A stretch of 64,000 nt of DNA from Leucobacter chironomi DSM 19883 (GTDB lineage Bacteria > Actinomycetota > Actinomycetes > Actinomycetales > Microbacteriaceae): assembly GCF_000421845.1 (NCBI RefSeq), contig NZ_ATXU01000003.1, forward strand, positions 124,001 to 188,000. Reading direction: 5' to 3'. This document shows positions 1 through 64,000 of this stretch, piece after piece. Positions within the stretch are counted from its first letter, which is position 1; the number at the start of each line of letters is the position of its first letter. The notes under the pieces are model-generated. The model saw nothing but the letters and a program-made list of their open reading frames with translations. It was not told the origin of the DNA and ran no database searches. The translations under genes and the position numbers were made by a program.

Positions 1-1
1 G

Positions 2-292
2 ACGTGGAACCGGGGGTGGGCGAGGATCGCAGCCCGCAGCCTGCTCGCGGCCGGGCGCCCCGTGCTCTCCGACGTGCACACGGCGCTCGCGGGCTGCGGC
101 GAGGCCGAGCGAGTCCGCCTCGAGGAGGCGGCGCGCAGCTACCTCCGCACGGGCAGCATCGGCGACTCGGCCGCCGAGCTGTTCTGCCACCGCAACACGC
201 TCGCGAACCGGCTGCGGCGCTTCGCGGAACTCACGGGAGTCGACCCGACGGTGCCCGAGCAGGCGGCCCGCCTCGTGGTCGGCTGGGCCTGA
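2..292 (+). CDS. PucR-type transcriptional regulator, C-terminal part (5' end outside window)
   Basis: The reading frame is open from the left edge and stops at 290-292. The visible 96 residues carry the C-terminal helix-turn-helix found in PucR/CdaR-type regulators, including the stretch FCHRNTLANRLRRFAELTG, where the recognition helix follows an H-R-N-T turn. Proteins of this family sense metabolites through an N-terminal domain and often control purine, amino-acid or amine catabolism. The sensing domain lies outside the window, so the ligand cannot be guessed. It is convergent with the M20 peptidase gene, which ends 33 bp downstream on the other strand. Confidence 0.8.
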   Translation, partial: TWNRGWARIAARSLLAAGRPVLSDVHTALAGCGEAERVRLEEAARSYLRTGSIGDSAAELFCHRNTLANRLRRFAELTGVDPTVPEQAARLVVGWA

Positions 293-325
293 GGGCCTGA
301 GGACCTGACGGACTGAGGGCCGCGC

Positions 326-1711
326 TCAGGCACGCGCAGGAGGCGAGGATGCGCGAGACGCGCCCGAACCGATGCGATCCGCGACGATGCTGCGCAGCGC
401 CGCCATCGACAGCTCCACCGAGGTGACGTCGATGCGCTCGTCGTTGCCGTGCACGCCCTCGCGATACCGCTCGTAGCTCCAGCCCGGGGCGAGCAGGCCG
501 AAGCCGTAGGCCGGGATCCCGAGCTCGCGCAGCACGCGCGCATCCGATCCGCCGGCCGCCATGATGGGCACCGTGGGCGCGTCGGCCACTTCGGCGATGG
601 CGCGCATGATCGCCCCGAACAGCGGCGTGTGCGGGCTCGACCCGGTCGCCGCCCAGCCGTGCAGATGGCGGATCTCCACCTGCTCGGCGAGCGGCCCGAG
701 CACGGCGACGAGCAGCTCGTCGACCTCCTCGTCGCTCGTGCCGGGCAGGGTGCGGATGTCGAGGTCGATCGACGCCGACCCCGGGATGACGTTGTGGACG
801 GATCCGGCACGCACCACGGTGGGCGAGATCGTGATCCGCGAGACCGCGTGGGCATATCCCGCGATGCCGCCGAGCTGCGGCAGGGCGCCATCGAGGCGCA
901 CGGGATCGCGCAGCCGCTCCGCGAGGACGGGGTCGTCGATGCGGGCGTCGACGAAGGCGTTCCACAGCTCGCCGAGCTGCGCCGCCGGCATCACCTCTTC
1001 GAAGCGCTGCAGCACCTCGCCCATGCGGTAGGCGGCGCTCGTCGCACCGAAGGGGATCGAGGCATGGCCGGGCTTGCCGCGCACCACGAGCCGACGTCCG
1101 GCGGATCCCTTCTCGGCGACCTCGATGGCGACGTGCCGGCCCATGCGCATGCCGCCCGACTCCGAGAGGGCCTCGGTGACGCGCACGGTCTCGGGGTGCT
1201 CGCGCACCAGCCAGTGCATGCCGAGGCTGCTGCCCGCCTCCTCATCGGCCACCGCGAGCAGCACGAGGTCGCCGCGGGGCGGCGTCGGGGCGAGCGCGAC
1301 CTCGCGCAGCACGCACGCGAACGCGGCGGTGAGGTAGAGCATGTCGACGGCGCCGCGACCCCAGATCTCGCCGTCGATGAGCTCGCCGCCGAAGGGGTTG
1401 CGGGTCCAGCCGTCGGGGTCGACGGGCACGACGTCGAGGTGGCCCAGCAGACCGAGCGCCGGGGCCGTCGGGTCGGTGCCGTGCACGCGCGCGATGAGGG
1501 AGGCGCGGCCGGGCGCAGATTCGAGCACGTGGGTCTCGATGCGACCCAGTGCGATCGCGTCGGCGAGGAAGCGCTGCAGCACGCGCACGCTGCGGATCTC
1601 CTGGCCGGACGCGGGGGTGCCGTCGTTCACGCACCCCTCGCGGATGAGCGCGCGCAGCAGCTCGATCGCCTCGTCGGCGCCGCCGGATCCGCTGATCCGC
1701 TCCTCCGTCAC
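326..1711 (-). CDS. M20 family metallopeptidase
   Basis: The 461-residue cytoplasmic hydrolase has the M20/M25/M40 layout. The first zinc-site motif GHLDVVP lies near residue 95, GRGAVDM supplies the bridging aspartate, DEEAG holds the catalytic base, and a GKPGHASIP segment begins the dimerisation domain. Family members release amino acids from peptides, acylated amino acids or carbamoyl compounds; the exact substrate cannot be read from sequence. The start is GTG with a GGAGG ribosome site 7 bases upstream. It lies downstream of, and on the same strand as, the TetR gene. The nearby amidohydrolase and peptide-type ABC operon suggests peptide or amide scavenging (inference). Confidence 0.88.
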   Translation of the reverse strand: MTEERISGSGGADEAIELLRALIREGCVNDGTPASGQEIRSVRVLQRFLADAIALGRIETHVLESAPGRASLIARVHGTDPTAPALGLLGHLDVVPVDPDGWTRNPFGGELIDGEIWGRGAVDMLYLTAAFACVLREVALAPTPPRGDLVLLAVADEEAGSSLGMHWLVREHPETVRVTEALSESGGMRMGRHVAIEVAEKGSAGRRLVVRGKPGHASIPFGATSAAYRMGEVLQRFEEVMPAAQLGELWNAFVDARIDDPVLAERLRDPVRLDGALPQLGGIAGYAHAVSRITISPTVVRAGSVHNVIPGSASIDLDIRTLPGTSDEEVDELLVAVLGPLAEQVEIRHLHGWAATGSSPHTPLFGAIMRAIAEVADAPTVPIMAAGGSDARVLRELGIPAYGFGLLAPGWSYERYREGVHGNDERIDVTSVELSMAALRSIVADRIGSGASRASSPPARA

Positions 1712-1823
1712 CGTCGCACCTCCGCTCGCATCGAGGATCGGGCCTCGACCCCTTCTACCCTAGCCCCGGCACCCCTCCGCTCCCGTTTTCAGGCGTCTGA
1801 GCGTGCGGAGGAGCCGTCCGTGC

Positions 1824-1889
1824 ATATGGGATCTGCCGTGAATATGGCGCAGGAGATGGGACCCGTCATATTTTCGGCAGAATCCATAT
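1824..1889. repeat. Imperfect inverted repeat between TetR and M20 peptidase genes
   Basis: ATATGGGATCTGCCG (1824-1838) pairs with CGGCAGAATCCATAT (1875-1889) at 13 of 15 positions across a 36-base loop. It lies between the TetR stop (1928) and the peptidase start (1711). It could be the TetR terminator stem or part of the peptidase control region. No T-run follows on the minus strand. Just beside it, a 16-bp near repeat (GCAGGATCGGGCAGGG, 1901-1916 and 1922-1937, one mismatch) runs into the end of the TetR gene. Confidence 0.45.
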
Positions 1890-1927
1890 CGACGGGCCGG
1901 GCAGGATCGGGCAGGGGCCGAGCAGGA

Positions 1928-2602
1928 TCAGGCAGGGTTAGGCGGGGTCGCCGCCACGGCGTCGAGGATCGCCGCGATGCCCGCGCGGTAGACGGTCATG
2001 CCGTCCATCGCGAGCAGCGCGTCGCGGTGCCGGTTCACGAGCGGGTACTCGGTGAGGTTGACCGAGCCGAAGGTGCTGATCCACGGCTCGGTGCCGTCGC
2101 GCGCGGCATCGGGGTTGCGCAGCACGTCGTTCGCGAGCGCTGCGCTCTGCGAGAGCGCGAAGCCCGAGACCGCGGCGTAGGCGCGCAGCAGCTCCTCGTC
2201 GCGCAGCCCGCCCTCGGCGAGCATCTCGAGCATGAACTCGACGGCCGAGGTGTCGCCGGGCCCGCCCGGGTCGATGACGGCCCCCTCAGCCCCGATGGAG
2301 GGGTACTCGAGCGCGAGCTCGGCCGTGCGCATGAGGTGGGCCTCCAGCCGCTCGCGCCAGCTGCCCGAGCTCTCGCGCCCGGCCTCCGTGGCCCAGCCGG
2401 TGATGCGGTCGAGCGCGGCCTTGAGCAGTTCGTCCTTGTTTCGGAAGTGCCGGTACATGGCCGTGGCGTCCACGCCGAGGGCGTCGCCGAGTCGCTTGAA
2501 GGTGATCCGCGCGTGCGGTTCGTCCCGCGCCAGGCGCAGCATCGCGTCGACGATCACGCGCTGATCCAGTCGCACGCGTCGCGCGCCCGCAGCCTCCACC
2601 AT
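1928..2602 (-). CDS. TetR family transcriptional regulator
   Basis: The 224-residue protein starts at ATG 2602, which has an AGGGG ribosome site. A start at 2680 is in frame but would lie inside the operator and has no ribosome site. The N-terminal helix-turn-helix is clear: VIVDAMLRLARDEP, then ITFKRLGDALGVDATAMYRHFRNKDELL. The C-terminal part is the variable ligand domain, here resembling the TetR_C tetracycline-repressor type. The gene is divergent from the amidohydrolase/ABC operon with a TGTCAA-N5-TTGACA palindrome between them, so it probably represses that operon and itself (inference). Confidence 0.88.
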   Translation of the reverse strand: MVEAAGARRVRLDQRVIVDAMLRLARDEPHARITFKRLGDALGVDATAMYRHFRNKDELLKAALDRITGWATEAGRESSGSWRERLEAHLMRTAELALEYPSIGAEGAVIDPGGPGDTSAVEFMLEMLAEGGLRDEELLRAYAAVSGFALSQSAALANDVLRNPDAARDGTEPWISTFGSVNLTEYPLVNRHRDALLAMDGMTVYRAGIAAILDAVAATPPNPA

Positions 2603-2679
2603 CTCGACCCCTGTCGTTCGGATTCCTGACACCAGTGTAGGCCTGGGAGCCGACAGCGCCAGTGTTCTGTCAATGGACA

Positions 2680-2696
2680 TGTCAACGTAATTGACA
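2680..2696. promoter_or_regulatory. Probable TetR operator
   Basis: TGTCAACGTAATTGACA is a perfect 6-bp inverted repeat with a 5-base centre in the divergent TetR/amidohydrolase spacer. A third TGTCAA lies 12 bp to the left at 2668-2673. The right arm is also the -35 element of the rightward promoter, so a bound repressor would block RNA polymerase directly. Confidence 0.6.
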
Positions 2697-2719
2697 TTAC
2701 CGGGCGATCCACCTACTGT
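2691..2719 (+). promoter_or_regulatory. Sigma-70-type promoter of the amidohydrolase/ABC operon
   Basis: A consensus -35 TTGACA (2691-2696) is followed after 17 bases by TACTGT (2714-2719), a good -10. Transcription would begin near 2726. This places the ATG at 2734 too close to the 5' end and favours the GTG at 2758. Confidence 0.65.
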
Positions 2720-2757
2720 GGCAGCACGGATCGATGACGATACCCCAGGAGGCCCCG

Positions 2758-4476
2758 GTGACCGATACCCCGCACGCAGACGTCGTATTCGAGAACGGCT
2801 GGATCTACACCGGCACGGACGCGCAGCCCAGACCGGGCGGGATCGCCGTCGCCGACGGTCGCATCCTCAGCACCGACCCCGACGAGGTCGCCCGCCTCGC
2901 CGAGACCGCCGCCGAGCGCGTCGACCTCGCCGGCCGCCTGCTGATCCCCGGCTTCCAGGACGCGCACGTGCACCCCGTCAGCGCCGGCATCGAACTGCTG
3001 AGCTGCAACCTCACCGAGTGCGACACCGCCGAACAGGCCCTCGCCACCATCGCCGCCTATGCCGAGGCCCACCCCGAGGTCGACTGGATCCTGGGCGCCG
3101 GATGGTCGATGGAGTTCTTCCCCGGAGGCACCCCCACCCGGCAGATGCTCGACGCGATCGTGCCCGACCGCCCCGTCTTCCTCGAGAACCGCGATCACCA
3201 CGGCGCCTGGTTCAACACCCGTGCCGCCGAGCTCGCCGGCGTCGACGCCGCCACGGCCGACCCGGTGGACGGCCGCTTCGAACGCGAAGCCGACGGCACC
3301 CCGGCGGGCACCGCCCACGAGGGCGCCATGAGCCTCTTCACCGCCGCCCGCCCCCGCGCCACCCAGCAGAAGGCCTACGACGGCCTGCTCGCAGCGCAGG
3401 AGTACCTGCTCTCCTTCGGCATCACCGCCTGGCAGGACGCCGCCGTCGGCGAGTTCATGGGCAGCCCGGACACCGTGCCCGTCTACCACCGCGCCGTCGC
3501 CGACGGAACGCTCAAGGTGCGGGTGCGCGGCGCGCAGTGGTGGAACCGCGAAGACGGGGATGCCCAGCTCGCCCCCATTCTCGCCCGCCGCGACGAGGCC
3601 GCCGCCGAGTGCGACCCCGAACGCCTCTCGTTGAACTCGGTGAAGGTGATGGTCGACGGCGTCGCCGAGAACTTCACCGCCGCCATGCACGACTGCTACC
3701 TCGACCACCACGGCCACGCCACCGACAACCGCGGCATCTCGTTCTTCGACCCGCGCCAGATGGCCGACTTCGTCACGGCGCTCGACCGCGAAGGCGTGCA
3801 GGTGCACTTCCACGCGCTCGGCGACCGCGCCGTCACCGACGCCCTCGACGCCATCGAGCGGGCGCGCGCGGTGAACGGTCCCGGCGACAATCGCCACCAC
3901 CTCGCCCACCTGCAGGTCGTGCGCTCCGAGGACGTGGCCCGCTTCGCCCCGCTCGGCGCGACCGCCAACATGCAGGCCCTCTGGGCGTGCCACGAGGACC
4001 AGCTCGACGAGCTCACCCTCCCGTTCCTGGCCGGGGACGCCGAAGCGCACCACTACCCCTTCGGCGAACTCGCGGCAGCCGGGGCCGCTCTCGCGGCCGG
4101 GAGCGACTGGCCGGTCTCCAGCCCGGATCCGCTCCAGGCCATCCACGTCGCCGTGAACCGCGTCGCCCACGGCGAGCAGCGCCCGCCCCTCGGCGCCGAG
4201 CACCAGAAGCTCACCCTCGCGCAAGCCCTCGACGCGTACACGCAGGGCACCGCCCGCATCAACCACCTCGACCACGCCACCGGCCGCCTCCTCCCCGGCT
4301 ACTACGCCGACCTCGCCATCATCGATCGCAACCTCTTCGAGCTGCCCGCGGAGCAGATCGGCAGCGCCGCCGTCGACGAGACCTGGGTCGGCGGCGAGCG
4401 CGTCTACTCCCGACCCGCGGCGCACGGCGCTGCGGCGCACGGCGCTGCGGCCGCCCCGAGGGGGGCCGCCGCGTGA
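2758..4476 (+). CDS. Amidohydrolase family 3 (YtcJ-like) metal-dependent hydrolase
   Basis: The 572-residue enzyme shows the amidohydrolase plan: an N-terminal beta-sandwich segment, then FQDAHVHP with the HxH metal pair, a late histidine in HFHALGDRAVTDAL, and a catalytic aspartate in AAGSDWPVS. The C-terminus (GYYADLAIID) closes the beta-sandwich. The start is GTG 2758, with AGGAGG 5 bases upstream; an in-frame ATG at 2734 is the alternative. Family members hydrolyse amide or related C-N bonds in cyclic and N-acyl compounds; the substrate is unknown. It is the first gene of the operon and overlaps the binding-protein gene by GTGA, so its substrate may be what the transporter imports. Confidence 0.88.
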   Translation: MTDTPHADVVFENGWIYTGTDAQPRPGGIAVADGRILSTDPDEVARLAETAAERVDLAGRLLIPGFQDAHVHPVSAGIELLSCNLTECDTAEQALATIAAYAEAHPEVDWILGAGWSMEFFPGGTPTRQMLDAIVPDRPVFLENRDHHGAWFNTRAAELAGVDAATADPVDGRFEREADGTPAGTAHEGAMSLFTAARPRATQQKAYDGLLAAQEYLLSFGITAWQDAAVGEFMGSPDTVPVYHRAVADGTLKVRVRGAQWWNREDGDAQLAPILARRDEAAAECDPERLSLNSVKVMVDGVAENFTAAMHDCYLDHHGHATDNRGISFFDPRQMADFVTALDREGVQVHFHALGDRAVTDALDAIERARAVNGPGDNRHHLAHLQVVRSEDVARFAPLGATANMQALWACHEDQLDELTLPFLAGDAEAHHYPFGELAAAGAALAAGSDWPVSSPDPLQAIHVAVNRVAHGEQRPPLGAEHQKLTLAQALDAYTQGTARINHLDHATGRLLPGYYADLAIIDRNLFELPAEQIGSAAVDETWVGGERVYSRPAAHGAAAHGAAAAPRGAAA

Positions 4477-6134
4477 CGGTTCGGATCCGCCGGGCAGGCC
4501 GCGCCGCCCGCAGCCGCCGCATCATCGCCGTCATCGGGGCCGGCGCCCTGGCCGTCGGCGCCCTCGCGGGGTGCGGACAGAGCGCCGCCGCGCGCAACGC
4601 CGGCACCTTCGAGCTCACGGCGCACACGCCGGCGCCCGCCGGCGATATCGACTCGTTCACCTGGGCCCTCTCGACCGAGCCCTACTCGCTCGACCCCGCC
4701 TACGCCTTCGACTACGCCGACAACACGGTGCTCGCGAACGTGTGCGAGTCGCTGCTGCGCTGGAACTCCGAACTGTCGCAATCGCCCGGCCTCGCCACCG
4801 GCGTCGACCATCCCGACCCCCTCAGCTGGGTCTACACGATCCGAGAGGGCGTGAAGTTCCACGACGGCACCACGATGACCCCGAATGACGTCGTCGTCTC
4901 GCTGGGCCGCCACCTCGACCCCGAGGTCGCCTCGTTCTGGTACGACTCCTTCAAGAACGTCGAGTCCATCGAGCAGACCGGCGAGCACGAGGTCACCGTA
5001 CGCACGATCGTGCCCGACTCGCAGTTCAACCAGCTCATGTCGGCAGCGCCCGGCGTGATCCAGTCGGCCGCGACCACCGAGGCCGCCGGCCCCGACTACG
5101 GCAACCAGTCGACCGGGGTCAACTGCACCGGGCTGTTCTCCTTCGGCGAGTGGCGCTCAGGCGAGTCCATCACCCTCGACCGCTTCGACGACTACTGGGA
5201 TCCCGAGCTGCGGGCGAAGGCCGAGCAGATGACGTTCGTGATCCTCAACGATGCGAACGCCCGCGTCAACGCTCTGCAGACCGGCGAGATCGACGGCGCC
5301 TGGACCATCCCCTACAACGCGATCGACGTGCTGCGGGCGAGCGACACCGGGTCCGTCTACTTCGGCACCAACACGACCGTGCAGAGCCTCGTCGTGTCGA
5401 ACCTGGAGGGCCCGCTCGGCGACGTGCGCGTGCGCCAGGCCCTCACGATGGCACTGGACCGCGAGGCACTGGTGCGCGCCGCGGTGCAGGGCTACGGCAC
5501 CGCCACGAACGCCCTCACCTCGGAATCGGTGTGGATGAACGGCGACCCCGAGGCCACCCGCCTCGCGTTCGACGAGCTGCCCTCCCACGACTACGACCTG
5601 GACGCCGCGCGCGAGCTGATCAAGGAGGCCGGCGCGGAGGGCGCGAAGATCACCTACGTGACCGCCCCGCTCGACTCGTCGTTCGACGTGATCTCCCAGG
5701 CGGTCGCCTCCGCGGGCCGCGAGATCGGCCTCGACATCGAGATCGAGACCCGCACCCCGAACGCCTACACCCTGCTCTTCTCGGATCCCTCCGCGATCGA
5801 GGGCGTCGACCTGTTCGCCACCACCTGGTACCTGTCAAGCACCGATCCGCTCGAGATGTACGCGGTGCTGCGCACCGGCGAGTTCTCGAACTACGGGCAG
5901 TGGTCGAACCCCGAGTTCGACGACGTGGTGAACCGGGCGCTGCAGACCATCGACGACGGGGAGCGGTCCTTCCTGTCGGCCGAAGCGCAGCAGCTCGCCA
6001 GCGAGGAACTGCCCTGGATCCCGCTGATCGACCTGCCGACCACGCTGTGGCTGGGCGAGCGGATCACGGGCGTCGACCCGTCCATCTCCTACATGTACTA
6101 CCCCTGGGCCGCGACGATCGGAAGGGCCGAGTGA
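4473..6134 (+). CDS. ABC transporter substrate-binding lipoprotein, family 5 (peptide/nickel class)
   Basis: The 553-residue protein begins at GTG 4473, overlapping the previous stop. It has a basic, hydrophobic signal peptide ending in a lipobox (ALAGC), so it should be anchored outside the membrane. The mature part shows family-5 solute-binding features: an early LSTEPYSLDPAYAFDYADNTVLAN stretch followed by REGVKFHDGTTMTPNDVV. This family captures oligopeptides, dipeptides, nickel chelates or glycosides. The operon context fixes its role as the receptor of the adjacent permeases. A very long open frame extends upstream through the amidohydrolase gene but is only a high-GC shadow there. Confidence 0.9.
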   Translation: MTVRIRRAGRAARSRRIIAVIGAGALAVGALAGCGQSAAARNAGTFELTAHTPAPAGDIDSFTWALSTEPYSLDPAYAFDYADNTVLANVCESLLRWNSELSQSPGLATGVDHPDPLSWVYTIREGVKFHDGTTMTPNDVVVSLGRHLDPEVASFWYDSFKNVESIEQTGEHEVTVRTIVPDSQFNQLMSAAPGVIQSAATTEAAGPDYGNQSTGVNCTGLFSFGEWRSGESITLDRFDDYWDPELRAKAEQMTFVILNDANARVNALQTGEIDGAWTIPYNAIDVLRASDTGSVYFGTNTTVQSLVVSNLEGPLGDVRVRQALTMALDREALVRAAVQGYGTATNALTSESVWMNGDPEATRLAFDELPSHDYDLDAARELIKEAGAEGAKITYVTAPLDSSFDVISQAVASAGREIGLDIEIETRTPNAYTLLFSDPSAIEGVDLFATTWYLSSTDPLEMYAVLRTGEFSNYGQWSNPEFDDVVNRALQTIDDGERSFLSAEAQQLASEELPWIPLIDLPTTLWLGERITGVDPSISYMYYPWAATIGRAE

Positions 6135-7174
6135 TGAGCGAAACCGCAACGGGGGCTCCGCAGACGCGGGCCGTGCGCCTGCAGGAGAACGAACGACGCA
6201 GCGGATCGGGCCGAGGGGCGCGCACCGCGCGCTTCATCGCCGGCCGCATCGTCGGTCTCGTCGCGACGCTGTTCGCCGCGTCGCTCGTGGTGTTCTTCTC
6301 CCGCTTCGTCGTGCCGGGCGACCCCGCCCGCTTCCTGCTGCGCGGGCGCAGCCCGAGCCCCGAGGCCATCGCCGAGGTGACGCGCCAGTACGGGCTCGAC
6401 AAGTCGCCCGTCGAGCAGTACCTCAGCTGGATCGGCGGCGTGCTGCGCGGCGACTTCGGCCGTTCGCTCCAGTACCGCGACGACGTCTCGCACGTGCTCC
6501 TGCAGCGCCTCCCGGTCACCCTCGAGCTGGTGGCGATGGCCGCGGTGATCATCACCGTGCTGGGGCTCGCGGCGGGCATCTGGGCGAGCCTGCGGCGCGG
6601 ACGGTTCGCGGATCGCGCGATCCTCATCACCTCCACCGCCCTGGGCGCGGTGCCGTCGTTCGTCATCGCGATCCTGCTCATCGCCGTCTTCTCGGTGCAG
6701 CTGGGCTGGTTCCCGTCGTTCGGCAGCGGCCACGAGGGGATCGACCGCTTCGTGCACCTCGTGCTGCCGGCCTTCGCGCTCGGCCTCGCCTTCGTGGCGC
6801 TCGTCGCACGGGTCACCCGCTCCTCGATGAACGAGCAGTTCGTGCGCGAGCACGTCGAGGTGGCCACGAGCCGCGGCCTCACGAAGTCGTCGGTCGTGCT
6901 GCGGCACGTGCTGCGCAACGCGATCAGCCCGATCCTGCTCGTCAGCGGCGTGCTCGTCGCCGGCCTGCTCGTGTCGAGCGCGATCGTGGAGCAGACCTTC
7001 GGCCTCGCGGGCATCGGCTCGCTGCTCGTGCAGTCGGTCGACCGTCTCGACTTCCCGGTCGTGCAGGCGATCGTGCTCGTCGTGGTGGTCGCCTTCGTCA
7101 CGGTCAACACCATCGTCGACCTCATCCAACCGCTGATCGATCCGCGCATAGCCGCGGGAACGGAGACCCGATGA
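6134..7174 (+). CDS. ABC transporter permease, DppB-like
   Basis: The 346-residue integral membrane protein has the DppB/OppB order: an N-terminal membrane helix, an extracellular loop with VVPGDPARFLLRGR, the GDFGRSLQYRDDVS segment, then five more helices. The EAA coupling loop is present (HVEVATSRGLTKSSVVLRHVLRNAISP) and contacts the ATPase. It starts at ATG 6134, sharing one base with the preceding TGA, and overlaps the next permease by four bases. It would form a heterodimeric channel with that protein. Confidence 0.92.
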   Translation: MSETATGAPQTRAVRLQENERRSGSGRGARTARFIAGRIVGLVATLFAASLVVFFSRFVVPGDPARFLLRGRSPSPEAIAEVTRQYGLDKSPVEQYLSWIGGVLRGDFGRSLQYRDDVSHVLLQRLPVTLELVAMAAVIITVLGLAAGIWASLRRGRFADRAILITSTALGAVPSFVIAILLIAVFSVQLGWFPSFGSGHEGIDRFVHLVLPAFALGLAFVALVARVTRSSMNEQFVREHVEVATSRGLTKSSVVLRHVLRNAISPILLVSGVLVAGLLVSSAIVEQTFGLAGIGSLLVQSVDRLDFPVVQAIVLVVVVAFVTVNTIVDLIQPLIDPRIAAGTETR

Positions 7175-8076
7175 GCACCGCAACCAGCCCCTCGAGCCCC
7201 GCAGCGGCGCCCGTGCCGCCCGACGGCACCCGCGCACTCACCGTGCCCGTCGCGGTGAAGCGGCGCGGCCTGTTCACAGTGACCGGGCGGATCGCGGTCG
7301 TCTTCGTCGCGGTGGTCGTGCTGGCCGCAGCGCTCGCGCCGGTCATCGCGCCCTACGACCCCGACCACGTCGACCTGCAGAACATCCTCGCCGGCCCCAG
7401 CTGGGCGCACTGGCTCGGCACCGACGCGCTCGGCCGAGACCTGCTCACCCGTCTCATGTTCGGCGCGCGCACCTCGCTGATCGGCCCGCTCATCGTCGTG
7501 CTCGGCTCGACCGTGCTCGGGCTGGTGCTCGGCCTCGTCGCAGCCTGGCGCGGCGGCTGGCTCGACGCCGTGCTCTCGCGGGTGTTCGACTTCCTGTTCT
7601 CATTCCCGGCCATGCTGCTCGCGATGCTCGGCGTCGCACTGTTCGGGAAGGGGCTCTTCGCGCCCGTGCTCGCGATGACGATCGCCTATGTGCCCTACGT
7701 GGCGCGGCTCACGCGCGGTCTCATCATCACCGAGCGCACCCGCCCCTACGTGCAGGCGTACCGGGTGCTGGGCTTCCGCAGCTCGTGGATCGCCTTCACC
7801 CGGGTGCTGCCGAACGTCGTGCCCACCGTCGGCGCGCAGTCCACCCTCAACTTCGGCTACGTGCTCGCCGACCTCGCCGCCCTGTCGTTCATCGGCCTCG
7901 GCGTGCAGGCGCCCACCGCCGACTGGGGCTCCATGATCAACGAGAGCCGCGGCGCGCTCATGAGCGGTGCGCTGCTTCCCACCTTCGTGCCCGCCGCCGT
8001 GGTGGTGCTCGTGGTCGTCGCCATCAACGTGATCGGCGAGGAACTGTCCGACCGAATCGGAGGCAACTTCTCATGA
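7171..8076 (+). CDS. ABC transporter permease, DppC-like
   Basis: The 301-residue protein has the N-terminal OppC-type helix, the diagnostic LGTDALGRDLLTRLMFGARTSL motif, and an EAA loop (VQAYRVLGFRSSWIAFTRVLPN). About six membrane helices are visible. It begins at an ATGA overlap with the DppB-like gene and ends in an ATGA overlap with the ATPase gene, so the transporter subunits are translationally coupled. Confidence 0.92.
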   Translation: MSTATSPSSPAAAPVPPDGTRALTVPVAVKRRGLFTVTGRIAVVFVAVVVLAAALAPVIAPYDPDHVDLQNILAGPSWAHWLGTDALGRDLLTRLMFGARTSLIGPLIVVLGSTVLGLVLGLVAAWRGGWLDAVLSRVFDFLFSFPAMLLAMLGVALFGKGLFAPVLAMTIAYVPYVARLTRGLIITERTRPYVQAYRVLGFRSSWIAFTRVLPNVVPTVGAQSTLNFGYVLADLAALSFIGLGVQAPTADWGSMINESRGALMSGALLPTFVPAAVVVLVVVAINVIGEELSDRIGGNFS

Positions 8077-9758
8077 CCGCTGCATCTCACCCCCGCACGG
8101 GCGGCGCTGCCGCCGCGCCCGGCGCAGGCGATCCGCTGCTGCAGATCGACGACCTCACCCTGCGCGTCCCCAGCCGCGGCCCCCTGCTGCACGGCGTCTC
8201 CCTCGCGGTCGGGGCCGGCGAGTCGGTGGCGCTCGTCGGCGAGTCAGGATCGGGCAAGTCGCTCACCACCCGCGCCGCTCTGGGCCTGTTCCCCGAGCAC
8301 GCGACGCTCACCGGCTCGGTGCGCGTCGCGGGGATCGACGCCGTCACCGCGACGCCCGCCGAGCTGCGGGCCATCCGCCGCACCCGCGCGTCGATGATCT
8401 TCCAGGATCCGCGTTCCGGCATCAACCCCGTGCGCACCCTCGGCGACTTCCTCACCGAGACGCTCGTGCGCTGGCACGGACTCAGTCGCGGCGATGCTGC
8501 GGCGAAGGCCGTCGCACAGCTCGAACAGGTGGGGCTGCCGCGCGCTTCTGCCTTGCTGGAGCAGTACCCGCACCAGCTGTCGGGCGGCATGCTGCAGCGC
8601 GTGATGATCGCGGCCGCGCTGCTCGACGAGCCCGAGCTGCTGCTCTGCGACGAACCCACGACAGCGCTCGACGTCACCACGCAGGCCGGCATCGTCGAGC
8701 TGCTGCGCGAGCAGCAGCAGGCCCGCGGCATGGGCATGCTCTTCATCACGCACGACCTCGGACTCGCGGCCTCGCTCTGCGAGCGGGTGGTCGTGCTGCG
8801 CGGCGGCCTCGTCGTCGAGGAGGGCGCCACCGAGGCGGTGTTCCGCGACCCGCAGGAGGCGTACACTCGGCAGCTGCTCGCCGCGACGCCGCGCATCGAG
8901 CTCGACCGCTTCGGGGGTGCGCTTCCGGTGGCCGCGCAGCCCGCCGCCGCAGCGTCTTCTGCAGCCCAGCCCGCCGCGATCCGCGCCGAGGGCATCTCGA
9001 AGCGCTATCGCATCCCGGGTCGCGACGACGTCCTCGCACTCTCCGAGGTGGGCTTCGAGCTGGCCCGGGGCGGCTCGCTCGGCATCGTGGGCGAATCGGG
9101 ATCGGGCAAGTCGACGCTCGCCCGCATCATCGTCGGCCTCGAGGAGCCGAGCACGGGAACGCTCGCGGTCGATGGGGGCGTGCGCCCGCAGCGCCCGCTC
9201 AACGCGGCGGAGCGGCGCGCGCTCGCCGCGCACACGCAGATGGTGTTCCAGGATCCGTATCTCTCGCTCGACCCTCGCATCGCCGTGGGCCGCGCCGTCG
9301 CCGACGTGGTGCGCCTGCACCGGGGCGCCTCGCGCGCTGAGGCGGAGCGGGAGGCCGGCGCGCTGCTCGACCGGGTGGGCATCCGCCCCGAGCAGCTGGC
9401 GTCACGGCCCAGGGGTCTCTCGGGCGGTCAGCGGCAGCGCGTCGCCCTCGCGAAGGCGCTGGCGGCCCAGCCGAGCATGCTCGTGCTCGACGAGGCGACG
9501 AGCGCCCTCGACGTGTCGGTGCAGGCGCAGGTGCTCGAACTCGTCGAGGAGGTGCGCGAGCAGTTCGGTCTCACGATCGTGTTCGTGAGCCACGACCTCG
9601 CCGTGGTGTCCCGCGTGTGCGAGGAGACGATCGTGATGCAGCGCGGGCGGGTCGTCGAGCACGGACGCACCGCGCAGATCCTCGGCGAGCCCCGCGAAGA
9701 GTACACCCGCAGGCTCATCGCCTCACGGCCCGAACCGCTCTGGGAGCAGGCCGCGTAG
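8073..9758 (+). CDS. Fused dual-domain ABC transporter ATPase (DppD-DppF type)
   Basis: The 561-residue protein contains two complete nucleotide-binding domains. The first has Walker A GESGSGKSLT, signature LSGGMLQR and Walker B DEPTTALD. The second has GESGSGKST, LSGGQRQR and DEATSALD. The usual system has two separate genes (DppD and DppF); here they are one polypeptide joined by an Ala/Pro-rich linker (AAQPAAAASSAAQPAA). Each half keeps the family's C-terminal R-EEYTR-type tail (QEAYTRQLL, REEYTRRLI). It powers import through the two upstream permeases. Confidence 0.93.
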   Translation: MTAASHPRTGGAAAAPGAGDPLLQIDDLTLRVPSRGPLLHGVSLAVGAGESVALVGESGSGKSLTTRAALGLFPEHATLTGSVRVAGIDAVTATPAELRAIRRTRASMIFQDPRSGINPVRTLGDFLTETLVRWHGLSRGDAAAKAVAQLEQVGLPRASALLEQYPHQLSGGMLQRVMIAAALLDEPELLLCDEPTTALDVTTQAGIVELLREQQQARGMGMLFITHDLGLAASLCERVVVLRGGLVVEEGATEAVFRDPQEAYTRQLLAATPRIELDRFGGALPVAAQPAAAASSAAQPAAIRAEGISKRYRIPGRDDVLALSEVGFELARGGSLGIVGESGSGKSTLARIIVGLEEPSTGTLAVDGGVRPQRPLNAAERRALAAHTQMVFQDPYLSLDPRIAVGRAVADVVRLHRGASRAEAEREAGALLDRVGIRPEQLASRPRGLSGGQRQRVALAKALAAQPSMLVLDEATSALDVSVQAQVLELVEEVREQFGLTIVFVSHDLAVVSRVCEETIVMQRGRVVEHGRTAQILGEPREEYTRRLIASRPEPLWEQAA

Positions 9759-9773
9759 TCGCGGCGGAACGGC

Positions 9774-9808
9774 GATGGCCGGGGCGGATCGGATCCGCCC
9801 CGGCCATC
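9774..9808. terminator. Bidirectional hairpin terminator
   Basis: A perfect 17-bp inverted repeat (GATGGCCGGGGCGGATC and its complement) with almost no loop is followed by TTCGTTT on the plus strand. It lies between the convergent ATPase and DUF3817 genes, so it probably ends transcription from both sides. Confidence 0.8.
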
Positions 9809-9866
9809 TTCGTTTCGGCTGCGCTGTCTGTGCGTTGCCCGTCGGCGCTTCGCCGCCCGGCTTCGG

Positions 9867-10322
9867 TCAGCTCTTCGGGATCGGGGGCCCCATCCAGAGC
9901 AGCAGCGAGAACACCGCCGTCACCCCGGCGGCGAGGATCACGAGCGACCACCAGGGATGCCGCAGCACCCACGCCTGCACCCGCTCGATGAAGTTGCGCG
10001 GCTGCTCGCCGCCCGCGCCGAGGCGCCAGCTGCGCCCGAGCTTGCCGCGATGATCCATGACCAGCTCGAACGGCAGCGTCGCGAACGGCACCACCGCGGT
10101 GACGAGGCCGAGCACGCCCGTGCCGAACGACCATCGATCGTTCACCCACACGAACACGGTGATCACGCAGTACGACAGGAACACGAAGCCGTGCACCCCG
10201 CCCGCCGGGGCGACGAGGGCCTCGGAGACGCCGGTGCCCCGCAGCACCAGTGCGGTGATGAGCCCCGCCCAGGTCACGAGTTCGGCGAACGCGAAGATGC
10301 GGAAGAGGAGGCGCGGCGACAT
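9867..10322 (-). CDS. DUF3817 family integral membrane protein
   Basis: The 151-residue protein has four likely membrane helices: FRIFAFAELVTWAGLI, GFVFLSYCVITVFVW, a VLGLVTAVVPFATLPFEL segment and a C-terminal WWSLVILAAGVTAVFSLLL. The N-terminal R-FAELVTWAGL and HGFVFL segments are typical of DUF3817, a small actinobacterial membrane family of unknown function. The start at ATG 10322 is inferred from the family's usual N-terminus; its GGGAGG sits unusually close to the start codon. The gene lies 38 bp after the photolyase stop and may be cotranscribed with it. Confidence 0.78.
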   Translation of the reverse strand: MSPRLLFRIFAFAELVTWAGLITALVLRGTGVSEALVAPAGGVHGFVFLSYCVITVFVWVNDRWSFGTGVLGLVTAVVPFATLPFELVMDHRGKLGRSWRLGAGGEQPRNFIERVQAWVLRHPWWSLVILAAGVTAVFSLLLWMGPPIPKS

Positions 10323-10360
10323 GCCTCCCAGGGTATCGAGATGCGGCTGGGAGAGTGGGC

Positions 10361-11686
10361 TCAGCGCGTGATCGACTGGTACGCCTGCAGGGCTTCGGCT
10401 CGGGAGGTCTTGAGGTCGAGGATGCGGGGGAGACCGGCACTGTACGGCGCCCACCGGTCGACGTAGCGGCTCTCGGGGTCGAACTTCTTCTGCTGCAGGT
10501 CGGGGTTGAAGACACGGAAGTAGGGGGCCGCGTCTGCCCCGCACCCGGCGACCCACTGCCAGTTGAACGGGTTGCTGGCTTCGTCGGCGTCGACCAGCGT
10601 GTCCCAGAACCACGCCTCCCCGATGCGCCAGTCGAAGCGAAGGTTCTTGGTCAGGAGCGAAGCGACGACCATTCTCACCCGATTGTGCATGAATCCGGTC
10701 TGCCAGAGCTCCTGCATGCCGGCATCCACGATGCCGAAGCCGGTGCGGCCTTGTTGCCAGGCGCGGAGCTCATCTGCGACGACCGTGCGCCAGGGGAACC
10801 CCTCGAACCGGGGATCGAGGCTCCGCGACTCGAGCGGGCCGAAATGATAGGCGGTGTGCTTCGCGAATTCGCGCCACCCGAGCTCCGAGAGGAACAGTCC
10901 GACATCGCCGCCGGCACGCAGCGCCTCATGCCAGACCTGCCGCGGACTGATCTCTCCCCAGCGCAGATGCGGTGACAGCTCCGAACCGGTGCGCTCCGCC
11001 GGGAAGTCGCGGCGCGCGTAGTGCTGCGTTCCATCTGCGAGAAACGCTGTGAGCTTGTCACGGGCCGCGCTCTCGCCGGGGGTCCAGCGCTCCGCGATCC
11101 CCCTGGACCAGTCCGGTGCGTGCGGCAACAGCCCCCAGGATTCCAGCGCGTCGCCGTCGACGCTGGCAGCGGCCGCGGTGAGCGTTTCGGGTGGGTCGAG
11201 GGGTGCCGCCGGCGGCAGACCGGAGGTGCAGGCGCGCCAGAACGCCGAGTACACCCGGTACGGGTTCCCCTCTCCGTTGGCGATGCGCCACGGTTCGAAG
11301 AGCAGGTCGCCCGGGGTGGAGTGCGCCTCCACACCGGCCTCTCTCAAGGCCGCCTTGATGTTGGCGTCATGCGCCCGCGCCCCGCTGTAGCGCCGGTTCC
11401 ACAGCACCCGGTCGGCGCCGGATTCGCGTGCCACCGCCGGAACCACGGTCTCGGCCACACCGCGCCGAAGCACCAGCTCGATGCCGTGCCGTTCGAGCGA
11501 GTTTCGCAGCGAGACAAGTGAGTGGTGCAGCCACCACCGTGCAGCAGCGCCGAGGGGCCGCACATGCTCGGATGCGTCTTCCAGCACGTAGAGCACGATC
11601 AGACCATCAGGGTCTTGGGCGGCAGCGGTGAGCGCCGGGTGATCGGCGAGCCGCAGGTCATCGCGAAGCCACACGAGCGTTGTCAT
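10361..11686 (-). CDS. phr: Deoxyribodipyrimidine photolyase
   Basis: The 441-residue flavoenzyme uses blue light to split cyclobutane pyrimidine dimers. The N-terminal antenna-domain opening LVWLRDDLRLADHPAL is present. So are the FAD-binding and substrate-pocket segments typical of class I enzymes: RTGFGIVDAGMQELWQTGFMHNRVRM, WFWDTLVDADEASNPFNWQWVAG and YFRVFNPDLQQKKFDP. The length is close to the usual 450-470. The antenna cofactor cannot be decided from sequence. It is a stand-alone repair gene facing the SRPBCC gene. Confidence 0.95.
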   Translation of the reverse strand: MTTLVWLRDDLRLADHPALTAAAQDPDGLIVLYVLEDASEHVRPLGAAARWWLHHSLVSLRNSLERHGIELVLRRGVAETVVPAVARESGADRVLWNRRYSGARAHDANIKAALREAGVEAHSTPGDLLFEPWRIANGEGNPYRVYSAFWRACTSGLPPAAPLDPPETLTAAAASVDGDALESWGLLPHAPDWSRGIAERWTPGESAARDKLTAFLADGTQHYARRDFPAERTGSELSPHLRWGEISPRQVWHEALRAGGDVGLFLSELGWREFAKHTAYHFGPLESRSLDPRFEGFPWRTVVADELRAWQQGRTGFGIVDAGMQELWQTGFMHNRVRMVVASLLTKNLRFDWRIGEAWFWDTLVDADEASNPFNWQWVAGCGADAAPYFRVFNPDLQQKKFDPESRYVDRWAPYSAGLPRILDLKTSRAEALQAYQSITR

Positions 11687-11754
11687 CGCTTCAGGGTAGC
11701 GTTGAGAGCCGACGACCCGCGGAAGCCGCTCGTCGCTGCGAGGAGGTCCGGGGC

Positions 11755-12234
11755 ATGGTGCAGATCACAGTCGAGGCCGCGCTCGGGTGTTCGGCTGATG
11801 CCGCGTGGCGGGCGGCGCACTCCCCTGCCGCGGCCGCGCAGCTCTACCGGCCGCTCCTGCAGATGCGGCCCCGAGGGAGCGAGCGGTTCCCTGCGGCGTT
11901 CAAGACGGGCAGCCGCATCGATGTCGCGTTGCGCATCTTCGGGGCGTTCCCGGCGGGTACGCAGCGCATAGCGATCGAGGATCTCGTTGCGCGCGGGGCC
12001 GGATCGCAGGCGAGAACCATGCGGGACGCAGGGCGACCGCTCTCGGGCCCCCTCGCACTGATCAGCTCCTGGAATCACGAGATCACGATCATCCCGGCAG
12101 GCCCGCGCTCCGCGGTATGGCGCGACGAACTCACGATCGGCGGATGGTTCTCACCGCTGGCCGCCGCCGTGCTCTGGCCGATGTGGCGCTGGCGCGCGCT
12201 GAAGCTACGGCGGCTCGCGCAGGGGTGGGCGTAG
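11755..12234 (+). CDS. SRPBCC-like hypothetical protein
   Basis: The 159-residue protein has a START/Bet v1-like pattern: an initial strand (ITVEAALGCSADAAWRAAHSP), a central basic region, and a C-terminal helix with WPMWRWRALKLRRLAQGW. The fold assignment is moderate, and the ligand and role are unknown. GAGGAGG lies 8 bases before ATG 11755. It is divergent from the photolyase and is the last ordinary chromosomal-looking gene before the island junction. Confidence 0.6.
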   Translation: MVQITVEAALGCSADAAWRAAHSPAAAAQLYRPLLQMRPRGSERFPAAFKTGSRIDVALRIFGAFPAGTQRIAIEDLVARGAGSQARTMRDAGRPLSGPLALISSWNHEITIIPAGPRSAVWRDELTIGGWFSPLAAAVLWPMWRWRALKLRRLAQGWA

Positions 12235-12606
12235 GTCTTATTGGCGGTGGATCGGGCGGGAGGCGACCACCGCGGCGGCGAGGAACAGAGCGGAACGTGA
12301 CGCTCATGGTGTGCTGCCAGCTCGGGAACATCCACGCTACGCGTGGAGCAGAGACTTTCTGATCAGGAGGTTTCGCCCGGGTTCAGAAAGTTGCGATGGT
12401 TTTGCATACGGCGATGGGCACCCTCAACGGGATGCCGCTCGCCGCCCCGGCGGGGCGGCGAGCACGGATCAGAAGTCCCAGTTTTGACAAGAGGCGCGGA
12501 ATCATGCGGTTTTCTGAGCCCGTCACTACCTGTATGCCACCTGCGTGCCACTCGCGTCGGAACCTGGTTCCGTTCGCCTGAGCGAACCGGTGACACACTA
12601 CGAAGT
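12235..12606. other. Structured non-coding junction at left edge of the island
   Basis: No convincing gene is visible. Three inverted repeats crowd into about 230 bp. ACTTTCTGA (12354-12362) pairs with TCAGAAAGT (12383-12391). GCTCGCCGCCCC (12437-12448) pairs perfectly with 12452-12463 across a 3-base loop. GGAACCTGGTTCC (12559-12571) is followed by GTTCGC (12572-12577) pairing with GCGAAC (12582-12587). The position between the last chromosomal-type gene and the relaxase region suits an attachment region or transfer origin (inference). No integrase gene is present nearby. Confidence 0.5.
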
Positions 12607-12984
12607 TTACTCGTCATTGCTCGCGGGCGCGGGGTTCTTTGTCGCAGGGACGCCCTTCTTGCGGTCGCCGCGGCGTGCCTGCACAGCTTCTAGTATGCGA
12701 GCCTTTGCTAGCTTAAGAAGGCTGACCGGCCCGAGCACGAGGAACACGGTTCCCATGACGAGGCACCACAGCATCGGCAAGCTGAGCCAGGCGTCACCGC
12801 CTTGCTCGATGAGCCCTTTGAGGAAGTTCGCGAGGAAGTAGTACGGGGCGGCGACGAGCATCGCGGGCGTGCCCCACTTCAATCCGTCGCGACGGAGGAT
12901 GCGAGAGATGAGCCGAGGGCCGGGTGCGTACCTCGCGAGGAAGTAGTAGCAGCGGACGACGCCGGAGAAGATGGTCGAGAGCAT
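12607..12984 (-). CDS. Small hypothetical membrane protein next to relaxase
   Basis: The 125-residue protein has an N-terminal hydrophobic stretch (IFSGVVRCYYFLARY), a second (PAMLVAAPYYFLANFLKGLI), and a third (SLPMLWCLVMGTVFLVLGPVSLL). A charged tail rich in K, R, P and A follows (from RRGDRKKG on). I do not recognise a functional family. Its ribosome site AAAGGG is held in the arm of a 43-base hairpin upstream. It is the last gene on the minus strand before the structured junction. A role in conjugation or entry exclusion is only a guess from position. Confidence 0.6.
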   Translation of the reverse strand: MLSTIFSGVVRCYYFLARYAPGPRLISRILRRDGLKWGTPAMLVAAPYYFLANFLKGLIEQGGDAWLSLPMLWCLVMGTVFLVLGPVSLLKLAKARILEAVQARRGDRKKGVPATKNPAPASNDE

Positions 12985-12990
12985 GAGGAC

Positions 12991-13033
12991 AGCCCTTTCA
13001 GATCACTCGGCAGTGAGTCATTTGAAAAGGGCT
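12991..13033 (-). promoter_or_regulatory. 5'-leader hairpin covering the ribosome site
   Basis: On the minus strand AGCCCTTTTCA (13033-13023) can pair with TGAAAGGGCT (13000-12991), with an inner TCACT-GCCG-AGTGA hairpin. The right arm contains the AAAGGG ribosome site placed 8 bases before ATG 12984. This could act as a translational switch or a repressor site. Confidence 0.5.
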
Positions 13034-13246
13034 TCCCGTTCCCGGGTGGCCGTGCCACTACATCCGATAGCGGCGAACGTTTTGTAGAGACTGCCTACGC
13101 CTCCACTGTACGTCGGCCAGCGCGGAAGCGGAACCCTCGTCACTGGCCGCCGCCTGGCGATGGTGAAGACGAGAGCGCACCCAGTAGGAGGCGCTACGTT
13201 GCGCTGAAGACACATCACCGAACAGACCGAGCGTGGAGATGCGACG

Positions 13247-13444
13247 ATGGACTTCCAAGAAGCGGCAGCGATCGTCACCGCTGATCAGAACCAGAACGAC
13301 TGGGGCGACGAACCGCCGATGACCCAGGCAGAGGCCATCGAGCACGTGCGCAACATCATGACGCTGGAAGATGTCGTTGACTACGGCGACGAGAACACCG
13401 AGGCATACCGACTTGTGCTGTCCACCTCGCAGCTGCCCGAATAG
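13247..13444 (+). CDS. Small acidic hypothetical protein
   Basis: The 65-residue, acidic, soluble protein begins with ATG 13247 after a GGAG ribosome site. It has no cysteines, membrane segments or known motif that I recognise; it is rich in D, E and Q. It is convergent with the relaxase gene, which ends 83 bp downstream. Small acidic proteins of mobile elements are often DNA mimics or accessory factors, but nothing here proves that. Confidence 0.5.
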   Translation: MDFQEAAAIVTADQNQNDWGDEPPMTQAEAIEHVRNIMTLEDVVDYGDENTEAYRLVLSTSQLPE

Positions 13445-13526
13445 CACTGCTCCCGATACAGGCGGGGGCACCTGAACGGCGCTCTCGCCTTTGTCATGCA
13501 CCCGCCGATAATGTGCGGGCATTTCA

Positions 13527-16500
13527 TCAGAGTGACCGTGCGCCCCGTCTGGTGAGCGCGTTCGACGCGGACTTCGGGCGCGCCCGCTGAGTCGTGAGTG
13601 CTCGCGCGCGTTGGATCGCTTGCGTGGCGCGGGCCTGGTCGATCTTCTGCGCGAGCCCATCCGGAGCCGGCCCGAGAGCATCGTCACTCGTAATGCCGTA
13701 TCGGTCACGGTACGCGGCGACCGTGCGCGCATACCGTACCCAGGCCTCCTGCTTGCGTGGATCATCCGGCCGCGCCCCGAGCGCCCGCACCCACGGCGCA
13801 CCATCTGCCGCGGCTTGCTCAGCGATGGCCGCGGCGCGTTGTTCGATGAGCTGATGCCGTTCCGCGAGCGCCTGCCGCATATCCGGTTCCGTGATGCCGC
13901 CAGCGACGGGGATCAGCCCCGCAATCAACCTCGGCACCTGCGCCGCGCGCCCGCTGCTGGCAGGGTGTTCGGTGGCGGTGGCGAGTCGCCAGTGCAGGAC
14001 GGAGGCGATGTCGTCGGCGTCATCGAAGCCCCGAGCCCTCACCAGGCGTGGGAGAAGCCGGTCAACGTCGTGATGGTTCGCCTCGGCCCGGCGGAGTTCA
14101 GCGACGAGGGCGTCGAAAGTATCGGAGTCGAGCACGGCGCCTACTTGGGCGGTGGTGAGGCCAGATGCACGTATGAGGGTGGCCCAGCGGTCGTGTTGAG
14201 CTTCGGTGGCGATGGTCTCGTACTCCGCGGCGAGCTGCCGGATCGACCCCCACTTCTCCTGCTCCCGCTCGGTCGTCTCGTGCGCCGACAGCTCCGCACC
14301 GGAATGATTGAGCACCCCGAACAGCACCCGCCGTGCGGCCTCCTCCACATCCGAGGCTTCGTGCGGGTGCCGGTGCGCGTCGTCTGGGGTGTCGACGGCG
14401 ACGTAGGCGTAGTTCCCGTCCCTGCCGCGAGTCATGGCGACGTACAGGTTCTCCCTGGTCATCGACGGCTCGACCAGCACATGCGAAGTGTCAACGGTGA
14501 CGCCCTGGGCGCGGTAGGCGGTGACGGCGTAGCCGAGGTCGAGGTGCTCGGCGACGTAGTCGGCGGGCAGCACGATCGACCCGCCCCGATCCTGGGCGGC
14601 GGGCCGGATCGTCACGGAGCCGTCGCGCCGCACACGGGTGATGGTCCACCGGTTCCCGTTCTGCACCCACGCCGACCGTGAGCGGAGATCCCGGCGGTTA
14701 TCCCGCGTGATGACGACATCCCCGACCGCGGCGGTCGCGCCGCCGTCGAGGGCGACTTCACCACGGATCGGCTGCACGACCCCCGCGAGGATCAGCTCGG
14801 TGCGGGCGCGGAGGTTCAGCGCGGTCATGGATTCGCTGGAATCGGTGACGAGGATCGACGCGACCCCCGCCTCCCGGTCGGCACGCCACGCCTCATACGC
14901 CAGGGCGGTCACATCCTCGGTATCGCCGCCGGCGATCCGGCCCGCATCCTGGTAGGTGTCGATCACATCGGTTTGGCCGAGGCGGAGCCCGAGGGATGCG
15001 ATCTTCTCCCACTCGTTCGTGAACCGGTAGATCGTGGACAGCTCCGGGGTGTCGTCGCGGTCACCCGCGAGGAGCCCAAAGGCGCCGGCGGCTTCGACGG
15101 CTTGGAGCTGGGAGTAGTCGCCGACGAGCAGGACTTTCGCGCCGGCTTCTTCGGCGATCTTGGTGATGCGGTCGAGTGAGAGGGTGCCTGCGAGGCTGGC
15201 TTCATCGATGATGACGAGCTGCCCTGCCCGGAATGACACCCGGCCCAGGTTGTGGAGCGTCCACCATCGTGCGGTGTTCTCCGTCTTGATGCCGAGGTCG
15301 TCGGCGAGGACTTCCGCCGCGACCACCGACGGCGCCAACCCCACCACCGACCCCGCCCCGTGCTCGGCTTCCCACGCGCGGCGGAGTGCGTTCATAGCGG
15401 TGGTTTTCCCGGTGCCGGCGGGGCCGACCAGCATGTCGAGCACTCGCCCCGATATGGCGATCTTGGTGAGGGCGTCGGCCTGGTCTGGGCCAAGCATCCG
15501 CCCGTCCCGATCCGGGGCGGCCGTGACGCGCTCGATCACCGCGAGCGGCAGCGTCGGCCCAGTCAGGGTGCGGGAGCGTTTCAAGAGCCGTGCTTCCGCT
15601 TCCAGGAGTTCGGTCGAGGAGTAAAGGGTCGAGTGGCGGGGCCGGAACGCCGAGGTGCCGTCCGGGCGCTGGAACCGTGCCGGGGTGGAGGCGAGTTCGG
15701 GTGGGGTGAGGCGCAGCGAGGCGCGCTCGGCCGCATCGACGACCATGCCGCTGACGGCTTCCCGATCCCGAGTCGTCGCGAACCGATACCCCATCGTCTG
15801 CCGTGCGGCCTCGGCGGTGAGGTTCCAGCGGTGCCAGGTCGACCGCTTCGCCCCAACGGCCTCGACCACGGAGAGCGCGATCGCTTCGATCTCATCGAGC
15901 GGCACGTCATCCGCCCGCAGCACCCGCATCATCCCCGCCGGGATCGCCTCGCGCGCCCACTCGCCGGCATCCCGGCCGAGCTTCCTGGTGGCGCGCTTGC
16001 GCCATTCGGTCGTGAGGTCGGCGAGCGAGCGCACTTTCTTCTCTGGCCGGGTCGTGAGCGTGGCCTGAGCGCGGAGCTTGATGACCGTCGCCGCCGACGG
16101 CTGCCGCCCATGCCGCTGCACGTACTCGGCGATCAGGCGATCCTTCTCCGAATCGATCTGATACGAGCGGGTCGAGAACTCGAGCACGAGGTCTTCCGGG
16201 ACCGTCGCGATCGCCCATGCCGGGTTCCGGCCCCGGCCCCGCTCGCGTGCCTCCCACTCGACGCCGAGAAGCCGGGTGAGATGGTCGGCGATGACCGCCT
16301 CGTGCAACTCGGAGAGCGCGACCGTGGCGGCGTGCATAGGGCGGCCGTCGAGCGACCGCCACTTCCCATCAAGCACCGTGCGCACTTTGTTAGAGACCAC
16401 CACGTGCGTGTGCAGGTGCGGGTCGTTCGCGCGGGAGTCGTAGTGGTCGTAGGCGGTCGCGGCGAGCCCGAAGGTATCGACCTGGGCGACCGCGCCGCCG

Positions 16501-17087
16501 TCGGCGCCGGTCGAGCCGACACGCGTGGCAGCGACTTCGCGTTCCATGAACTCGATCACTTCCGCGATCGCCGCGTGATGCGCGTCGGCGATCAGCGCTT
16601 GCGTGCCCGCGTCGGCGACCGCCCAGAGCACGGAGGCCGACTTCGGCAACGAGAAGGTGTAGTCGTAGCCTGCGACCGCCTTCCGGGTGCCGCGCTTGCG
16701 TTCCTCGTTCTCGATCTGCGCGACAGCCTCCGCGCGGGAGGCAGGGCCGAGCTCGGGGTCGAGGGCTTCGACCCGTGCGTCGACGCGCTCTACCGGGGTC
16801 GAATAGACCGGGTAGGCCTGCCCGAGCGGATCACCGGTCACGGGATCTCGGCCCATGCCGATGAGGAGCTGCAGTTGTTCCTCCGACACTTCATCGCCGG
16901 TCGTGATCTGACCGCCGGCGAGCTGCGCGATCCCGGCGCCGAGCCACCTGCCGGGCGGGGTCCCGGCTTCGGCGTAGTAGCGCGTGAGCGGTGTGGACAG
17001 CGAGCGGTCGCAGTCGCCGGTGACGACGGAGCGCAGGAGGTACTTGTAGCCGTCACCGGCGCTCATCACCCGCATCGAGACCGTCAC
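13527..17087 (-). CDS. MobF-family conjugative relaxase with C-terminal helicase (TrwC/TraI-like)
   Basis: The 1186-residue protein nicks the transfer origin and unwinds DNA during conjugation. The N-terminal MRVMSAGDGYKYLL with a following RYYAEAGTPPGRWLG is typical of TrwC relaxases. The metal-binding HxHxH is NDPHLHTHVVVSNK, and a YDHYDSR stretch precedes it. The helicase half has Walker A VGPAGTGKTT, an ATPase motif VIIDEASLAG, and the late YAVTAYRAQGVTV and VAMTRGRDGNYAYV motifs. The chosen start is GTG 17087, matching the family N-terminus; a TTG at 17108 is in frame. The C-terminal region beyond the helicase is Ala/Arg-rich. Confidence 0.92.
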   Translation of the reverse strand: MTVSMRVMSAGDGYKYLLRSVVTGDCDRSLSTPLTRYYAEAGTPPGRWLGAGIAQLAGGQITTGDEVSEEQLQLLIGMGRDPVTGDPLGQAYPVYSTPVERVDARVEALDPELGPASRAEAVAQIENEERKRGTRKAVAGYDYTFSLPKSASVLWAVADAGTQALIADAHHAAIAEVIEFMEREVAATRVGSTGADGGAVAQVDTFGLAATAYDHYDSRANDPHLHTHVVVSNKVRTVLDGKWRSLDGRPMHAATVALSELHEAVIADHLTRLLGVEWEARERGRGRNPAWAIATVPEDLVLEFSTRSYQIDSEKDRLIAEYVQRHGRQPSAATVIKLRAQATLTTRPEKKVRSLADLTTEWRKRATRKLGRDAGEWAREAIPAGMMRVLRADDVPLDEIEAIALSVVEAVGAKRSTWHRWNLTAEAARQTMGYRFATTRDREAVSGMVVDAAERASLRLTPPELASTPARFQRPDGTSAFRPRHSTLYSSTELLEAEARLLKRSRTLTGPTLPLAVIERVTAAPDRDGRMLGPDQADALTKIAISGRVLDMLVGPAGTGKTTAMNALRRAWEAEHGAGSVVGLAPSVVAAEVLADDLGIKTENTARWWTLHNLGRVSFRAGQLVIIDEASLAGTLSLDRITKIAEEAGAKVLLVGDYSQLQAVEAAGAFGLLAGDRDDTPELSTIYRFTNEWEKIASLGLRLGQTDVIDTYQDAGRIAGGDTEDVTALAYEAWRADREAGVASILVTDSSESMTALNLRARTELILAGVVQPIRGEVALDGGATAAVGDVVITRDNRRDLRSRSAWVQNGNRWTITRVRRDGSVTIRPAAQDRGGSIVLPADYVAEHLDLGYAVTAYRAQGVTVDTSHVLVEPSMTRENLYVAMTRGRDGNYAYVAVDTPDDAHRHPHEASDVEEAARRVLFGVLNHSGAELSAHETTEREQEKWGSIRQLAAEYETIATEAQHDRWATLIRASGLTTAQVGAVLDSDTFDALVAELRRAEANHHDVDRLLPRLVRARGFDDADDIASVLHWRLATATEHPASSGRAAQVPRLIAGLIPVAGGITEPDMRQALAERHQLIEQRAAAIAEQAAADGAPWVRALGARPDDPRKQEAWVRYARTVAAYRDRYGITSDDALGPAPDGLAQKIDQARATQAIQRARALTTQRARPKSASNALTRRGARSL

Positions 17088-17270
17088 AGAAGACAGGTGC
17101 GAAGCCAAGTCCTGCGCGCCTTTGCCTACGATTCGTAGCCTATGTGTATACAGCAGAACAGGGGTATCACATGTGGCGCTAAGGAGGCTGTGTCGGAGTG
17201 GCGAGACCGGGGTGCGAAAGCAGTCGCTGAGGCTTGGAGGTTCAGGGTGTGAGGGCTCCTTCGATATCGG
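17088..17270. other. Spacer upstream of relaxase, candidate transfer-origin region
   Basis: This 183-bp gap between the relaxase start and the BNR-type lipoprotein stop contains the palindrome CTACGATTCGTAG (17126-17138) and a lower-GC patch around TATGTGTATACAGCAG. Transfer origins often lie beside the relaxase gene, so this is a reasonable oriT candidate, but no nic-site consensus was recognised. Confidence 0.35.
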
Positions 17271-18152
17271 TCAGGGGCTCGATAGTGCGGGCAGGATGAT
17301 CGTGGCGTCGTCGTCGAGTGCAACGATGCCGCGTTCGTCGACGAGGATGACGTCTCCGGCCGGGGAGAGCCCCAATGCTTCGACGGTGCCCGTCGCTGAT
17401 CCGATTGCCTTCCACTCGCCCTTACCGACTCGCTGCCAGATCTGTCCGTCGGTGCCGACCCCGACGACTGTGTCTCCGGCAGCTTCGAGCAGGTACTGCA
17501 GCGGCGCATCTCCGAGTGGCGTGAACGATGCCCCGCCGTCGGTGCTGGTGCGCACGCCCTCAGGGGTGGCCGCGTAGATCGTGCCATCTGTGGTTACAGC
17601 GAGATCAACGGCGTCGAGCTCGGTGCGGGACTCCCAAGTGGTCCCCAGGTCGTTGCTGACTCGCAGCGCGGGGCTGGTTGATCCGATGCCGTAGAGCTGA
17701 CCGTCCGGGCTGGCAGTGAGGACGTGGAAGTCCTCATCGTTGGTGAAGGCGACCGGGTGCCACTTCTTCCCGGTGTCGTCGCTGCGGATAATGCCGAGAT
17801 TCGGGGAGCCCAGCTCCGTCGGGGTTTCAAGGCCTGGGTGCCCGGAAGCGATCAGCGCGCCTTGGGTGTCGGTGAGTCCCATTAGATCGAAGTCGTAGTC
17901 GCCGAGTGGGCCGTCCACTGCACCGTCCTCGTCCACGCGGTAGAGGCCGGTATGGGTGCCGACGAGGAGGGTTCCCCCGGCTTCTGGGATCACGGCATGA
18001 ATATGGCCGAAGGTTGGCGGTGGCGAGGATGCTGGCGCAGCGGGAGCGACAGCGGCGCAGCCGGTCAGCACGATGGCGAGGGCAGCCGTCGCCGCGGTGA
18101 CGAGCAGCCGCCCGCGCAGGCGGGGCGTGCTGGAGAGGAGAGATGCGGGCAT
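17271..18152 (-). CDS. BNR/sialidase-fold lipoprotein (F510_1955-type glycosylhydrolase-like)
   Basis: The 293-residue protein has a signal peptide ending in a lipobox (VLTGCAAV), then a Pro/Ala linker and a beta-propeller-like domain. The repeats end in Asp-box-type turns such as SDDTGKKW, SNDLGTTW and STDGGASF. These repeats occur in sialidases and in sortilin-like domains; no catalytic set is obvious, so an enzymatic role is unproven. Start ATG 18152 is preferred over 18215 because it gives a normal lipoprotein signal. In actinobacteria such genes often sit beside DUF305 genes in copper regions, as here. Confidence 0.75.
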   Translation of the reverse strand: MPASLLSSTPRLRGRLLVTAATAALAIVLTGCAAVAPAAPASSPPPTFGHIHAVIPEAGGTLLVGTHTGLYRVDEDGAVDGPLGDYDFDLMGLTDTQGALIASGHPGLETPTELGSPNLGIIRSDDTGKKWHPVAFTNDEDFHVLTASPDGQLYGIGSTSPALRVSNDLGTTWESRTELDAVDLAVTTDGTIYAATPEGVRTSTDGGASFTPLGDAPLQYLLEAAGDTVVGVGTDGQIWQRVGKGEWKAIGSATGTVEALGLSPAGDVILVDERGIVALDDDATIILPALSSP

Positions 18153-18248
18153 TGGATCATCTTTCTGTGGGACGCGGGCGGGCGGCCCGGTCAACGGAGA
18201 GGATGCAGGGGGCACTGGGGAGCGGTGCGAGCTGCGAGGATGCGGGCG

Positions 18249-18278
18249 GGGTCCCCGCTCCTGCGTGGGCGGGGACCC
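18249..18278. repeat. GC-rich hairpin between DUF305 and BNR lipoprotein genes
   Basis: GGGTCCCCGC (18249-18258) pairs perfectly with GCGGGGACCC (18269-18278) over a 10-base loop. It lies just after the DUF305 stop on the minus strand and may attenuate transcription into the next gene. No T-run follows. Confidence 0.5.
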
Positions 18279-18293
18279 GGGTCAAGGCCGGAA

Positions 18294-18902
18294 TCAGAGG
18301 CTGTTCAGGAGCTCCTGCATCGTGGTGATCTCTGCGCTCTGGTCGTCGATGACCTGCTGCGCAAGCTCGAGCACGTCCGGGTTCTTGCCGCCATCGAGGG
18401 CGGACTGGGCCATCTCGATCGCGCCGGTGTGGTGCTCGATCATGCCTTCGAGGAACAGGCGCGTCGCCTCGGTTCCGGTGGCTGATTCGAAGGCGGTCAT
18501 ACTGTCTTCCGACATCATGCCGCCGCCGTGATCCATGCCGCCCGTCGACGAATCATCGGCGGAGACGCCCCAATTGTCGAGCCAGGCCTGCATAGTCTTG
18601 ATCTCGGGCCCCTGGGCGTCCTTGATCTGCTGCGCGAGGGCAACCACCCGTTCGTCGATGCCGTCCTTGGCGAGCAGCATGTCGGCCATCTCGATCGCCT
18701 GCTCGTGGTGCGGGATCATCATCGTCACGAACATCTGGTCGGCTGCATTGAACTGCGCTGCGGACTCAGTCGGCGTCTTAGAAGCGGTGGATCCGTGATC
18801 CATGCCGGCCATCCCGTCCGACGTTCCGCTCGGGGAGCAGCCGGCCAGCAGGAGGGCGGTGGACAGCGCGGCCGAAGCCAGCGCAAGCGTGCGAATACGC
18901 AT
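18294..18902 (-). CDS. DUF305 lipoprotein, probable copper-tolerance factor
   Basis: The 202-residue exported lipoprotein has lipobox LLAGCSPS. Its DUF305 domain is a ferritin-like four-helix bundle with two internal copies, shown by MIPHHEQAIEMA and MIEHHTGAIEMA; each HH pair is a likely metal-binding site. A GMDHGGGMM stretch between the halves adds further Met/His ligands. DUF305 proteins are commonly found in copper loci and are thought to bind metal outside the membrane. ATG 18902 has AGGA 9 bases upstream and is preferred over the in-frame ATG 18920. Confidence 0.88.
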   Translation of the reverse strand: MRIRTLALASAALSTALLLAGCSPSGTSDGMAGMDHGSTASKTPTESAAQFNAADQMFVTMMIPHHEQAIEMADMLLAKDGIDERVVALAQQIKDAQGPEIKTMQAWLDNWGVSADDSSTGGMDHGGGMMSEDSMTAFESATGTEATRLFLEGMIEHHTGAIEMAQSALDGGKNPDVLELAQQVIDDQSAEITTMQELLNSL

Positions 18903-18996
18903 CAGTATGCGTCCTTTCATTCAGTCAACAAAGTCAGAGAATCGCGCCCCGGGCAGGGCGCAGCCGTGCTCCAGCCGAGGCCGGAGCGGGCGCGAA

Positions 18997-19494
18997 TCAG
19001 GTGCGACTGATCGACAGAACGAGAAGAGACGGCGGCCGTGGTCGCGGCAACACAGTGCCCGCAAGTGGCAGGGAGCGGATCGCGAGGACGAGGGAGCGCC
19101 AGGAGTGCTCCAGCACGAGCGGAATGAGTAGCAGCACGACGCCCGCCAACAGAGCGAGTACACACCCCACCATCAGAGCGGCATGACCAGGCGCCGGATC
19201 TTCACACGAGTTGGGACACTGCGCATCTCCCGGTGCCACATCCGGTGCGGCCATTGTGCCGGATGCGTGCGCCCCCGCTAACGTGCCCAAGCTGCCGCCC
19301 ATGCCGACATCCGCGGCTTCGTGATCGCTCGTGATAAGCGCGACGGGGGATCTCGTGTCGTGGCCGCCGTGTCCGGCCGAGCTGCTCAGGACATGCATAC
19401 CGAAGATTCCTGCCAGCACCAGAGCGAGCAGACTGAAGGAAACTAGGCGTCGGCGAGGCGAGTCTCTGTGCGGCGTTCCACCACAGGTCAGCAT
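18997..19494 (-). CDS. DUF6153-like membrane protein
   Basis: The 165-residue protein has an N-terminal membrane helix (LVSFSLLALVLAGIFGMHVL) and a His/Asp-rich external stretch (HGGHD, SDHEAADVGMGG). Two cysteines follow (QCPNSCEDPAPGHA), then a second helix (LMVGCVLALLAGVVLLLIPLVL) and a conserved end (PPSLLVLSISRT). The last motif recurs in the divergent neighbour, so the two are paralogues. GAGAGGAGG lies 5 bases before ATG 19494. The function is unknown; the copper-rich neighbourhood and His/Met/Cys loop suggest metal handling (inference). Confidence 0.75.
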   Translation of the reverse strand: MLTCGGTPHRDSPRRRLVSFSLLALVLAGIFGMHVLSSSAGHGGHDTRSPVALITSDHEAADVGMGGSLGTLAGAHASGTMAAPDVAPGDAQCPNSCEDPAPGHAALMVGCVLALLAGVVLLLIPLVLEHSWRSLVLAIRSLPLAGTVLPRPRPPSLLVLSISRT

Positions 19495-19690
19495 CGCCGC
19501 CTCCTCTCCTTTGCCGCGCACCGCACCCGCAGATCGCTGGAGCGTCCTAGTTCTACGCTAGGGCATTCCGGGAGACACAGGCTGGGAGCCGCGACCCCCA
19601 GGAGGATCGCAGGGCATGCCTGTGAGGGGCAGCTGGCGACGGCTCAGGCGAGCATGATACGGTAACAAAACCATAACGAAAGGGGCTGGT

Positions 19691-20149
19691 GTGCGAGATG
19701 CGGTGAACCGTGCGACCACGCGCCCCTTTATCCAGAGCGCCGGAACGGTCTTCGCGATCGTGCTGATGCTCATCTTTGGCCTGGTGGCGATGCACTCCCT
19801 GTCCGGCAACGCTACAGCGCGCGACGCGCTCGTGCCCGCGGGCACAGCTACCGCCAGCGACACAGTACGCGCGGCCGACGCGCTAACCTTAGACGGCTCA
19901 GTGAGCGGAGCGTCCGCTGGCTGTGACGCGAGCTGCGCGCACGGCACAGTTCCTGATCACGGGCACCTGAGCATGCTCATGCTGTGCATGCTGGCCCTGT
20001 TGACCGGAGTGCTCTTCCTGCTCAGGCCCGCCCTGTTCCGTCTCTCCCGCGCCGCCGCACAGTCCGCCGGCTGGCTGAACCGCGCACTTCCCGCGCCTCC
20101 GGCGGCCCGTCCGCCGTCGTTGTTCGCACTGTCGATCAGCCGCACTTGA
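19691..20149 (+). CDS. DUF6153-like membrane protein, second copy
   Basis: The 152-residue protein has the same plan as its divergent neighbour. There is one N-terminal helix (FAIVLMLIFGLVAMHSL), an external loop with CDASCAHG, a second helix (LSMLMLCMLALLTGVLFLL) and the same C-terminal signature (PPSLFALSISRT). It starts at GTG 19691 behind AAAGGGG. Outside these elements sequence identity with the first copy is low, so the pair is an old duplication or two related families. The 196-bp divergent spacer probably holds both promoters. Confidence 0.75.
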   Translation: MRDAVNRATTRPFIQSAGTVFAIVLMLIFGLVAMHSLSGNATARDALVPAGTATASDTVRAADALTLDGSVSGASAGCDASCAHGTVPDHGHLSMLMLCMLALLTGVLFLLRPALFRLSRAAAQSAGWLNRALPAPPAARPPSLFALSISRT

Positions 20150-20220
20150 ACTAGGATCTCGGCACGAGCCTGCCCGCGCACCCCGGCACTGAGCCGCGAC
20201 GAGCGGTGCGGCTGATCGAC
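20131..20220. repeat. 15-bp perfect inverted repeat at the end of the DUF6153 gene
   Basis: GTCGATCAGCCGCAC (20131-20145), which encodes the conserved SISRT end of the DUF6153 protein, is repeated in inverted orientation as GTGCGGCTGATCGAC at 20206-20220 in non-coding DNA. A close copy also encodes the end of the first DUF6153 gene near 19005. The rest of the spacer up to 20468 holds no gene that I can support. Confidence 0.6.
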
Positions 20221-20468
20221 TGACGCCCGGCCTTCTCCGGGATCAACCGGGCCGGACGCCGACCCTGGCCGAGGGCCTGCACGCAGCGTGTGCCTGGCGC
20301 GCGTCGCTGCCCGGCCGTCGTCCTCCAAGCGTCTCGCTAAGGCGCGCAGTTCGATCACGCCCACCCCGCCGGTGCGTGTGCCTGTCGCTCATGCGCCCGA
20401 GTGACTGCGGCTTCCCTGTCGCAGCTTCGAACCCTTCGCTTCCCTGGCCACCGACTCACGGAACAGTT

Positions 20469-20585
20469 ATGCATACCCGTCGAAACCCATTCAAGAACCC
20501 CGTCGTCTTCATTCCCAGCACCCTCGCCCTGAGTATCGCGGTCGCGATCGGCAACTACTACGTCATCGGAGGGCTCTTCGCGTGA
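20469..20585 (+). CDS. 38-residue single-helix membrane protein
   Basis: A short basic N-terminus (MHTRRNPFKNP) is followed by one membrane helix (VVFIPSTLALSIAVAIGNYYVIGGL). Its stop overlaps the GTG of the M23 peptidase gene by GTGA, which supports real, coupled translation. No ribosome site of normal strength is visible. The function is unknown; the position at the head of the peptidase/multicopper oxidase operon suggests a membrane accessory role. Confidence 0.6.
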   Translation: MHTRRNPFKNPVVFIPSTLALSIAVAIGNYYVIGGLFA

Positions 20586-21346
20586 ACGGCCAGCAGATCT
20601 ATCTCACCCCTATGCCGTCGTTCGACTTCCTCACTGACGGCACTGGCGGCGGCACCCCACCCCAACAGCGGGCACGGCGCAGCCTCATGGCCACCGCGAC
20701 GGCGGTGCTGAGCGTGGCTGGCATGATGAGCCCCGTCGCCTTCCCCGCCCCGTTCGCCCCAGTGTCCGCGGCGGCCGCCGCCGAGCTCCCCGCGCAGCAG
20801 CTCGTCGGCGCGCCCGCCGCAATCGGCGCCGAGACGTTCAATGCGATCGGTGCGGTCGAAGTTCAGGCCGCCCCCGTCGCACCGCGACGCGTGAACACCG
20901 AGCAGGGCCTCGTCGATCCGGATCAGCTGACGGATACGAAGCTGCGCTACCCCTTCGATCAGACCATGCCCCTCACCGACGGTTTCGGATATCGCACTGC
21001 TCCCGTGGCGCAGTTCCACGATGCCCAGGACATCGCTGCCGCCAACGGCACCCCGATTCGTATTATCGGCGACGGGGTAGTCGTGGAAGCGGGCTGGGCG
21101 AGCGACGGCTGCGGGTTCTCGCTCAAGGTGCAGCATCTCGTCGACGGGCAAGACCTCACCAGTCGCTACTGCCACATGGAGGGCGAGTCCCATGCCTATC
21201 AGGTCGGCGATCGGGTGAGTATCGGCGATGAGGCGGGGCGCGTGGGCAACACCGGTATGTCTTTCGGTGCGCATTTGCATCTCGCGCTGCGCTTGAACGG
21301 TGAGCCGATCGACCCGCTCCCCTTCATCGAAGCGAACGCGCAATGA
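20582..21346 (+). CDS. M23 family metallopeptidase (LytM domain)
   Basis: The 254-residue exported protein has an N-terminal cytoplasmic stretch, a hydrophobic helix (ATATAVLSVAGMMSPVAFPA), an Ala-rich linker and a C-terminal LytM domain. Zinc ligands are visible as FHDAQD (usual motif HxGxD, here with Ala in place of Gly) and SFGAHLHLAL (HxH). The family cuts peptidoglycan cross-links. It is coupled by overlaps to the small membrane protein upstream and to the multicopper oxidase downstream, an unusual pairing of wall hydrolase and copper enzyme. Confidence 0.85.
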   Translation: MNGQQIYLTPMPSFDFLTDGTGGGTPPQQRARRSLMATATAVLSVAGMMSPVAFPAPFAPVSAAAAAELPAQQLVGAPAAIGAETFNAIGAVEVQAAPVAPRRVNTEQGLVDPDQLTDTKLRYPFDQTMPLTDGFGYRTAPVAQFHDAQDIAAANGTPIRIIGDGVVVEAGWASDGCGFSLKVQHLVDGQDLTSRYCHMEGESHAYQVGDRVSIGDEAGRVGNTGMSFGAHLHLALRLNGEPIDPLPFIEANAQ

Positions 21347-21390
21347 CCCCCGCACCGCACAAACCATCCTCGACCACGGGAAGACCACTG

Positions 21391-22896
21391 ATGACCGGCT
21401 CTTTGAATCGCCGCCAGTTCCTCGCCGCCGGCACGCTGACGCTTGCCGCGATGGGCTTGGCCGCCTGCACCCCGAGGCAGAGCTCTGCGTTCCTCTCGCC
21501 CACGGCGGACGCGGTCGATGCGGCCGAGGCGAGCCGACTGACCACGGGTCAGACAGTCACACGCACGCTCTCTGCTGAGCCGGTCACCCTGGATCTCGGC
21601 GGGAAGACCGTCAAGACCTGGGGATACCGGGGTGTGACGGCTGCGGAGCCGATCCGCGGCAACGTCGGCGATCTGCTCCGTGTCACCCTCACCAATGACC
21701 TCCCCGATCCGACGACCGTGCATTGGCACGGCCTCGCTCTGCGCAACGACATGGACGGGGTGCCGGGTCTCACGCAGCCTGCCATCGCGGCTGGCGACAC
21801 GTTCACCTATGAGTTCGCGTTGCCGCACGCGGGCACCTACTGGTTCCACCCCCATGTCGGCACGCAGCTCGACCGGGGTCTATACGCGCCGCTCATCATC
21901 GACGACCCCCGGGAGCGGGGCGACTACGACCGGGAATGGGTGATCGTGCTCGACGACTGGCTCGACGGCATCAACGCCACCCCCGACGACGTATTCGCTG
22001 AGCTCAGCCGCGGCATGGGCGGGATGGGCGGAATGGATCATGGCGGCATGCCGATGCGGATGGGCAATACCCTCATGGGTGCTACCTCCGACCTCCTCGG
22101 CGGCGATGCGGGCGACGTCTACTATCCGCTCTACCTCATCAATGGACGCCCCCAGCTCGATCCTGAAACCTTTACTGCGAAACCCGGGGAACGGATCCGG
22201 CTCAGGATCATCAATGCCGGTGGCGACACAGCCTTCCGCTTCGGGGTCACCGGGCATCAGCTTACGATCACCCACACCGACGGGTACCCAGTCGCGCCGC
22301 ACGAGGCGGAGAGCATCGTGATTGGGATGGGGGAACGCTACGACGCGATCCTCACCGCCGGCGACGGCATGTTCGCCGTCGTCGCCGAGGCGCTCGGCAA
22401 AGTCGACCAGGCCCTCGCGATCCTCTCCACAGGGGCCGGCTCCCCGCCCCCGGCAGGCACCACCCTCTCGCAGGCCCGCACCCCCACGATCGCGGCCGAC
22501 CTGACGGCCGCGGAGGAGGTGGCGCTGGCCCCCAAGCGCGCGGATCGCACGATCGCCCTGGAACTCACGGGCACCATGGAGAAATACGACTGGGCGATCA
22601 ACGGCACCCGCCTGGACATGGACGACCCCCTCCGCGACGCCCTCGCGATCAGTGAAGGGGAGCGGGTCGCGCTCACCATCACGAACTCGACCACGATGTG
22701 GCATCCCATGCATCTGCACGGGCACACCTACCAGCACCCCGATGGCGGCCCTCGCAAGGACACCTCGATCGTGCTTCCCGGCCAGAGCTTCCGCCTCGAG
22801 TTCGACGCCGACAATCCTGGCCGGTGGCTCACCCACTGCCACAACCTCTACCACGGCGAAGCCGGGATGATGGCGACTATCGCCTACCAGCAGTAG
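21391..22896 (+). CDS. Multicopper oxidase
   Basis: The 501-residue enzyme probably oxidises Cu(I) or phenolic substrates outside the membrane. The start has a twin-arginine-like signal (NRRQFLAAGTLTLAAMGLAAC) that also ends in a lipobox cysteine. All four copper motifs are present: TVHWHGLAL, YWFHPHVGTQ, HPMHLHGHTY and HCHNLYHGEAGMM. A Met-rich loop (GMGGMGGMDHGGMPMRMG) is like those in copper-tolerance oxidases. ATG 21391 has GGGAAG before it. An in-frame ATG at 21343 overlaps the previous stop and is the alternative. Confidence 0.92.
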   Translation: MTGSLNRRQFLAAGTLTLAAMGLAACTPRQSSAFLSPTADAVDAAEASRLTTGQTVTRTLSAEPVTLDLGGKTVKTWGYRGVTAAEPIRGNVGDLLRVTLTNDLPDPTTVHWHGLALRNDMDGVPGLTQPAIAAGDTFTYEFALPHAGTYWFHPHVGTQLDRGLYAPLIIDDPRERGDYDREWVIVLDDWLDGINATPDDVFAELSRGMGGMGGMDHGGMPMRMGNTLMGATSDLLGGDAGDVYYPLYLINGRPQLDPETFTAKPGERIRLRIINAGGDTAFRFGVTGHQLTITHTDGYPVAPHEAESIVIGMGERYDAILTAGDGMFAVVAEALGKVDQALAILSTGAGSPPPAGTTLSQARTPTIAADLTAAEEVALAPKRADRTIALELTGTMEKYDWAINGTRLDMDDPLRDALAISEGERVALTITNSTTMWHPMHLHGHTYQHPDGGPRKDTSIVLPGQSFRLEFDADNPGRWLTHCHNLYHGEAGMMATIAYQQ

Positions 22897-22926
22897 CCCA
22901 TCCACAGCGTGAAAGCACACAACCTC

Positions 22927-23175
22927 ATGAAATCTCAGCAGCCAGCCGGCGTCCCCGGCCCCGATTCCGCCTACCGCCGACACCGCCGCTTCGTGCGCCT
23001 AGGTCAACTGCTCCTGGCGCTCGGTGCGGTGATCCTCATCGTGCATTGGCTCGCGCACCTCGAAACCTTCGGCCCCGCCCAGCCCGAGGGCTGGGTCGAC
23101 CTCGTCGCCGGCTACCCGATGGGCGCCCTGTTCCTCCTCGGCGGTGGCGTCCTCGCCGGACGCAAAGCCCCTTGA
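22927..23175 (+). CDS. Small two-helix membrane protein
   Basis: The 82-residue protein has two predicted helices (LGQLLLALGAVILIVHWLAHL and LVAGYPMGALFLLGGGVLAG) after a basic, proline-containing N-terminus. The start is ATG 22927; a GTG at 22909 is in frame but lacks a ribosome site. It follows the multicopper oxidase by 30 bp and probably belongs to the same operon. I do not recognise a named family. Confidence 0.65.
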   Translation: MKSQQPAGVPGPDSAYRRHRRFVRLGQLLLALGAVILIVHWLAHLETFGPAQPEGWVDLVAGYPMGALFLLGGGVLAGRKAP

Positions 23176-23202
23176 CCTCGCCCCTGCAATACGCGGGCGA
23201 GG

Positions 23203-23841
23203 TCATCTCGCCGACGGCGGGGCGGTGAAGGCCGGCAGCAAGATCGCGTCGATGAACCATGGCGCATCGTCAGGGTCGATCCGGCCCGTGCGCACCTCCT
23301 CGGCCGCACCGTTGAGAACGACGTGCGTGGTGGTCAGCAGCCAGGACACCGGCAAGTCGGCGCGGAAGGCACCTTCGCGCTGTCCGCGCAGCAGCAGTCC
23401 GCGCATGCGCGCCTCAGCCTTCTCGTGCAGCTCGCGAATGCGGGCGGCGGAGAGTTCCTTCTGTGCCGCGGCCAGCAGGGCACGGGATTGGTCGACGAAC
23501 ATCCAGCTGGAGGCAATGAGTCGCTGGAAGGCCGCACGCGGGTCGCCGTCCAGCGGGATCTGACTGAGCACGTCCTCGGCGCGTTCCAGACTGTCTACCA
23601 GTGCGGCCTCAATGAGCTCTGCGCGAGTCTGGAAATGCCCATAAAGGGTCATCCGGCCCACTCCCGCCTCAGCAGCGATGTCGGCGACCGACGCGTCGAG
23701 GTTCTTGCGGATCGCGGTCACTGTCGCGGCCAGAATCTTTACCCGGTTGCGCTGCGCGTCGGCGCGCTGGTTAGCCGCCCGGCTCACTGTCGCCGGGCCA
23801 CGTCGAGCGCCGCCGGTCGGCTGGGCGTTCTTCGTCGCCAT
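23203..23841 (-). CDS. TetR family transcriptional regulator
   Basis: The 212-residue repressor-type protein has the TetR helix-turn-helix (ILAATVTAIRKNLDASVADIAAEAGVGRMTLYGHFQTRAELIEAAL) after a basic N-terminal tail. The C-terminal ligand domain is of a multidrug-regulator type. It is divergent from the drug-type MFS exporter gene. A widely spaced 11-bp perfect inverted repeat in the spacer is a likely binding region, which suggests control of the exporter. Confidence 0.9.
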   Translation of the reverse strand: MATKNAQPTGGARRGPATVSRAANQRADAQRNRVKILAATVTAIRKNLDASVADIAAEAGVGRMTLYGHFQTRAELIEAALVDSLERAEDVLSQIPLDGDPRAAFQRLIASSWMFVDQSRALLAAAQKELSAARIRELHEKAEARMRGLLLRGQREGAFRADLPVSWLLTTTHVVLNGAAEEVRTGRIDPDDAPWFIDAILLPAFTAPPSAR

Positions 23842-23850
23842 GCTCTACCT

Positions 23851-23918
23851 CACAAGTCGTACTGGAATGTATGAGATATTGTATTCGTTGCAACTCGTAC
23901 ACACATATACGACTTGTG
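23851..23918. promoter_or_regulatory. Inverted repeat in the TetR/MFS divergent spacer
   Basis: CACAAGTCGTA (23851-23861) and TACGACTTGTG (23908-23918) are perfect complements, 46 bp apart. Between them lies an AT-rich patch (TATGAGATATTGTATTCG) that suits one or two promoters. Two half-operators flanking the promoter core would let one repressor control both genes. Confidence 0.55.
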
Positions 23919-23968
23919 CGGGAGGTCGCCCGCCCGGGCGGCGATCCGGCAGAGAGGAGCACACGACC

Positions 23969-24007
23969 ATGACCACGACACGCACACCCCGAGGGGGTGC
24001 GACATGA
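23969..24007 (+). CDS. 12-residue coupled leader peptide
   Basis: ATG 23969 follows GAGGAG at proper spacing and encodes MTTTRTPRGGAT. Its TGA (24005-24007) overlaps the MFS start ATG at 24004, so ribosomes finishing the leader could restart on the exporter gene. Ribosome stalling in the leader could then tune exporter expression, as in known drug-resistance leaders. This is inference from layout only. Confidence 0.4.
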   Translation: MTTTRTPRGGAT

Positions 24008-25578
24008 GCGCGCCCGGCACCCCCGCGGCCCCGAAGGCCGGGGCGAGGCAGTGGTGGGGGCTCGCCGTGCTGGTGATCCCCTCGACGCTGCTGTTCATGA
24101 TGCTGACGATCCTGTTCCTGGCAGCCCCGAACCTCGCCGCGGACCTGAACCCGACGAGCACGCAGCTGCTGTGGATTCTCGACATCTACGGCTTCGTGAT
24201 GGCCGGGTTCCTCGTCGCGATGGGCGTGCTCGGCGACCGGGTGGGCAAGCGCCTGCTCATGGTCATCGGCGCGTCCCTGTTCGCTGCCGTCTCCATCGCG
24301 GCGTCCCTGACCACGATCCCCGAGCTGATGATCGTCTGGCGCGCCGTCCTCGGACTGGCCGCAGCGATGATGGTGCCCGCAACGATCGGACTGATCTTCG
24401 TGATCTTCGCCGACGCGAAACAGCGCGGCGTCGCCATCGGGGTCTGGGCGGGCGGTATCTCCGCCGGCGTCGCCCTCGGCCCACTCCTGTCCGGCCTGCT
24501 GCTGGAAGGGTTTGGCTGGCAGGCGACGTTCCTCGTCGCGGTGCCAATCATGGCGCTCGTCGCCATCGGCGCCCCAATCCTCGTGCCCGAGCACCGCGAT
24601 CCGTCGGCGAAGATCGACCTGTTCAGCGCCCTGCTGCTGGTCGGCGGGCTGCTCGCGATCATCTACAGCATCAAGCGCTTCGCCGCCCAAGAGCCCGTCG
24701 GGCCCACACTCGGGCTGCTCGCCGCAGGCGTGCTGATCGGGCTGTGGTTCACGCTCCGGCAGCTGCGCGCCAAGCAGCCCCTGCTGGACGTGCGGCTGTT
24801 CGCCAATCGCACCGTCTCCGGTGCGCTGGCGGTGTTCCTGCTCTCGGCGGCGGCACTGGGTGGGGTGTACTCGCTGTTCACCCAGTACCTCCAGACGGTG
24901 CAAGGCCTCTCGCCCTTGCAGGCGGGCCTGGCGATCCTGCCTGCGGCGGCGGTGCTGATCGTCGTCTCGACCCTCTCGCCGGTCTTCGCACGGAAGTTCC
25001 GGCCCGGGAACGTGATCGGGATCGGCCTGCTCACCCAGGTCGTCGGCTACATCCTGTTCACCCAGCTCGACGCCGGCACAGGCCTGGCGCTGGTGATCGC
25101 GAGCTTCGTGATCACCTACCCCGGCGTCGCCCCCTCGATGGCACTGACCACCGAGCTCGTGGTGGGCTCGGTGCCCCCGGAGAAGACCGGCGGCGCCTCG
25201 GGGCTGGCGACCACGGCGAACGACCTGGGCATCTCGCTCGGTGTCGCCGTCATCGGCAGCGTCGGCCTCGCCGCCTACCGCAACCGGATCGACGGCACCC
25301 TGCCCGACGGGCTCTCCCCGGAGGCCGCGGCCGCCGCGTCGGACAGCATCGACGGCGCCCTCGCCGCCGCTGCGGAACTGCCCGGCGCGCTGGGCGAACA
25401 GCTGATCGCCGCCGCACAGGCGGCCTTCTCCGGCGGCCTGAACATGGCGGCGATCGTCTCCGCGGTCATCGCCGCGGTGGCCGCGATCATCGCCGCTACC
25501 CGCCTGCGTCACATCCGTCCCACCGGGCAAGCGCAGCGCCTCGCTGAGGAATTTCACACCAGCCAGGAATACCCCTAA
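24004..25578 (+). CDS. MFS transporter, DHA2 drug-exporter type
   Basis: The 524-residue membrane protein has about 14 helices, as in the EmrB/QacA group. Motif A is represented by MGVLGDRVGKRLLM, and the first helices show LFLAAPNLAADLNPTSTQLLWILDIYGFVMAGFLVAMG. Motif C appears as GISAGVALGPLLSGLLL. The gene is preceded by a GAGGGGG ribosome site and a coupled 12-codon leader, and is divergent from its probable TetR repressor. Proton-driven export of cationic drugs is the family role; the true substrate is unknown. Its TAA stop forms the centre of a copper-type palindrome. Confidence 0.9.
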   Translation: MSAPGTPAAPKAGARQWWGLAVLVIPSTLLFMMLTILFLAAPNLAADLNPTSTQLLWILDIYGFVMAGFLVAMGVLGDRVGKRLLMVIGASLFAAVSIAASLTTIPELMIVWRAVLGLAAAMMVPATIGLIFVIFADAKQRGVAIGVWAGGISAGVALGPLLSGLLLEGFGWQATFLVAVPIMALVAIGAPILVPEHRDPSAKIDLFSALLLVGGLLAIIYSIKRFAAQEPVGPTLGLLAAGVLIGLWFTLRQLRAKQPLLDVRLFANRTVSGALAVFLLSAAALGGVYSLFTQYLQTVQGLSPLQAGLAILPAAAVLIVVSTLSPVFARKFRPGNVIGIGLLTQVVGYILFTQLDAGTGLALVIASFVITYPGVAPSMALTTELVVGSVPPEKTGGASGLATTANDLGISLGVAVIGSVGLAAYRNRIDGTLPDGLSPEAAAAASDSIDGALAAAAELPGALGEQLIAAAQAAFSGGLNMAAIVSAVIAAVAAIIAATRLRHIRPTGQAQRLAEEFHTSQEYP

Positions 25579-25586
25579 GGGGTATT
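25568..25586. promoter_or_regulatory. CsoR-like palindromic operator spanning the MFS stop codon
   Basis: AATACCCC-TAA-GGGGTATT is a perfect 8-bp inverted repeat. G-tract palindromes with flanking AT of this kind are bound by CsoR copper sensors. It sits about 170 bp before the YHS/CopB genes. The centre TAA is the stop codon of the MFS gene. No csoR gene is in the window, so the regulator would be encoded elsewhere. Confidence 0.55.
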
Positions 25587-25758
25587 GTGTTGGAGGAGCC
25601 ATGTCCTAGCGAAAGCCCGAGAAGATTGTCACGAGAATGCGGGAGCGAGTCACCATAATGAGTGGCAGATACATGCAACTACAAGCCGCCGGGCGCTCAC
25701 TTGCGATCTGATCCGTATCCGATCGAACCGTAATCAACCAAAGGAAGAGATCTACCTG

Positions 25759-26028
25759 ATGACTGCATACGAGAACCTCAACCTCACCGACACCTCCGCC
25801 ACGGGTGGCAGCTGCTGCGACCATACGCCCAGTGCGGAGACCATCGCCCAGACGCCGGCCGATGCGATGACCGAGTGCCAGGTCATGGCCGGCACCCCGG
25901 TCGTGAAGGCCGACGCTGAGGCCGCCGGACTCTACCGCGACCACAACGGGCAGCGGTACTGGTTCTGCTGCGCGGCCTGCGGGCCCCTGTTCGACGCCGA
26001 CCCCGACCGCTACGCCTACGCCGCCTGA
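25759..26028 (+). CDS. YHS-domain metal-binding protein
   Basis: The 89-residue protein has an N-terminal GGSCCDH cluster and a YHS-type core (ECQVMAGTPVVKADAEAAGLYRDHNGQRYWFCCAACGPLFDADPDRYA). The CC-x2-C cluster and the acidic end match YHS domains, which bind Cu, Hg or other soft metals and are often attached to or encoded near P-type ATPases. AAGGAAGAGA precedes ATG 25759. It lies 105 bp ahead of the CopB-type ATPase and may hand metal to it. Confidence 0.82.
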   Translation: MTAYENLNLTDTSATGGSCCDHTPSAETIAQTPADAMTECQVMAGTPVVKADAEAAGLYRDHNGQRYWFCCAACGPLFDADPDRYAYAA

Positions 26029-26133
26029 CGGCATCTGGTTCCGCGCTCCCGACGTGCGGACGTGCACGGGAGCGCGGAACCTTCGCCCCGGTCTCGCCTC
26101 TGGGCTGGGGTGACGAACGAAGGAGACGAGACC

Positions 26134-28323
26134 ATGAGCAACGATCCCTCGACACGATCGCACGCGCATCCTGAGCACGTGGACGTTCAGCACGCGCACC
26201 ACGACGAGCCGAACACCCACTCCGGTCACCACTCGCACGACCACCACCAGAGTCACGGCGAGCCTTCCAGCCATCACCACGACGCCCACGCGCACCACGA
26301 GGGACACGGCGGACATGATCATGGGCATGCCGGACACGGGGATCACGTCGGGCAATTCCGGCGCTTGTTCTGGATCATGCTCGTGCTCGCCGTGCCGGTG
26401 GTGGCCTGCAACGACATGTTCGCCCACCTCGTCGGCTATCAGCTGCCCGAGGCCGCGTGGGTGCCGTGGGTGTCGCCGATCCTGGGCACGGTCGTCTACC
26501 TCTGGGGCGGCAGGCCGTTCCTCTCGGGCGGGCTGAGCGAGATCCGCTCCCGCAAGCCGGGCATGATGCTGCTCATCGCACTGGCGATCACCGTCGCATT
26601 CCTCGCCTCCTGGGGTGCGAGCCTCGGCATGCTGCACCACGAGCTGAACTTCTGGTGGGAGCTGGCGCTGCTGGTTGTCATCATGCTGCTGGGGCACTGG
26701 ATCGAGATGCGCTCGCTCGCGCAGACCACCTCCGCCCTCGACTCGCTCGCCGCGCTGCTGCCCGACGAGGCCGAGAAAATCGACGGCAACGACGTAGCAA
26801 AGGTCGCTCCTGCTGATCTGGCCGTCGGCGACGTGGTGATCGTGCGCCCGGGTTCCTCGGTACCCGCTGATGGCAGGATCGTCGACGGGGCGGCCTCGAT
26901 GGACGAGTCGATGGTCACCGGCGAGTCGAAGACGGTGCGCCGGGAGACCGGCGATCAGGTGGTCGCCGGCACCGTCGCCACCGACTCCGGCCTGCGCGTC
27001 GAGGTCACCGCCACCGGCGACGACACCGCCCTCGCCGGTATCCAGAAGCTCGTCGCAGACGCTCAGGCGTCCTCGTCCCGGGCGCAGCGGATCGCCGACA
27101 CCGCGGCGGCGTGGCTGTTCTGGTTCGCCCTGGGCGCGGCGGCAATCACCGCCACTATCTGGTCGCTCGTCGGGCTGCCCGACGCCGCCGTGGTGCGCAC
27201 GATCACCGTGCTGGTCATCGCCTGCCCGCACGCGCTCGGCCTGGCGATCCCGCTGGTGGTGTCCATCGCGACCGAACGCGCCGCCCGCGGCGGAGTGCTC
27301 GTCAAGGATCGCCTCGCGCTGGAGTCTATGCGCACCGTGGATGCGATTCTGTTCGACAAGACCGGCACCCTCACCAAGGGCGAGCCGACGGTGACCGCCA
27401 TCGATCCCGCCGACACCCGGACCGAGGCCGAGGTGCTGGCCCTGGCCGCCGCCGCGGAGGCCGACAGCGAGCACCCGCTCGCCCGCGCGATCGTCGGCGC
27501 CGCGCGCGCCAGGGAGCTCGACGTGCCCGTGGCCTCGGACTTCTCATCCTCCCCGGCGGTCGGCGTCAAGGCGACCGTCGATGGAATCGTCATCGAGGTC
27601 GGCGGACCGTACCTGCTCGACCAGCACGGGGCGGACGAACTCCCCGTCGCCGACACCTGGCGCGAAGAGGGCGCGATCATCCTGCACGTGATCGCCGACG
27701 GCAAGGTCATCGGCGCCCTGCGGCTGGCCGACGAGATCAGACCCGAGTCGCGCGAGGCCGTCGACGCGCTGCACGCCGCCGGGGTCCAGGTCGTGATGAT
27801 CACCGGCGACGCGCGGGCCGTCGCCGAGACGGTCGCGCGGGATCTCGGCATCGACCGCGTGTTCGCCGGGGTGCGCCCCGAGGACAAGGCCGCCAAGGTC
27901 GCCGAGCTGCAGCACGAAGGTCGCCGGGTCGCCATGGTCGGCGACGGCGTGAACGACGCTCCCGCACTCGCCCAGGCCGACGTCGGCATCGCGATCGGGG
28001 CGGGCACCGACGTGGCGATCGGCTCGGCGGGTGTGATCCTGGCCTCCTCCGATCCCCGGTCGGTGCTGTCCGTCATCGAGCTCTCCCGCGCGGCGTACCG
28101 GAAGATGAAGCAGAACCTGTGGTGGGCGGCCGGCTACAACCTCGTCTCCGTGCCGCTGGCCGCGGGCGTCCTCGCGCCGATCGGCTTCGTACTGCCGATG
28201 AGCATCGGGGCGATCCTCATGTCCGTCTCCACCGTCGTCGTCGCCCTCAACGCGCAGTTACTCCGCAGGCTCGACCTCACCCCAGAGGCCAGCACCGCCC
28301 GGATCCTGGATCGCTCAGCTTGA
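26134..28323 (+). CDS. Copper-translocating P-type ATPase, CopB (CPH) type
   Basis: The 729-residue pump lacks a heavy-metal-associated domain. Instead it has an N-terminal tail of about 75 residues packed with histidines (runs such as HSGHHSHDHHQSHGEPSSHH). The channel motif is ACPHALGLAIPL, the CPH signature of P1B-3 pumps linked to Cu(II)/Cu(I) export. The phosphorylation site is DKTGTLTKGEPT, the phosphatase motif MDESMVTGESK, and the hinge VGDGVNDAPAL. ATG 26134 has AAGGAG upstream. With the YHS protein it forms a copper-export unit under the CsoR-like site. Confidence 0.93.
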   Translation: MSNDPSTRSHAHPEHVDVQHAHHDEPNTHSGHHSHDHHQSHGEPSSHHHDAHAHHEGHGGHDHGHAGHGDHVGQFRRLFWIMLVLAVPVVACNDMFAHLVGYQLPEAAWVPWVSPILGTVVYLWGGRPFLSGGLSEIRSRKPGMMLLIALAITVAFLASWGASLGMLHHELNFWWELALLVVIMLLGHWIEMRSLAQTTSALDSLAALLPDEAEKIDGNDVAKVAPADLAVGDVVIVRPGSSVPADGRIVDGAASMDESMVTGESKTVRRETGDQVVAGTVATDSGLRVEVTATGDDTALAGIQKLVADAQASSSRAQRIADTAAAWLFWFALGAAAITATIWSLVGLPDAAVVRTITVLVIACPHALGLAIPLVVSIATERAARGGVLVKDRLALESMRTVDAILFDKTGTLTKGEPTVTAIDPADTRTEAEVLALAAAAEADSEHPLARAIVGAARARELDVPVASDFSSSPAVGVKATVDGIVIEVGGPYLLDQHGADELPVADTWREEGAIILHVIADGKVIGALRLADEIRPESREAVDALHAAGVQVVMITGDARAVAETVARDLGIDRVFAGVRPEDKAAKVAELQHEGRRVAMVGDGVNDAPALAQADVGIAIGAGTDVAIGSAGVILASSDPRSVLSVIELSRAAYRKMKQNLWWAAGYNLVSVPLAAGVLAPIGFVLPMSIGAILMSVSTVVVALNAQLLRRLDLTPEASTARILDRSA

Positions 28324-28665
28324 GAGCCCGTGAAACTTCCCCATCATGCCTATGCGGTGGCTAGCTACTCTGCAATTTGCACGACTCCTAGCTCGGGCTG
28401 CGAAAAGTGCTAACGAAAGTGCTAAGCAGCCTGTAGGTCGGGGTATCGCGGTGGAGTTATCCACAGGTTAGATGCCGTAGATCGTTGATTTCATACAGTA
28501 GAATGCTCGCCCGAGATTCGCGGCGCGAGGGGGTCGAGGTCAGTTCAAGTCCCCTCGCGCTAGCGACTGAACCATCGCCTCAAACGGCTCCGCTCTCCCC
28601 ACAAGCAGGTGCAATCGGGTTGCGTGAGGTTGCACTGTGCAACCTCACGCAACCCCGGTGCCGGG
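28324..28665. other. Non-coding spacer with two perfect inverted repeats
   Basis: No gene is supported. The first repeat is GCGCGAGGGG (28523-28532) with CCCCTCGCGC (28551-28560) around an 18-base loop containing a TTCAAGTCC motif like a tRNA T-loop, but no cloverleaf can be drawn. The second is the 39-bp palindrome described separately. The left part is AT-richer than its surroundings and includes an isolated DnaA-box-like TTATCCACA at 28458-28466. Confidence 0.55.
28617..28655. repeat. 39-bp perfect palindrome
   Basis: GGGTTGCGTGAGGTTGCAC (28617-28635) is followed by one T and its exact complement (28637-28655). It lies 11 bp past the stop of the minus-strand hypothetical gene. A perfect 19-bp stem with a single-base centre is far beyond chance. 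It could be a terminator stem, a recombinase or replication-protein site, or the target of a dimeric regulator. Confidence 0.85.
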
Positions 28666-29109
28666 TCAGAAGAGCGTCCGGCAGTCGCGCCTGCTCGGCG
28701 AGGAGTGCCGCCGCGTAGGTGCTGGCAGCCGTCGGGCTGGTGGCTGCAGTTCCTGGGGTTGCAGACGTTCGGCGAGCACGCGTTTCACGTCGCTCCATAG
28801 ATCAGGCCGATCATGCCGGGCGTCGCGTTCGCATTCCTGGCGCAGGTCGTGGAGGAAGCGGGCGCGTCGGTCTGGGGTGGAGAGCTGGGCTTCGTAGAAG
28901 CCGTCGAGGTTGTAGTGCGCGATGAACCCGAAGCAGCCGTGAGTGGAAAACCCGCCGTACAGGGATCGGGTGAAGCGCTCACGCGGGAAGTCAGCAGCGA
29001 TGAACCGCAGCAGCGAGTTCACGAACCGGGCCTTGCGCTCCGGCGTGCCCGACTCCCACCCCGACGCCTCGAACTGGGCTGGCTGGTACCTCGGTGCTCC
29101 CGTGCTCAT
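28666..29109 (-). CDS. Hypothetical protein of the mobile element
   Basis: The 147-residue soluble protein starts at ATG 29109 behind a strong GGAGGAAGGGA ribosome site. The first 110 residues look folded, with aromatic and charged segments (GWESGTPERKARFVNSLLRFIAADFPRERFTRSLYGGFSTHGCFGFIAHYNLDGFYEAQL cut by helices). The C-terminal 35 are Pro/Arg-rich. I do not recognise its family. It is divergent from the methyltransferase gene, with a 334-bp control region between them, and may belong to that modification or restriction-avoidance unit. Confidence 0.6.
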   Translation of the reverse strand: MSTGAPRYQPAQFEASGWESGTPERKARFVNSLLRFIAADFPRERFTRSLYGGFSTHGCFGFIAHYNLDGFYEAQLSTPDRRARFLHDLRQECERDARHDRPDLWSDVKRVLAERLQPQELQPPARRLPAPTRRHSSPSRRDCRTLF

Positions 29110-29443
29110 GGCGCGCGTCCCTTCCTCCGTGGAGTCTCGGTCAGGAAGAAGGTGCGCGTAGACAGCTACGGCGCAACGAGCAGATCGGCGCGAGCAGCGT
29201 GTGACTTCTGAGGCGAGTGATGCACGCGTCAAACCGCAGATGCAAGACGCGTGGAAGGTCAGGAACGAGACGTACGACGAGCTGATCGCCTGCGCCTCGG
29301 CGAGGTCAGGCTGGCGTGCGTCGGCGACGGAACTTGCGAGTGAGAGTTCCGAGCGTTCGAGGTGGGCGCGGGGTGCACCTGAGAGGTGACCATCCGGCAG
29401 CACTGGGCGTGCGGGCCGGGAGCACCGATCACCGGGAGCCCCG
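29110..29443. other. Divergent control region before the methyltransferase
   Basis: No gene is supported in this 334-bp stretch. It contains an 8-bp inverted repeat, CACGCGTC (29223-29230) and GACGCGTG (29246-29253), and must hold promoters for both flanking genes. I cannot pick clear -35 and -10 boxes. Confidence 0.4.
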
Positions 29444-30226
29444 ATGCGAGAAGACCCCGCCCCAAGCGCCGCGCTTCTCCGCGTCGGGTCGTTGTTCTCC
29501 GGCTACGGCGGTCTCGACCTCGCCGTCGAACATGCCCTCCACGCGCAGACGGTCTGGTTCTCCGAGATCAGTCCCGTGCAGCGCGTCTTCGCGCACCACT
29601 GGCCGGACGCGCCGAACCTCGGCGACATCACCACGATCAACTGGGCGGACGTGCCGCCGGTGGATATCCTCTGCGGCGGGTTCCCCTGTCAGGATGTCTC
29701 GACTGTCGGGAAGATGGCCGGCCTCACACCTGGCACCCGCTCCGGGCTCTGGTCGCACATGGCCGACGCGATCGACCGGTTGCGCCCCGAGTACGTCGTG
29801 ATCGAGAACGTGCGCGGTCTGCTCTCCGCATCCGCCGTTCGTGCAACCCCCGAAGGAGTCTCCGATGCAACCCCTGACCCCGCAACCCTTCGCGATCTGG
29901 AACCCGGCCTCTGGGGTGTGGGAGACGAGCCAGCTCGACCTCTCCGGGCGCTCGGCGCCGTACTCGGAGACCTGGCCGACCTCCGGTACGACGCGCGCTG
30001 GATCGGCCTACCCGCTTCCCTCATCGGCGCACCGCATCCCCGGTTCCGCGTCTTCGTTCTCGCGCATCGCGCCGATTCTCTTTCGCACGCCGCTCGCCTC
30101 GGACGCTTCCCGCGGCGGGGAGAGCGGGAACAATCGCGCTCTCTCATCAGGTCATCGACCTCGCCTTGCACGGGCCGAATGGCTCGACCGAATGTCGGAA
30201 CGAGTCGGAGAGTCTGTGGTCGCTGA
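29444..30226 (+). CDS. C5-cytosine DNA methyltransferase, catalytic part (alpha chain of a split enzyme)
   Basis: This 260-residue chain has the catalytic core that transfers a methyl group to C5 of cytosine. Motif I (SLFSGYGGLDLAVEHAL) binds S-adenosylmethionine, motif IV (GGFPCQDVS) carries the catalytic Cys, motif VI is VIENVRGL, and motif VIII is IGAPHPRFRVFVLAH. The target-recognition region, motif IX and motif X are absent from this frame. They lie in the overlapping next frame, whose own start is at 29865. After about position 30066 the alpha frame loses family resemblance and stops at 30226. Confidence 0.85.
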   Translation: MREDPAPSAALLRVGSLFSGYGGLDLAVEHALHAQTVWFSEISPVQRVFAHHWPDAPNLGDITTINWADVPPVDILCGGFPCQDVSTVGKMAGLTPGTRSGLWSHMADAIDRLRPEYVVIENVRGLLSASAVRATPEGVSDATPDPATLRDLEPGLWGVGDEPARPLRALGAVLGDLADLRYDARWIGLPASLIGAPHPRFRVFVLAHRADSLSHAARLGRFPRRGEREQSRSLIRSSTSPCTGRMARPNVGTSRRVCGR

Positions 30227-30506
30227 TAGATGGCATCTTCACCGCTGGGGACGATACGCCGACGCCATAGCCCGATGGGAGTACATCACAGGGAGTGCGG
30301 CTCCGAGCCCGGCACTCCTTCATGAGTCCGGCGGACCGAGACCGGCCCCGGCGTTCCTCGAATGGCTGATGGGACTTGAACGGGGCTGGGTTACGGGCCC
30401 GGCTTACGTACTGACCGCGAACCAACAGATAACCGCGCTCGGCAACGGCGTGCTCCCGCTCCAAGCGGCCGCGGCTCTCGAAGCCCTCCTGCGACAATGG
30501 GAGTAA
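29865..30506 (+). CDS. C5 methyltransferase C-terminal/target-recognition chain in an overlapping frame
   Basis: The 213-residue chain starts at ATG 29865 with GAAGGAG 6 bases upstream and overlaps the alpha chain by 362 bp in another frame. Its first part has SAPYSETWPTSGTTRAGSAYPLP, a pattern I know from C-terminal parts of phage and actinobacterial C5 methyltransferases. TPLASDASRGGESGN and a motif IX-like FLEWLMGLERGWVTG follow, and the end is motif X-like ALGNGVLPLQAAAALEALL. It should complete the enzyme in trans, as in the two-chain enzymes M.AquI and M.EcoHK31I. A simple frameshift is the main alternative. Confidence 0.75.
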   Translation: MQPLTPQPFAIWNPASGVWETSQLDLSGRSAPYSETWPTSGTTRAGSAYPLPSSAHRIPGSASSFSRIAPILFRTPLASDASRGGESGNNRALSSGHRPRLARAEWLDRMSERVGESVVADRWHLHRWGRYADAIARWEYITGSAAPSPALLHESGGPRPAPAFLEWLMGLERGWVTGPAYVLTANQQITALGNGVLPLQAAAALEALLRQWE

Positions 30507-30525
30507 TTCGACGGAAGGAAGCCAG

Positions 30526-30594
30526 GTGTCCCGCTCAAGTCCTCTGACGCGCTCATGGGGAGCCCGCTCTCTGATCTGGCCGGGCTCACCATGA
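30526..30594 (+). CDS. Possible 22-residue leader ORF before the AraC gene
   Basis: GTG 30526 follows GGAAGGAAG and its TGA (30592-30594) overlaps the AraC start ATG 30591 by ATGA. The ORF spans the left arm and the loop of a 20-bp inverted repeat. Coupled translation through a hairpin is plausible, but the peptide itself has no recognisable features. Confidence 0.35.
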   Translation: MSRSSPLTRSWGARSLIWPGSP

Positions 30595-30601
30595 GCGCGT
30601 C
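30546..30601. repeat. 20-bp inverted repeat around the AraC start
   Basis: GACGCGCTCATGGGGAGCCC (30546-30565) pairs with GGGCTCACCATGAGCGCGTC (30582-30601) with one mismatch and a 16-base loop. The right arm contains the preferred AraC start codon at 30591. It may be an autoregulatory operator or an RNA switch that hides the start. Confidence 0.65.
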
Positions 30602-31553
30602 AGCGATGAGTAGCGGGAACGATCGGCTTTCGCTGGCGAATCAGGACCTGGTGGCTACTGGTGGCTACCAGCCACTGCTCGCCCGCACCCGCACCTTTCA
30701 CCGACCAGTCGGCCCCGAGACCTATAACTGCGTAAAGCTCGCCACCGTGCGCGACGGATCGGCAATCGTTTACAGCGAGTTTGGGGAGAAGCACGCGAAG
30801 GTCGGTGACGTGCTGCTGCTCGGCGCGAACGTGCTCTGCGGCGCGCAACCCGAGGGCCACGTCACCGTCACGGTGATCTATCTCGATCTCGATTTCATCC
30901 TGGATCAGTTCTTCTGGCAGTACATCGATATCGTCAAGGATCGCTTCGCGTCGCAGAGTGTCGCGGACACGATCTACACCGAGCCCGCACAGTTGATGGG
31001 GCTTGGTGAGGATCGGATCGGGATGCTGATGCCGTGGCTTGATGAGTTGGTCGCGCTCAGCGTCGACGGGCAGTACCGGGAACGATTCCACCGGATGCAG
31101 GCGCTCTGGCACGCGGTGATCGACCAGGTGTCCCCGTTCATCCACGTCTCGCCGACTCGCACTCTTCCGGCTCAGCGGGCGCGCACGCGCCCGTCGGTCC
31201 CGCGTGGGCGGCGGTTCGCACCGCTGCGGGCCGAGGCCCGTGCTGTGCGAGAGCTCCTGGCCTCTGATGTGCGCCGTGCATGGTTGCTCTCGGAACTATC
31301 AGGAGCGGTACACCTTTCCGAAAAGCAACTCGTCCGAGTGTTCACGAACGCTTACGGGAAGACGCCGCTGGCATATCTCACGATGCTCCGTGTTGAGGAG
31401 ATGGCGCGGCTCCTTCGTGAGTCTGGAGTGTCGATTGCCGAGGCCGGCAACCTGGTTGGGTGGGTGAGTCGGAATCGTGCTGCGACGGCTTTTCGGGAAT
31501 GCACTGGTCTCACTCCGGGCCGGTACCGGGCGATGCAAGAAAAATCGTTGTGA
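30591..31553 (+). CDS. AraC family transcriptional regulator
   Basis: The 320-residue protein ends in the two-helix-turn-helix AraC domain: VHLSEKQLVRVFTNAYGKTPLAYLTMLRVEEMARLLRESGVSIAEAGNLVGWVSRNRAATAFRECTGLTPGRYR, where the second recognition helix region is shown by WVSRNRAATAFR. The N-terminal part is a cupin-like sensing domain (GDVLLLGANVLCG, HVTVTVIYLDLDFI). The start is ATG 30591, set by the overlap with a short upstream ORF; ATG 30555 and 30606 are alternatives. Its target genes may be in the conjugation operon that follows 232 bp later. Confidence 0.85.
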   Translation: MSASAMSSGNDRLSLANQDLVATGGYQPLLARTRTFHRPVGPETYNCVKLATVRDGSAIVYSEFGEKHAKVGDVLLLGANVLCGAQPEGHVTVTVIYLDLDFILDQFFWQYIDIVKDRFASQSVADTIYTEPAQLMGLGEDRIGMLMPWLDELVALSVDGQYRERFHRMQALWHAVIDQVSPFIHVSPTRTLPAQRARTRPSVPRGRRFAPLRAEARAVRELLASDVRRAWLLSELSGAVHLSEKQLVRVFTNAYGKTPLAYLTMLRVEEMARLLRESGVSIAEAGNLVGWVSRNRAATAFRECTGLTPGRYRAMQEKSL

Positions 31554-31565
31554 CCAGCATTTAGA

Positions 31566-31585
31566 CATTCTCTGCGCAGGGAATG
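31566..31585. terminator. Short hairpin after the AraC gene
   Basis: CATTCTCTGCGCAGGGAATG is a 20-base palindrome with one non-pair, starting 13 bases after the AraC stop. There is no T-run, so it may be a weak terminator or an operator. The rest of the gap to 31785 holds nothing else I can name. Confidence 0.35.
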
Positions 31586-31785
31586 GACGCAGTTCGCCCG
31601 ACCGCGGGAACGAATCTCTCATGGGCTGCTATCGGTAGTCCTACGTCAGGTGCCGTTGGGTCCTGACGGCCAACCTACCTCTTACTGTTCGCTGACCGTC
31701 TCGACCCGCCGCCGGCATCCCCGGCGTACCTCGCTTGCACGGGCACCCCGTTCTCGGGCCGCCCCGATGACGAGAGGAGGCGGTC

Positions 31786-32892
31786 ATGGCTGCGAGGAGA
31801 ACCCCCGAAGAGGCGCGCGCCGCGCGGGAGGCGAAGCTCGACGAGGTGCGCGAGCAGCTGAACGCGCAGGTCGAGAAGCTGGTCACCGGTGAAGACTGGA
31901 AGCAGGCGCTGACGTTTGCGGCGAAGTTCCGGTCCCGCAGCGTGAACAACTCGTGGCTGATCTTCGCCCAGCATCAGGCCGCCTGGGAAGCCGGCCGGGT
32001 GCCCGAGCCGATGCCGACGTACGTGGCCGGGTTCCGGCAGTGGGAGCAGCTCGGCCGCCAGGTTCAGAAGGGGCAGAAGGGGTACGCGATTCTCGCGCCG
32101 GTGACCGGGAAGTTCGCGTCGAAGACTCCTGCTGGTCCGATGTCGTGGCGCAAGCTCGCCCCGAAAGAGCAGCCGAAGCCGGGCGAGGTCGTCAGGTCGC
32201 GGATGATCGGCGCGAAAGTCGCCTACGTCTTCGACATCTCTCAAACCAGCGGCCCGGATGTGCCGCTCCCGCCTTCGCCGCAGCTTCTCGAAGGCGAGGC
32301 CCCGGCGGGGCTTCGTGATGGGCTGATCCGGCAGGTTGCCGAGGCTGGGTTCCAGTTCTTGCCGGTGCCGCACGAGGGCATGATCCACGGCGCGAACGGC
32401 AGCACGAACTTCGACACTCGGCAGGTGGCGGTGCGGACGAATATGGACGATGCCGCCCAGGTGAAGACCCTCGTGCACGAGCTCGCGCACGTGAAGATGC
32501 ACGGCCCCGACCAGGAGGAAGCCCGCCAGCATCGCGGGATCGGCGAAGTCGAAGCCGAGTCCGTCGCGCTCATGGTCGGGGCCGCGCACGGGATGGACAC
32601 GACCGCCTTCACGATCCCGTATGTGTCGGGGTGGGCGATGGCCGCCGACGGGAAGAACCCGATCCAGGTGGTGCAGGCGACCGCGGAGCGGGTGCGGAAG
32701 GTCGCCGTCGAGATCCTGGATCGGCTCGACACCGAACAGCTTGGCGACGGCACCCCGCCGGGCCTCACCCGCGAGGGTCCCGAAGTCTCGGCGGCGAAGC
32801 AGGTCGAGCGTAAGCCGTCGGCCCGCTCGTCCGCGCGGAAGCCAGCTGCGGCACGGTCGGCGCGTTCCTCGTCGCTGGTGCGGGGGCTGTGA
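31786..32892 (+). CDS. ArdC-like antirestriction protein with zinc peptidase domain
   Basis: The 368-residue protein starts at ATG 31786 behind GAGAGGAGG. Its N-terminal half has the ArdC-like single-stranded DNA-binding layout (SVNNSWLIFAQHQ, YVAGFRQWEQLGRQVQKGQKGYAILAP). The C-terminal half carries a metalloprotease motif (TLVHELAHVKMH) with a downstream glutamate in GEVEAESVALMV. ArdC proteins protect incoming conjugative DNA from host restriction. It heads a run of overlapping genes for primase, DUF2637 and conjugation proteins. The Ser/Ala/Arg-rich tail is probably disordered. Confidence 0.85.
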   Translation: MAARRTPEEARAAREAKLDEVREQLNAQVEKLVTGEDWKQALTFAAKFRSRSVNNSWLIFAQHQAAWEAGRVPEPMPTYVAGFRQWEQLGRQVQKGQKGYAILAPVTGKFASKTPAGPMSWRKLAPKEQPKPGEVVRSRMIGAKVAYVFDISQTSGPDVPLPPSPQLLEGEAPAGLRDGLIRQVAEAGFQFLPVPHEGMIHGANGSTNFDTRQVAVRTNMDDAAQVKTLVHELAHVKMHGPDQEEARQHRGIGEVEAESVALMVGAAHGMDTTAFTIPYVSGWAMAADGKNPIQVVQATAERVRKVAVEILDRLDTEQLGDGTPPGLTREGPEVSAAKQVERKPSARSSARKPAAARSARSSSLVRGL

Positions 32893-33797
32893 TGGACGTC
32901 GAACAGCTCCTCGCGCCGGTCGCCCGCATGAGTCTCGCGGACGCCGCCCGCCACTATGTTTCGCTGGGGGTGCCGGTGTTTCCTTGTGTGCCGGGTGAGA
33001 AGCGGCCGCTCGTCGCGCATGGTTTCAAGGATGCCAGCACCGATCCCGCGCAGGTTGAGGCGTGGTGGCGGCGGTGGCCGGATGCGAACATCGGCATCCC
33101 GACCGGCCCCATCTCGGGGATCGAGGTTGTCGATGTCGATGTGAAGGGCGACCCGCCGCGCGGTCCCGCCTCTTGGCAGCAGGCCACCGAGGCGGGCCTG
33201 CTCGATGGGTGGGCGGTGCAGGTCGTCACCCCGTCGGGCGGGTTGCACGCCTATTATCCGGCAGCCGCCATCGAGCAGCGGTCGTGGGCGTCGGGGGCGG
33301 CGCAGCTCGATTTCCGAGGCACCGCTGGTTACATCGTCGCCCCGCCGTCGAGAACGATCATCGACGGCGAGACGGTCGCGTATCAGCTCCTCGACCTCGC
33401 CACTGGCGACGTGCATCCCGTCGACGCGGGCGCGCTGCGGGAGTTTCTGGACCCGAGGCCCGTGCGGTCGTCGTGGGAGGCGCGCCCGTTCCGCGGCACT
33501 GTGGAGGAGCGGGCGAAGCGGATCGCGGCATGGCTGGAAGGGCAAGGCGAAGGCGAACGGAACCAGGGCCTGTTCTGGGCGTCGTGCCGCCTCGCGGAGA
33601 ACGGCGCCACATTGGCGGAAGCGTTTCAGGCGCTCGGGCCGGTTGCGGAAGGGATTGGCTTGCCGCCGCGGGAGATCGAGCGCACGATCCGCTCCGCCTA
33701 CCGCACTCCGAACACCACCCCGGCAGCACCCGCACCTGCCACGGCGCGCCCGGTTGCGCAGCGTGCCCCAGTTGATCGAGGGCGGGTGCTCGCATGA
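32892..33797 (+). CDS. Bifunctional DNA primase/polymerase (Prim-Pol domain)
   Basis: The 301-residue protein has the archaeo-eukaryotic Prim-Pol fold used by plasmids and phages. Markers are GVPVFPCVPGEKRPLVAHGFKDAS, the metal-binding IEVVDVDVKG aspartates, SGGLHAYYP and a QLDFRGTAGYIVAPPS strand. A C-terminal helical primase-accessory segment follows (NQGLFWASCRLAENG). It could prime replication or complementary-strand synthesis after transfer. ATG 32892 shares a base with the upstream stop. Confidence 0.9.
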   Translation: MDVEQLLAPVARMSLADAARHYVSLGVPVFPCVPGEKRPLVAHGFKDASTDPAQVEAWWRRWPDANIGIPTGPISGIEVVDVDVKGDPPRGPASWQQATEAGLLDGWAVQVVTPSGGLHAYYPAAAIEQRSWASGAAQLDFRGTAGYIVAPPSRTIIDGETVAYQLLDLATGDVHPVDAGALREFLDPRPVRSSWEARPFRGTVEERAKRIAAWLEGQGEGERNQGLFWASCRLAENGATLAEAFQALGPVAEGIGLPPREIERTIRSAYRTPNTTPAAPAPATARPVAQRAPVDRGRVLA

Positions 33798-34660
33798 ACA
33801 TGAGGAGGGAGCGCCGGGGTGGCTGGCTCGCCGTGGTGACGGCGGTGGCGGGGACGGTGTTGATCGCGTGCGGGGCGTTCTGGCTTTCCTTCATTGCGCT
33901 GGCCGATCTCGCCCGCCGCTCCGGGATCGAGGAGGGGCAGGCGTGGGCGTGGCCGCTGATCGTGGACGGCGTCATCGTCGTTGCGACCGTCGCCGTCGTC
34001 GCGCTCGCCGGCACCCGCACCGCCTGGTACCCCTGGATGCTGCTCATCGCTGGAGCTGGGTTGTCGGTGACGGCGAACTCGATCCACGCGATCGTCGCCG
34101 CCGATGCGGATGTGCCTGCGGTGCTCGCGGCGTCGGTTGCGGCAGTGCCACCGCTGGTGCTGCTCGCGATCACGCACCTCACCGTGATCCTCACCCGCCA
34201 CCAACCCAAACCGGCCCCTGAGACGGCTGCTGAGGAAGCCGCGGAACTGCACGTCGAGGCCGCGGAGCGGCCGGGCGGGCCGGTGCCGGTGGCGTCGCTG
34301 GAACCGGCGCTCCGAGCGCCGGTGCTCGCTGCGGTGCTGGCGCCCGATGCGGAGCCCGGCGCCGAAGCGGGTGATCCGCCGATGCCAGAGCAGGGGCGGG
34401 ATGGGTGGTCGCGGCGTGAGGTGGCGGAGGTGCTGCGGGCGGGCGGCTGGTCGAACAAGAAGATCGCCCGCTACCTCGACGTGCACCCCTCGACCGTCGG
34501 CCGCTGGCTCCCGCAACCCAGCCCCACGCCGGAAGCCGAGCCCGGCACCGAACAGCCAGTCATCGCTATGCCAACGACCGATGCAGCAGCCGCGACGGCT
34601 GCAGATGACCCCAGAGACGAGGAGGACCCGTCATGTACCACGAACACGGCCCCGAAGTAG
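33794..34660 (+). CDS. DUF2637 membrane protein with C-terminal helix-turn-helix
   Basis: The 288-residue protein has four N-terminal membrane helices (from VVTAVAGTVLIACGAFWLSFIALADLA to ASVAAVPPLVLLAITHLTVIL), typical of DUF2637 spread proteins of actinobacterial plasmids. After an acidic Ala/Pro/Glu linker comes a helix-turn-helix (WSRREVAEVLRAGGWSNKKIARYLDVHPSTVGRWL). These proteins are linked to intramycelial plasmid spreading or conjugal transfer. The ATGA overlap with the primase gene and the overlap with the next gene indicate coupling. Confidence 0.87.
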   Translation: MNMRRERRGGWLAVVTAVAGTVLIACGAFWLSFIALADLARRSGIEEGQAWAWPLIVDGVIVVATVAVVALAGTRTAWYPWMLLIAGAGLSVTANSIHAIVAADADVPAVLAASVAAVPPLVLLAITHLTVILTRHQPKPAPETAAEEAAELHVEAAERPGGPVPVASLEPALRAPVLAAVLAPDAEPGAEAGDPPMPEQGRDGWSRREVAEVLRAGGWSNKKIARYLDVHPSTVGRWLPQPSPTPEAEPGTEQPVIAMPTTDAAAATAADDPRDEEDPSCTTNTAPK

Positions 34661-35109
34661 CGGAGGCGGCGCGGTCGCGTCTGCATCCCGCGCTCGCTGC
34701 GGCGATGAACGCCGAACGAACCTCGCCGGGCGGGCCTGAGCAGGTGGAGGCGGAGCGGTCGATGCTCGCCGTACACCGCGACCCCTCCCTGACCGGGAGC
34801 GACCGCGCCGAGCGCGACACGGTAGAAGCCGAGCCGGATGCTGAGGCGAAGCGGCGGACGCAGATTCGGTGGGTGCGGCCGACCGAGCTGGCGATGCAGG
34901 GCGGCGCCCGCGCGACCGGGTGGGGGCTCGATCTGCGGGCCGAGCTCGCCCAGCGCCTCCGCGACGCCCGCGCCGACCGCAAGCAGGACCGCGCCGAACA
35001 GCGTGCGGTCCGGAGTGAGCGGGCATCGCGATTGCCCGATCTGTCGATCCGGGGCCGCAGACGCCAGACACGACCGGAGCCCGCGCGTTCGGGGATGGGG
35101 CTGAGGTGA
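34633..35109 (+). CDS. Charged hypothetical protein of the transfer operon
   Basis: The 158-residue protein is very rich in Arg, Ala and Glu, with long helical stretches (RAELAQRLRDARADRKQDRAEQ). There are no membrane segments or cysteines. GAGGAGG lies upstream of ATG 34633, and the gene overlaps the DUF2637 gene by 28 bp in another frame. The function is unknown; basic helical proteins in this position may be relaxosome accessory or partition factors. Confidence 0.7.
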   Translation: MYHEHGPEVAEAARSRLHPALAAAMNAERTSPGGPEQVEAERSMLAVHRDPSLTGSDRAERDTVEAEPDAEAKRRTQIRWVRPTELAMQGGARATGWGLDLRAELAQRLRDARADRKQDRAEQRAVRSERASRLPDLSIRGRRRQTRPEPARSGMGLR

Positions 35110-35202
35110 TCCGCCATGCACGAGTCAGCAGCCCGGTTCGCGCAGGACCTTCCCGGCCCCAGGCACGCGGGGCGCACCTGCCATGTAGGAGGTGCCGTCA
35201 TC

Positions 35203-36081
35203 ATGAACCAGACCCGCACGAAGAGCACCCCTGCCGCACGTCCCGAACGGGATGCGCGGTGGGGGTTCGAGCATTCCGAAGGGCTCCGCGCCCTGCTGAT
35301 CCGCCTGCACGAGGAAGGCCGATGGGCGTGGCGGCACGACCCCGAAGTCGCAGCCCTCATGCGGCACGCGGCCGACAAGTACGCCGCGCTCGCGCGCCGG
35401 CACGGCCTCGACCCGTGGGAAGCGGCCGCCGCGGCGTTCGACGCGATGCGCACCGGCGCCGTGAGGCGCGCCGACGACCCCTGGGCCGTCATCACCCGCG
35501 CAGTGAAAGTGACCTGCATCGCCGAGGAACGCGCGAACGGGCTGCTGTGCTCCGTGCATCAGGCGCGGCGACCGAAGTTCTCCACCCACCACGACGCAGA
35601 GCGCTTCTCGGACCGGGAGAACCCGCTGACCGACTACCACCACAGCCTCACAATCCCCGCCCCCGACCTCATCGAGGAACCCGAGCACGACGAGACCCCC
35701 GCCCGGGTGGGGCAGGCCGTCGAAGACGCGGTCGCGCTGTTCCATCTGCTCGGCTGGCCGGTCGAGGCTGCACGGGGCGGGATCGAGTACATCATCACCC
35801 GGCTCGCAGAATCAGCGTCGCGGGCTTCCGCGTTCGAGTCGCTGCGCCGCGACTACCACGCCCGCGCCCTCCTCGACATCCCCGCCGCCTCGTGGCTTGC
35901 GATGCTGCGGGTGGCGCTGGGGACGCCGGACCCGAACCAGGCGCACACCAGCGCCGCACGCGGCATCCTGCACCGCCTGGTCACCGGCGAACCCCTCCGC
36001 GCGCTCCTCGCCGACGACCGGGTGCTGTCGGAGGTGGTGCTGTCCACCCCAGACGGAGGTGGCTGCCATGGCTGCCAGTAG
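35203..36081 (+). CDS. Hypothetical protein of the transfer operon
   Basis: The 292-residue soluble protein is helical, with conserved-looking segments WGFEHSEGLRALLIRLHEEGRWAWRHDPEVAALM, ADKYAALARRHGLDPWEAAAAAFDAMRTGAVR and WAVITRAVKVTCIAEERANGLL. The early part resembles sigma-factor-like helical folds (weak). ATG 35203 has AGGAGG upstream; an in-frame ATG at 35116 also has a ribosome site, but the added residues look non-coding. It overlaps the ParB-like gene by 14 bp. The family was not recognised. Confidence 0.65.
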   Translation: MNQTRTKSTPAARPERDARWGFEHSEGLRALLIRLHEEGRWAWRHDPEVAALMRHAADKYAALARRHGLDPWEAAAAAFDAMRTGAVRRADDPWAVITRAVKVTCIAEERANGLLCSVHQARRPKFSTHHDAERFSDRENPLTDYHHSLTIPAPDLIEEPEHDETPARVGQAVEDAVALFHLLGWPVEAARGGIEYIITRLAESASRASAFESLRRDYHARALLDIPAASWLAMLRVALGTPDPNQAHTSAARGILHRLVTGEPLRALLADDRVLSEVVLSTPDGGGCHGCQ

Positions 36082-37171
36082 CCCGGGGCATATCGAGCTG
36101 GAACGCTCCCTCGACTCCATCACCGTCGGGAAGCGCCACCGCACCGACCTCGGCGACATTCCGGCGCTCGCCGAGTCCATCCGTGCAGAGGGCCTGTTGC
36201 AGCCGATCACCGTCACCCCGGACGGGGTGCTCGTCTGCGGGCGCCGCCGCCTCGAAGCGCTGCGCCTGCTCGGGCAGCGCTCCACGAACGTGTGGGTGCG
36301 GTCGAACCTCTCCGGCCGCCTCTCCCAGCTCCTCGCGGAACAGAACGACAACTCGCTGCACAAACCCCTCTCCCTGATCGAAGCCGAATCCCTCTACCGG
36401 GAGCTGAAGGTCGTGCTCGCCGAAGACGCCGCCCGCCGGCAGGCCGCAACACGGTTCGGAGCCGACGGCGAGAATCCGCAGGATTCTGCGGAAGTCCACG
36501 GTGCCGTCGAATCGACGGCACCGCGCTCCGCCGGGGAAGCCCGGGTGCAGGCCGCCCGCATGGTCACCGGGCACGGATCGCAGACGATGCTCGAACAAAT
36601 CGGCAGATTGAAGGATCTCGCAAACGACGACACCCGACCCGAGCACATCCGCGCCCAGGCCGTCGAGGAGCTGGCGCGGATCGAGGCCGGCGGGAAAGTG
36701 CACGGCGCGCACCTGCGCATGAACACCGCCCTCTCCCTGCACGAGCTCGACCGGATCGCCGTCAACCCCGCCCAGCCGGACCCCGTGCGCATGCAGGCCG
36801 CCGCCTCTGCCGAGCAAGTGCGTGCCGCAGCCGCCAGGGAGGCACGGACGGCGGAGCTCGCGCAGCTCGCCGCTGCGGCGATCGCCCGCATCACCTCCAC
36901 GGGTCGCAAGAAGGGCAAGAAGCCGGTACGGCCGGTGGAGCGTCCGAAGCTGACGCTCGTGGTGCTGCCGCCGCGCGCGTTCGTCGCGCTCTGGGCCGAC
37001 ATGGACGGCTGGACCCAGAAATACGACCCGGGCACCCTCGCCGCGGAACTGACCGGGGCGGAGTGGGAGCGCGCCGAAGCCGTGCTCGCCGAGACCATCG
37101 CGTTCTTCGCCCTCATCCGCGCCGCCCGCGAAAACGCTGCGGCGGGCAGCACGGAGGTGCAGGCCGTCTAA
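36068..37171 (+). CDS. ParB N-terminal-domain protein
   Basis: The 367-residue protein starts with a ParB/Srx nuclease-type domain (HIELERSLDSITVGKRHRTDLGDIPALAESIRAEGLLQPITVTPDGVLVCGRRRLEALRLLG). The GRRR phosphate-binding box and a SLIEAESLYRELK helix are present. The middle contains a helix-turn-helix-like region (ARRQAATRFG), and the C-terminal part is specific to these elements. ParB-type CTPases bind centromere-like sites. No ParA gene is adjacent, so it may act as a regulator or in plasmid partition with a distant ParA. Confidence 0.85.
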   Translation: MAASSPGHIELERSLDSITVGKRHRTDLGDIPALAESIRAEGLLQPITVTPDGVLVCGRRRLEALRLLGQRSTNVWVRSNLSGRLSQLLAEQNDNSLHKPLSLIEAESLYRELKVVLAEDAARRQAATRFGADGENPQDSAEVHGAVESTAPRSAGEARVQAARMVTGHGSQTMLEQIGRLKDLANDDTRPEHIRAQAVEELARIEAGGKVHGAHLRMNTALSLHELDRIAVNPAQPDPVRMQAAASAEQVRAAAAREARTAELAQLAAAAIARITSTGRKKGKKPVRPVERPKLTLVVLPPRAFVALWADMDGWTQKYDPGTLAAELTGAEWERAEAVLAETIAFFALIRAARENAAAGSTEVQAV

Positions 37172-37258
37172 ACCTGCCTGCCGGCGGCTACGAGCCGCCG
37201 GCTGTGCGTGTGCACCTTCCGGGTACCGAACTCGCCCGTTCGCCGGAAGGAAGCCCGT

Positions 37259-37921
37259 ATGCGTCAGACCACCGAGCCGGAGCAGGCGTCGCGGCGCCTG
37301 CGCATCGCCCTCATCGGCGGCGGCATCGTCCTCGCCCTGCTCGTCGGCGCCGGCATCTATGGCCTGCTGCGCGGCCCCGCCCCCGAATCATCACCCGGCC
37401 CCCGCGTCTCGGCGTCCGAGACGCCTGGTGCTGACCGGGATCTCTCGCCGCGCGAGCTCCCGGCCGTCTCAGACGCGGAACGGTTTGCGCGGGACGTAGC
37501 CGAGGGGCTGTTCGCGTGGGATACCGGCCTCGGCTACAGCCCGCACGAGTACATGCAGGCGATCATCGATGTCGCGGACCCGGACGAAGCACCAGGCCTC
37601 GCCGCAGACCTCCGCGCCTACCTCCCAGACGATGCCGCCTGGGCCGAACTGCGGAACTACTCGACCCGGCAATGGCTCACCATCGACACGATCACCTTTC
37701 CCGAGAGCTGGGCGGGCATCGCCGCCGACGCCCGCCCCGGCACGCTCCTGCCGGGTGCGACCGCGTACACAGTCACCGGCACCCGGCACCGGACCGGCGT
37801 CTGGGAAGGGCAGGGCGTTACCGATGCGCGCCCGGTGTCGTTCACGATCTTCGCCGCCTGCCCGGACGACGAGGACTGCCGGCTGCTGCGGCTCTCCGCT
37901 CTCGACACCCCGCTCCGATAG
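37259..37921 (+). CDS. Single-pass membrane protein of the transfer complex (VirB8/TcpC-like in plan)
   Basis: The 220-residue protein has a short basic cytoplasmic tail, one membrane helix (IALIGGGIVLALLVGAGIYGLL), a Pro/Ser linker, and an external domain of about 150 residues. This plan, directly upstream of the wall hydrolase and channel genes, matches VirB8/TcpC scaffold proteins, but sequence motifs are too weak to prove it. GGAAGGAAG precedes ATG 37259. The external domain has one Cys pair (CPDDEDC). Confidence 0.6.
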   Translation: MRQTTEPEQASRRLRIALIGGGIVLALLVGAGIYGLLRGPAPESSPGPRVSASETPGADRDLSPRELPAVSDAERFARDVAEGLFAWDTGLGYSPHEYMQAIIDVADPDEAPGLAADLRAYLPDDAAWAELRNYSTRQWLTIDTITFPESWAGIAADARPGTLLPGATAYTVTGTRHRTGVWEGQGVTDARPVSFTIFAACPDDEDCRLLRLSALDTPLR

Positions 37922-37937
37922 CGAGGACGGCTCGGTG

Positions 37938-39107
37938 ATGGTGAAGAAGCTGCTCGTCCTGTTCTTGGTGCTGTTCTGCGTCGGACCGTCGACCGCGCTG
38001 GTCGGCATGGGAGCGTTCATGGGCCCGTTAGGGTTCTGCCTCACGGATTCCCTGACGGTCGGCCCGATCCCGGACAAGCTCGCCGCGACCACTGCCGATG
38101 GCACCTCGGTTACGCTCGAGAAGCGGCAGCTCACCCACGCGGCGACGATCATCACCACCGGGGCGAGCATCCCCGGCGTCGGCCAGGCGGGTGTGCGCAT
38201 CGCGCTCATGGCGGCGCTCACCGAGTCCCGGCTGCGGATGCTCGCCAACACCGGCGCCTACCCCGAATCCGGGAACTACCCGAACGACGGCGACGCCTCC
38301 GATCACGACAGCCTGGGGTTGTTCCAGATGCGGCCGGCCGCGGGCTGGGGTACGGTCGCTGAGCTTATGAACCCGACCTATCAGGCGAAGGCGTTCTACG
38401 GTGGTGAGCAGGGCCCGAACTTCCCCTCGCCGCGGGGCCTGCTCGACATTCCCGGCTGGCAGCAGATGGACCCAGGCTCCGCCGCGCAAGCCGTCGAAGT
38501 GTCGGCGTTCCCGGATCGGTACCGGAACTGGCAGCCCGTCGCCGAAGCGATCCTCACCGCCCTCACCAAGCCCGCCCCCAGCGGCGGCGGGAACCGTGGC
38601 GGGGCGGTGCCGGAGACCAGCCGCGTCGTGTTCCCGCTTCCCGAGGGCTCCTACACGAACACGGATAGCTTCGGCTGGCGCACCGACCCCTTCACCGGCG
38701 AGCGGCAGTTTCACTCCGGCTCCGACCTCGCCGCCGCCGACGGCACCCCGATCTACGCGGTCGCCGACGGCCGCGTGACCGTCGCGGAGTTCAGCTCCGG
38801 ATGGGGCGGCCTCATCGTCATCGAACACACCGTCCAAGGCGCCCGGGTCGCGTCCTATTACGCGCACATGTGGCAGGACGGCATCTACGTCACCAGCGGG
38901 GAGACCGTCGCGGCCGGGCAGCACATCGGCGATGTCGGCTCCTCCGGCCGCTCGACCGGCCCGCACCTGCACGTCGAGATCCGCCCCGGCGGGCAGGCCC
39001 AGCCCCCGGTGAACGCAGTCGAGTGGCTGGCGCAGCACGGCGCGGTCCCGAGTGACGGCACGACGGGCGCGCCCGGGTGTCGCGCGAACCTTGGAGGTGC
39101 CCGGTGA
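37938..39107 (+). CDS. Cell-wall hydrolase: transglycosylase-like domain plus M23 peptidase
   Basis: The 389-residue exported protein opens local holes in peptidoglycan for the conjugation channel. A signal anchor (LLVLFLVLFCVGPSTALVGM) is followed by a lysozyme/transglycosylase-like domain (IALMAALTESRLRM, with a likely catalytic Glu, and SLGLFQMRPAAGWGT). The C-terminal LytM domain has FHSGSDLAAADGTPI and STGPHLHVEI zinc ligands. It is analogous to VirB1-like proteins of Gram-positive type IV systems. ATG 37938 is next to an in-frame GTG at 37935. Confidence 0.88.
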   Translation: MVKKLLVLFLVLFCVGPSTALVGMGAFMGPLGFCLTDSLTVGPIPDKLAATTADGTSVTLEKRQLTHAATIITTGASIPGVGQAGVRIALMAALTESRLRMLANTGAYPESGNYPNDGDASDHDSLGLFQMRPAAGWGTVAELMNPTYQAKAFYGGEQGPNFPSPRGLLDIPGWQQMDPGSAAQAVEVSAFPDRYRNWQPVAEAILTALTKPAPSGGGNRGGAVPETSRVVFPLPEGSYTNTDSFGWRTDPFTGERQFHSGSDLAAADGTPIYAVADGRVTVAEFSSGWGGLIVIEHTVQGARVASYYAHMWQDGIYVTSGETVAAGQHIGDVGSSGRSTGPHLHVEIRPGGQAQPPVNAVEWLAQHGAVPSDGTTGAPGCRANLGGAR

Positions 39108-39370
39108 ACGTGTTTCCCGACTTCGGCGCCGTCGGCGCATCCGGGGAGTTCGCGTCGGTGATCGGCGCGCTCCTCACCTACGTCCTCATCGGCGCCGTGC
39201 TCACCCTCCTCGTCTCTGCAACCATCTGGGCCATCGCCTCCCACACCGGGAACCCCTACACGGCGCAGAAAGCCCGCGTCGGCGTGTTCGTCGCCCTCGG
39301 CACCGCAGCCCTCGCCGGCGCCGGCATCGCCTGGGCGAACTTTCTCCTCACCATCGGCGACCGCATCTAA
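39104..39370 (+). CDS. DUF6112-like small membrane protein
   Basis: The 88-residue protein has two helices (VIGALLTYVLIGAVLTLLVSATIWAIA and VGVFVALGTAALAGAGIAWANFLL) separated by a short basic loop (NPYTAQKAR). It starts at GTG 39104 behind GGAGG, overlapping the hydrolase stop. The two-helix plan is like VirB2/TrbC pilins and actinobacterial DUF6112 proteins. It is probably a membrane part of the transfer channel. Confidence 0.72.
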   Translation: MNVFPDFGAVGASGEFASVIGALLTYVLIGAVLTLLVSATIWAIASHTGNPYTAQKARVGVFVALGTAALAGAGIAWANFLLTIGDRI

Positions 39371-39453
39371 GGGCTCGGCCACCGGGCCTGCTGAGTGCAC
39401 CTGCTTGTCGGACGGATCGCGTCCGCTTCACCGACCGGCAGGAGTGCCCAACC

Positions 39454-39726
39454 ATGATCGATATCGACCCGAACAGCAACGGGCTTCCGGGGATCGCGCA
39501 ACTGCGCGACATCGTCGGCGCGGTGATGACCGTCGGCCTCATCCTCAGCGTGCTGGCGCTCATCGTGTCCGCGATCGTCTGGGGCTTCGGCGCGAATAGC
39601 AGCAACCCGCACCTCGCGTCGAGGGGAAAGACGGGCGTGCTCGTGTCGTGCGGTGCGGCGGTGCTCGCTGGTGCGGCCGTCACGCTCATCAACTTCTTCT
39701 GGACCGTCGGCCAGGCCGTCAACTAG
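39454..39726 (+). CDS. Second DUF6112-like small membrane protein
   Basis: The 90-residue protein repeats the plan of the preceding gene: an N-terminal polar segment, a helix (IVGAVMTVGLILSVLALIVSAIVWGFG), a short loop with NPHLASRGK, and a second helix (TGVLVSCGAAVLAGAAVTLINFFW). The matching NP-basic loop and the final helix ending in an aromatic residue indicate tandem duplication and divergence. AGGAG lies before ATG 39454. Confidence 0.72.
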   Translation: MIDIDPNSNGLPGIAQLRDIVGAVMTVGLILSVLALIVSAIVWGFGANSSNPHLASRGKTGVLVSCGAAVLAGAAVTLINFFWTVGQAVN

Positions 39727-39743
39727 CCGGGTGGTGGTTCAGG

Positions 39744-41066
39744 GTGAGTATCTGCGACATCCCCGGCGTCTCCACCGTCTGCACCGCGATCGGCGAGGGC
39801 CCCGCCGGCCTCTTCTTCGGGTGGATCGCCTCCGCGATGGGGCTCGCCGTGTCCACCCTGTTCCAGGGCATGTGGGACGTGTTCTCCACCACCACCTCGG
39901 TCGACGTCACCAGCGACGGATACGTGAAGGTCTACAACATCCTGTTCGGCATCGCCGTGTTCGTGACGCTCCTGTTCTTCTGCTTCCAGCTCATCACCGG
40001 CCTCGCCCGCCGCGACCCGTCCGCACTCACCCGCGCCGCGCTCGGGGTCGCGAAATCGGTGCTCGGCTCGTTCGTGCTCATCACCTGCACCGCCCTGCTG
40101 CTCGAAATCACCGATCAGCTCTGCGTCGGCATCATCCAGGCCACCGGGCAGACGATCGAGAGCATGGACGACCGGCTCGCGCTCCTCATCACCGCGGTCA
40201 CCATCACCTCGGTTGCTGGGGGTGCGGGGGCGCTGCTGACGATCTTTCTCGCGGGCCTCATGATCGCCGCGATCTTCATCCTCTGGTTCAGCCTCCTCAT
40301 CCGGAAGGCCTTGCTGCTGGTCGCGATCGTGTTCGGCCCGGTCGCGCTCGCCGGCCTCACCTGGGAAGCGTCCCGCGGCTGGTTCGGGAAGTGGGCGACG
40401 TTCGTGGTCGCGCTGATCGCGTCGAAGCTCGTGATCGTGGTGATCTTCCTCATCGCCACCACCCAGGTCGCCGCACCCATCAGCCTCGACCTGAAATCCC
40501 TGTCCGAACCCATCGCCGGGATCGTGCTGCTGTTCGTCGCCGCGTTCGCCCCGTACCTGGCGTACAAGTTCCTGAGCTTCGTGGGCTTCGACATGTATCA
40601 GGCGTCCTCGATGGAGCAGGAGGCGAAGAACGCCCTCAACCGGCCCGTCCCGCTCCCGTCGAAGCCGAACGGCCCCGCCCCGAAGCAAGTGCTCAACGGC
40701 GCAGACACCGGCAAGGGCGCCGGAACGCCGAAGCCCACACCCACCCCAGCACCAGCGGCGGCGCCTGCCGCGGCCGGCACCGCAGCCCCGGCTGCCACCG
40801 GAGGCACGGCCGCACCGGCCGCCCCGGCTGCGGCTGCTGCGCCGCCGGTCGCGGCGGCCGTCGCCGCAGGAGTCGTCGTGAAAGAGACCGCGACCGCGGG
40901 CCCGAAGATCGGCGAGGCCATCGGTGACGCAGCGGACGGGCACGCGGGTAGTGCGTCCGAGCCGGCGGCTCCGCCGCCTGGGCCGCCGGTGCAGCAGCCG
41001 CCCGCGGTGCTCCCGCCGCCCTCGCCGCCAAGGACCGATCCGCCCGCCCCGACCGGGAAGCAGTAA
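39744..41066 (+). CDS. VirB6/TrbL-like polytopic conjugal transfer protein
   Basis: The 440-residue protein has about six membrane helices in its first 300 residues (for example ILFGIAVFVTLLFFCFQLI and FLAGLMIAAIFILWFSLLI). A characteristic RKALLLVAIVFGPVALAGLTWEASRGWFGKW region resembles TrbL/VirB6 inner-membrane channel proteins. The last 120 residues are almost all Ala, Pro, Thr and Gly and are likely disordered. GTG 39744 is chosen from the reading frame. It should form the DNA passage with the SCO6880 and VirB4 proteins. Confidence 0.82.
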   Translation: MSICDIPGVSTVCTAIGEGPAGLFFGWIASAMGLAVSTLFQGMWDVFSTTTSVDVTSDGYVKVYNILFGIAVFVTLLFFCFQLITGLARRDPSALTRAALGVAKSVLGSFVLITCTALLLEITDQLCVGIIQATGQTIESMDDRLALLITAVTITSVAGGAGALLTIFLAGLMIAAIFILWFSLLIRKALLLVAIVFGPVALAGLTWEASRGWFGKWATFVVALIASKLVIVVIFLIATTQVAAPISLDLKSLSEPIAGIVLLFVAAFAPYLAYKFLSFVGFDMYQASSMEQEAKNALNRPVPLPSKPNGPAPKQVLNGADTGKGAGTPKPTPTPAPAAAPAAAGTAAPAATGGTAAPAAPAAAAAPPVAAAVAAGVVVKETATAGPKIGEAIGDAADGHAGSASEPAAPPPGPPVQQPPAVLPPPSPPRTDPPAPTGKQ

Positions 41067-41069
41067 CCC

Positions 41070-42533
41070 ATGAGCGCGAACACCTCCGAAGCGTCGCTCG
41101 AGCTGCGTCCGGTGCAGTTCTCTCGCCTCACCAAGCGCGGCCTGCTCCTCGGCCTCTCCCTGCCACAGCTTCTCGTCCTCGCGACCGCGCTCGGCATCAT
41201 CGTCACCGGCCTCTACACGGGCGGCGGACAGGGCCTTGCCTGGTCGTCGCCGGCGTGGGCATCCCTGGTGGTGATCGCGTGGGTGCCCGTCGGCGGGCGG
41301 AAGCTGATCGAGTGGGCGCCGATCGTCACCCGCTGGCTCCTCCGCACCCGCGCGAAGCAAACCCAGTATCGGCGCAGGGTGGTGAAGCCGCGCCCGGCGG
41401 GCACGCTCGCGCTCCCCGGCGACCTCGCCGCGCTCCGGGAATGGGTGGACCCCGAGACGGGGGCGGCGATGATCCACGACCCGCACGCCCAGACCCTCAC
41501 CGTCGTGTGCGGGGTGGCGCATCCCGCGTTCGTGCTTCTCGACCCCGGCGAGCAGCAGCGCCGTGTCACCGGCTGGGGTCGCGTCCTTGCGGCCGCGTGC
41601 CGGTCCGGGAGGATCGCCCGCATCCAGGTGCAAGAGCGCACCCTGCCCGATTCCGGGTCGGGGCTGACCGAGTGGTGGCGCGAACACGGCCACGACGACG
41701 GCTCCTGGGCGGCGAACACCTACCGGGAGCTCATCGAACGGGCGGGCCCCGCCGGGGAACGCCACGCCACCACCGTGTCGCTCTCCCTTGACATGCGAGC
41801 CGCTACCCGGCAGATCCGTTCCGCGGGCGGCGGCATGAAGGGAGCGGCGGTGGTGCTCGGGCAGGAGATGCAGTCGTTCCAGACCGCGCTGCGCTCCGCC
41901 GAGCTGCAGATGACGGGATGGCTCACCCCGGGTGATGTCGCCCTGATCCTCCGCACCGCCTATGACCCCGCCGCCGGCCCCGCCTTGGAACGTCACGGCG
42001 CGCTCGGCCGGGAGCTCGCGACCGCGGGCCCGGTTGCGGTGAACGAGGCCTGGGACCGGCTGCGCTCCGACAGCGCGCACCACGCGGTGCTGTGGATCAG
42101 CGAATGGCCGAGGGCGCAGACCTTCCCCGGGTTCCTCGCCCCGCTCGTGCTGACCGGCGGGGTGCTGCGCTCCTTGTCGCTGCACTATCTGCCGGTGCGG
42201 GCGGATCAGGCCGCCAGGGATTTGCGGCGGAAGAAGACCGAGATGGTCGCCGACGCCGCCCAGCGCCGGAAGATCGGCCAGGTCGAAGACACCCAGGCCA
42301 CCGCCGAATACGGCGACGTGCTGCAACAAGAATCTGAGCTGACCGCGGGGCACGGGGTGCTCCGCGTCGTCGGCCTCGTCTCCGTCTCCGCACCCACCAA
42401 TGGGGAACTGGATGCCGCGGTATCGCAGATCGAGCAGGCCGCGATCCAGGCGTCCTGCGAAACCCGCCGCCTGGTCGGCCAGCAGGCGCAGGCCTTCACC
42501 GCGGCCGCGCTCCCGCTCTGCCGCCCCATCTGA
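41070..42533 (+). CDS. SCO6880-family transfer protein (PrgI-like N-terminus)
   Basis: The 487-residue protein begins with two close membrane helices (GLLLGLSLPQLLVLATALGIIVTGLY and SPAWASLVVIAWVPVGG) in a PrgI-like layout, followed by a large soluble domain. SCO6880-type proteins sit directly upstream of VirB4-like ATPases in actinobacterial conjugative elements, as here after one intervening gene. The soluble part resembles the N-terminal region of VirB4 (WLTPGDVALILRTAYDPA), suggesting an ancient split of a VirB4-like protein into two chains. Confidence 0.85.
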   Translation: MSANTSEASLELRPVQFSRLTKRGLLLGLSLPQLLVLATALGIIVTGLYTGGGQGLAWSSPAWASLVVIAWVPVGGRKLIEWAPIVTRWLLRTRAKQTQYRRRVVKPRPAGTLALPGDLAALREWVDPETGAAMIHDPHAQTLTVVCGVAHPAFVLLDPGEQQRRVTGWGRVLAAACRSGRIARIQVQERTLPDSGSGLTEWWREHGHDDGSWAANTYRELIERAGPAGERHATTVSLSLDMRAATRQIRSAGGGMKGAAVVLGQEMQSFQTALRSAELQMTGWLTPGDVALILRTAYDPAAGPALERHGALGRELATAGPVAVNEAWDRLRSDSAHHAVLWISEWPRAQTFPGFLAPLVLTGGVLRSLSLHYLPVRADQAARDLRRKKTEMVADAAQRRKIGQVEDTQATAEYGDVLQQESELTAGHGVLRVVGLVSVSAPTNGELDAAVSQIEQAAIQASCETRRLVGQQAQAFTAAALPLCRPI

Positions 42534-42594
42534 ACCAGCGGCGAACCTTCGCGCACCTGGCATACGAATCATCTTCACGATTGGAGCATCGGAC

Positions 42595-43446
42595 ATGCTG
42601 ACCTTCACCGATCCCGTCGCTGACGCGGAGGAAGCCTATGAGGCGATGCGGGCGCTCGCGCACGCCAGCCGCACCTTCGAGCAGCCGGAGGACATGTACG
42701 GGGTGCTCGGCGATCTCCTCGGCAGCGTCCGATCCCTCGAACAAGTCCTCACCCAGATCGCCACCGCCCACGAGAGCTCGCGCGACCGCGCCGCCGACGA
42801 CGCCGGAGACCGCGCCACGGGCGTCCGCGATGCACTCACGACCGCCGGGGAGCTGCGGCAGGCGGCGGCGCTCATCGGTGAGGCGGAACGACGCCTCGAT
42901 GCGGCATCCGCGGCGGCGGGCCGGATCGCCTGGCACCCCGCCGCAGAAATGCCGGAAGTCGGGCATCTGATCAACGTGGTCTTCCTGCAAGGCGGCGAAG
43001 CCGACCGGCTCCTCGACCTCATCGACCAGGGCGGCGCCGATGCCGTGATCCAGGAACTCGCGGGCTACGACTACGGTGACGAGACCGTGGATGCCGCGCT
43101 CGAGAACGGGTACGTCTACGACACGCCGCCGCAAGGCCTCCTCGACTGCACTGCCCAGTTGGACGCCTACACGCTGGTCTACAACCAGGATCACCGGCAC
43201 CTCGCCCTCTACCGGCACATGGACGTCCTCCCGTCCCCGGTGCTGCTCGGCCTCGAAGACCCCCGCCACGCCGCCACCACTACCGAATCGCCGTCGTCTG
43301 CGATCGCCGCCCCGTCTGGGGTGCGGGCGGGGCCGATCCTCGCGCGCGAGGCCGCGCGGGAGCAGTCGCGGCGAGACCGCCTCGGCACCCCGGCCATCCG
43401 CCGCGAGCAGCCCGGCAGGCAGACGGGGCGGGGGCTCGGCCGATGA
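42595..43446 (+). CDS. Hypothetical protein between SCO6880 and VirB4 genes
   Basis: The 283-residue soluble protein has a helical N-terminal half (AYEAMRALAHASRTFEQPEDMYGVLGDLLGSVRSLEQVLTQIA), reminiscent of small coiled-coil proteins. A mixed domain (HLINVVFLQGGEADRLLDLIDQGGADAVIQEL) and a disordered Arg/Pro tail follow. The N-terminal half probably packs as a helical bundle. It overlaps the VirB4-like gene by four bases (ATGA). The family was not recognised; by position it may be a relaxosome or coupling accessory protein. Confidence 0.65.
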   Translation: MLTFTDPVADAEEAYEAMRALAHASRTFEQPEDMYGVLGDLLGSVRSLEQVLTQIATAHESSRDRAADDAGDRATGVRDALTTAGELRQAAALIGEAERRLDAASAAAGRIAWHPAAEMPEVGHLINVVFLQGGEADRLLDLIDQGGADAVIQELAGYDYGDETVDAALENGYVYDTPPQGLLDCTAQLDAYTLVYNQDHRHLALYRHMDVLPSPVLLGLEDPRHAATTTESPSSAIAAPSGVRAGPILAREAAREQSRRDRLGTPAIRREQPGRQTGRGLGR

Positions 43447-44927
43447 GCGACGACACCGATCCGGGACGTCTGCATACCTCGGTGCTCGTCGGGCCCGAAG
43501 GAGAGCTCCGCCGGCACCGGAAAGCCCGCGCCCAGGCCGCCGCCCGCATCCACGCCGAAGCCCGCGCCGAAACTGTGGCGAAGTTGCGGGCGGAGGCGGC
43601 AGCAGCACGCGAAGCCCGCCGTGCCACTCGCTACCTGCCTCGTGCCGGAGAGGAGGGACCGGCGGCGTTGTGCACGCCGGGCCGGTTCCGGCTCCCGCGC
43701 CACCAGGACACCTCGGCCACGCTGTCGGGGCATTACCCGTTCCTCGCCGAAGGCGGGCTCGGCTCCGCCGGCACCTTCATCGGACAAGACCTCTACTCCG
43801 GCGGATCTTTCGTGTACGACCCGTGGGAGCTGTACCGGCAAGGCGTCATCACCGCCCCGAACCTGATCCTCGCCGGGATCGTCGGAAGCGGGAAGTCGTC
43901 GCTTGCGAAAGCGCTCTACACGAGGGCGCTCCCGTTCGGGCGGCGCGTCTACGTTCCCGGCGACCCGAAAGGCGAGCACACCCCCGTCGCCCGCGCCGTC
44001 GGGGGCCGCGCGATCGTCCTCGGCCCCTCGCTCCCGACCCGTTTGAACCCGCTCGATGAGGGATACCGGGCCGCGGGCATCCCGGACGCCGACTGGGCTA
44101 CACAGGTCGCAGCCCGCCGCCGGGATCTCATCGGCGCCCTCGCGGAGACCGTGCTCGACCGGCGGCTCTCTCCGGTCGAGCACACCGCGATCGATATCGC
44201 TCTCGCAGACGCCGTCAGATCAGCGGAGGTGCCGATCCTACCGATGGTCGTCGACCGCATCCTCTCGCCCTCATCGGCGGACGATCCCGACGGCCGGCTC
44301 GCAGAAGACGGGCGGATGCTCGGGCACGCGCTCCGACGGCTGGTCGCCGGGGATCTCAGCGGCTTGTTCGATGGGCCGTCGACGGAGAAGTTCGACCCGA
44401 CGCTGCCGATGCTCTCCCTCGACCTGTCCCGCGTCTCGGAGAACAGCGCCCTGCTCGCCGTGCTCATGACCTGCTCTGCGGCGTGGATGGAATCAGCGCT
44501 CCAAGACCCGTCCGGCGGTCAGCGCTTCGTCGTCTACGACGAAGCCTGGCGCCTCATGTCCTACCCAAGCTTGCTTGCCCGCATGGATGCGCAATGGCGG
44601 CTCGCCCGCCACTACGGCATCAGCAACCTGCTCATCTTCCACAAGCTCACCGACTTGGAGAACGTCGGCGACCAAGGCTCCAGAATGCGCGCCCTCGCAT
44701 CGTCGCTGCTCGCGAACGCCGAAACGAGGATCGTGTACCGGCAAGAGAGCGATCAGCTCGGCGTCACCGCACAAACCCTCGGACTCACCGGAACCGAACG
44801 CTCACTTCTCCCTGGGCTCGGCATCGGGCAGGGCCTCTGGAAGATCAAAGACCGCAGCTTCGTCGTGCAAGTGCAGTTACACCCCGCCGAACTGGAACTC
44901 TTCGACACCCGCGCCCGAATGCTCTAA
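43443..44927 (+). CDS. VirB4-like conjugal transfer ATPase
   Basis: The 494-residue ATPase drives assembly of the transfer channel. Walker A is AGIVGSGKSSLAK near residue 145, Walker B is RFVVYDEAW, and a helicase-like arginine region (RLARHYGISNLLIFHKLTDL) follows. The GDPKGEH motif after Walker A is typical of VirB4/TraC enzymes. The N-terminal 60 residues are a charged helix. It lacks the N-terminal VirB4 domain, whose counterpart appears to be in the SCO6880 protein. It is the last gene of the operon. Confidence 0.9.
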   Translation: MSDDTDPGRLHTSVLVGPEGELRRHRKARAQAAARIHAEARAETVAKLRAEAAAAREARRATRYLPRAGEEGPAALCTPGRFRLPRHQDTSATLSGHYPFLAEGGLGSAGTFIGQDLYSGGSFVYDPWELYRQGVITAPNLILAGIVGSGKSSLAKALYTRALPFGRRVYVPGDPKGEHTPVARAVGGRAIVLGPSLPTRLNPLDEGYRAAGIPDADWATQVAARRRDLIGALAETVLDRRLSPVEHTAIDIALADAVRSAEVPILPMVVDRILSPSSADDPDGRLAEDGRMLGHALRRLVAGDLSGLFDGPSTEKFDPTLPMLSLDLSRVSENSALLAVLMTCSAAWMESALQDPSGGQRFVVYDEAWRLMSYPSLLARMDAQWRLARHYGISNLLIFHKLTDLENVGDQGSRMRALASSLLANAETRIVYRQESDQLGVTAQTLGLTGTERSLLPGLGIGQGLWKIKDRSFVVQVQLHPAELELFDTRARML

Positions 44928-44953
44928 AAAACCTAGATGTTCCGGTGAATATT

Positions 44954-44992
44954 GACGGTTTTGGCGGGAACTTCCGCCCGTGCCGTCGTTTT
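44954..44992 (+). terminator. Probable terminator after the transfer operon
   Basis: Nested arms GACGG (44954-44958) with CCGTC (44983-44987) and GGCGG (44963-44967) with CCGCC (44974-44978) are followed by GTTTT. It lies 27 bp after the VirB4 stop and before the cadmium operon. The remaining 130 bp up to 45125 hold no gene. Confidence 0.5.
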
Positions 44993-45125
44993 GGTGTGGG
45001 TGCGGGTGGATGTTCGAGGAACTGCCTCCTCTGCGACTGTACCGCGCCCGCCGGTGCGGGTGTCGTGAGGGCTCCGCGGGGGCGGGAGTGCCGCTGCTGG
45101 GTCGCGGGTGCATGGTTCGCCATCA

Positions 45126-45155
45126 TCGACAATAGTTCAGTGCTTGCTGTATAGT
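45126..45155 (+). promoter_or_regulatory. Promoter of the CmtR-CadA-LspA operon, likely leaderless
   Basis: TCGACA (45126-45131) and TATAGT (45150-45155) are spaced by 18 bases. A start about 7 bases downstream falls at the A of the ATG at 45163, giving a leaderless mRNA. Confidence 0.55.
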
Positions 45156-45168
45156 TCAGTGCATGCTG
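45132..45168. promoter_or_regulatory. Direct-repeat operator for CmtR
   Basis: ATAGTTCAGTGCTTGCTG (45132-45149) and ATAGTTCAGTGCATGCTG (45151-45168) differ at one base, with a 19-bp period. The second copy covers the -10 box and start codon, so bound repressor would block initiation. Confidence 0.7.
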
Positions 45169-45522
45169 ACTATTGCTTCGCGTCTCGACGTCATGAACCG
45201 GCTGGGCCGGGCCATGGCGGACCCGACGCGCTCCCGGATCCTGATGACCCTGCTGGACGGCCCGAGCTACCCGGCCGTGCTCTCGCGCGAGTTGGAGCTG
45301 ACGCGCTCCAACGTGTCGAACCATCTGACCTGTCTTCGCGACTGCGGGATCGTAGTCGCCGAGCCCGAGGGTCGGCAGACGCGCTACGAGATCGCCGACC
45401 CGCACCTCGCGGCGGCGCTCACGGCGCTGGTGGACGTGACGCTGGCCGTGGACGAGCACGCGCCGTGCATGGACGCCGAGTGCACGGTGCCGGGCTGCTG
45501 CGCGACGAGGGCGGGCGAGTGA
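45163..45522 (+). CDS. cmtR: ArsR-family cadmium/lead-sensing repressor, CmtR type
   Basis: The 119-residue winged-helix repressor releases DNA when it binds Cd(II) or Pb(II). The sensing cysteines lie at positions 57 and 61 (HLTCLRDCG) and 102, matching the Cys57/Cys61/Cys102 set known for the mycobacterial CmtR. The recognition helix is ELTRSNVSNHL. The C-terminus has extra cysteines (CTVPGCC). It is the first gene of a coupled operon with the pump and LspA, autoregulated through the direct repeats at its start. Confidence 0.9.
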   Translation: MLTIASRLDVMNRLGRAMADPTRSRILMTLLDGPSYPAVLSRELELTRSNVSNHLTCLRDCGIVVAEPEGRQTRYEIADPHLAAALTALVDVTLAVDEHAPCMDAECTVPGCCATRAGE

Positions 45523-47432
45523 GCGCGGCGTGTGGCTGCGAGCACGAGCCGGAGAGCATGGTGGGCGAGGAGTCCGAGGAGGCGGAGCGCCCCTGGTGGC
45601 GGGACCGCGGGATCATGGTCCCGGTCTTCTCCGGCGTGGCCTTCCTGATCGGCCTCGTCCTGGAGTGGTCCGGGCTCGAGTTCCCGGCGCTGGTGGCGTT
45701 CTGGATCGGCCTGTTACTAGGCGCGTCGACGTTCACCCCCGGCGCGATCCGCAAGCTGTTCCAGGGCAAGCTCGGTATCGGCCTGCTGATGACCATCAGC
45801 GCGGTCGGCGCAGTGATCCTCGGCTACGTCGAGGAGGCCGCCGCGCTGGCGTTCCTCTACTCGATCGCCGAGGCCCTGGAGGACAAGGCGATGGACCGGG
45901 CCCGTGGCGGGCTGCGGGCGCTGCTCAAGCTCGTCCCGGAGACCGCGACGATCCGCCAGGACGGGGCCTCGGTCGAGGTCGCGGCCAAGGATCTCGCCGT
46001 GGGCCAGGTCATGCTGGTGCGTCCGGGTGAGCGGATCGCGACCGACGGGATCGTCCGTACGGGGCGCTCCAGCCTGGATACGTCGGCGATCACCGGGGAG
46101 TCGATCCCGGTCGAGGTCGAGCCCGGCGACGCGGTGTCGGCCGGGGCGATCAACACCGCCGGTGCGCTGGAGGTCGAGACGACCGCGGCGGGCACCGACA
46201 ACTCGCTGACCACGATCGTGGAGCTGGTCGAGCAGGCGCAGGCGGAGAAGGGGGACCGCGCCCGCCTCGCGGACCGCATCGCCCGCCCGCTCGTGCCCGG
46301 CGTGCTGATCCTCGCCGTCCTGGTGGCGGTCATCGGGTCGCTGTTCGGCGACCCGGAGCTGTGGGTCACCCGCGCCCTCGTGGTCCTCGTCGCGGCGTCG
46401 CCGTGCGCGCTGGCGATCTCCGTGCCCCTGACGGTGGTCGCCGCGATCGGGGCGGCGAGCAAGTTCGGCGTGATCATCAAGTCCGGTGCGGTGTTCGAGC
46501 GGTTCGGCGTGATCCGTCACGTCGCCGTCGACAAGACCGGCACCCTGACCCGCAACGAGCCCGCCGTCACCGCGGTGCTCACTGCCGACGGCGTCACTGA
46601 GTCGCAGGCTCTGGCCTGGGCGGCCGCGCTGGAAAAGCACAGCACCCACCCGCTCGCTGCGGCGATCACCGCCGCTGCGCCGGGTGCGCCCGCGGCGGAG
46701 GCCGTGACGGAGCAGGCCGGTCACGGCATCGAGGGCACCCTCGACGGCGCGCGGATCACGGTCGGCAGCCCGCGCTGGCTCGACGCCGGCCCGCTCAAGG
46801 ACCGGGTCGCGGGCCTGGAGGAGCAGGGCATGACCGTCGTGATCGTGCACCGCGACAGCGCCGCGGTCGCCGCGACCGGCGTCCGCGACGAGCTGCGCCC
46901 CGAAGTCCCCGAGGTCGTCCGTACGCTTGCCGCCCAGAGCATCGGGACGACCATGCTCACCGGCGACAACGCCCGCACCGCCCGCGCCCTGGCCGCGCAG
47001 GCCGGGATCGAGGACGTGCGCGCCGAGCTGCGCCCGGAGGACAAGGCCTCAGCGATCGCCAAGCTCGGCGAGAAGCACGGGTCGGTCGCGATGATCGGCG
47101 ACGGCATCAACGACGCCCCCGCCCTCGCCGCGGCGGACATCGGGATCGCGATGGGCGCGACCGGCTCCGACGCCGCGATCGAGTCCGCCGACGTCGCCTT
47201 CACCGGCCACGACCTGCGCCTGCTCCCGCGCGCGTTCGACCACGCCCGCCGGGGACGGCACATCATCAACCAGAACATCATCCTGTCGCTGCTGATCATC
47301 ACCGTCCTGCTGCCGCTGGCCCTGTTCGGCGTCCTAGGCCTCGCGGCCGTGGTGCTCGTGCACGAGATCGCCGAGGTGATCGTGATCCTCAACGGGCTGC
47401 GCGCCGCGCGCACCAGGAAGTCGATCGCGTGA
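45519..47432 (+). CDS. cadA: Heavy-metal P-type ATPase, cadmium/zinc/lead type
   Basis: The 637-residue pump starts at GTG 45519, overlapping the CmtR stop. It has no heavy-metal-associated domain, only a short CGC-containing tail. The channel motif is ASPCALAIS (CPC core), the phosphorylation site DKTGTLTRNEP, the phosphatase motif SAITGESIPVE, and the hinge GDGINDAPAL. The final helix contains HEIAEVIVILNGLRA, as in P1B-2 (Cd/Zn/Pb) pumps. Its regulator supports cadmium and lead as substrates. Confidence 0.92.
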   Translation: MSAACGCEHEPESMVGEESEEAERPWWRDRGIMVPVFSGVAFLIGLVLEWSGLEFPALVAFWIGLLLGASTFTPGAIRKLFQGKLGIGLLMTISAVGAVILGYVEEAAALAFLYSIAEALEDKAMDRARGGLRALLKLVPETATIRQDGASVEVAAKDLAVGQVMLVRPGERIATDGIVRTGRSSLDTSAITGESIPVEVEPGDAVSAGAINTAGALEVETTAAGTDNSLTTIVELVEQAQAEKGDRARLADRIARPLVPGVLILAVLVAVIGSLFGDPELWVTRALVVLVAASPCALAISVPLTVVAAIGAASKFGVIIKSGAVFERFGVIRHVAVDKTGTLTRNEPAVTAVLTADGVTESQALAWAAALEKHSTHPLAAAITAAAPGAPAAEAVTEQAGHGIEGTLDGARITVGSPRWLDAGPLKDRVAGLEEQGMTVVIVHRDSAAVAATGVRDELRPEVPEVVRTLAAQSIGTTMLTGDNARTARALAAQAGIEDVRAELRPEDKASAIAKLGEKHGSVAMIGDGINDAPALAAADIGIAMGATGSDAAIESADVAFTGHDLRLLPRAFDHARRGRHIINQNIILSLLIITVLLPLALFGVLGLAAVVLVHEIAEVIVILNGLRAARTRKSIA

Positions 47433-47983
47433 CCGCGCAGGGCACCGTCGTCGCCGAAGGGACGAGCCCGCCCTCCCCGAAAGGTCGGAGGGCACTCGGC
47501 GTCGCCCTCGCGGTCGCCGTGCTCGCCGTGGCCCTCGATCAGGGGTCGAAGGCCCTCGCTGTGGCGCAGTTGACTTCTGGCGAGCGGGTTCCGCTGGTCG
47601 GCGACCTGTTCGGCCTGTCCCTGGTCTACAACCCCGGAGCCGCGTTCTCGCTCGGCTCCGGGTCCACCTGGATCTTCACCCTCGTCGGCCTCCTCGCCGC
47701 CATCGCGGTAGTTGTGTTCGCTGTGCGGCTGCGTGGCGCGCGGTGGGGTGCCGCGTTGGGCCTGGTCCTCGGCGGCGCGGTCGGCAACCTCGTCGACCGG
47801 CTCCTGAACCCGCCCTCCTTCGGACAGGGGCAGGTCACGGACTTCCTCGCCTACGGCGACCTGTTCGTCGGGAACGTCGCCGATGTCTTCGTCGTCGCCG
47901 GTGTCGGCCTGGTCTGCCTGAACCTTCTCCCGCCAGGCCCGGACCGGGCGTCGAACGACGCGCGATTCGAGGATGCCGCATGA
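47429..47983 (+). CDS. lspA: Signal peptidase II (prolipoprotein signal peptidase)
   Basis: The 184-residue membrane aspartyl protease has four helices and the two catalytic motifs GNLVDRLLNPPSFGQGQVTDFL and NVADVFVV. It cuts lipoprotein signal peptides. It starts with GTG, coupled by four bases to the pump gene. lspA copies are known companions of heavy-metal pump genes on mobile elements (for example with lead resistance), so this is probably an accessory copy, not the housekeeping gene. Confidence 0.92.
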   Translation: MTAQGTVVAEGTSPPSPKGRRALGVALAVAVLAVALDQGSKALAVAQLTSGERVPLVGDLFGLSLVYNPGAAFSLGSGSTWIFTLVGLLAAIAVVVFAVRLRGARWGAALGLVLGGAVGNLVDRLLNPPSFGQGQVTDFLAYGDLFVGNVADVFVVAGVGLVCLNLLPPGPDRASNDARFEDAA

Positions 47984-48288
47984 AGGTCGAGTTGCTGCAC
48001 ATTGTCGGTTGCCCGAACACGGACGTGGCCGAAGCCAACGCGCGCGCAGCACTGGACGCTCTTGGATTCAGGGCCGTGCCTGTCGAGCTGGTCACGATCC
48101 GGACCGAGGCCGAGGCGGTAAGCACCCGGTTCGGAGGCTCGCCCACGATCCTCGTCGACGGCGTCGACCTGTTCCCGACAGCACCGGTCCGCTCGCTCGC
48201 GTGCCGCGTCTATGCGACGAGGAACGGGTTCGCCGGAGCGCCTACGCAGGAGCAGATCGAAGCAGCGCTGCGAGGCGCGTCCCGGTAG
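47980..48288 (+). CDS. Thioredoxin-fold protein of the metal cassette
   Basis: The 102-residue protein has a thioredoxin-like order with VELLHIVGCPNTDVAEANARAAL, an active-site-like C-P-N-T that lacks the second cysteine, and the cis-Pro region FGGSPTILVDGVDLFP. A further Cys lies in LACRVY. Such proteins are often found near mercury or arsenic genes and may bind metal by the two cysteines. ATG 47980 overlaps the LspA stop, so it is the fourth gene of the CmtR operon. Confidence 0.78.
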   Translation: MKVELLHIVGCPNTDVAEANARAALDALGFRAVPVELVTIRTEAEAVSTRFGGSPTILVDGVDLFPTAPVRSLACRVYATRNGFAGAPTQEQIEAALRGASR

Positions 48289-48424
48289 AGCAAGAACGGG
48301 CTGTAGCGCGATCGATGGCGCACGCCTCACGGCACATCGGTGTTCGCCGCAGGGACCAGGAAACCCGGAAACACAGCGGAGAGGCAGGGCCATTGGCCGC
48401 TGCCCCTCCCGTGCTCGCAGTCCC

Positions 48425-48829
48425 TCAGACGAGCAGTTCCGCCAGCAGCGTTTCGACGCGACCTTTGATCTCGTCCCGGATCGGGCGCACGGCATCGATG
48501 CCCTGTCCGGCCGGGTCGTCGAGCTTCCAGTCCTCGTAGCGCTTGCCGGGGAAGAACGGGCACGCGTCGCCGCAGCCCATGGTGATCACCATGTCGGAGT
48601 CCTGCACCGCTTCGGTGGTGAGCACTTTCGGCTGTTCGGCGGTGATGTCGATGCCGACTTCGCGCATCGCCTCGACGGCGACGGAGTTGATCTGGTCGGC
48701 GGGTATGGATCCGGCGGAGCGGACCTCGACGCGGTCGCCTGCGAGCTCGCGGAGCCAGCCGGCGGCCATCTGGGAGCGCCCGGCGTTGTGGACGCAGACG
48801 AAGAGGACGGAAGGCTTCTGGTCAGTCAT
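48425..48829 (-). CDS. arsC: Arsenate reductase, low-molecular-weight phosphatase type
   Basis: The 134-residue enzyme reduces arsenate to arsenite. The P-loop is VCVHNAGRSQMAA (CX5R plus Ser), and the general acid Asp is in WKLDDPAGQ. A second cysteine occurs in MGCGDACPFF. The chain length fits thioredoxin-linked or mycothiol-linked actinobacterial enzymes. It is the last gene of the arsenic operon, 16 bp after the fused regulator-reductase. Confidence 0.92.
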   Translation of the reverse strand: MTDQKPSVLFVCVHNAGRSQMAAGWLRELAGDRVEVRSAGSIPADQINSVAVEAMREVGIDITAEQPKVLTTEAVQDSDMVITMGCGDACPFFPGKRYEDWKLDDPAGQGIDAVRPIRDEIKGRVETLLAELLV

Positions 48830-48845
48830 TGTTGTTCGCTTTCGT

Positions 48846-49850
48846 TCAGTCGGTGAGCGTGGCGAGGAGCTCGCGGACGCGGCCCTCGATATCGTGGCGG
48901 ATCGCGTCGACCCCGTCCGGGGAAGCGAGAGCCGGGTCGCCCACGGCCCAGTCCTCGTAGCGGACGCCGGGGATGATCGGGCAGACGTCGCCGCAGCCCA
49001 TCGTGACCACCACGTCGGCCGCGCGCACGGCGTCATCGGTGAGCGGCTTCGGGAACGCCGTCTCGGCCTCCTGCTCGCCCTCGATCTCGGTGAGCAGCGA
49101 GCGCACGTGCGGGTGCACGTCCGACGCAGGGGTGGATCCTGCGGAGCGTGCGACGACGCGGCCGTCGGCGAGCTGGTTGACGATCGCGGCGGCGAGCTGG
49201 GAGCGGCCCGCGTTCTGCACGCAGACGAACAACACCTGCGGCACCCCGGCCGAGCGGTCCCGCGTCAGGTCGGCGAGGCGCTGCCGGGCGAACCGTTCGG
49301 TCAGCGGGATCATGTGCGCCGTCAGCTTCGCCGAACGCACGAGGCCGGCGTAGGACTCGCGCACGATCGCGATCACGAGGTCCCGGTTCAGCCGGGTCAG
49401 CTCGTCCGCGAGCTCATCGGCGAGGCGGGTCACGCGGGCGTCCATCTGCTGCAGGGCCTGGGCCCGTGCTGCGGTGTCTTCGGGCTCGTCGGTGACGGCC
49501 GCGGCGGGAGCGAACGCGTCGAGGAGGGCCGCGACGGCGCGCTGCTTGCCCGGTGCGATGCGGTAGTACACCCAGGTGCCGCGCCGCTCGGACAGCAGCA
49601 TCCCGGTCTCCTTCAACACCTTCAAGTGGTGCGAAACGGTCGGCTGCGACACCTCGGCGAGGTCCGCGAGGTCGCACACGCAGGACTCGCCGCGCGGGTC
49701 GGTCGCGATCGCGGAGAGCATCCGCAGCCGCAGCGGGTCAGCGAGCGCTTTCAGTGCCCCGGCCACGGTCGTGGCGGCCTCGGTGCCGATCGCGTGCGCC
49801 GTGGACGGTGCGCACGTGTCGGCGTCAGAGATGACGGTCGTGTCGGTCAT
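48846..49850 (-). CDS. Fused ArsR repressor and arsenate reductase
   Basis: The 334-residue protein has three parts. Residues 20-115 are an ArsR winged helix with the arsenite motif ESCVCDLADLAEVSQPTVSHHL (CxC at the DNA-binding helix). A helical bundle follows at about 125-200 (RVTRLADELADELTRLNRDLVIAIVRESYAGL...ERFARQRLADL). The last 130 residues are an ArsC domain with P-loop VCVQNAGRSQLAAA and Asp in GDPALASPDG. One chain thus senses arsenite and reduces arsenate. The start ATG overlaps the Acr3 stop by ATGA. Confidence 0.92.
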   Translation of the reverse strand: MTDTTVISDADTCAPSTAHAIGTEAATTVAGALKALADPLRLRMLSAIATDPRGESCVCDLADLAEVSQPTVSHHLKVLKETGMLLSERRGTWVYYRIAPGKQRAVAALLDAFAPAAAVTDEPEDTAARAQALQQMDARVTRLADELADELTRLNRDLVIAIVRESYAGLVRSAKLTAHMIPLTERFARQRLADLTRDRSAGVPQVLFVCVQNAGRSQLAAAIVNQLADGRVVARSAGSTPASDVHPHVRSLLTEIEGEQEAETAFPKPLTDDAVRAADVVVTMGCGDVCPIIPGVRYEDWAVGDPALASPDGVDAIRHDIEGRVRELLATLTD

Positions 49851-50935
49851 GATGTCCTCGATTCGGTGGCGTAGGGATCGGTGTGGAACCAGGCCTTCGC
49901 GGCCCAGAGTGAGACGTAGACCAAGCCCACGAGCACGGGCACTTCGATGAGCGGGCCGACGACCCCGGCCAAGGCCTGGCCGGATGCCGCGCCGAAGGTG
50001 CCGATCGCGACCGCGATGGCGAGCTCGAAGTTGTTGCCCGCGGCGGTGAACGCGAGCGTCGTGGACCGCGCGTAGCCCAGGCCGAGAGCCTTGCCCAGCA
50101 GGATGCCGGCGAACCACATCAGCGCGAAGTAGACCAGCAGCGGCAGCGCGATACGGGCGACGTCCATTGGGTGGGAGGTGACCTGTTCGCCCTGCAGGGC
50201 GAACAGCAGCACGATCGTGAACAGCAGACCGTACAGCGCCCACGGCCCGATCCTCGAAAGGAACTTCTCCTCGTACCAGTCGCGCCCCTTGCGCTTCTCG
50301 CCGATGAACCGGGACGCGAAGCCCGCGACGAGCGGGATGCCGAGGAACACGAGCACGTTCAATGCGATCTGCCAGACCGAGATCTCCAGCCCCTGCGCAT
50401 CCAGTCCGAGCCAGCCCGGCAGCACGGTCAGGTAGAACCAGCCCAGCACCGAGAACATCACGACCTGGAAGACCGAGTTGATCGCGACCAGCACCGCGGT
50501 AGCCTCCCGGTCACCGCAGGCGAGATCGTTCCAGATCACCACCATCGCGATGCAGCGGGCGAGCCCGACGATGATCAGCCCGGTCCGGTACTCCGGCAGG
50601 TCGGGCAGGAAGATCCACGCGAGCGCGAACATGACCGCGGGCCCCACGAGCCAGTTCAGCACGAGCGAGGAGACCAGGAGCTTCTTGTCGCCGGTGACGG
50701 CTGCGACCTTGTCGTAGCGGACCTTCGCGAGCACCGGGTACATCATCACCAGCAGGCCCAGCCCGATCGGGATCGAGATCCCGCCGACCTCCATCGCAGA
50801 GAGCGCGTCCGACAGGGCGGGCACGAAACGGCCGAGCAGGAGGCCCGCGACCATCGCGAGGCCGATCCAGAGCGGCAGCCACTTGTCGAGCGTGGAGAGC
50901 CGCCTCGGGGCGGTGCGGGTCAGGGTGTCGGTCAT
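49847..50935 (-). CDS. acr3: Arsenite efflux permease, ACR3 family
   Basis: The 362-residue protein has about ten membrane helices and exports arsenite. The family's key cysteine is in GLARCIAMVVIWNDLACGD, and the conserved glutamate is in AAGNNFELAIAVAIGTFG. The N-terminal DKWLPLWIGLAMVAGLLLGRFVP is typical. It is coupled by overlaps to trxA upstream and to the regulator-reductase fusion downstream. Confidence 0.94.
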   Translation of the reverse strand: MTDTLTRTAPRRLSTLDKWLPLWIGLAMVAGLLLGRFVPALSDALSAMEVGGISIPIGLGLLVMMYPVLAKVRYDKVAAVTGDKKLLVSSLVLNWLVGPAVMFALAWIFLPDLPEYRTGLIIVGLARCIAMVVIWNDLACGDREATAVLVAINSVFQVVMFSVLGWFYLTVLPGWLGLDAQGLEISVWQIALNVLVFLGIPLVAGFASRFIGEKRKGRDWYEEKFLSRIGPWALYGLLFTIVLLFALQGEQVTSHPMDVARIALPLLVYFALMWFAGILLGKALGLGYARSTTLAFTAAGNNFELAIAVAIGTFGAASGQALAGVVGPLIEVPVLVGLVYVSLWAAKAWFHTDPYATESRTS

Positions 50936-51258
50936 GCGATTAGCTCCTCGATCTTCGCCGCGTAGACGGGTTTCGGGTGCGCGCCGATCAGCACGTCCAC
51001 GCGCTCCCCGTTCCGGTAGAAGCCGAGGGTCGGGATCGAGGTCACGCCGGCCGCGGTCACGGTCTCGGGGTTCTGGTCGGCGTCGATCTTCACGATCTTC
51101 ACCCGGCCCTCGTACTCGCCGGCGAGCTGGTCCAGGATCGGGGCGATCGCCCTGCACGGGCCGCACCAGGTCGCCCAGATGTCGACCACGACGGGCAGCT
51201 CGGACTCGAGCACCTCGGCCTGGAAGGTGGCGTCGGTGACGGGGGTGACGGTGCTCAT
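50932..51258 (-). CDS. trxA: Thioredoxin
   Basis: The 108-residue protein has the active site [13 protein letters not shown] and the cis-proline loop [11 protein letters not shown]. It provides electrons for arsenate reductase. Its start and stop overlap trxB and acr3 by four bases each, so electron donor, pump and reductase are made together. Confidence 0.94.
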
Positions 51259-52229
51259 ACGGAGACCTCCAGAACAGGCTCGGAAACGGTGGCGGGTGCG
51301 AGGTGCGACAGGTAGTGCTGGGCGTCCTGCGCGGCCGCGCAGCCGGTGCCCGCGGCGGTGATCGCCTGCCGATACGTGTGGTCGACGAGATCCCCGGCCG
51401 CGAACACCCCGGCCAGATTCGTCCGCGTCGACGGGTGCGCGACCCGCACGTACCCGTCCGCGTCGGTGTCGACCTGCCCAGTCACGAGCTCGGAGCGCGG
51501 GTCGTGCCCGATCGCGACGAACACCCCCGTCGCGTCGAGCCTCCGCTCGGCCCCGGTGATCGTGTCGCGCAGCGTGAGCCCGGTGACCTGCTCGTCGCCG
51601 AGGATCGCGGCGACCTCGCTGTTCCAGGCGACCTCGATCTTCGGATCGTCCAGCACGCGCTGTGCCATGATTCTCGACGCTCGGAACTCGTCCCGGCGGT
51701 GCACGACGGTGACTTTCGATGCGAACCGGGTGAGGAACAGCGCCTCCTCCATCGCGGAATCCCCGCCACCGATCACGGCGATCTCCTTGTCGCGGAAGAA
51801 GAACCCGTCGCAGGTCGCGCACCAGGACACTCCGTGCCCCGACAGGCGCTCTTCCTCGGGGAGGCCGAGCTTGCGGTACGCGGAACCCATCGTCAGGATC
51901 ACCGCCCGCGCCCGGTACGTCATCCCGGCACCCGTCTCGAGGGTCTTCACGTCGCCGTCGAGCTCGAGGCGAATCGCGTCGTCGTAGACGATCCGAGCGC
52001 CGAACCGCTCAGCCTGCGCCCGCATCGACTCCATCAGCTCCGGCCCCTGCACGCCATCGACGAAGCCGGGGAAGTTCTCCACCTCGGTCGTCGTCATCAG
52101 CGCACCGCCCGCGGTGACCGAGCCCGCGATCACGTTCGGCGCAAGACCCGCGCGGGCCGCGTAGACCGCCGCGGTGTATCCGGCGGGACCGGACCCGACG
52201 ATGACCAGTTCGACTTCTTGATTCGACAT
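51255..52229 (-). CDS. trxB: Thioredoxin reductase
   Basis: The 324-residue NADPH/FAD enzyme has the N-terminal [18 protein letters not shown] dinucleotide fold, the redox pair CATCDGFFF, the NADPH fold [16 protein letters not shown] and the final FAD segment [14 protein letters not shown]. It recharges the thioredoxin encoded next to it. It is the first gene of the arsenic operon; the ArsR-type site lies 9 bp upstream. Confidence 0.95.
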
Positions 52230-52237
52230 ACTTCTAT

Positions 52238-52254
52238 ATTGACATCTATCGAAT
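52238..52254 (-). promoter_or_regulatory. ArsR-type operator before trxB
   Basis: ATTGACATCTATCGAAT (minus strand ATTCGATAGATGTCAAT) is the imperfect palindrome usual for actinobacterial ArsR sites. It lies 9 bp before the trxB start. The fused ArsR-ArsC protein is the likely ligand, which places the whole five-gene operon under arsenite control. Confidence 0.6.
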
Positions 52255-52358
52255 CAGTTCGCGAGCCCATGCCGGCTTTGTCACCGGATGTTCACCTACC
52301 GTGCTCAGGCAGGGCTGCCAACGCCCTTCGCGCGTGACCTCCGCATCATCGACGAACA

Positions 52359-53420
52359 GTGCATGAAAAGTGCACTCTTCAACAATCGGACCTACCAGTA
52401 GAGGTGCTCGAGCGCTTCACGCACGAGCTCGACGTGTATTCGATCGACGAGGCGTTCGCCGCGGTGGATCGTCGGACTTCGGCCGATCCCGAGGCCATGT
52501 CGGTGCTCGGGCGCACAATCAGAGACGAGGTGCGCCGGCTCGTCGGCGTGCCCGTCTGCGTCGGGATCGCGCCGACCCGCACCCTCGCGAAGCTCGCGAA
52601 CCGCGCGGCCAAGAAGATCCCGGTCTTCGAAGGGGTGTGCGTGTGGCCGGCGACGCGGGAGGCGTGGCGCGAGCAGCTGATGCGCCGACTGCCGGTCTCG
52701 GAGGTCTGGGGGATCGCGCGGCGCCTCGAGCGGCGGCTCGCAGGGTACGGCATCACCTCCGTGTGGGATCTCGCCACCGCGGATCCTGCGCAGATCCGAC
52801 GCTGCTTTTCCGTGGTCGTCATGCGTACCGCGCTCGAGCTGCGCGGGGTCGCGTGCATCGGCCCGGAGGAGGATCGCACGGGGAAGAAAGACGAGCTGAT
52901 CGTGTCGCGTTCCTTCTCAGAGAAGGTGTCCACGATTGAGGGGATGCGGCAGGCGCTCTCGATCTATGCGCAGCAGGCCGCGGCGCGCCTGGTGAAGCAC
53001 CGGCAGGTGGCGAAGTCGGTGCAGGCGTTCGCCGGCACGAGTCACTGGCACGAGCAGCAGCACTATCCGGCTGTCCGGGTGCCGCTCCCCTATCCGACGG
53101 CCGATCCGGTCATGCTGACGCGAGCGGCACATCTGCTGCTCCCGCAGATTCAGGAGGGAACGCGGTATGCGCGGGCCGGGCTCCTGCTTACGGATCTGCA
53201 CGCGGCTGAGGCGCACCAGGCCCTCGAGTTGTTCAGGCACGTCCACGAGGATGCGAGTATCGCGACGCTCGTGGACGCGGTGCAGAAGAAGGCCGGCCGA
53301 GAGGTGCTCGGGCTCGGCTATGGCGGTCTCCGGCCCGGCCCGGCCTGGCAGATGAAGCGTGGACTGCTGACGCCCAGGGCGACAACTCATTGGGACGAGC
53401 TCATGATCGTCCGGGCGTAG
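52359..53420 (+). pseudogene. 5'-truncated Y-family DNA polymerase gene (ImpB/MucB/SamB, UmuC-like)
   Basis: The remaining frame encodes the fingers, thumb and little-finger parts: VLERFTHELDVYSIDEAFAAV with the catalytic SIDEAF, GIAPTRTLAKLANRAAKK, and SEVWGIARRLERRLAGYGI. The first 70-100 residues, including the first catalytic Asp and the steric-gate region, are missing. Family similarity begins abruptly near 52400. Upstream lies the arsenic operon's control region. The fragment has no natural start, so it is a pseudogene created by insertion, or a fragment carried at an element edge. Confidence 0.82.
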
Positions 53421-53459
53421 GGCCGACTACCGTCTGCAGCTACGACTGTGCTGAAGCTC

Positions 53460-53819
53460 TCAGGAGTCGAAGATGTCTCCGAGGAACTCGAAGGGACTCT
53501 TCTTTTTGCGGTAGCGGGGGTCGCGTTGGCGATCGTCGGAGTAGCCGCCGCGTCGGTCACCGTGGTGGCCTTCTCGTCGGCGGTCGTCGTGATGACTGTC
53601 GCGACGTCGATCGTCGTACCGGGGTGCCTCGTAGTCGTCATAGCGGGGTTCTGCATACTGCGAGCCTGGCGCCGCGTCGCTTTCGGCCTGCATACGCTCG
53701 AGGATCTTGTCTAGCTCGCCCCGGTCGAGCCAGATGCCCCGGCACTGCGGGCAGTAGTCGACTTCGACTCCCTGTCGCTCGCTCATCAACAGGGTGGTTC
53801 CATCGCTGGGGCAGTTCAT
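53460..53819 (-). CDS. TFIIB-type zinc-ribbon protein
   Basis: The 119-residue protein has an N-terminal zinc ribbon (MNCPSDGTTLLMSERQGVEVDYCPQCRGIWLDRGELDKIL), with a single Cys near the start and a CPQC pair. A strongly charged tail of Arg, Asp, His and Tyr repeats follows (DDRRRDSHHDDRRREGHH) and ends in FEFLGDIFDS. The zinc-ribbon family is conserved but its role is unknown; it is often near redox or protease genes. Confidence 0.85.
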   Translation of the reverse strand: MNCPSDGTTLLMSERQGVEVDYCPQCRGIWLDRGELDKILERMQAESDAAPGSQYAEPRYDDYEAPRYDDRRRDSHHDDRRREGHHGDRRGGYSDDRQRDPRYRKKKSPFEFLGDIFDS

Positions 53820-53901
53820 GATGTCAGCGTAAAGCAGCCGGGTCGCTCCCTGGCTGTGAAGTTGACTGCCGCAGCCTGGGAGTTCGTCGCGCGTTGCCGA
53901 G

Positions 53902-54516
53902 TCAGAGTCGGAACTCCAAGAGCCAGTCGACGGCGAGCTGCGCGACGGTGGCGACAATGACGAAGTGGAGGAGGATCGCGACCCATGCCCAGGACGCGAA
54001 TCCTTTGAGCGCGCGCATGGCGGAGTCGCCCGGGAGGAGGAGGCCGTCGGCGCCGGCTTTCGCGACGGTGACCCACCAGAGCGGGATCATGGCCGTCCAG
54101 ACGACCATGCACCAGGGGCAGAGGGTGCCGAGAGAGTAGAAGCTCTGGTGCTGCAGCCAGGTGATGAAGACGATGCCTCCGAGGAGGCCGAGGCAGTAGA
54201 GCCGCCAGAACCATTGGGCGAAGTGTGCTCCGGCGAGGATCGCGGCCCCGACGAGGATCGGCGCGGTGAAGGCGGTGACGCCGATGATGGTGTTGGAGAA
54301 CCCGAAGAGGGAACCCTGCCAGGAGTCCATGTTCGGCCCGCAGGTGACGAGCTTCGAGATGTTGCAGTTGGGCGCGTGGGTGGGTTCCTGCAGGGTCTTG
54401 ATGTACTCGGTGAGCAGTTCGAAGGAGGCGAACCAGCCGACGATGCCGGCCACGATCGAGAACCAGGCGAAGCCGATGCGTCGTCGGCGTAGCGGTGTCT
54501 CAGCGCTCGTGGTCAT
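53902..54516 (-). CDS. Vitamin K epoxide reductase family (VKOR) protein
   Basis: The 204-residue protein has five membrane helices and the VKOR cysteines: an early pair (NCNISKLVTC) and the active-site TLCPWC. It reoxidises disulfide-forming partners by passing electrons to quinone outside the membrane. Actinobacteria use VKOR in place of DsbB. The neighbouring cupredoxin and copper genes suggest that it supports disulfide formation in exported metal proteins (inference). Confidence 0.92.
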   Translation of the reverse strand: MTTSAETPLRRRRIGFAWFSIVAGIVGWFASFELLTEYIKTLQEPTHAPNCNISKLVTCGPNMDSWQGSLFGFSNTIIGVTAFTAPILVGAAILAGAHFAQWFWRLYCLGLLGGIVFITWLQHQSFYSLGTLCPWCMVVWTAMIPLWWVTVAKAGADGLLLPGDSAMRALKGFASWAWVAILLHFVIVATVAQLAVDWLLEFRL

Positions 54517-54617
54517 GGTTCGAATCTACACAAGGGGAGGCTGAACGGATGACGGCTGCTCGATACGAATGCAGCGGCCGGGCAGAGGCGCTCTGCATGC
54601 GGGATCCTGGGCACGGG

Positions 54618-54998
54618 TCAGTCGGCCGTCACGTTGACGACGCCTTTCATCTCCGCGTGAATGGAACAGTCGTATTCGTAGCTGCCGGCCTGGTCGAAGA
54701 CATGGGTGAAGCTGCCCTGTCGCATGAGATCGCTCACGAAGCTCGCATCCTGGGCGACGACATCGTGCTCGTTCTGTCCCTCGAACACCCAGCGCACCGC
54801 TTCGCCCTCGGCAACCTCGACCTCGGCTATGTCGTAGGCGTTGTCGTAGGCCCGTACCGTGACGGCGGGGGCGGCGTCCTCGGCAGAGGGGGTGACCTCG
54901 GGCTTCGTGGCGGCACAGGCGGCGAGTCCTCCGAGCAGGCCGACTGTTAGGACGGCTCCGAGGGCGTGCACGAGGATGCGGCGAGTGTCGGCGTCCAT
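54618..54998 (-). CDS. Cupredoxin-domain lipoprotein
   Basis: The 126-residue exported lipoprotein has lipobox GLAAC and a cupredoxin beta-sandwich. Copper ligands are His in NEHDVVA and the Cys, His and Met in YDCSIHAEMKG. This is the blue-copper pattern of plastocyanin-like carriers; it may accept or buffer periplasmic copper. ATG 54998 is the first start giving a normal lipoprotein signal. Confidence 0.88.
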   Translation of the reverse strand: MDADTRRILVHALGAVLTVGLLGGLAACAATKPEVTPSAEDAAPAVTVRAYDNAYDIAEVEVAEGEAVRWVFEGQNEHDVVAQDASFVSDLMRQGSFTHVFDQAGSYEYDCSIHAEMKGVVNVTAD

Positions 54999-55080
54999 GG
55001 TGTCTCTCTTACTCTCGATTTCTGGGTTAGTGTGGGCGTGCGACGCGGGACTGCTCTCCCGGTGTCGACTCGGCGGCGCT

Positions 55081-56139
55081 CTACCGGGTTCCCCGCTCCT
55101 TCGGCGCGGAGGTGTGCTGGATGAGGTCGATGCGCTGCCGGCCGTACCCGCCCCGTGTGAAGACGCGCAGCGTGAGCCAGGCGAAGAGCGCAAGACCGGC
55201 GATCTGGCCGATCAGTCCGGCGGCGCTGCCGTCGCCTGTGGTCTGCGCGGTTTCCCCGGTGAGGCCCGACGCCATGATGCCGAAAGCGACGTAGTTGTTG
55301 ACGACGTGGATCGCGATCGCTGCCTCGAGGCCGCCGGTGCGCCAGGTGAGCCAGGCGGATACTGCGCCAAGCAACCCGACGGCGAGGAGTCCCCAGATGT
55401 CGTAGATGTGGAGGGACGCGAAGCCGATCGAGGGGATCAGGATCGCGAACCAGGGGTTTCTGAGCCAGGCTCCCAGCACCTGCATGAAGAGTCCCCGGAA
55501 GACGATCTCTTCGGCAGTGGATTGCAGCGGCACCAGGAGCAGCACGAGCAGCATCGATAGCAGCGCGGCGCGTGCATCGAAGGCAGTCTCGTTCGCAGCC
55601 GCTGCAGGGTCGGTGGCGGGCTCGAGGAGCACGCCTGCGGCGATACCGACGAGGTTCATCACGGCGATCGCGAGCACGGAGATGACGAACAGTCGCCCGA
55701 GCAGCCCCCAGCGCATGCGGGCCGCGACTGACCAGATCAGGCCGATGGGCCGCATGCCGAGGACGAGCATCGCGAGCAGCACCGCCGGGAGCATGATGAT
55801 GATCGACACCATGCTCACGAGTACCGAGACGGGCCGTTGGGTGTCGAGCGCCGCGGCAGTGCCGGCGGCGACCTGCGCCGGATAGTCGGGATCCGTGAGC
55901 AGGAGCACTGGGATGACGGCCACGGTGACTACCACGGTGAGGATGCCGAAGAAGGCCCCTGACAGCAGGAGCAGGGCGAGCGGTTTCCACCATCGGTAGG
56001 CGGAGGTGCCGCGCAGCAGGCTGTGGTAGTCGAGCGGTTCGGTCTCCATGATGCGCAGCTGCGGCGGCGTGCCCCGTGCCCAGCCCCAGGACGGCGACAC
56101 TGCAGACGGCGCGTGGGGCTCGGACTCGGGGCTGGACAT
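55081..56139 (-). CDS. CPBP family intramembrane glutamic protease
   Basis: The 352-residue membrane protein has about eight helices. The CPBP (ABI) motifs are present: TAEEIVFRGLFMQVLG with the catalytic EE-x3-R, FASLHIYDIWG, and the HVVNNYVAFG region. Such proteases cut membrane substrates or process peptides. A second member lies 1.2 kb away, flanking the copper genes, and both may process components of this cluster. It ends close to the cupredoxin gene. Confidence 0.9.
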   Translation of the reverse strand: MSSPESEPHAPSAVSPSWGWARGTPPQLRIMETEPLDYHSLLRGTSAYRWWKPLALLLLSGAFFGILTVVVTVAVIPVLLLTDPDYPAQVAAGTAAALDTQRPVSVLVSMVSIIIMLPAVLLAMLVLGMRPIGLIWSVAARMRWGLLGRLFVISVLAIAVMNLVGIAAGVLLEPATDPAAAANETAFDARAALLSMLLVLLLVPLQSTAEEIVFRGLFMQVLGAWLRNPWFAILIPSIGFASLHIYDIWGLLAVGLLGAVSAWLTWRTGGLEAAIAIHVVNNYVAFGIMASGLTGETAQTTGDGSAAGLIGQIAGLALFAWLTLRVFTRGGYGRQRIDLIQHTSAPKERGTR

Positions 56140-56160
56140 GCGGGGAACTGCGGTTGCGGC

Positions 56161-56550
56161 TCAGGCGGGGGCGTTCGTCGGCTGCTGCGCGCGGTAGCGG
56201 CGGGCGCGGACGAAGGAGGCGATGCCGACGGCGAGGAATACGAGGAGCACGACGAAGGTGACGGTGCTCGCGATCACGGCGTTCGGTCGCTCGGCGGTGC
56301 CGGCGAAGAGTTCCCCGATCTTCATCACGTTCATCGCGGTGCCGGCGATGCCGAGGAGGGCGATCGCGAGGGCGGCGTGGATCGCGTGGCGGCGGGCTTT
56401 CGGCGCGCGTGAGATGACGGCTGCGACGAGGATGAGCACGCCGAGTGCGGAGGGGATGAGTGCGGTCATGCTGCTCGCGTCGGACGCGAAGTAGGCGACG
56501 ACGCCGGTGGCGGTGAGGATGCCGCCGACGGCGAAGGTGAGTCCGGTCAT
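56161..56550 (-). CDS. Small four-helix membrane protein
   Basis: The 129-residue protein has four hydrophobic helices (LTFAVGGILTATGVVAYFA, LIPSALGVLILVAAVIS, IHAALAIALLGIAGTAMNVM and AVIASTVTFVVLLVFLAVGIASF), with a basic C-terminal tail. AAAGGAAT precedes ATG 56550. The family was not recognised. It lies just upstream of the CPBP gene on the same strand, so the two are probably cotranscribed. Confidence 0.72.
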   Translation of the reverse strand: MTGLTFAVGGILTATGVVAYFASDASSMTALIPSALGVLILVAAVISRAPKARRHAIHAALAIALLGIAGTAMNVMKIGELFAGTAERPNAVIASTVTFVVLLVFLAVGIASFVRARRYRAQQPTNAPA

Positions 56551-56668
56551 GGTCAGTATTCCTTTCGCAGACGCCGCAGGGGTTCTGGGCCGCGCCGGGC
56601 GCCCGGGATGTCTCCTCCCCTCCCCCGGGTTCGGGGAACCTCGAGGGATGCGGGCCTTGGCCCGTACT

Positions 56669-56681
56669 CTACATGATGTAG
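56669..56681. promoter_or_regulatory. BlaI/CopY-type operator before the DUF5134 gene
   Basis: CTACATGATGTAG is a perfect palindrome of the form CTACA-N3-TGTAG. It starts 23 bp before GTG 56692. The same form occurs before copZ. Confidence 0.65.
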
Positions 56682-56691
56682 ATGTAAGCTC

Positions 56692-57306
56692 GTGGGTATG
56701 CTGGCTTCCCCGTGGAATCTGATTCTCACCGTCGTCTTCGCGTTCACCGGGGTGTACTGCCTCGTGCGCCTCATCGCGCACCGGCCCCCTCCCGGCGCGC
56801 GGCGCGGCCCGGTGCTCGAGTCGATGGCGATCCATCTCATGCACCTGGTGATGAGCGCCGGGATGATCGCGATGTGCTGGATGATGTCGATTCCGGCGGC
56901 GTCGAACTGGGCGCAGATCGTGGTCTTCACCGTACTTGCGCTCGCCCTAGTGCCGGGGCTCTGGAAGGCGCCGTTGCCGGCCCGCCGCGTCGATCTCGCC
57001 GGGCATATCTGGCTCGCTGGCGCGATGGTGTGGATGATCGCGGCGATGCCGCTGCTCATGGCGGACATGGGCGGCGGGGAGCACGGTGGCGGCCACGGAG
57101 AGGCCGCTGATGAGGCGATGATGTTGGCGATGACCACCCCGGTGTGGGTGGACGTCGTCAACGTGGTGTTTGTGGCTGGAAGCGCAGCGGTCGCACTGTG
57201 GTGGGCCTTCCGCGCGGCGACGGTTCGCGGGGATCGGTTGCACGCGCTCTGCCACTGCCTGATGGCGGCGGGGATGACGGCGATGCTGCTGCTCATGAAC
57301 GGGTAG
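56692..57306 (+). CDS. DUF5134 membrane protein
   Basis: The 204-residue protein has six helices. The His/Met-rich segments SMAIHLMHLVMSAGMIAMCWMM and MADMGGGEHGGGHGEAADEAMM are typical of DUF5134 proteins, which occur in actinobacterial copper loci. The GTG start lies 11 bp after a CTACA-N3-TGTAG palindrome; an in-frame ATG is at 56698. The metal-rich helices suggest copper binding or passage, but the function is unproven. Confidence 0.82.
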   Translation: MGMLASPWNLILTVVFAFTGVYCLVRLIAHRPPPGARRGPVLESMAIHLMHLVMSAGMIAMCWMMSIPAASNWAQIVVFTVLALALVPGLWKAPLPARRVDLAGHIWLAGAMVWMIAAMPLLMADMGGGEHGGGHGEAADEAMMLAMTTPVWVDVVNVVFVAGSAAVALWWAFRAATVRGDRLHALCHCLMAAGMTAMLLLMNG

Positions 57307-57314
57307 TCGGCCTG

Positions 57315-58130
57315 CTATGGCGCGACTTGGAAGAGAGTGGGCCAGAGCAGCAGCGCGAGCGGGTAGCCGACGAAGCTGACGATGTTGAGCAGCCAGTGCG
57401 CGACGATGAGCGGCAACGACCTCCCCCAGCGGTGGTAGACCCAGCCGAAGAGGAGCCCCATGACCACGTTGCCGATGAATGCGCCGATGCCCTGGTAGAG
57501 GTGGTAGCTGCCGCGCAGCAGTGCGCTTGAGACGATGGTGGAGATCGGGCCGACCCCGAGGCGTCGCATACGGTCGAAGAAGTAGGCGACGACGATGAGT
57601 TCCTCGCCGAGAGCTGCACGCAGGGCGGAGAGGATCAGCACGGGCACCGTCCACCAGTAGGCGTCGAGGGCGGTCGGTACGACGTTCGCGTTGATCCCGA
57701 TGATGCGCGAGAAGAGGTAGAACGCGAGCCCCGGGATCCCGATCGCAGCCGCGAGCACGACACCCCAGCCGGTGTCTGCCAGCCACCACCGGCCGCCCCT
57801 GCCGGGGAGCCGTCCGAGGCCGAGGTTTCCCAGGTGCGGGGCCGCTGTGCGCCAGAGCAGATACGCCACGAGCGCGACGGGTGCGAGTTCCCCCACGAAG
57901 CCGAGCAGCTGGTAGGCGAGGTCGAAGAGGGGCTGCTCGGCCAGCGGCCGGTTGATGGTGGCGGTCTGGGAGGCGAGCGCGGTCTCCTGGCTGAGGCGGC
58001 GCAGGATCGTGATGATCGACTGCACGCCCGCGTAGCCGAAAGACAGTGCGAGCACGATCGCGAGCTCCCAGCGCAGTCGACGCTTCGAGATCGGGGCAAC
58101 GTCGAAGCGCGCGTATTGGGGTGGTCGCAC
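57315..58130 (-). CDS. CPBP family intramembrane protease, second copy
   Basis: The 271-residue protein has about seven helices. The motifs are ALGEELIVVAYFFDRM (EE-x6-R region), GSYHLYQGIGAF and LIVAHWLLNIVSF, with the catalytic Glu pair and His intact. The start is GTG 58130, 15 bp after the CopA stop, so it is the last gene of the copZ-CtaG/CopD-copA operon. The spacing of Glu and Arg differs from the first copy and puts it in another CPBP branch. Confidence 0.82.
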   Translation of the reverse strand: MRPPQYARFDVAPISKRRLRWELAIVLALSFGYAGVQSIITILRRLSQETALASQTATINRPLAEQPLFDLAYQLLGFVGELAPVALVAYLLWRTAAPHLGNLGLGRLPGRGGRWWLADTGWGVVLAAAIGIPGLAFYLFSRIIGINANVVPTALDAYWWTVPVLILSALRAALGEELIVVAYFFDRMRRLGVGPISTIVSSALLRGSYHLYQGIGAFIGNVVMGLLFGWVYHRWGRSLPLIVAHWLLNIVSFVGYPLALLLWPTLFQVAP

Positions 58131-58144
58131 CTTTGAGAGCCCGT

Positions 58145-60385
58145 CTATATCTGGCGGCGGTAGTTCTGCAGCCGAAGGCTGTTGAAGACGACGAGCACCG
58201 AGGAGAGTGCCATGGCGCCGGCGGCGATGAGGGGATTCAGTAAGCCGGCAGCGGCGATCGGGATCGCGGCGAGGTTGTAGCCGAACGCCCAGCCGAGGTT
58301 CACGCGGATGGTGCGAAGGGTGCGACGGGAGAGCTCGATCGCCTCGGGGATCACGGCGAGGTCTTCCCGAACGAGGATGACGTCGGCCGATTTGAGGGCG
58401 ATGTCGGTGCCGGAGACGACGGCGAGGCCGAGGTCGGCGGCGGCGAGGGCGACGGCGTCGTTGATGCCGTCGCCGACCATCGCGACCCGCTCTCCCGCCG
58501 CTTGCAGCTCGCGAATCGCATCGCCTTTCTCGGCGGGCAGCACTTCTGCGGAGACGCGGTCGATGCCGAGGGTGTCGGCGATCTCCTCTGCGGCCGTTCG
58601 GGAGTCGCCGGTGAGCAGCACGGTGGTGAGGCCCTGTTGCTGCAGCGCTTGGATTGCAGCACGGGCGTTCGGCTTGATGGTGTCGGCGAGTCCGAAGCGC
58701 CCGATCAGGCGTCCTGCCTGGGAGACGAACACGGTCGATTCCGTGGCGTCGGCCTCGGTGAGGTAGACGCGGGCGGCACCGGTCGAGACGCCCTGCTCGT
58801 CCAGGTAGGCGAGGCTGCCGATGTGGACGGTGTCGCCGGCGACGGTGCCGGAGGCGCCCCGGCCGGGCACGGCGATGAAGTCTCTGACGGGGTCGAGGTC
58901 GGCGATCTGCTGCTTCGCGGCCGCGACGATGGCACGGGCGATGAGGTGCTCCGATCCCTGCTCCACGGAGGCGGCGACGCGTAGCAGCTCGTGCTCGGCG
59001 ACGCCGGGAACGGTGGCGATGCTGCGCACGGTCATCTCGCCGGTGGTGAGGGTACCGGTCTTGTCGAGCACCACGGTGGTGATCGTGCCGCTCGCCTCGA
59101 GCGCGTCCTGCCCCTTCACGAGGATGCCGAGGCTGGCGCCCCGGCCGATGCCGACCATGAGCGCGGTCGGAGTGGCGAGCCCGAGGGCGCATGGGCAGGC
59201 AATGATGAGGGTGGAGATCCCGATCCCGAAGGCCTCTTCAAAGGAGCGGCCGGCGAGCATCCACCCAGTGGTGACGAGGATGGCGAGAACGATCACTCCG
59301 GGTACGAAGTAGCGGGTGACGCGGTCGACGAGGGTCTGCACGCGGGCTTTGCGGGCCTGGGCTTGTTCGGCGAGGGCGGTCATCTGCGCGAGCTGGGTGT
59401 GTGCGCCGACCGAGCTCGTGCGCACTTCGAGGCGGCCGTTGGTGCTGATCGTGCCGCCGATCACCGCATCGCCGCTCGAGGCAGTGACGGGGAGCGGTTC
59501 GCCGGTGAGCATGCTGGCGTCGATGTCGGCGCTACCGACGATGATGGTGCCGTCGGCGGGGAGAGTTTCGCCGGGGAGCACGACGAACACGTCGTCGACG
59601 CGGAGTTCCGTGGCGGGCCTGATCTCCTCGGTGCCGTCGCGCTGGATGCGGACGTGCGTGGCGGCAAGCTCGCTGAGAGCGCCGAGCACGTCGCCGGCTT
59701 TGCGGCGTGAGCGGGTTTCGAAGTAGCGGCCGGCGAGCTGAAAGGTGGTCATGCCGGCGGCGACGTCCAGATAGATGGCGTTTGCCCCCTCGGGAGTGGC
59801 GCCGATGCCAAGCCAGTATCCGGCCCCGCTCCCCTCGATACCGAGTAGCAGCGTCACAACCGACCAGCCGAAGGACGCGGCGATGCCGAGGGAGACGAGG
59901 GTATCCATGCTGACGTCGCCGTGGCGGAGGTTTCTGAGGGTGGCCTTGTGGAACGGCCAGGCCGCCCAGGTGACGATCGGCACGGCGAGGGCGACGCAGA
60001 GCCATTCCCAGCCGGGGAAGCGCCACTCGGGGACGAGGGCGAGCACGATCGTGAGATCCATGAGCGGCACGGTGAGCACGGCGGCGAGGATGAGCCGTCT
60101 GCGCAGCGAGGTGATGCGCACTTCGGTAGCGCGCTTTGACCAGGCGTCGTCGGCGTCGTCGTGGATGCGCGCCCCGTAGCCGGCTTTCTCGACGCGCTCG
60201 AGTGCTTCGCTCGCGCGAGCGGCGCCGAGGCCAGAGACGATGGCGCGCTCGGTCGCGTAGTTCACGCTCGCGGTGACACCCTCGATCTTGTTCAGGGCGC
60301 GCTCGACGCGTCCCGCGCAGGCGGCGCAGGTCATGCCTGAGACGTCGAGCTGCAACGGCTCGACGACGTCGGGGGCGAGGGTCAC
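58145..60385 (-). CDS. copA: Copper-exporting P-type ATPase, CopA type
   Basis: The 746-residue pump has an N-terminal heavy-metal domain with GMTCAAC (residues 17-23), the CPC channel motif IIACPCALGLATPTAL, phosphatase motif ASMLTGEPLPV, phosphorylation site DKTGTLTTGEMT and hinge GDGINDAVAL. A final FGYNLAAIPIAAAGLLNPLIAAGAMALSS segment carries the Cu(I)-site Asn and Tyr. It exports Cu(I). It is coupled by ATGA to the CtaG/CopD fusion gene. Confidence 0.95.
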   Translation of the reverse strand: MTLAPDVVEPLQLDVSGMTCAACAGRVERALNKIEGVTASVNYATERAIVSGLGAARASEALERVEKAGYGARIHDDADDAWSKRATEVRITSLRRRLILAAVLTVPLMDLTIVLALVPEWRFPGWEWLCVALAVPIVTWAAWPFHKATLRNLRHGDVSMDTLVSLGIAASFGWSVVTLLLGIEGSGAGYWLGIGATPEGANAIYLDVAAGMTTFQLAGRYFETRSRRKAGDVLGALSELAATHVRIQRDGTEEIRPATELRVDDVFVVLPGETLPADGTIIVGSADIDASMLTGEPLPVTASSGDAVIGGTISTNGRLEVRTSSVGAHTQLAQMTALAEQAQARKARVQTLVDRVTRYFVPGVIVLAILVTTGWMLAGRSFEEAFGIGISTLIIACPCALGLATPTALMVGIGRGASLGILVKGQDALEASGTITTVVLDKTGTLTTGEMTVRSIATVPGVAEHELLRVAASVEQGSEHLIARAIVAAAKQQIADLDPVRDFIAVPGRGASGTVAGDTVHIGSLAYLDEQGVSTGAARVYLTEADATESTVFVSQAGRLIGRFGLADTIKPNARAAIQALQQQGLTTVLLTGDSRTAAEEIADTLGIDRVSAEVLPAEKGDAIRELQAAGERVAMVGDGINDAVALAAADLGLAVVSGTDIALKSADVILVREDLAVIPEAIELSRRTLRTIRVNLGWAFGYNLAAIPIAAAGLLNPLIAAGAMALSSVLVVFNSLRLQNYRRQI

Positions 60386-62442
60386 GACTGGGGCTCCTCT
60401 TCGCTCCGGGGCGCGGGTCGTCCAGGGCCTGCGGCTTGCCGTCGATTGGCGAGAGTTTCGAGCATCTTGTTGTAGTCGTCGAACTCCTCATCGCGGCCGG
60501 AGTCCAGGTGTCGATCCTTGCGGCGGGCCTCTTTCGCGTCCTGCCGCGACCATTGGATGCCGAGCGCGATGATGACGAGCAGCAGCGGCAGCTCGCCGCC
60601 AGCCCAGGCGACGCCGCCGCCGAGGTATTGGGAGGCTTGGAGGTTTGTCCAGGGCAGCCCGAAGTAGAGGTAGAAGTTCTCCGCGATCCACTCGCCATCA
60701 GCCATCATCAGGATCACGCCGAAGAACGCGTGGAACGGCATCGCGGCGAGCACGAAGCCGAGCTTGCCGATGTGCGGGAGGGGGCGCGGCGGTCGGTCGA
60801 CCCCGATTACGAGCCCGTAGAAGAGGTACCCGGCGATGATGAAGTGGACGTTCATGAGCTGGTGCGCCCAGTGGAACCGCATGCCCTCTTCGAAGATCCC
60901 GGTGAAGTACAGCCCGTAGTAGGAGCCGACGAAGAGCACGAACACGAACAGCGGGTTGTAGACGAGGCGGAGCGCCTTCCAGTGCAGCATCCAGGTGATC
61001 CAGAGGTGCAGGCCTGCTGGTCTGGTGGGGTCTGCGCGGGTCGCCCGCAGCAGCAGGGTGATGATGCCGCCCATCACCAGGAGGATCGGGGCGAGCATGT
61101 TCAGGCTCATGTGCACGATCATGTGCGTGCCGAAGTCGGGGGCGGAGTACTTGCCGAAGCCCGAGCTCGTGGCGAAGACGATGACGCACCACCCGCCGAT
61201 CCAGGAGACCGTGCGGCCGATCGGCCACCGGTCGCCGCGCGTGCGTAGCACGCGCACCGCCCAGAGGTAGGCGGCGATGGCGGCGATCGCGAGCACGATG
61301 AAGAGGAGATTGGGCCGCCAGTGCGTCAACCACACGAGCATCGAGGGTGCCTCGTCGACGTCGAAGCCGAGGAACACCTGGGAGATGCTGGTGGGCTGGA
61401 AGTAGTGGGGTGGCGGGATCCTCGTCATCGCCGCGGTGATCCCGATCCATCCGGTGATCGCTAGGGTCGCGATGGCGGGCGGCAGGGCAGCGGGCTGTGC
61501 CGGGTTTGCGCGCTGGGCCGCGCGCCAGCCGAGCAGGGCGACGGTGAGGAGTGCCAGGCATGCCCAGCGTGCGAGGATCTGCCAGCCCGTCTCGGACTCG
61601 AGGAGGCTCGATCCGGCAAGCTTGAACCAGGTCAGAACGAGGTCGGTGGCGATGATGAGCGCAATGCCCGCGAGCACGAAGCTGGTGAGGCGGGTGACGA
61701 TGACCGGGTCGAGGGTGCGGCCGCTCGCGGCGCGGATGGCGGCGATGAGGATGACGCCGAAGACTGCTCCGGTGGCGAGGGTTTGATAGGTGCCGGCGTC
61801 GCTGCCGAGGTCGTGATTCGGGCCGACGAGGATCTGCCCGACGACCACGGGGGCGAGGATGCCGAAGCAGGTCACCCAGAGCGGGATGAGGAGTCCTGTC
61901 CACCGGGTGACGAACTGGCAGACGAGTGAGGTGATGACGGCGGCGACCAGCGACACCGTCCAGGCTCGCGGGAAGGCGCTCGTCTCGTAGAGGAAGGCGA
62001 ATGCGCCCGGCTCCGTGAGACGCGCGAGGGGCATGCCGCTGCTGTCGAGCGATTCGAAGACCACCATGCCTGCCGACACCATCGCCCAGGCGACCGAGGC
62101 GATACGCAGCAGGGCGAGTTCGAGGCATGGCTCGATCCGTTTGGCCTGTTTGCCGCGAGCGTCACGGAAGAACAGGAGGTACAGCAGGGCGCCGAGGGTG
62201 AGCATGGCGGCGAGATCGCCGAGTCCCTGCCCGAGCGCGGTCGGCACGGCGACGTCGAAGCCAGGGAAGGTGAGGTAGATCTGTTCATAGGCGGCCGGCC
62301 CGATGCGGAGCGTGGCGACGATCGGGGGGACGATGATCGCAAGGAGACCGAATGCCGCGATCGCCAGAGCGACGGCGGTGCGACGTGGCGAGCGCTCCCG
62401 TGAGGCCTGAGCGGGCGTGGTCGTGGCCGCGCTGCTGCTCAT
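60382..62442 (-). CDS. CopD-like / CtaG-like bifunctional copper membrane protein
   Basis: The 686-residue protein joins two membrane modules. The first half has about nine helices of CopD (copper uptake or transfer) type, including RWTGLLIPLWVTCFGILAPVVVG. The second half is a CtaG-type module (caa3 oxidase assembly) with FGKYSAPDFGTHMIVHMSLNMLAPILLVMGG, HWKALRLVYNPLFVFVLFVGSYYGLYFTGIFEEGMR and AHQLMNVHFIIAGYLFYGLVIGVD. It probably hands copper to membrane oxidases. It is coupled to copA and copZ by ATGA overlaps. Confidence 0.92.
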   Translation of the reverse strand: MSSSAATTTPAQASRERSPRRTAVALAIAAFGLLAIIVPPIVATLRIGPAAYEQIYLTFPGFDVAVPTALGQGLGDLAAMLTLGALLYLLFFRDARGKQAKRIEPCLELALLRIASVAWAMVSAGMVVFESLDSSGMPLARLTEPGAFAFLYETSAFPRAWTVSLVAAVITSLVCQFVTRWTGLLIPLWVTCFGILAPVVVGQILVGPNHDLGSDAGTYQTLATGAVFGVILIAAIRAASGRTLDPVIVTRLTSFVLAGIALIIATDLVLTWFKLAGSSLLESETGWQILARWACLALLTVALLGWRAAQRANPAQPAALPPAIATLAITGWIGITAAMTRIPPPHYFQPTSISQVFLGFDVDEAPSMLVWLTHWRPNLLFIVLAIAAIAAYLWAVRVLRTRGDRWPIGRTVSWIGGWCVIVFATSSGFGKYSAPDFGTHMIVHMSLNMLAPILLVMGGIITLLLRATRADPTRPAGLHLWITWMLHWKALRLVYNPLFVFVLFVGSYYGLYFTGIFEEGMRFHWAHQLMNVHFIIAGYLFYGLVIGVDRPPRPLPHIGKLGFVLAAMPFHAFFGVILMMADGEWIAENFYLYFGLPWTNLQASQYLGGGVAWAGGELPLLLVIIALGIQWSRQDAKEARRKDRHLDSGRDEEFDDYNKMLETLANRRQAAGPGRPAPRSEEEPQS

Positions 62443-62672
62443 CGTGCCCGCTCGCGGATGGCGGTGAGTTCGAAGCCGGCCTCGCTGACGGCCTGCGTGA
62501 GGGCGTTGGTGCTGAGGGGGTGGGCGACGTCGAGGATCACCCGGCCGGAGGTCACGTCGACGTCGACGTTCTCGACGCCGCTGAGCGCGCTGAGCACCGT
62601 GGTCAACGTCTGAGCGCAGTGGCTGCAGGTCATGCCGTTGACGGTGAGCTCCTGCTTGCTGGTCACGTCCAT
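62439..62672 (-). CDS. copZ: Copper chaperone, CopZ type
   Basis: The 77-residue heavy-metal-associated protein has GMTCSHC and the ferredoxin-like order of such carriers (VENVDVDVTSGRVIL). It carries Cu(I) in the cytoplasm to CopA. It is the first gene of the four-gene operon; a CTACA-N3-TGTAG palindrome lies 36 bp before ATG 62672. Confidence 0.92.
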   Translation of the reverse strand: MDVTSKQELTVNGMTCSHCAQTLTTVLSALSGVENVDVDVTSGRVILDVAHPLSTNALTQAVSEAGFELTAIRERAR

Positions 62673-62707
62673 CGCCGTCGTCCTCTCCTCGGGATACTCG
62701 CTTAAGA

Positions 62708-62720
62708 CTACAAGATGTAG
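62708..62720. promoter_or_regulatory. BlaI/CopY-type operator before copZ
   Basis: CTACAAGATGTAG has the same CTACA-N3-TGTAG form as the site at 56669. It lies between copZ and the end of the M56 peptidase gene, in position to control the copZ operon. Confidence 0.68.
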
Positions 62721-62759
62721 ACGTACGCGAGCTTGGCGCGGGCAGCCGGCGCGACGAGG

Positions 62760-63575
62760 TCAGCGCAACTGTGCGGCGGCGTGCAGGCCCTGCGGGATGC
62801 GGCGTCGCTGCGGGGTAGGCCAGCGTTTCCGGGTGAGGCGCTCGGCTCGGAGGGTCATGCCGACATCGTGCGTCGCGGCTGCGAGGACGATGAGTGCATT
62901 CGCGAGGTGTGCGGCCCCGACTTGACGGGCGGCGGCATCGTCGGCAGCGAGCTCAATCTGCAGGCGGGTGGCGCGTTCGAGCGCTCGGCTGGCTCGGGTA
63001 CCCGGCAGGACGAGCGTGTTGAGCTGGGCAATGCGGATGGCGAGTCCGTGCTGGTGGCGCAGATGGGCGAACTCGTGGGCGAGCACGGCTTGCAACTGCG
63101 GCGGGGTGAGGAGCTGCTCCATGGCTGAGGAGACGAAGATCTCGGGACGTCTGCCGGGGACAGCATAGGCTTCGGGCGTCTCCGAGTGGAAGCGGACGAG
63201 GGTGAATCCGATGTGCTCGTCTCTCGCATAGGCGACAGCGTGGGAGTGGGAGGCCGGGCGCAGGGACTGCAGCGAGCCGGCGAAGGTGAAGGCGAAGACG
63301 AGGAAGACGCCGGAGATCCCGGCGGCGACCCAGATCACCGCTGATACGGTCACGCTGGTGGTGTGCGGGATGGTGTGCCGCAGCGACTCGACCGCGACGA
63401 TGCCGAGGGCGATGCCGGCGAGGGCGGTCGCGATGCCCACGCCGAACGACCCGAACCAGACCGTCAGCGCGGCTCTCGGGTGGAAGAGGTGCCAGCGTCC
63501 TGCGGTGAGCACGCGCGGGCAGAGCACGGCGAGCGCGAGGGCCGTGCCCAGGAGAACTAGGGCAAGGAGCAGCAC
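62760..63575 (-). CDS. M56 family metallopeptidase (BlaR1-like without sensor domain)
   Basis: The 271-residue protein has membrane helices at both ends of the chain (LLLALVLLGTALALAVLC, GIATALAGIALGIVAVE and SAVIWVAAGISGVFLVFAFTFA) and the zinc motif AVLAHEFAHLRHQHG with a following E in IELAADDAA. BlaR1/MecR1 proteins use this protease to trigger cutting of the BlaI/MecI repressor. Here the C-terminal penicillin-binding sensor is absent. Paired with the BlaI-type gene 6 bp upstream, it probably transmits an envelope or copper signal. Confidence 0.9.
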   Translation of the reverse strand: MLLLALVLLGTALALAVLCPRVLTAGRWHLFHPRAALTVWFGSFGVGIATALAGIALGIVAVESLRHTIPHTTSVTVSAVIWVAAGISGVFLVFAFTFAGSLQSLRPASHSHAVAYARDEHIGFTLVRFHSETPEAYAVPGRRPEIFVSSAMEQLLTPPQLQAVLAHEFAHLRHQHGLAIRIAQLNTLVLPGTRASRALERATRLQIELAADDAAARQVGAAHLANALIVLAAATHDVGMTLRAERLTRKRWPTPQRRRIPQGLHAAAQLR

Positions 63576-63581
63576 GGTCGG

Positions 63582-63959
63582 TTATCCTTCGGGCTTCGCC
63601 TCGCCGAAGGCGTCCATGAGCGCGGCGACGTCGTCTTCGGCGAGATTCCCGGCGAAGGCGAGCAGGGCGGCCCGCCGGTCGGCGGCCTGCTCGAGCGCGG
63701 AGGTCATCGTCTCGCTCGCCTCCTTCTCACTTGATCGCAGCGGTCGGAAGCTGATCTTCCGGGGCGAGTCGCCGATCCGTTCGACGCGGCCTTTCCCTTC
63801 CAAGCGGGTAAGTGCCGTCATGAGCGTCGTGTAGGCCGGCACGGGTTCGCTGAACATGGTCTGCAGTTCGCGCGCGCTCACGGCGCGCTCCTGTTCGTGG
63901 AGTCGTTGCATGACCTCGTCTTCGAGACCGCCCCATTCGCGTTTGCGCACCCCGGCCAT
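63582..63959 (-). CDS. BlaI/MecI/CopY family repressor
   Basis: The 125-residue winged-helix protein has the family pattern GGLEDEVMQRLHEQERAVSARELQ, the recognition helix PAYTTLMTALTRLEGKGRVERIGDSPRKISFRP and a C-terminal dimer helix. CopY members lose DNA on copper binding through a CxC motif, which is not present here, so control by the M56 protease is more likely. Target sites of the CTACA-N3-TGTAG type are near it, at copZ and at the DUF5134 gene. Confidence 0.9.
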   Translation of the reverse strand: MAGVRKREWGGLEDEVMQRLHEQERAVSARELQTMFSEPVPAYTTLMTALTRLEGKGRVERIGDSPRKISFRPLRSSEKEASETMTSALEQAADRRAALLAFAGNLAEDDVAALMDAFGEAKPEG

Positions 63960-63989
63960 GTCGTACCCTCCTCGTCGATGATTTTTACT

Positions 63990-64000
63990 CTACATCTCGT
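63990..64000. promoter_or_regulatory. Partial BlaI-type operator at window edge
   Basis: CTACATCTCGT begins the CTACA-N3-TGTAG pattern (T to C at the first base of the second half) and is cut by the window end. It lies 31 bp before the repressor start on the minus strand, as expected for an autoregulatory site. Confidence 0.45.

Follow-up and report, generated by a model that had tools for sequence, protein, structure and literature searches.

Long same-strand overlaps in which both products are under selection are, as far as we know, held to be rare in bacteria. The genes of the cytosine-5 (C5) DNA methyltransferase M.EcoHK31I are nested in different reading frames. Two-chain C5 enzymes are themselves already known: in PMC3404938, M.EcoHK31I is described as one C5 methyltransferase of two polypeptides, the large subunit of M.AquI as carrying motifs I-VIII and its small subunit the distal variable region with motifs IX and X, and artificial splits of C5 enzymes between motif VIII and the recognition domain are said to complement as well. 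The locus considered here lies in a stretch of 64,000 nucleotides of Leucobacter chironomi DSM 19883 (the window, to which all coordinates refer), and it encodes two chains, A and B. An earlier note, made from the letters of the window, had described both ORFs (A at 29444-30226, B from the ATG at 29865 to 30506) and a ribosome site belonging to the second; its ORF coordinates and the peptides it quoted are correct, and the site before that ATG reads AAGGAG. Below, O designates an ORF nested in the +1 frame of the methyltransferase. The features of the locus are as follows.

29444..30226, + strand: chain A, catalytic part of a C5 methyltransferase with motifs I-VIII, 260 aa (from the ORF and homology)
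29853..29858, + strand: AAGGAG, which probably serves chain B / O as its ribosome-binding site; it lies within chain A, 6 nt 5' of the ATG at 29865
29865..30506, + strand: chain B, the N-terminal part of O (29883-30125) and then, across the deletion, the C-terminal part of the methyltransferase
29883..30067, + strand: dual-coded core, the methyltransferase up to motif VIII in frame A and the N-domain of O in the +1 frame
30118..30267, + strand: the other half of O (...IALSHQVIDLALHGPNG...), left stranded in the third frame; its translation has no visible start codon
30125..30126, no strand: junction of the 23-nt gap relative to one-chain relatives, accurate to a few nt (DNA alignment with L015, L010, L013, L006 and L026)
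30243..30494, + strand: C-terminal part of the methyltransferase with motifs IX and X, now in the frame of B (positions 1-84 of the C-terminal model, E 5e-42)

Chain B is read in the +1 frame relative to chain A, overlaps it by about 360 bp and has an alternative in-frame start at GTG 29841 (221 aa from there). Motifs I, IV (PCQ), VI (ENV) and VIII of a C5 methyltransferase (PF00145) all fall on chain A and motifs IX and X on chain B. Chain A matches PF00145 in Pfam (4e-30), the phage family phrog_363 (2e-63) and, over residues 12-128, M.HhaI by sequence (1.2e-13), its core match spanning 29489-30067; chain B matches phrog_1008 (3e-41), so that the two chains correspond to two phage DNA methyltransferase families. 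Neither Pfam nor NCBIfam returned a match for chain B, and Pfam alone misses motifs IX-X there; no model in either collection matches O. The stretch with family-like sequence in both frames, which had been placed at 29865 to about 30066, is real, but its limits are 29883 and about 30125 only. Beyond that point and up to 30226, the methyltransferase frame has shifted into B, the continuation of O lies in the third frame, and the residues of chain A are an unrelated, out-of-frame tail.

The division of motifs I-VIII and IX-X between two chains is that of M.AquI, and the analogy drawn in the earlier note holds. The locus appears to differ from M.AquI in that its second chain is coded partly over the DNA for motif VIII of the first; in addition, motifs IX-X are found on the large chain in many relatives from bacteria. 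The locus is not of the M.EcoHK31I type, in which only motif IX resides on the small subunit and motif X on the large one, whereas both are on chain B here; in one-chain relatives neither of the two is on O. Our preferred explanation, which we hold with considerable though not full confidence, is that a widespread family of actinobacterial and actinophage C5 methyltransferases is translated in two frames, and that the window carries an M.AquI-like pair left by a 23-nt deletion.

A second copy in the same genome, on another contig (at about 303.0-304.2 kb; found as L006 and L178), displays the arrangement from which such a pair could derive. It has one open methyltransferase chain of 411 codons, which looks like an intact paralogue, with an ORF of 167 codons in its +1 frame that is homologous to the N-terminal half of window chain B. 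Downstream of this copy lies an ORF that, by eye, resembles an IS3-type transposase. Scanning of named genomes yielded 71 related bacterial loci, which were classified with models built in this analysis. One chain with motifs I-VIII and IX-X and O in the +1 frame was found in 34 of the 71, a class that includes L028, with a partial C-terminal match, and L046, in which the C-terminal part continues in another frame. Chain A followed by a fusion of O to the C-terminal part occurs in four (L008 and L009, like the window; L022, where the C-terminal match is partial; and L030). A frame switch inside the core of A is present in 22, including 14 from a Streptomyces group; nine are cut or below threshold and two have no C-terminal match. 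In 38 loci the core of A is complete and the C-terminal part has a match; these were not picked for open frames, and 34 of them are open in frame A through into IX-X.

Across the order, O was found in 18 of 297 genomes, the window's own genome counted. The 23 loci of that search comprise 14 one-chain loci, three two-chain loci (two being the window itself), three with switched frames, two cut and one without a C-terminal match; L178, L190 and L192 among them belong to the window's own genome, and L179 and L191 are one locus. A plasmid search gave seven records, one of them in a Microbacterium plasmid (94% of the query at 73% identity). A typical O sequence, taken by eye, reads M.xATP...QPFAxWNPTRGVWETSQxDL...ETWPTSGMTRxGSAYPLP...LFRTPLASDSARGGESLxQVKARRGTIALSHQIIDLALHGP... 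The block of Shine-Dalgarno (SD) sequence and start has its counterpart in relatives: an ATG is found at the expected place for O in 23 of 29 dereplicated loci, with AGGAG no more than 20 bases 5' of it in 16 of the 23. Of 167 loci, 49 have an SD-like match of at least 5 bases before the best possible start of O; among 391 background start codons there are 4. This count uses whichever of several possible starts scores best at each locus, is biased toward O to that extent and is not a main argument of ours.

Some relatives show other rearrangements. In L051, L052, L053, L056 and L179 the frame switches between motif VI and the start of O, and in L056 and L179 motifs I-VI share one ORF with O; these switches may represent decay or further rearrangement. 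The same frame-switch pattern, with matching identity, recurs in contigs labelled as a Planctomycetota MAG, Brevibacterium and Gulosibacter (L058, L059 and L060), copies that may reflect contamination or transfer. With 22 of 71 loci switching frame within the core of A, part of the sampled family may be in decay.

Relative to the five one-chain loci listed above, the window lacks 23 nt and, slightly upstream of the gap, carries 6 nt extra. On the 5' side the methyltransferase is in frame A and O in frame B; on the 3' side the methyltransferase is in frame B and O in the third frame. Because the frames are exchanged across the gap, chain B joins the first half of O to motifs IX-X. The split thus apparently arose from a one-chain ancestor through a small and fairly recent deletion, a direction of change that we infer from the alignment. 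The earlier note had argued that constrained sequence shared by the two frames speaks against a frameshift, and this argument is at least incomplete, with one chain in 34 of the 71 relatives and a gap of 23 nt separating the window from five of them. One-chain homologues of the kind that it named as damaging to its reading do therefore exist, although they differ by 23 nt and not by a single base. The same arrangement as in the window was found in Leucobacter chromiisoli (L008) and Tessaracoccus caeni (L009), with 3 and 2 mismatches over an aligned 6.7 kb. After these two copies, the next matches are 78-80% identical and do not have the split form. When 396 genomes of the phylum were searched at the DNA level, 37 gave matches, at full length only in the window's own genome. 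Overlapping frames recur in relatives, as a nested O or as two-chain phage genes; among the loci classified, the exact split of the window was seen in the two near-identical copies only.

The deletion leads directly to the strongest rival, in which the window copy is a pseudogene, a one-chain enzyme with a nested O having been broken and the overlap of A and B being merely what is left over; we place this only a little short of an even chance. The gap itself agrees with it, as do the cutting of O in two with its second half in the third frame, the lack in chain B of the most conserved segment of O, the frequency of frame switches in the family and the result that no diverged descendants of the split form were found among the related loci. 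Against it, chain A retains motifs I-VIII and chain B retains motifs IX-X behind its own SD sequence and ATG, which is the division of M.AquI and of the artificial splits that complement (PMC3404938); further and different fusions of O to the C-terminal part exist in bacteria (L030 and L182); and the element is present in three genomes with the gene unchanged in its split form. As the deletion removed or stranded the most conserved segment of O, we put the chances that the window copy may be active at about even.

A second possibility is that ribosomes pass from A into B by programmed frameshifting, so that the window yields a single long enzyme. The +1 relation of the two chains and their overlap of 360 bp would allow it, and in the 14 relatives of the Streptomyces group motif IV contains a +1 switch, fixed and seemingly programmed; in the window, by contrast, the transition coincides with the deletion and chain B has its own SD sequence and ATG, and we deem this explanation very improbable. 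In all 14 of these Streptomyces and Kitasatospora loci (L061-L074) the methyltransferase switches by +1 inside motif IV at an invariant CAAAGACGTCTC, at about locus position 3206-3213 (some 18 later in L069), and pN/pS is 0.35 before and 0.22 after the switch (14 loci reduced to 12 by dereplication). AGA is absent from the remainder of the frames examined, and the switch has the appearance of programmed +1 frameshifting at a rare codon; we found no paper on it in the open-access literature.

Whether the dual coding is real was assessed on relatives. From 72 loci, 32 have a one-chain A with O; dereplication left 29, of which 28 were used, as L013 lacked a landmark. Variability peaks at codon position A3 in the region before O (0.38), in the dual stretch that ends at motif VIII (0.32) and in the region after O (0.62). 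Between motif VIII and the stop of O the peak moves to A1, which is O3 (0.41), and A3, equal to O2, falls to 0.23. In this last region mean pairwise identity over the 28 loci is 0.59 for O, 0.44 for frame A and 0.39 for the third frame. Related sequences being treated as independent here, as in the codon tests, pN/pS is 0.47 for O, with pN below pS in 377 of 378 pairs, against 1.26 and 82 of 378 pairs for frame A; +1-frame controls outside O give 1.95 and 1.21. The slot between motifs VIII and IX, where a target-recognition domain is expected, is occupied by a module of O, and by pN/pS frame A has no sign of purifying selection there in these relatives. Bacterial one-chain relatives differ in this from M.HhaI, which the family resembles in the sequence of its catalytic part and, in a one-chain phage relative, in predicted fold: their frame-A segment from VIII to IX is less conserved than O.

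Up to motif VIII, bacterial pN/pS is 0.36 for A and 0.86 for O, compared with 1.95 in the control, and pN is below pS for O in 268 of 378 pairs; the signal of O within this dual-coded N-part alone is moderate. Codon-wise substitution in the relatives hence bears out the constraint on both frames that had been suspected from the window: up to motif VIII, O as well as A is under purifying selection, as befits an overprinted gene pair. Stops add to this picture with some reserve. The third frame contains 68 stops, in 27 of the 28 loci, but open reading in both frames was the criterion by which these loci were chosen, and the stop of O by definition closes the last region, so that absence of stops is not independent evidence. 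When the A protein is held fixed and its codons are randomised, a +1 frame of such length gains a stop in 63% of draws on average; with O fixed, frame A gains one between motif VIII and the stop of O in 86% of draws. Set against the 34 of 38 open loci, the latter value indicates that frame A is kept open even though its amino acids are little constrained. The identity of O under codon randomisation (0.27, against 0.59 in the real sequences) ignores shared ancestry and carries no weight here.

Window chain B matches 526 phage records. A scan of viral contigs found no relative with chain A as the query, five loci with chain B, and 78 and 8 loci with phage proteins as queries. The resulting 91 viral loci, in which five contigs are counted twice (L108/L162, L109/L163, L120/L164, L131/L167 and L133/L166) and others are near-identical, divide into 49 with A and the C-terminal part on one chain and O in the +1 frame, nine with A on one chain and O fused to the C-terminal part on another, 15 without a C-terminal match, 13 cut or below threshold, four with the C-terminal part in a third ORF and one in which the frame switches within A. 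In many of the one-chain phage enzymes an array of 'LLPTPxAxD' repeats starts in the +1 frame and runs on into frame A, and repeats of the O type lie between motifs VIII and IX in one-chain phage enzymes. Architecture can change with very little: L119, whose two-chain form was called by inspection and is below the classification threshold, is 99.0% identical to the one-chain L099, with one 1-nt gap, and motifs IX-X are on different chains in the two.

In Arthrobacter phages the two-chain form is found in all 11 fetched records, with an overlap of 233-266 bp, a chain A of 196-210 aa and, in all 11, a chain B that starts inside A at a GTG behind gagagggg; chain B extends past the end of A. The overlap is annotated in three of the 11 (Andrew, Juno112 and Leona), as two DNA methyltransferase or methylase genes. 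In the other eight, chain B is annotated from after the end of A, which truncates it and loses the dual-coded part, and habits of annotation can in this way hide long overlaps. Over the overlap (11 loci reduced to nine) pN/pS is 0.49 for A and 0.76 for B, with pN below pS in 29 of 36 pairs for B, as against 2.37 (1 of 36 pairs) in the +1 control and 1.25 in the third frame, and 29 of 36 pairs have less synonymous divergence of frame A inside the overlap than upstream of it. A mixed set of 34 phage loci, reduced to 10, gives 0.55 for A and 0.90 for O, with pN below pS in 30 of 45 pairs for O; the +1 control has 1.25 and 2 of 45 pairs. Dual coding is thus not a product of the split in the window: one-chain relatives have it in the form of a nested +1 ORF, and phages in that of an established two-chain arrangement; coding in two frames is real and is older than the window locus. 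A different peculiarity was seen in gp50 of Propionibacterium phage B22 (L004, locus 1186-3285), where a long insert interrupts motif IV at the catalytic cysteine, from GGSP-CFVAGTSVLTHDG... to VVHN-CQDLS; by eye, it resembles an intein.

The tests just described also bear on the idea that the +1 frame is no gene, its motifs being a by-product of a conserved methyltransferase in GC-rich DNA. Read in the +1 frame, the conserved segments DLADL and GLPAS of A do give TWPTSG and YPLP, and the lack of a Pfam or NCBIfam model for O fits. Beyond motif VIII, however, purifying selection acts on O and not on A, the most variable codon position shifts, start sites are present and phage chain B runs beyond A; the codon tests reject the by-product idea for that region, and as an account of the locus we regard it as very improbable.

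Predicted structures were obtained for two relatives. For the O-C fusion that occurs naturally in Pseudoclavibacter (L030), the AlphaFold model made with alignment A3 has a mean pLDDT of 68.6 and a pTM of 0.43. Means over 10 residues are 89-93 at residues 11-40, which are dual-coded, 68 and 83 at 41-60, below 50 at 62-91 and 88-90 at 151-200, in the IX-X part. Part of the dual-coded stretch is thus predicted to form an ordered, beta-rich unit, which would be the N-domain of O, and confidence is low for the middle of O. Foldseek returned no match for this model at E <= 0.001, a second structure comparison with the whole chain as the query had DNMT3A as its best match (Z 2.9, in the C-terminal part only), and a profile search of the PDB with alignment A3 gave no match. 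The one-chain phage enzyme L084 was modelled with a mean pLDDT of 69.0 and a pTM of 0.70; its best fold match is M.HhaI (5.4e-15), and its LPTP part has a pLDDT mostly below 60.

The preferred explanation, a C5 enzyme translated in two frames, can be phrased as a mechanism. Frame A would provide the catalytic part, with motifs I-VIII for cofactor binding and catalysis. Ribosomes would also initiate internally, at an ATG or GTG after motif VI, and read the +1 frame to produce O, presumably a small beta-rich domain over the motif-VIII region followed by the conserved 'TPxASD' module over the slot of the recognition domain. Motifs IX-X would ride on chain A in many bacteria and phages, or on the chain of O in other phages and in the window, indels switching between the two states. 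A, O and IX-X would then assemble into one enzyme, in which O may supply all or part of DNA recognition. That O is a partner of the enzyme is suggested by the modules of its type that are fused to motifs IX-X (in phages, in L030 and in the window) or lie between motifs VIII and IX of one chain (in many phages). In the window, the 23-nt deletion would have generated an alpha/beta pair, with motifs I-VIII on A and the N-part of O plus IX-X on B, at the expense of the second half of O. More tentatively, and with somewhat worse than even prospects, these loci could form a class of methyltransferases split between frames, with a recognition subunit overprinted in the +1 frame exactly on the slot of the enzyme's own recognition domain, motifs IX-X moving by indels and, in Streptomyces, motif IV completed through a programmed +1 frameshift. 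We found no description of such an overlap in open-access papers, which is weak evidence of absence.

A family of this sort is attractive because overlap, start site and selection can all be read from it, and because an indel separates near-identical phages of different chain architecture. It opens to experiment the way in which a two-chain enzyme is shared out between frames, and the question whether a recognition subunit may be overprinted on the catalytic subunit of the same enzyme. For methylome work, it implies that the annotated gene, when expressed alone, may give no activity.

The surroundings of the locus include the following genes.

13527-17108, - strand: TrwC relaxase (Pfam)
21343-22896, + strand: multicopper oxidase
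26062-28323 and 45108-47432, both + strand: P-type ATPases
30555-31553, + strand: AraC-type regulator
31786-32892, + strand: ArdC-like protein
32889-33797, + strand: prim-pol

The region from 13527 to 47432 is probably a mobile element. A query of 19.9 kb (20001-39900), which also encodes an M23 peptidase, matches at 100% (rounded), in one piece in Tessaracoccus and in two pieces in the Leucobacter chromiisoli assembly. The identity suggests that the element moved recently, and cross-contamination among the three assemblies may be an alternative. An assembly or sequencing error in the window is the least likely of all the explanations considered: the split is found also in two other assemblies, within stretches of about 100% identity, a gap of 23 nt is atypical for read errors, and a simple read error, which the earlier note had likewise discounted, is rejected. 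Its further proposal that the methyltransferase is carried by a mobile element is supported by the relaxase, the ArdC-like protein, the prim-pol and the near-identical copies elsewhere. No restriction endonuclease family appeared among the Pfam matches of 22 other ORFs, a part of those in the window. With an ArdC-like protein as a close neighbour, a role in restriction avoidance seems plausible.
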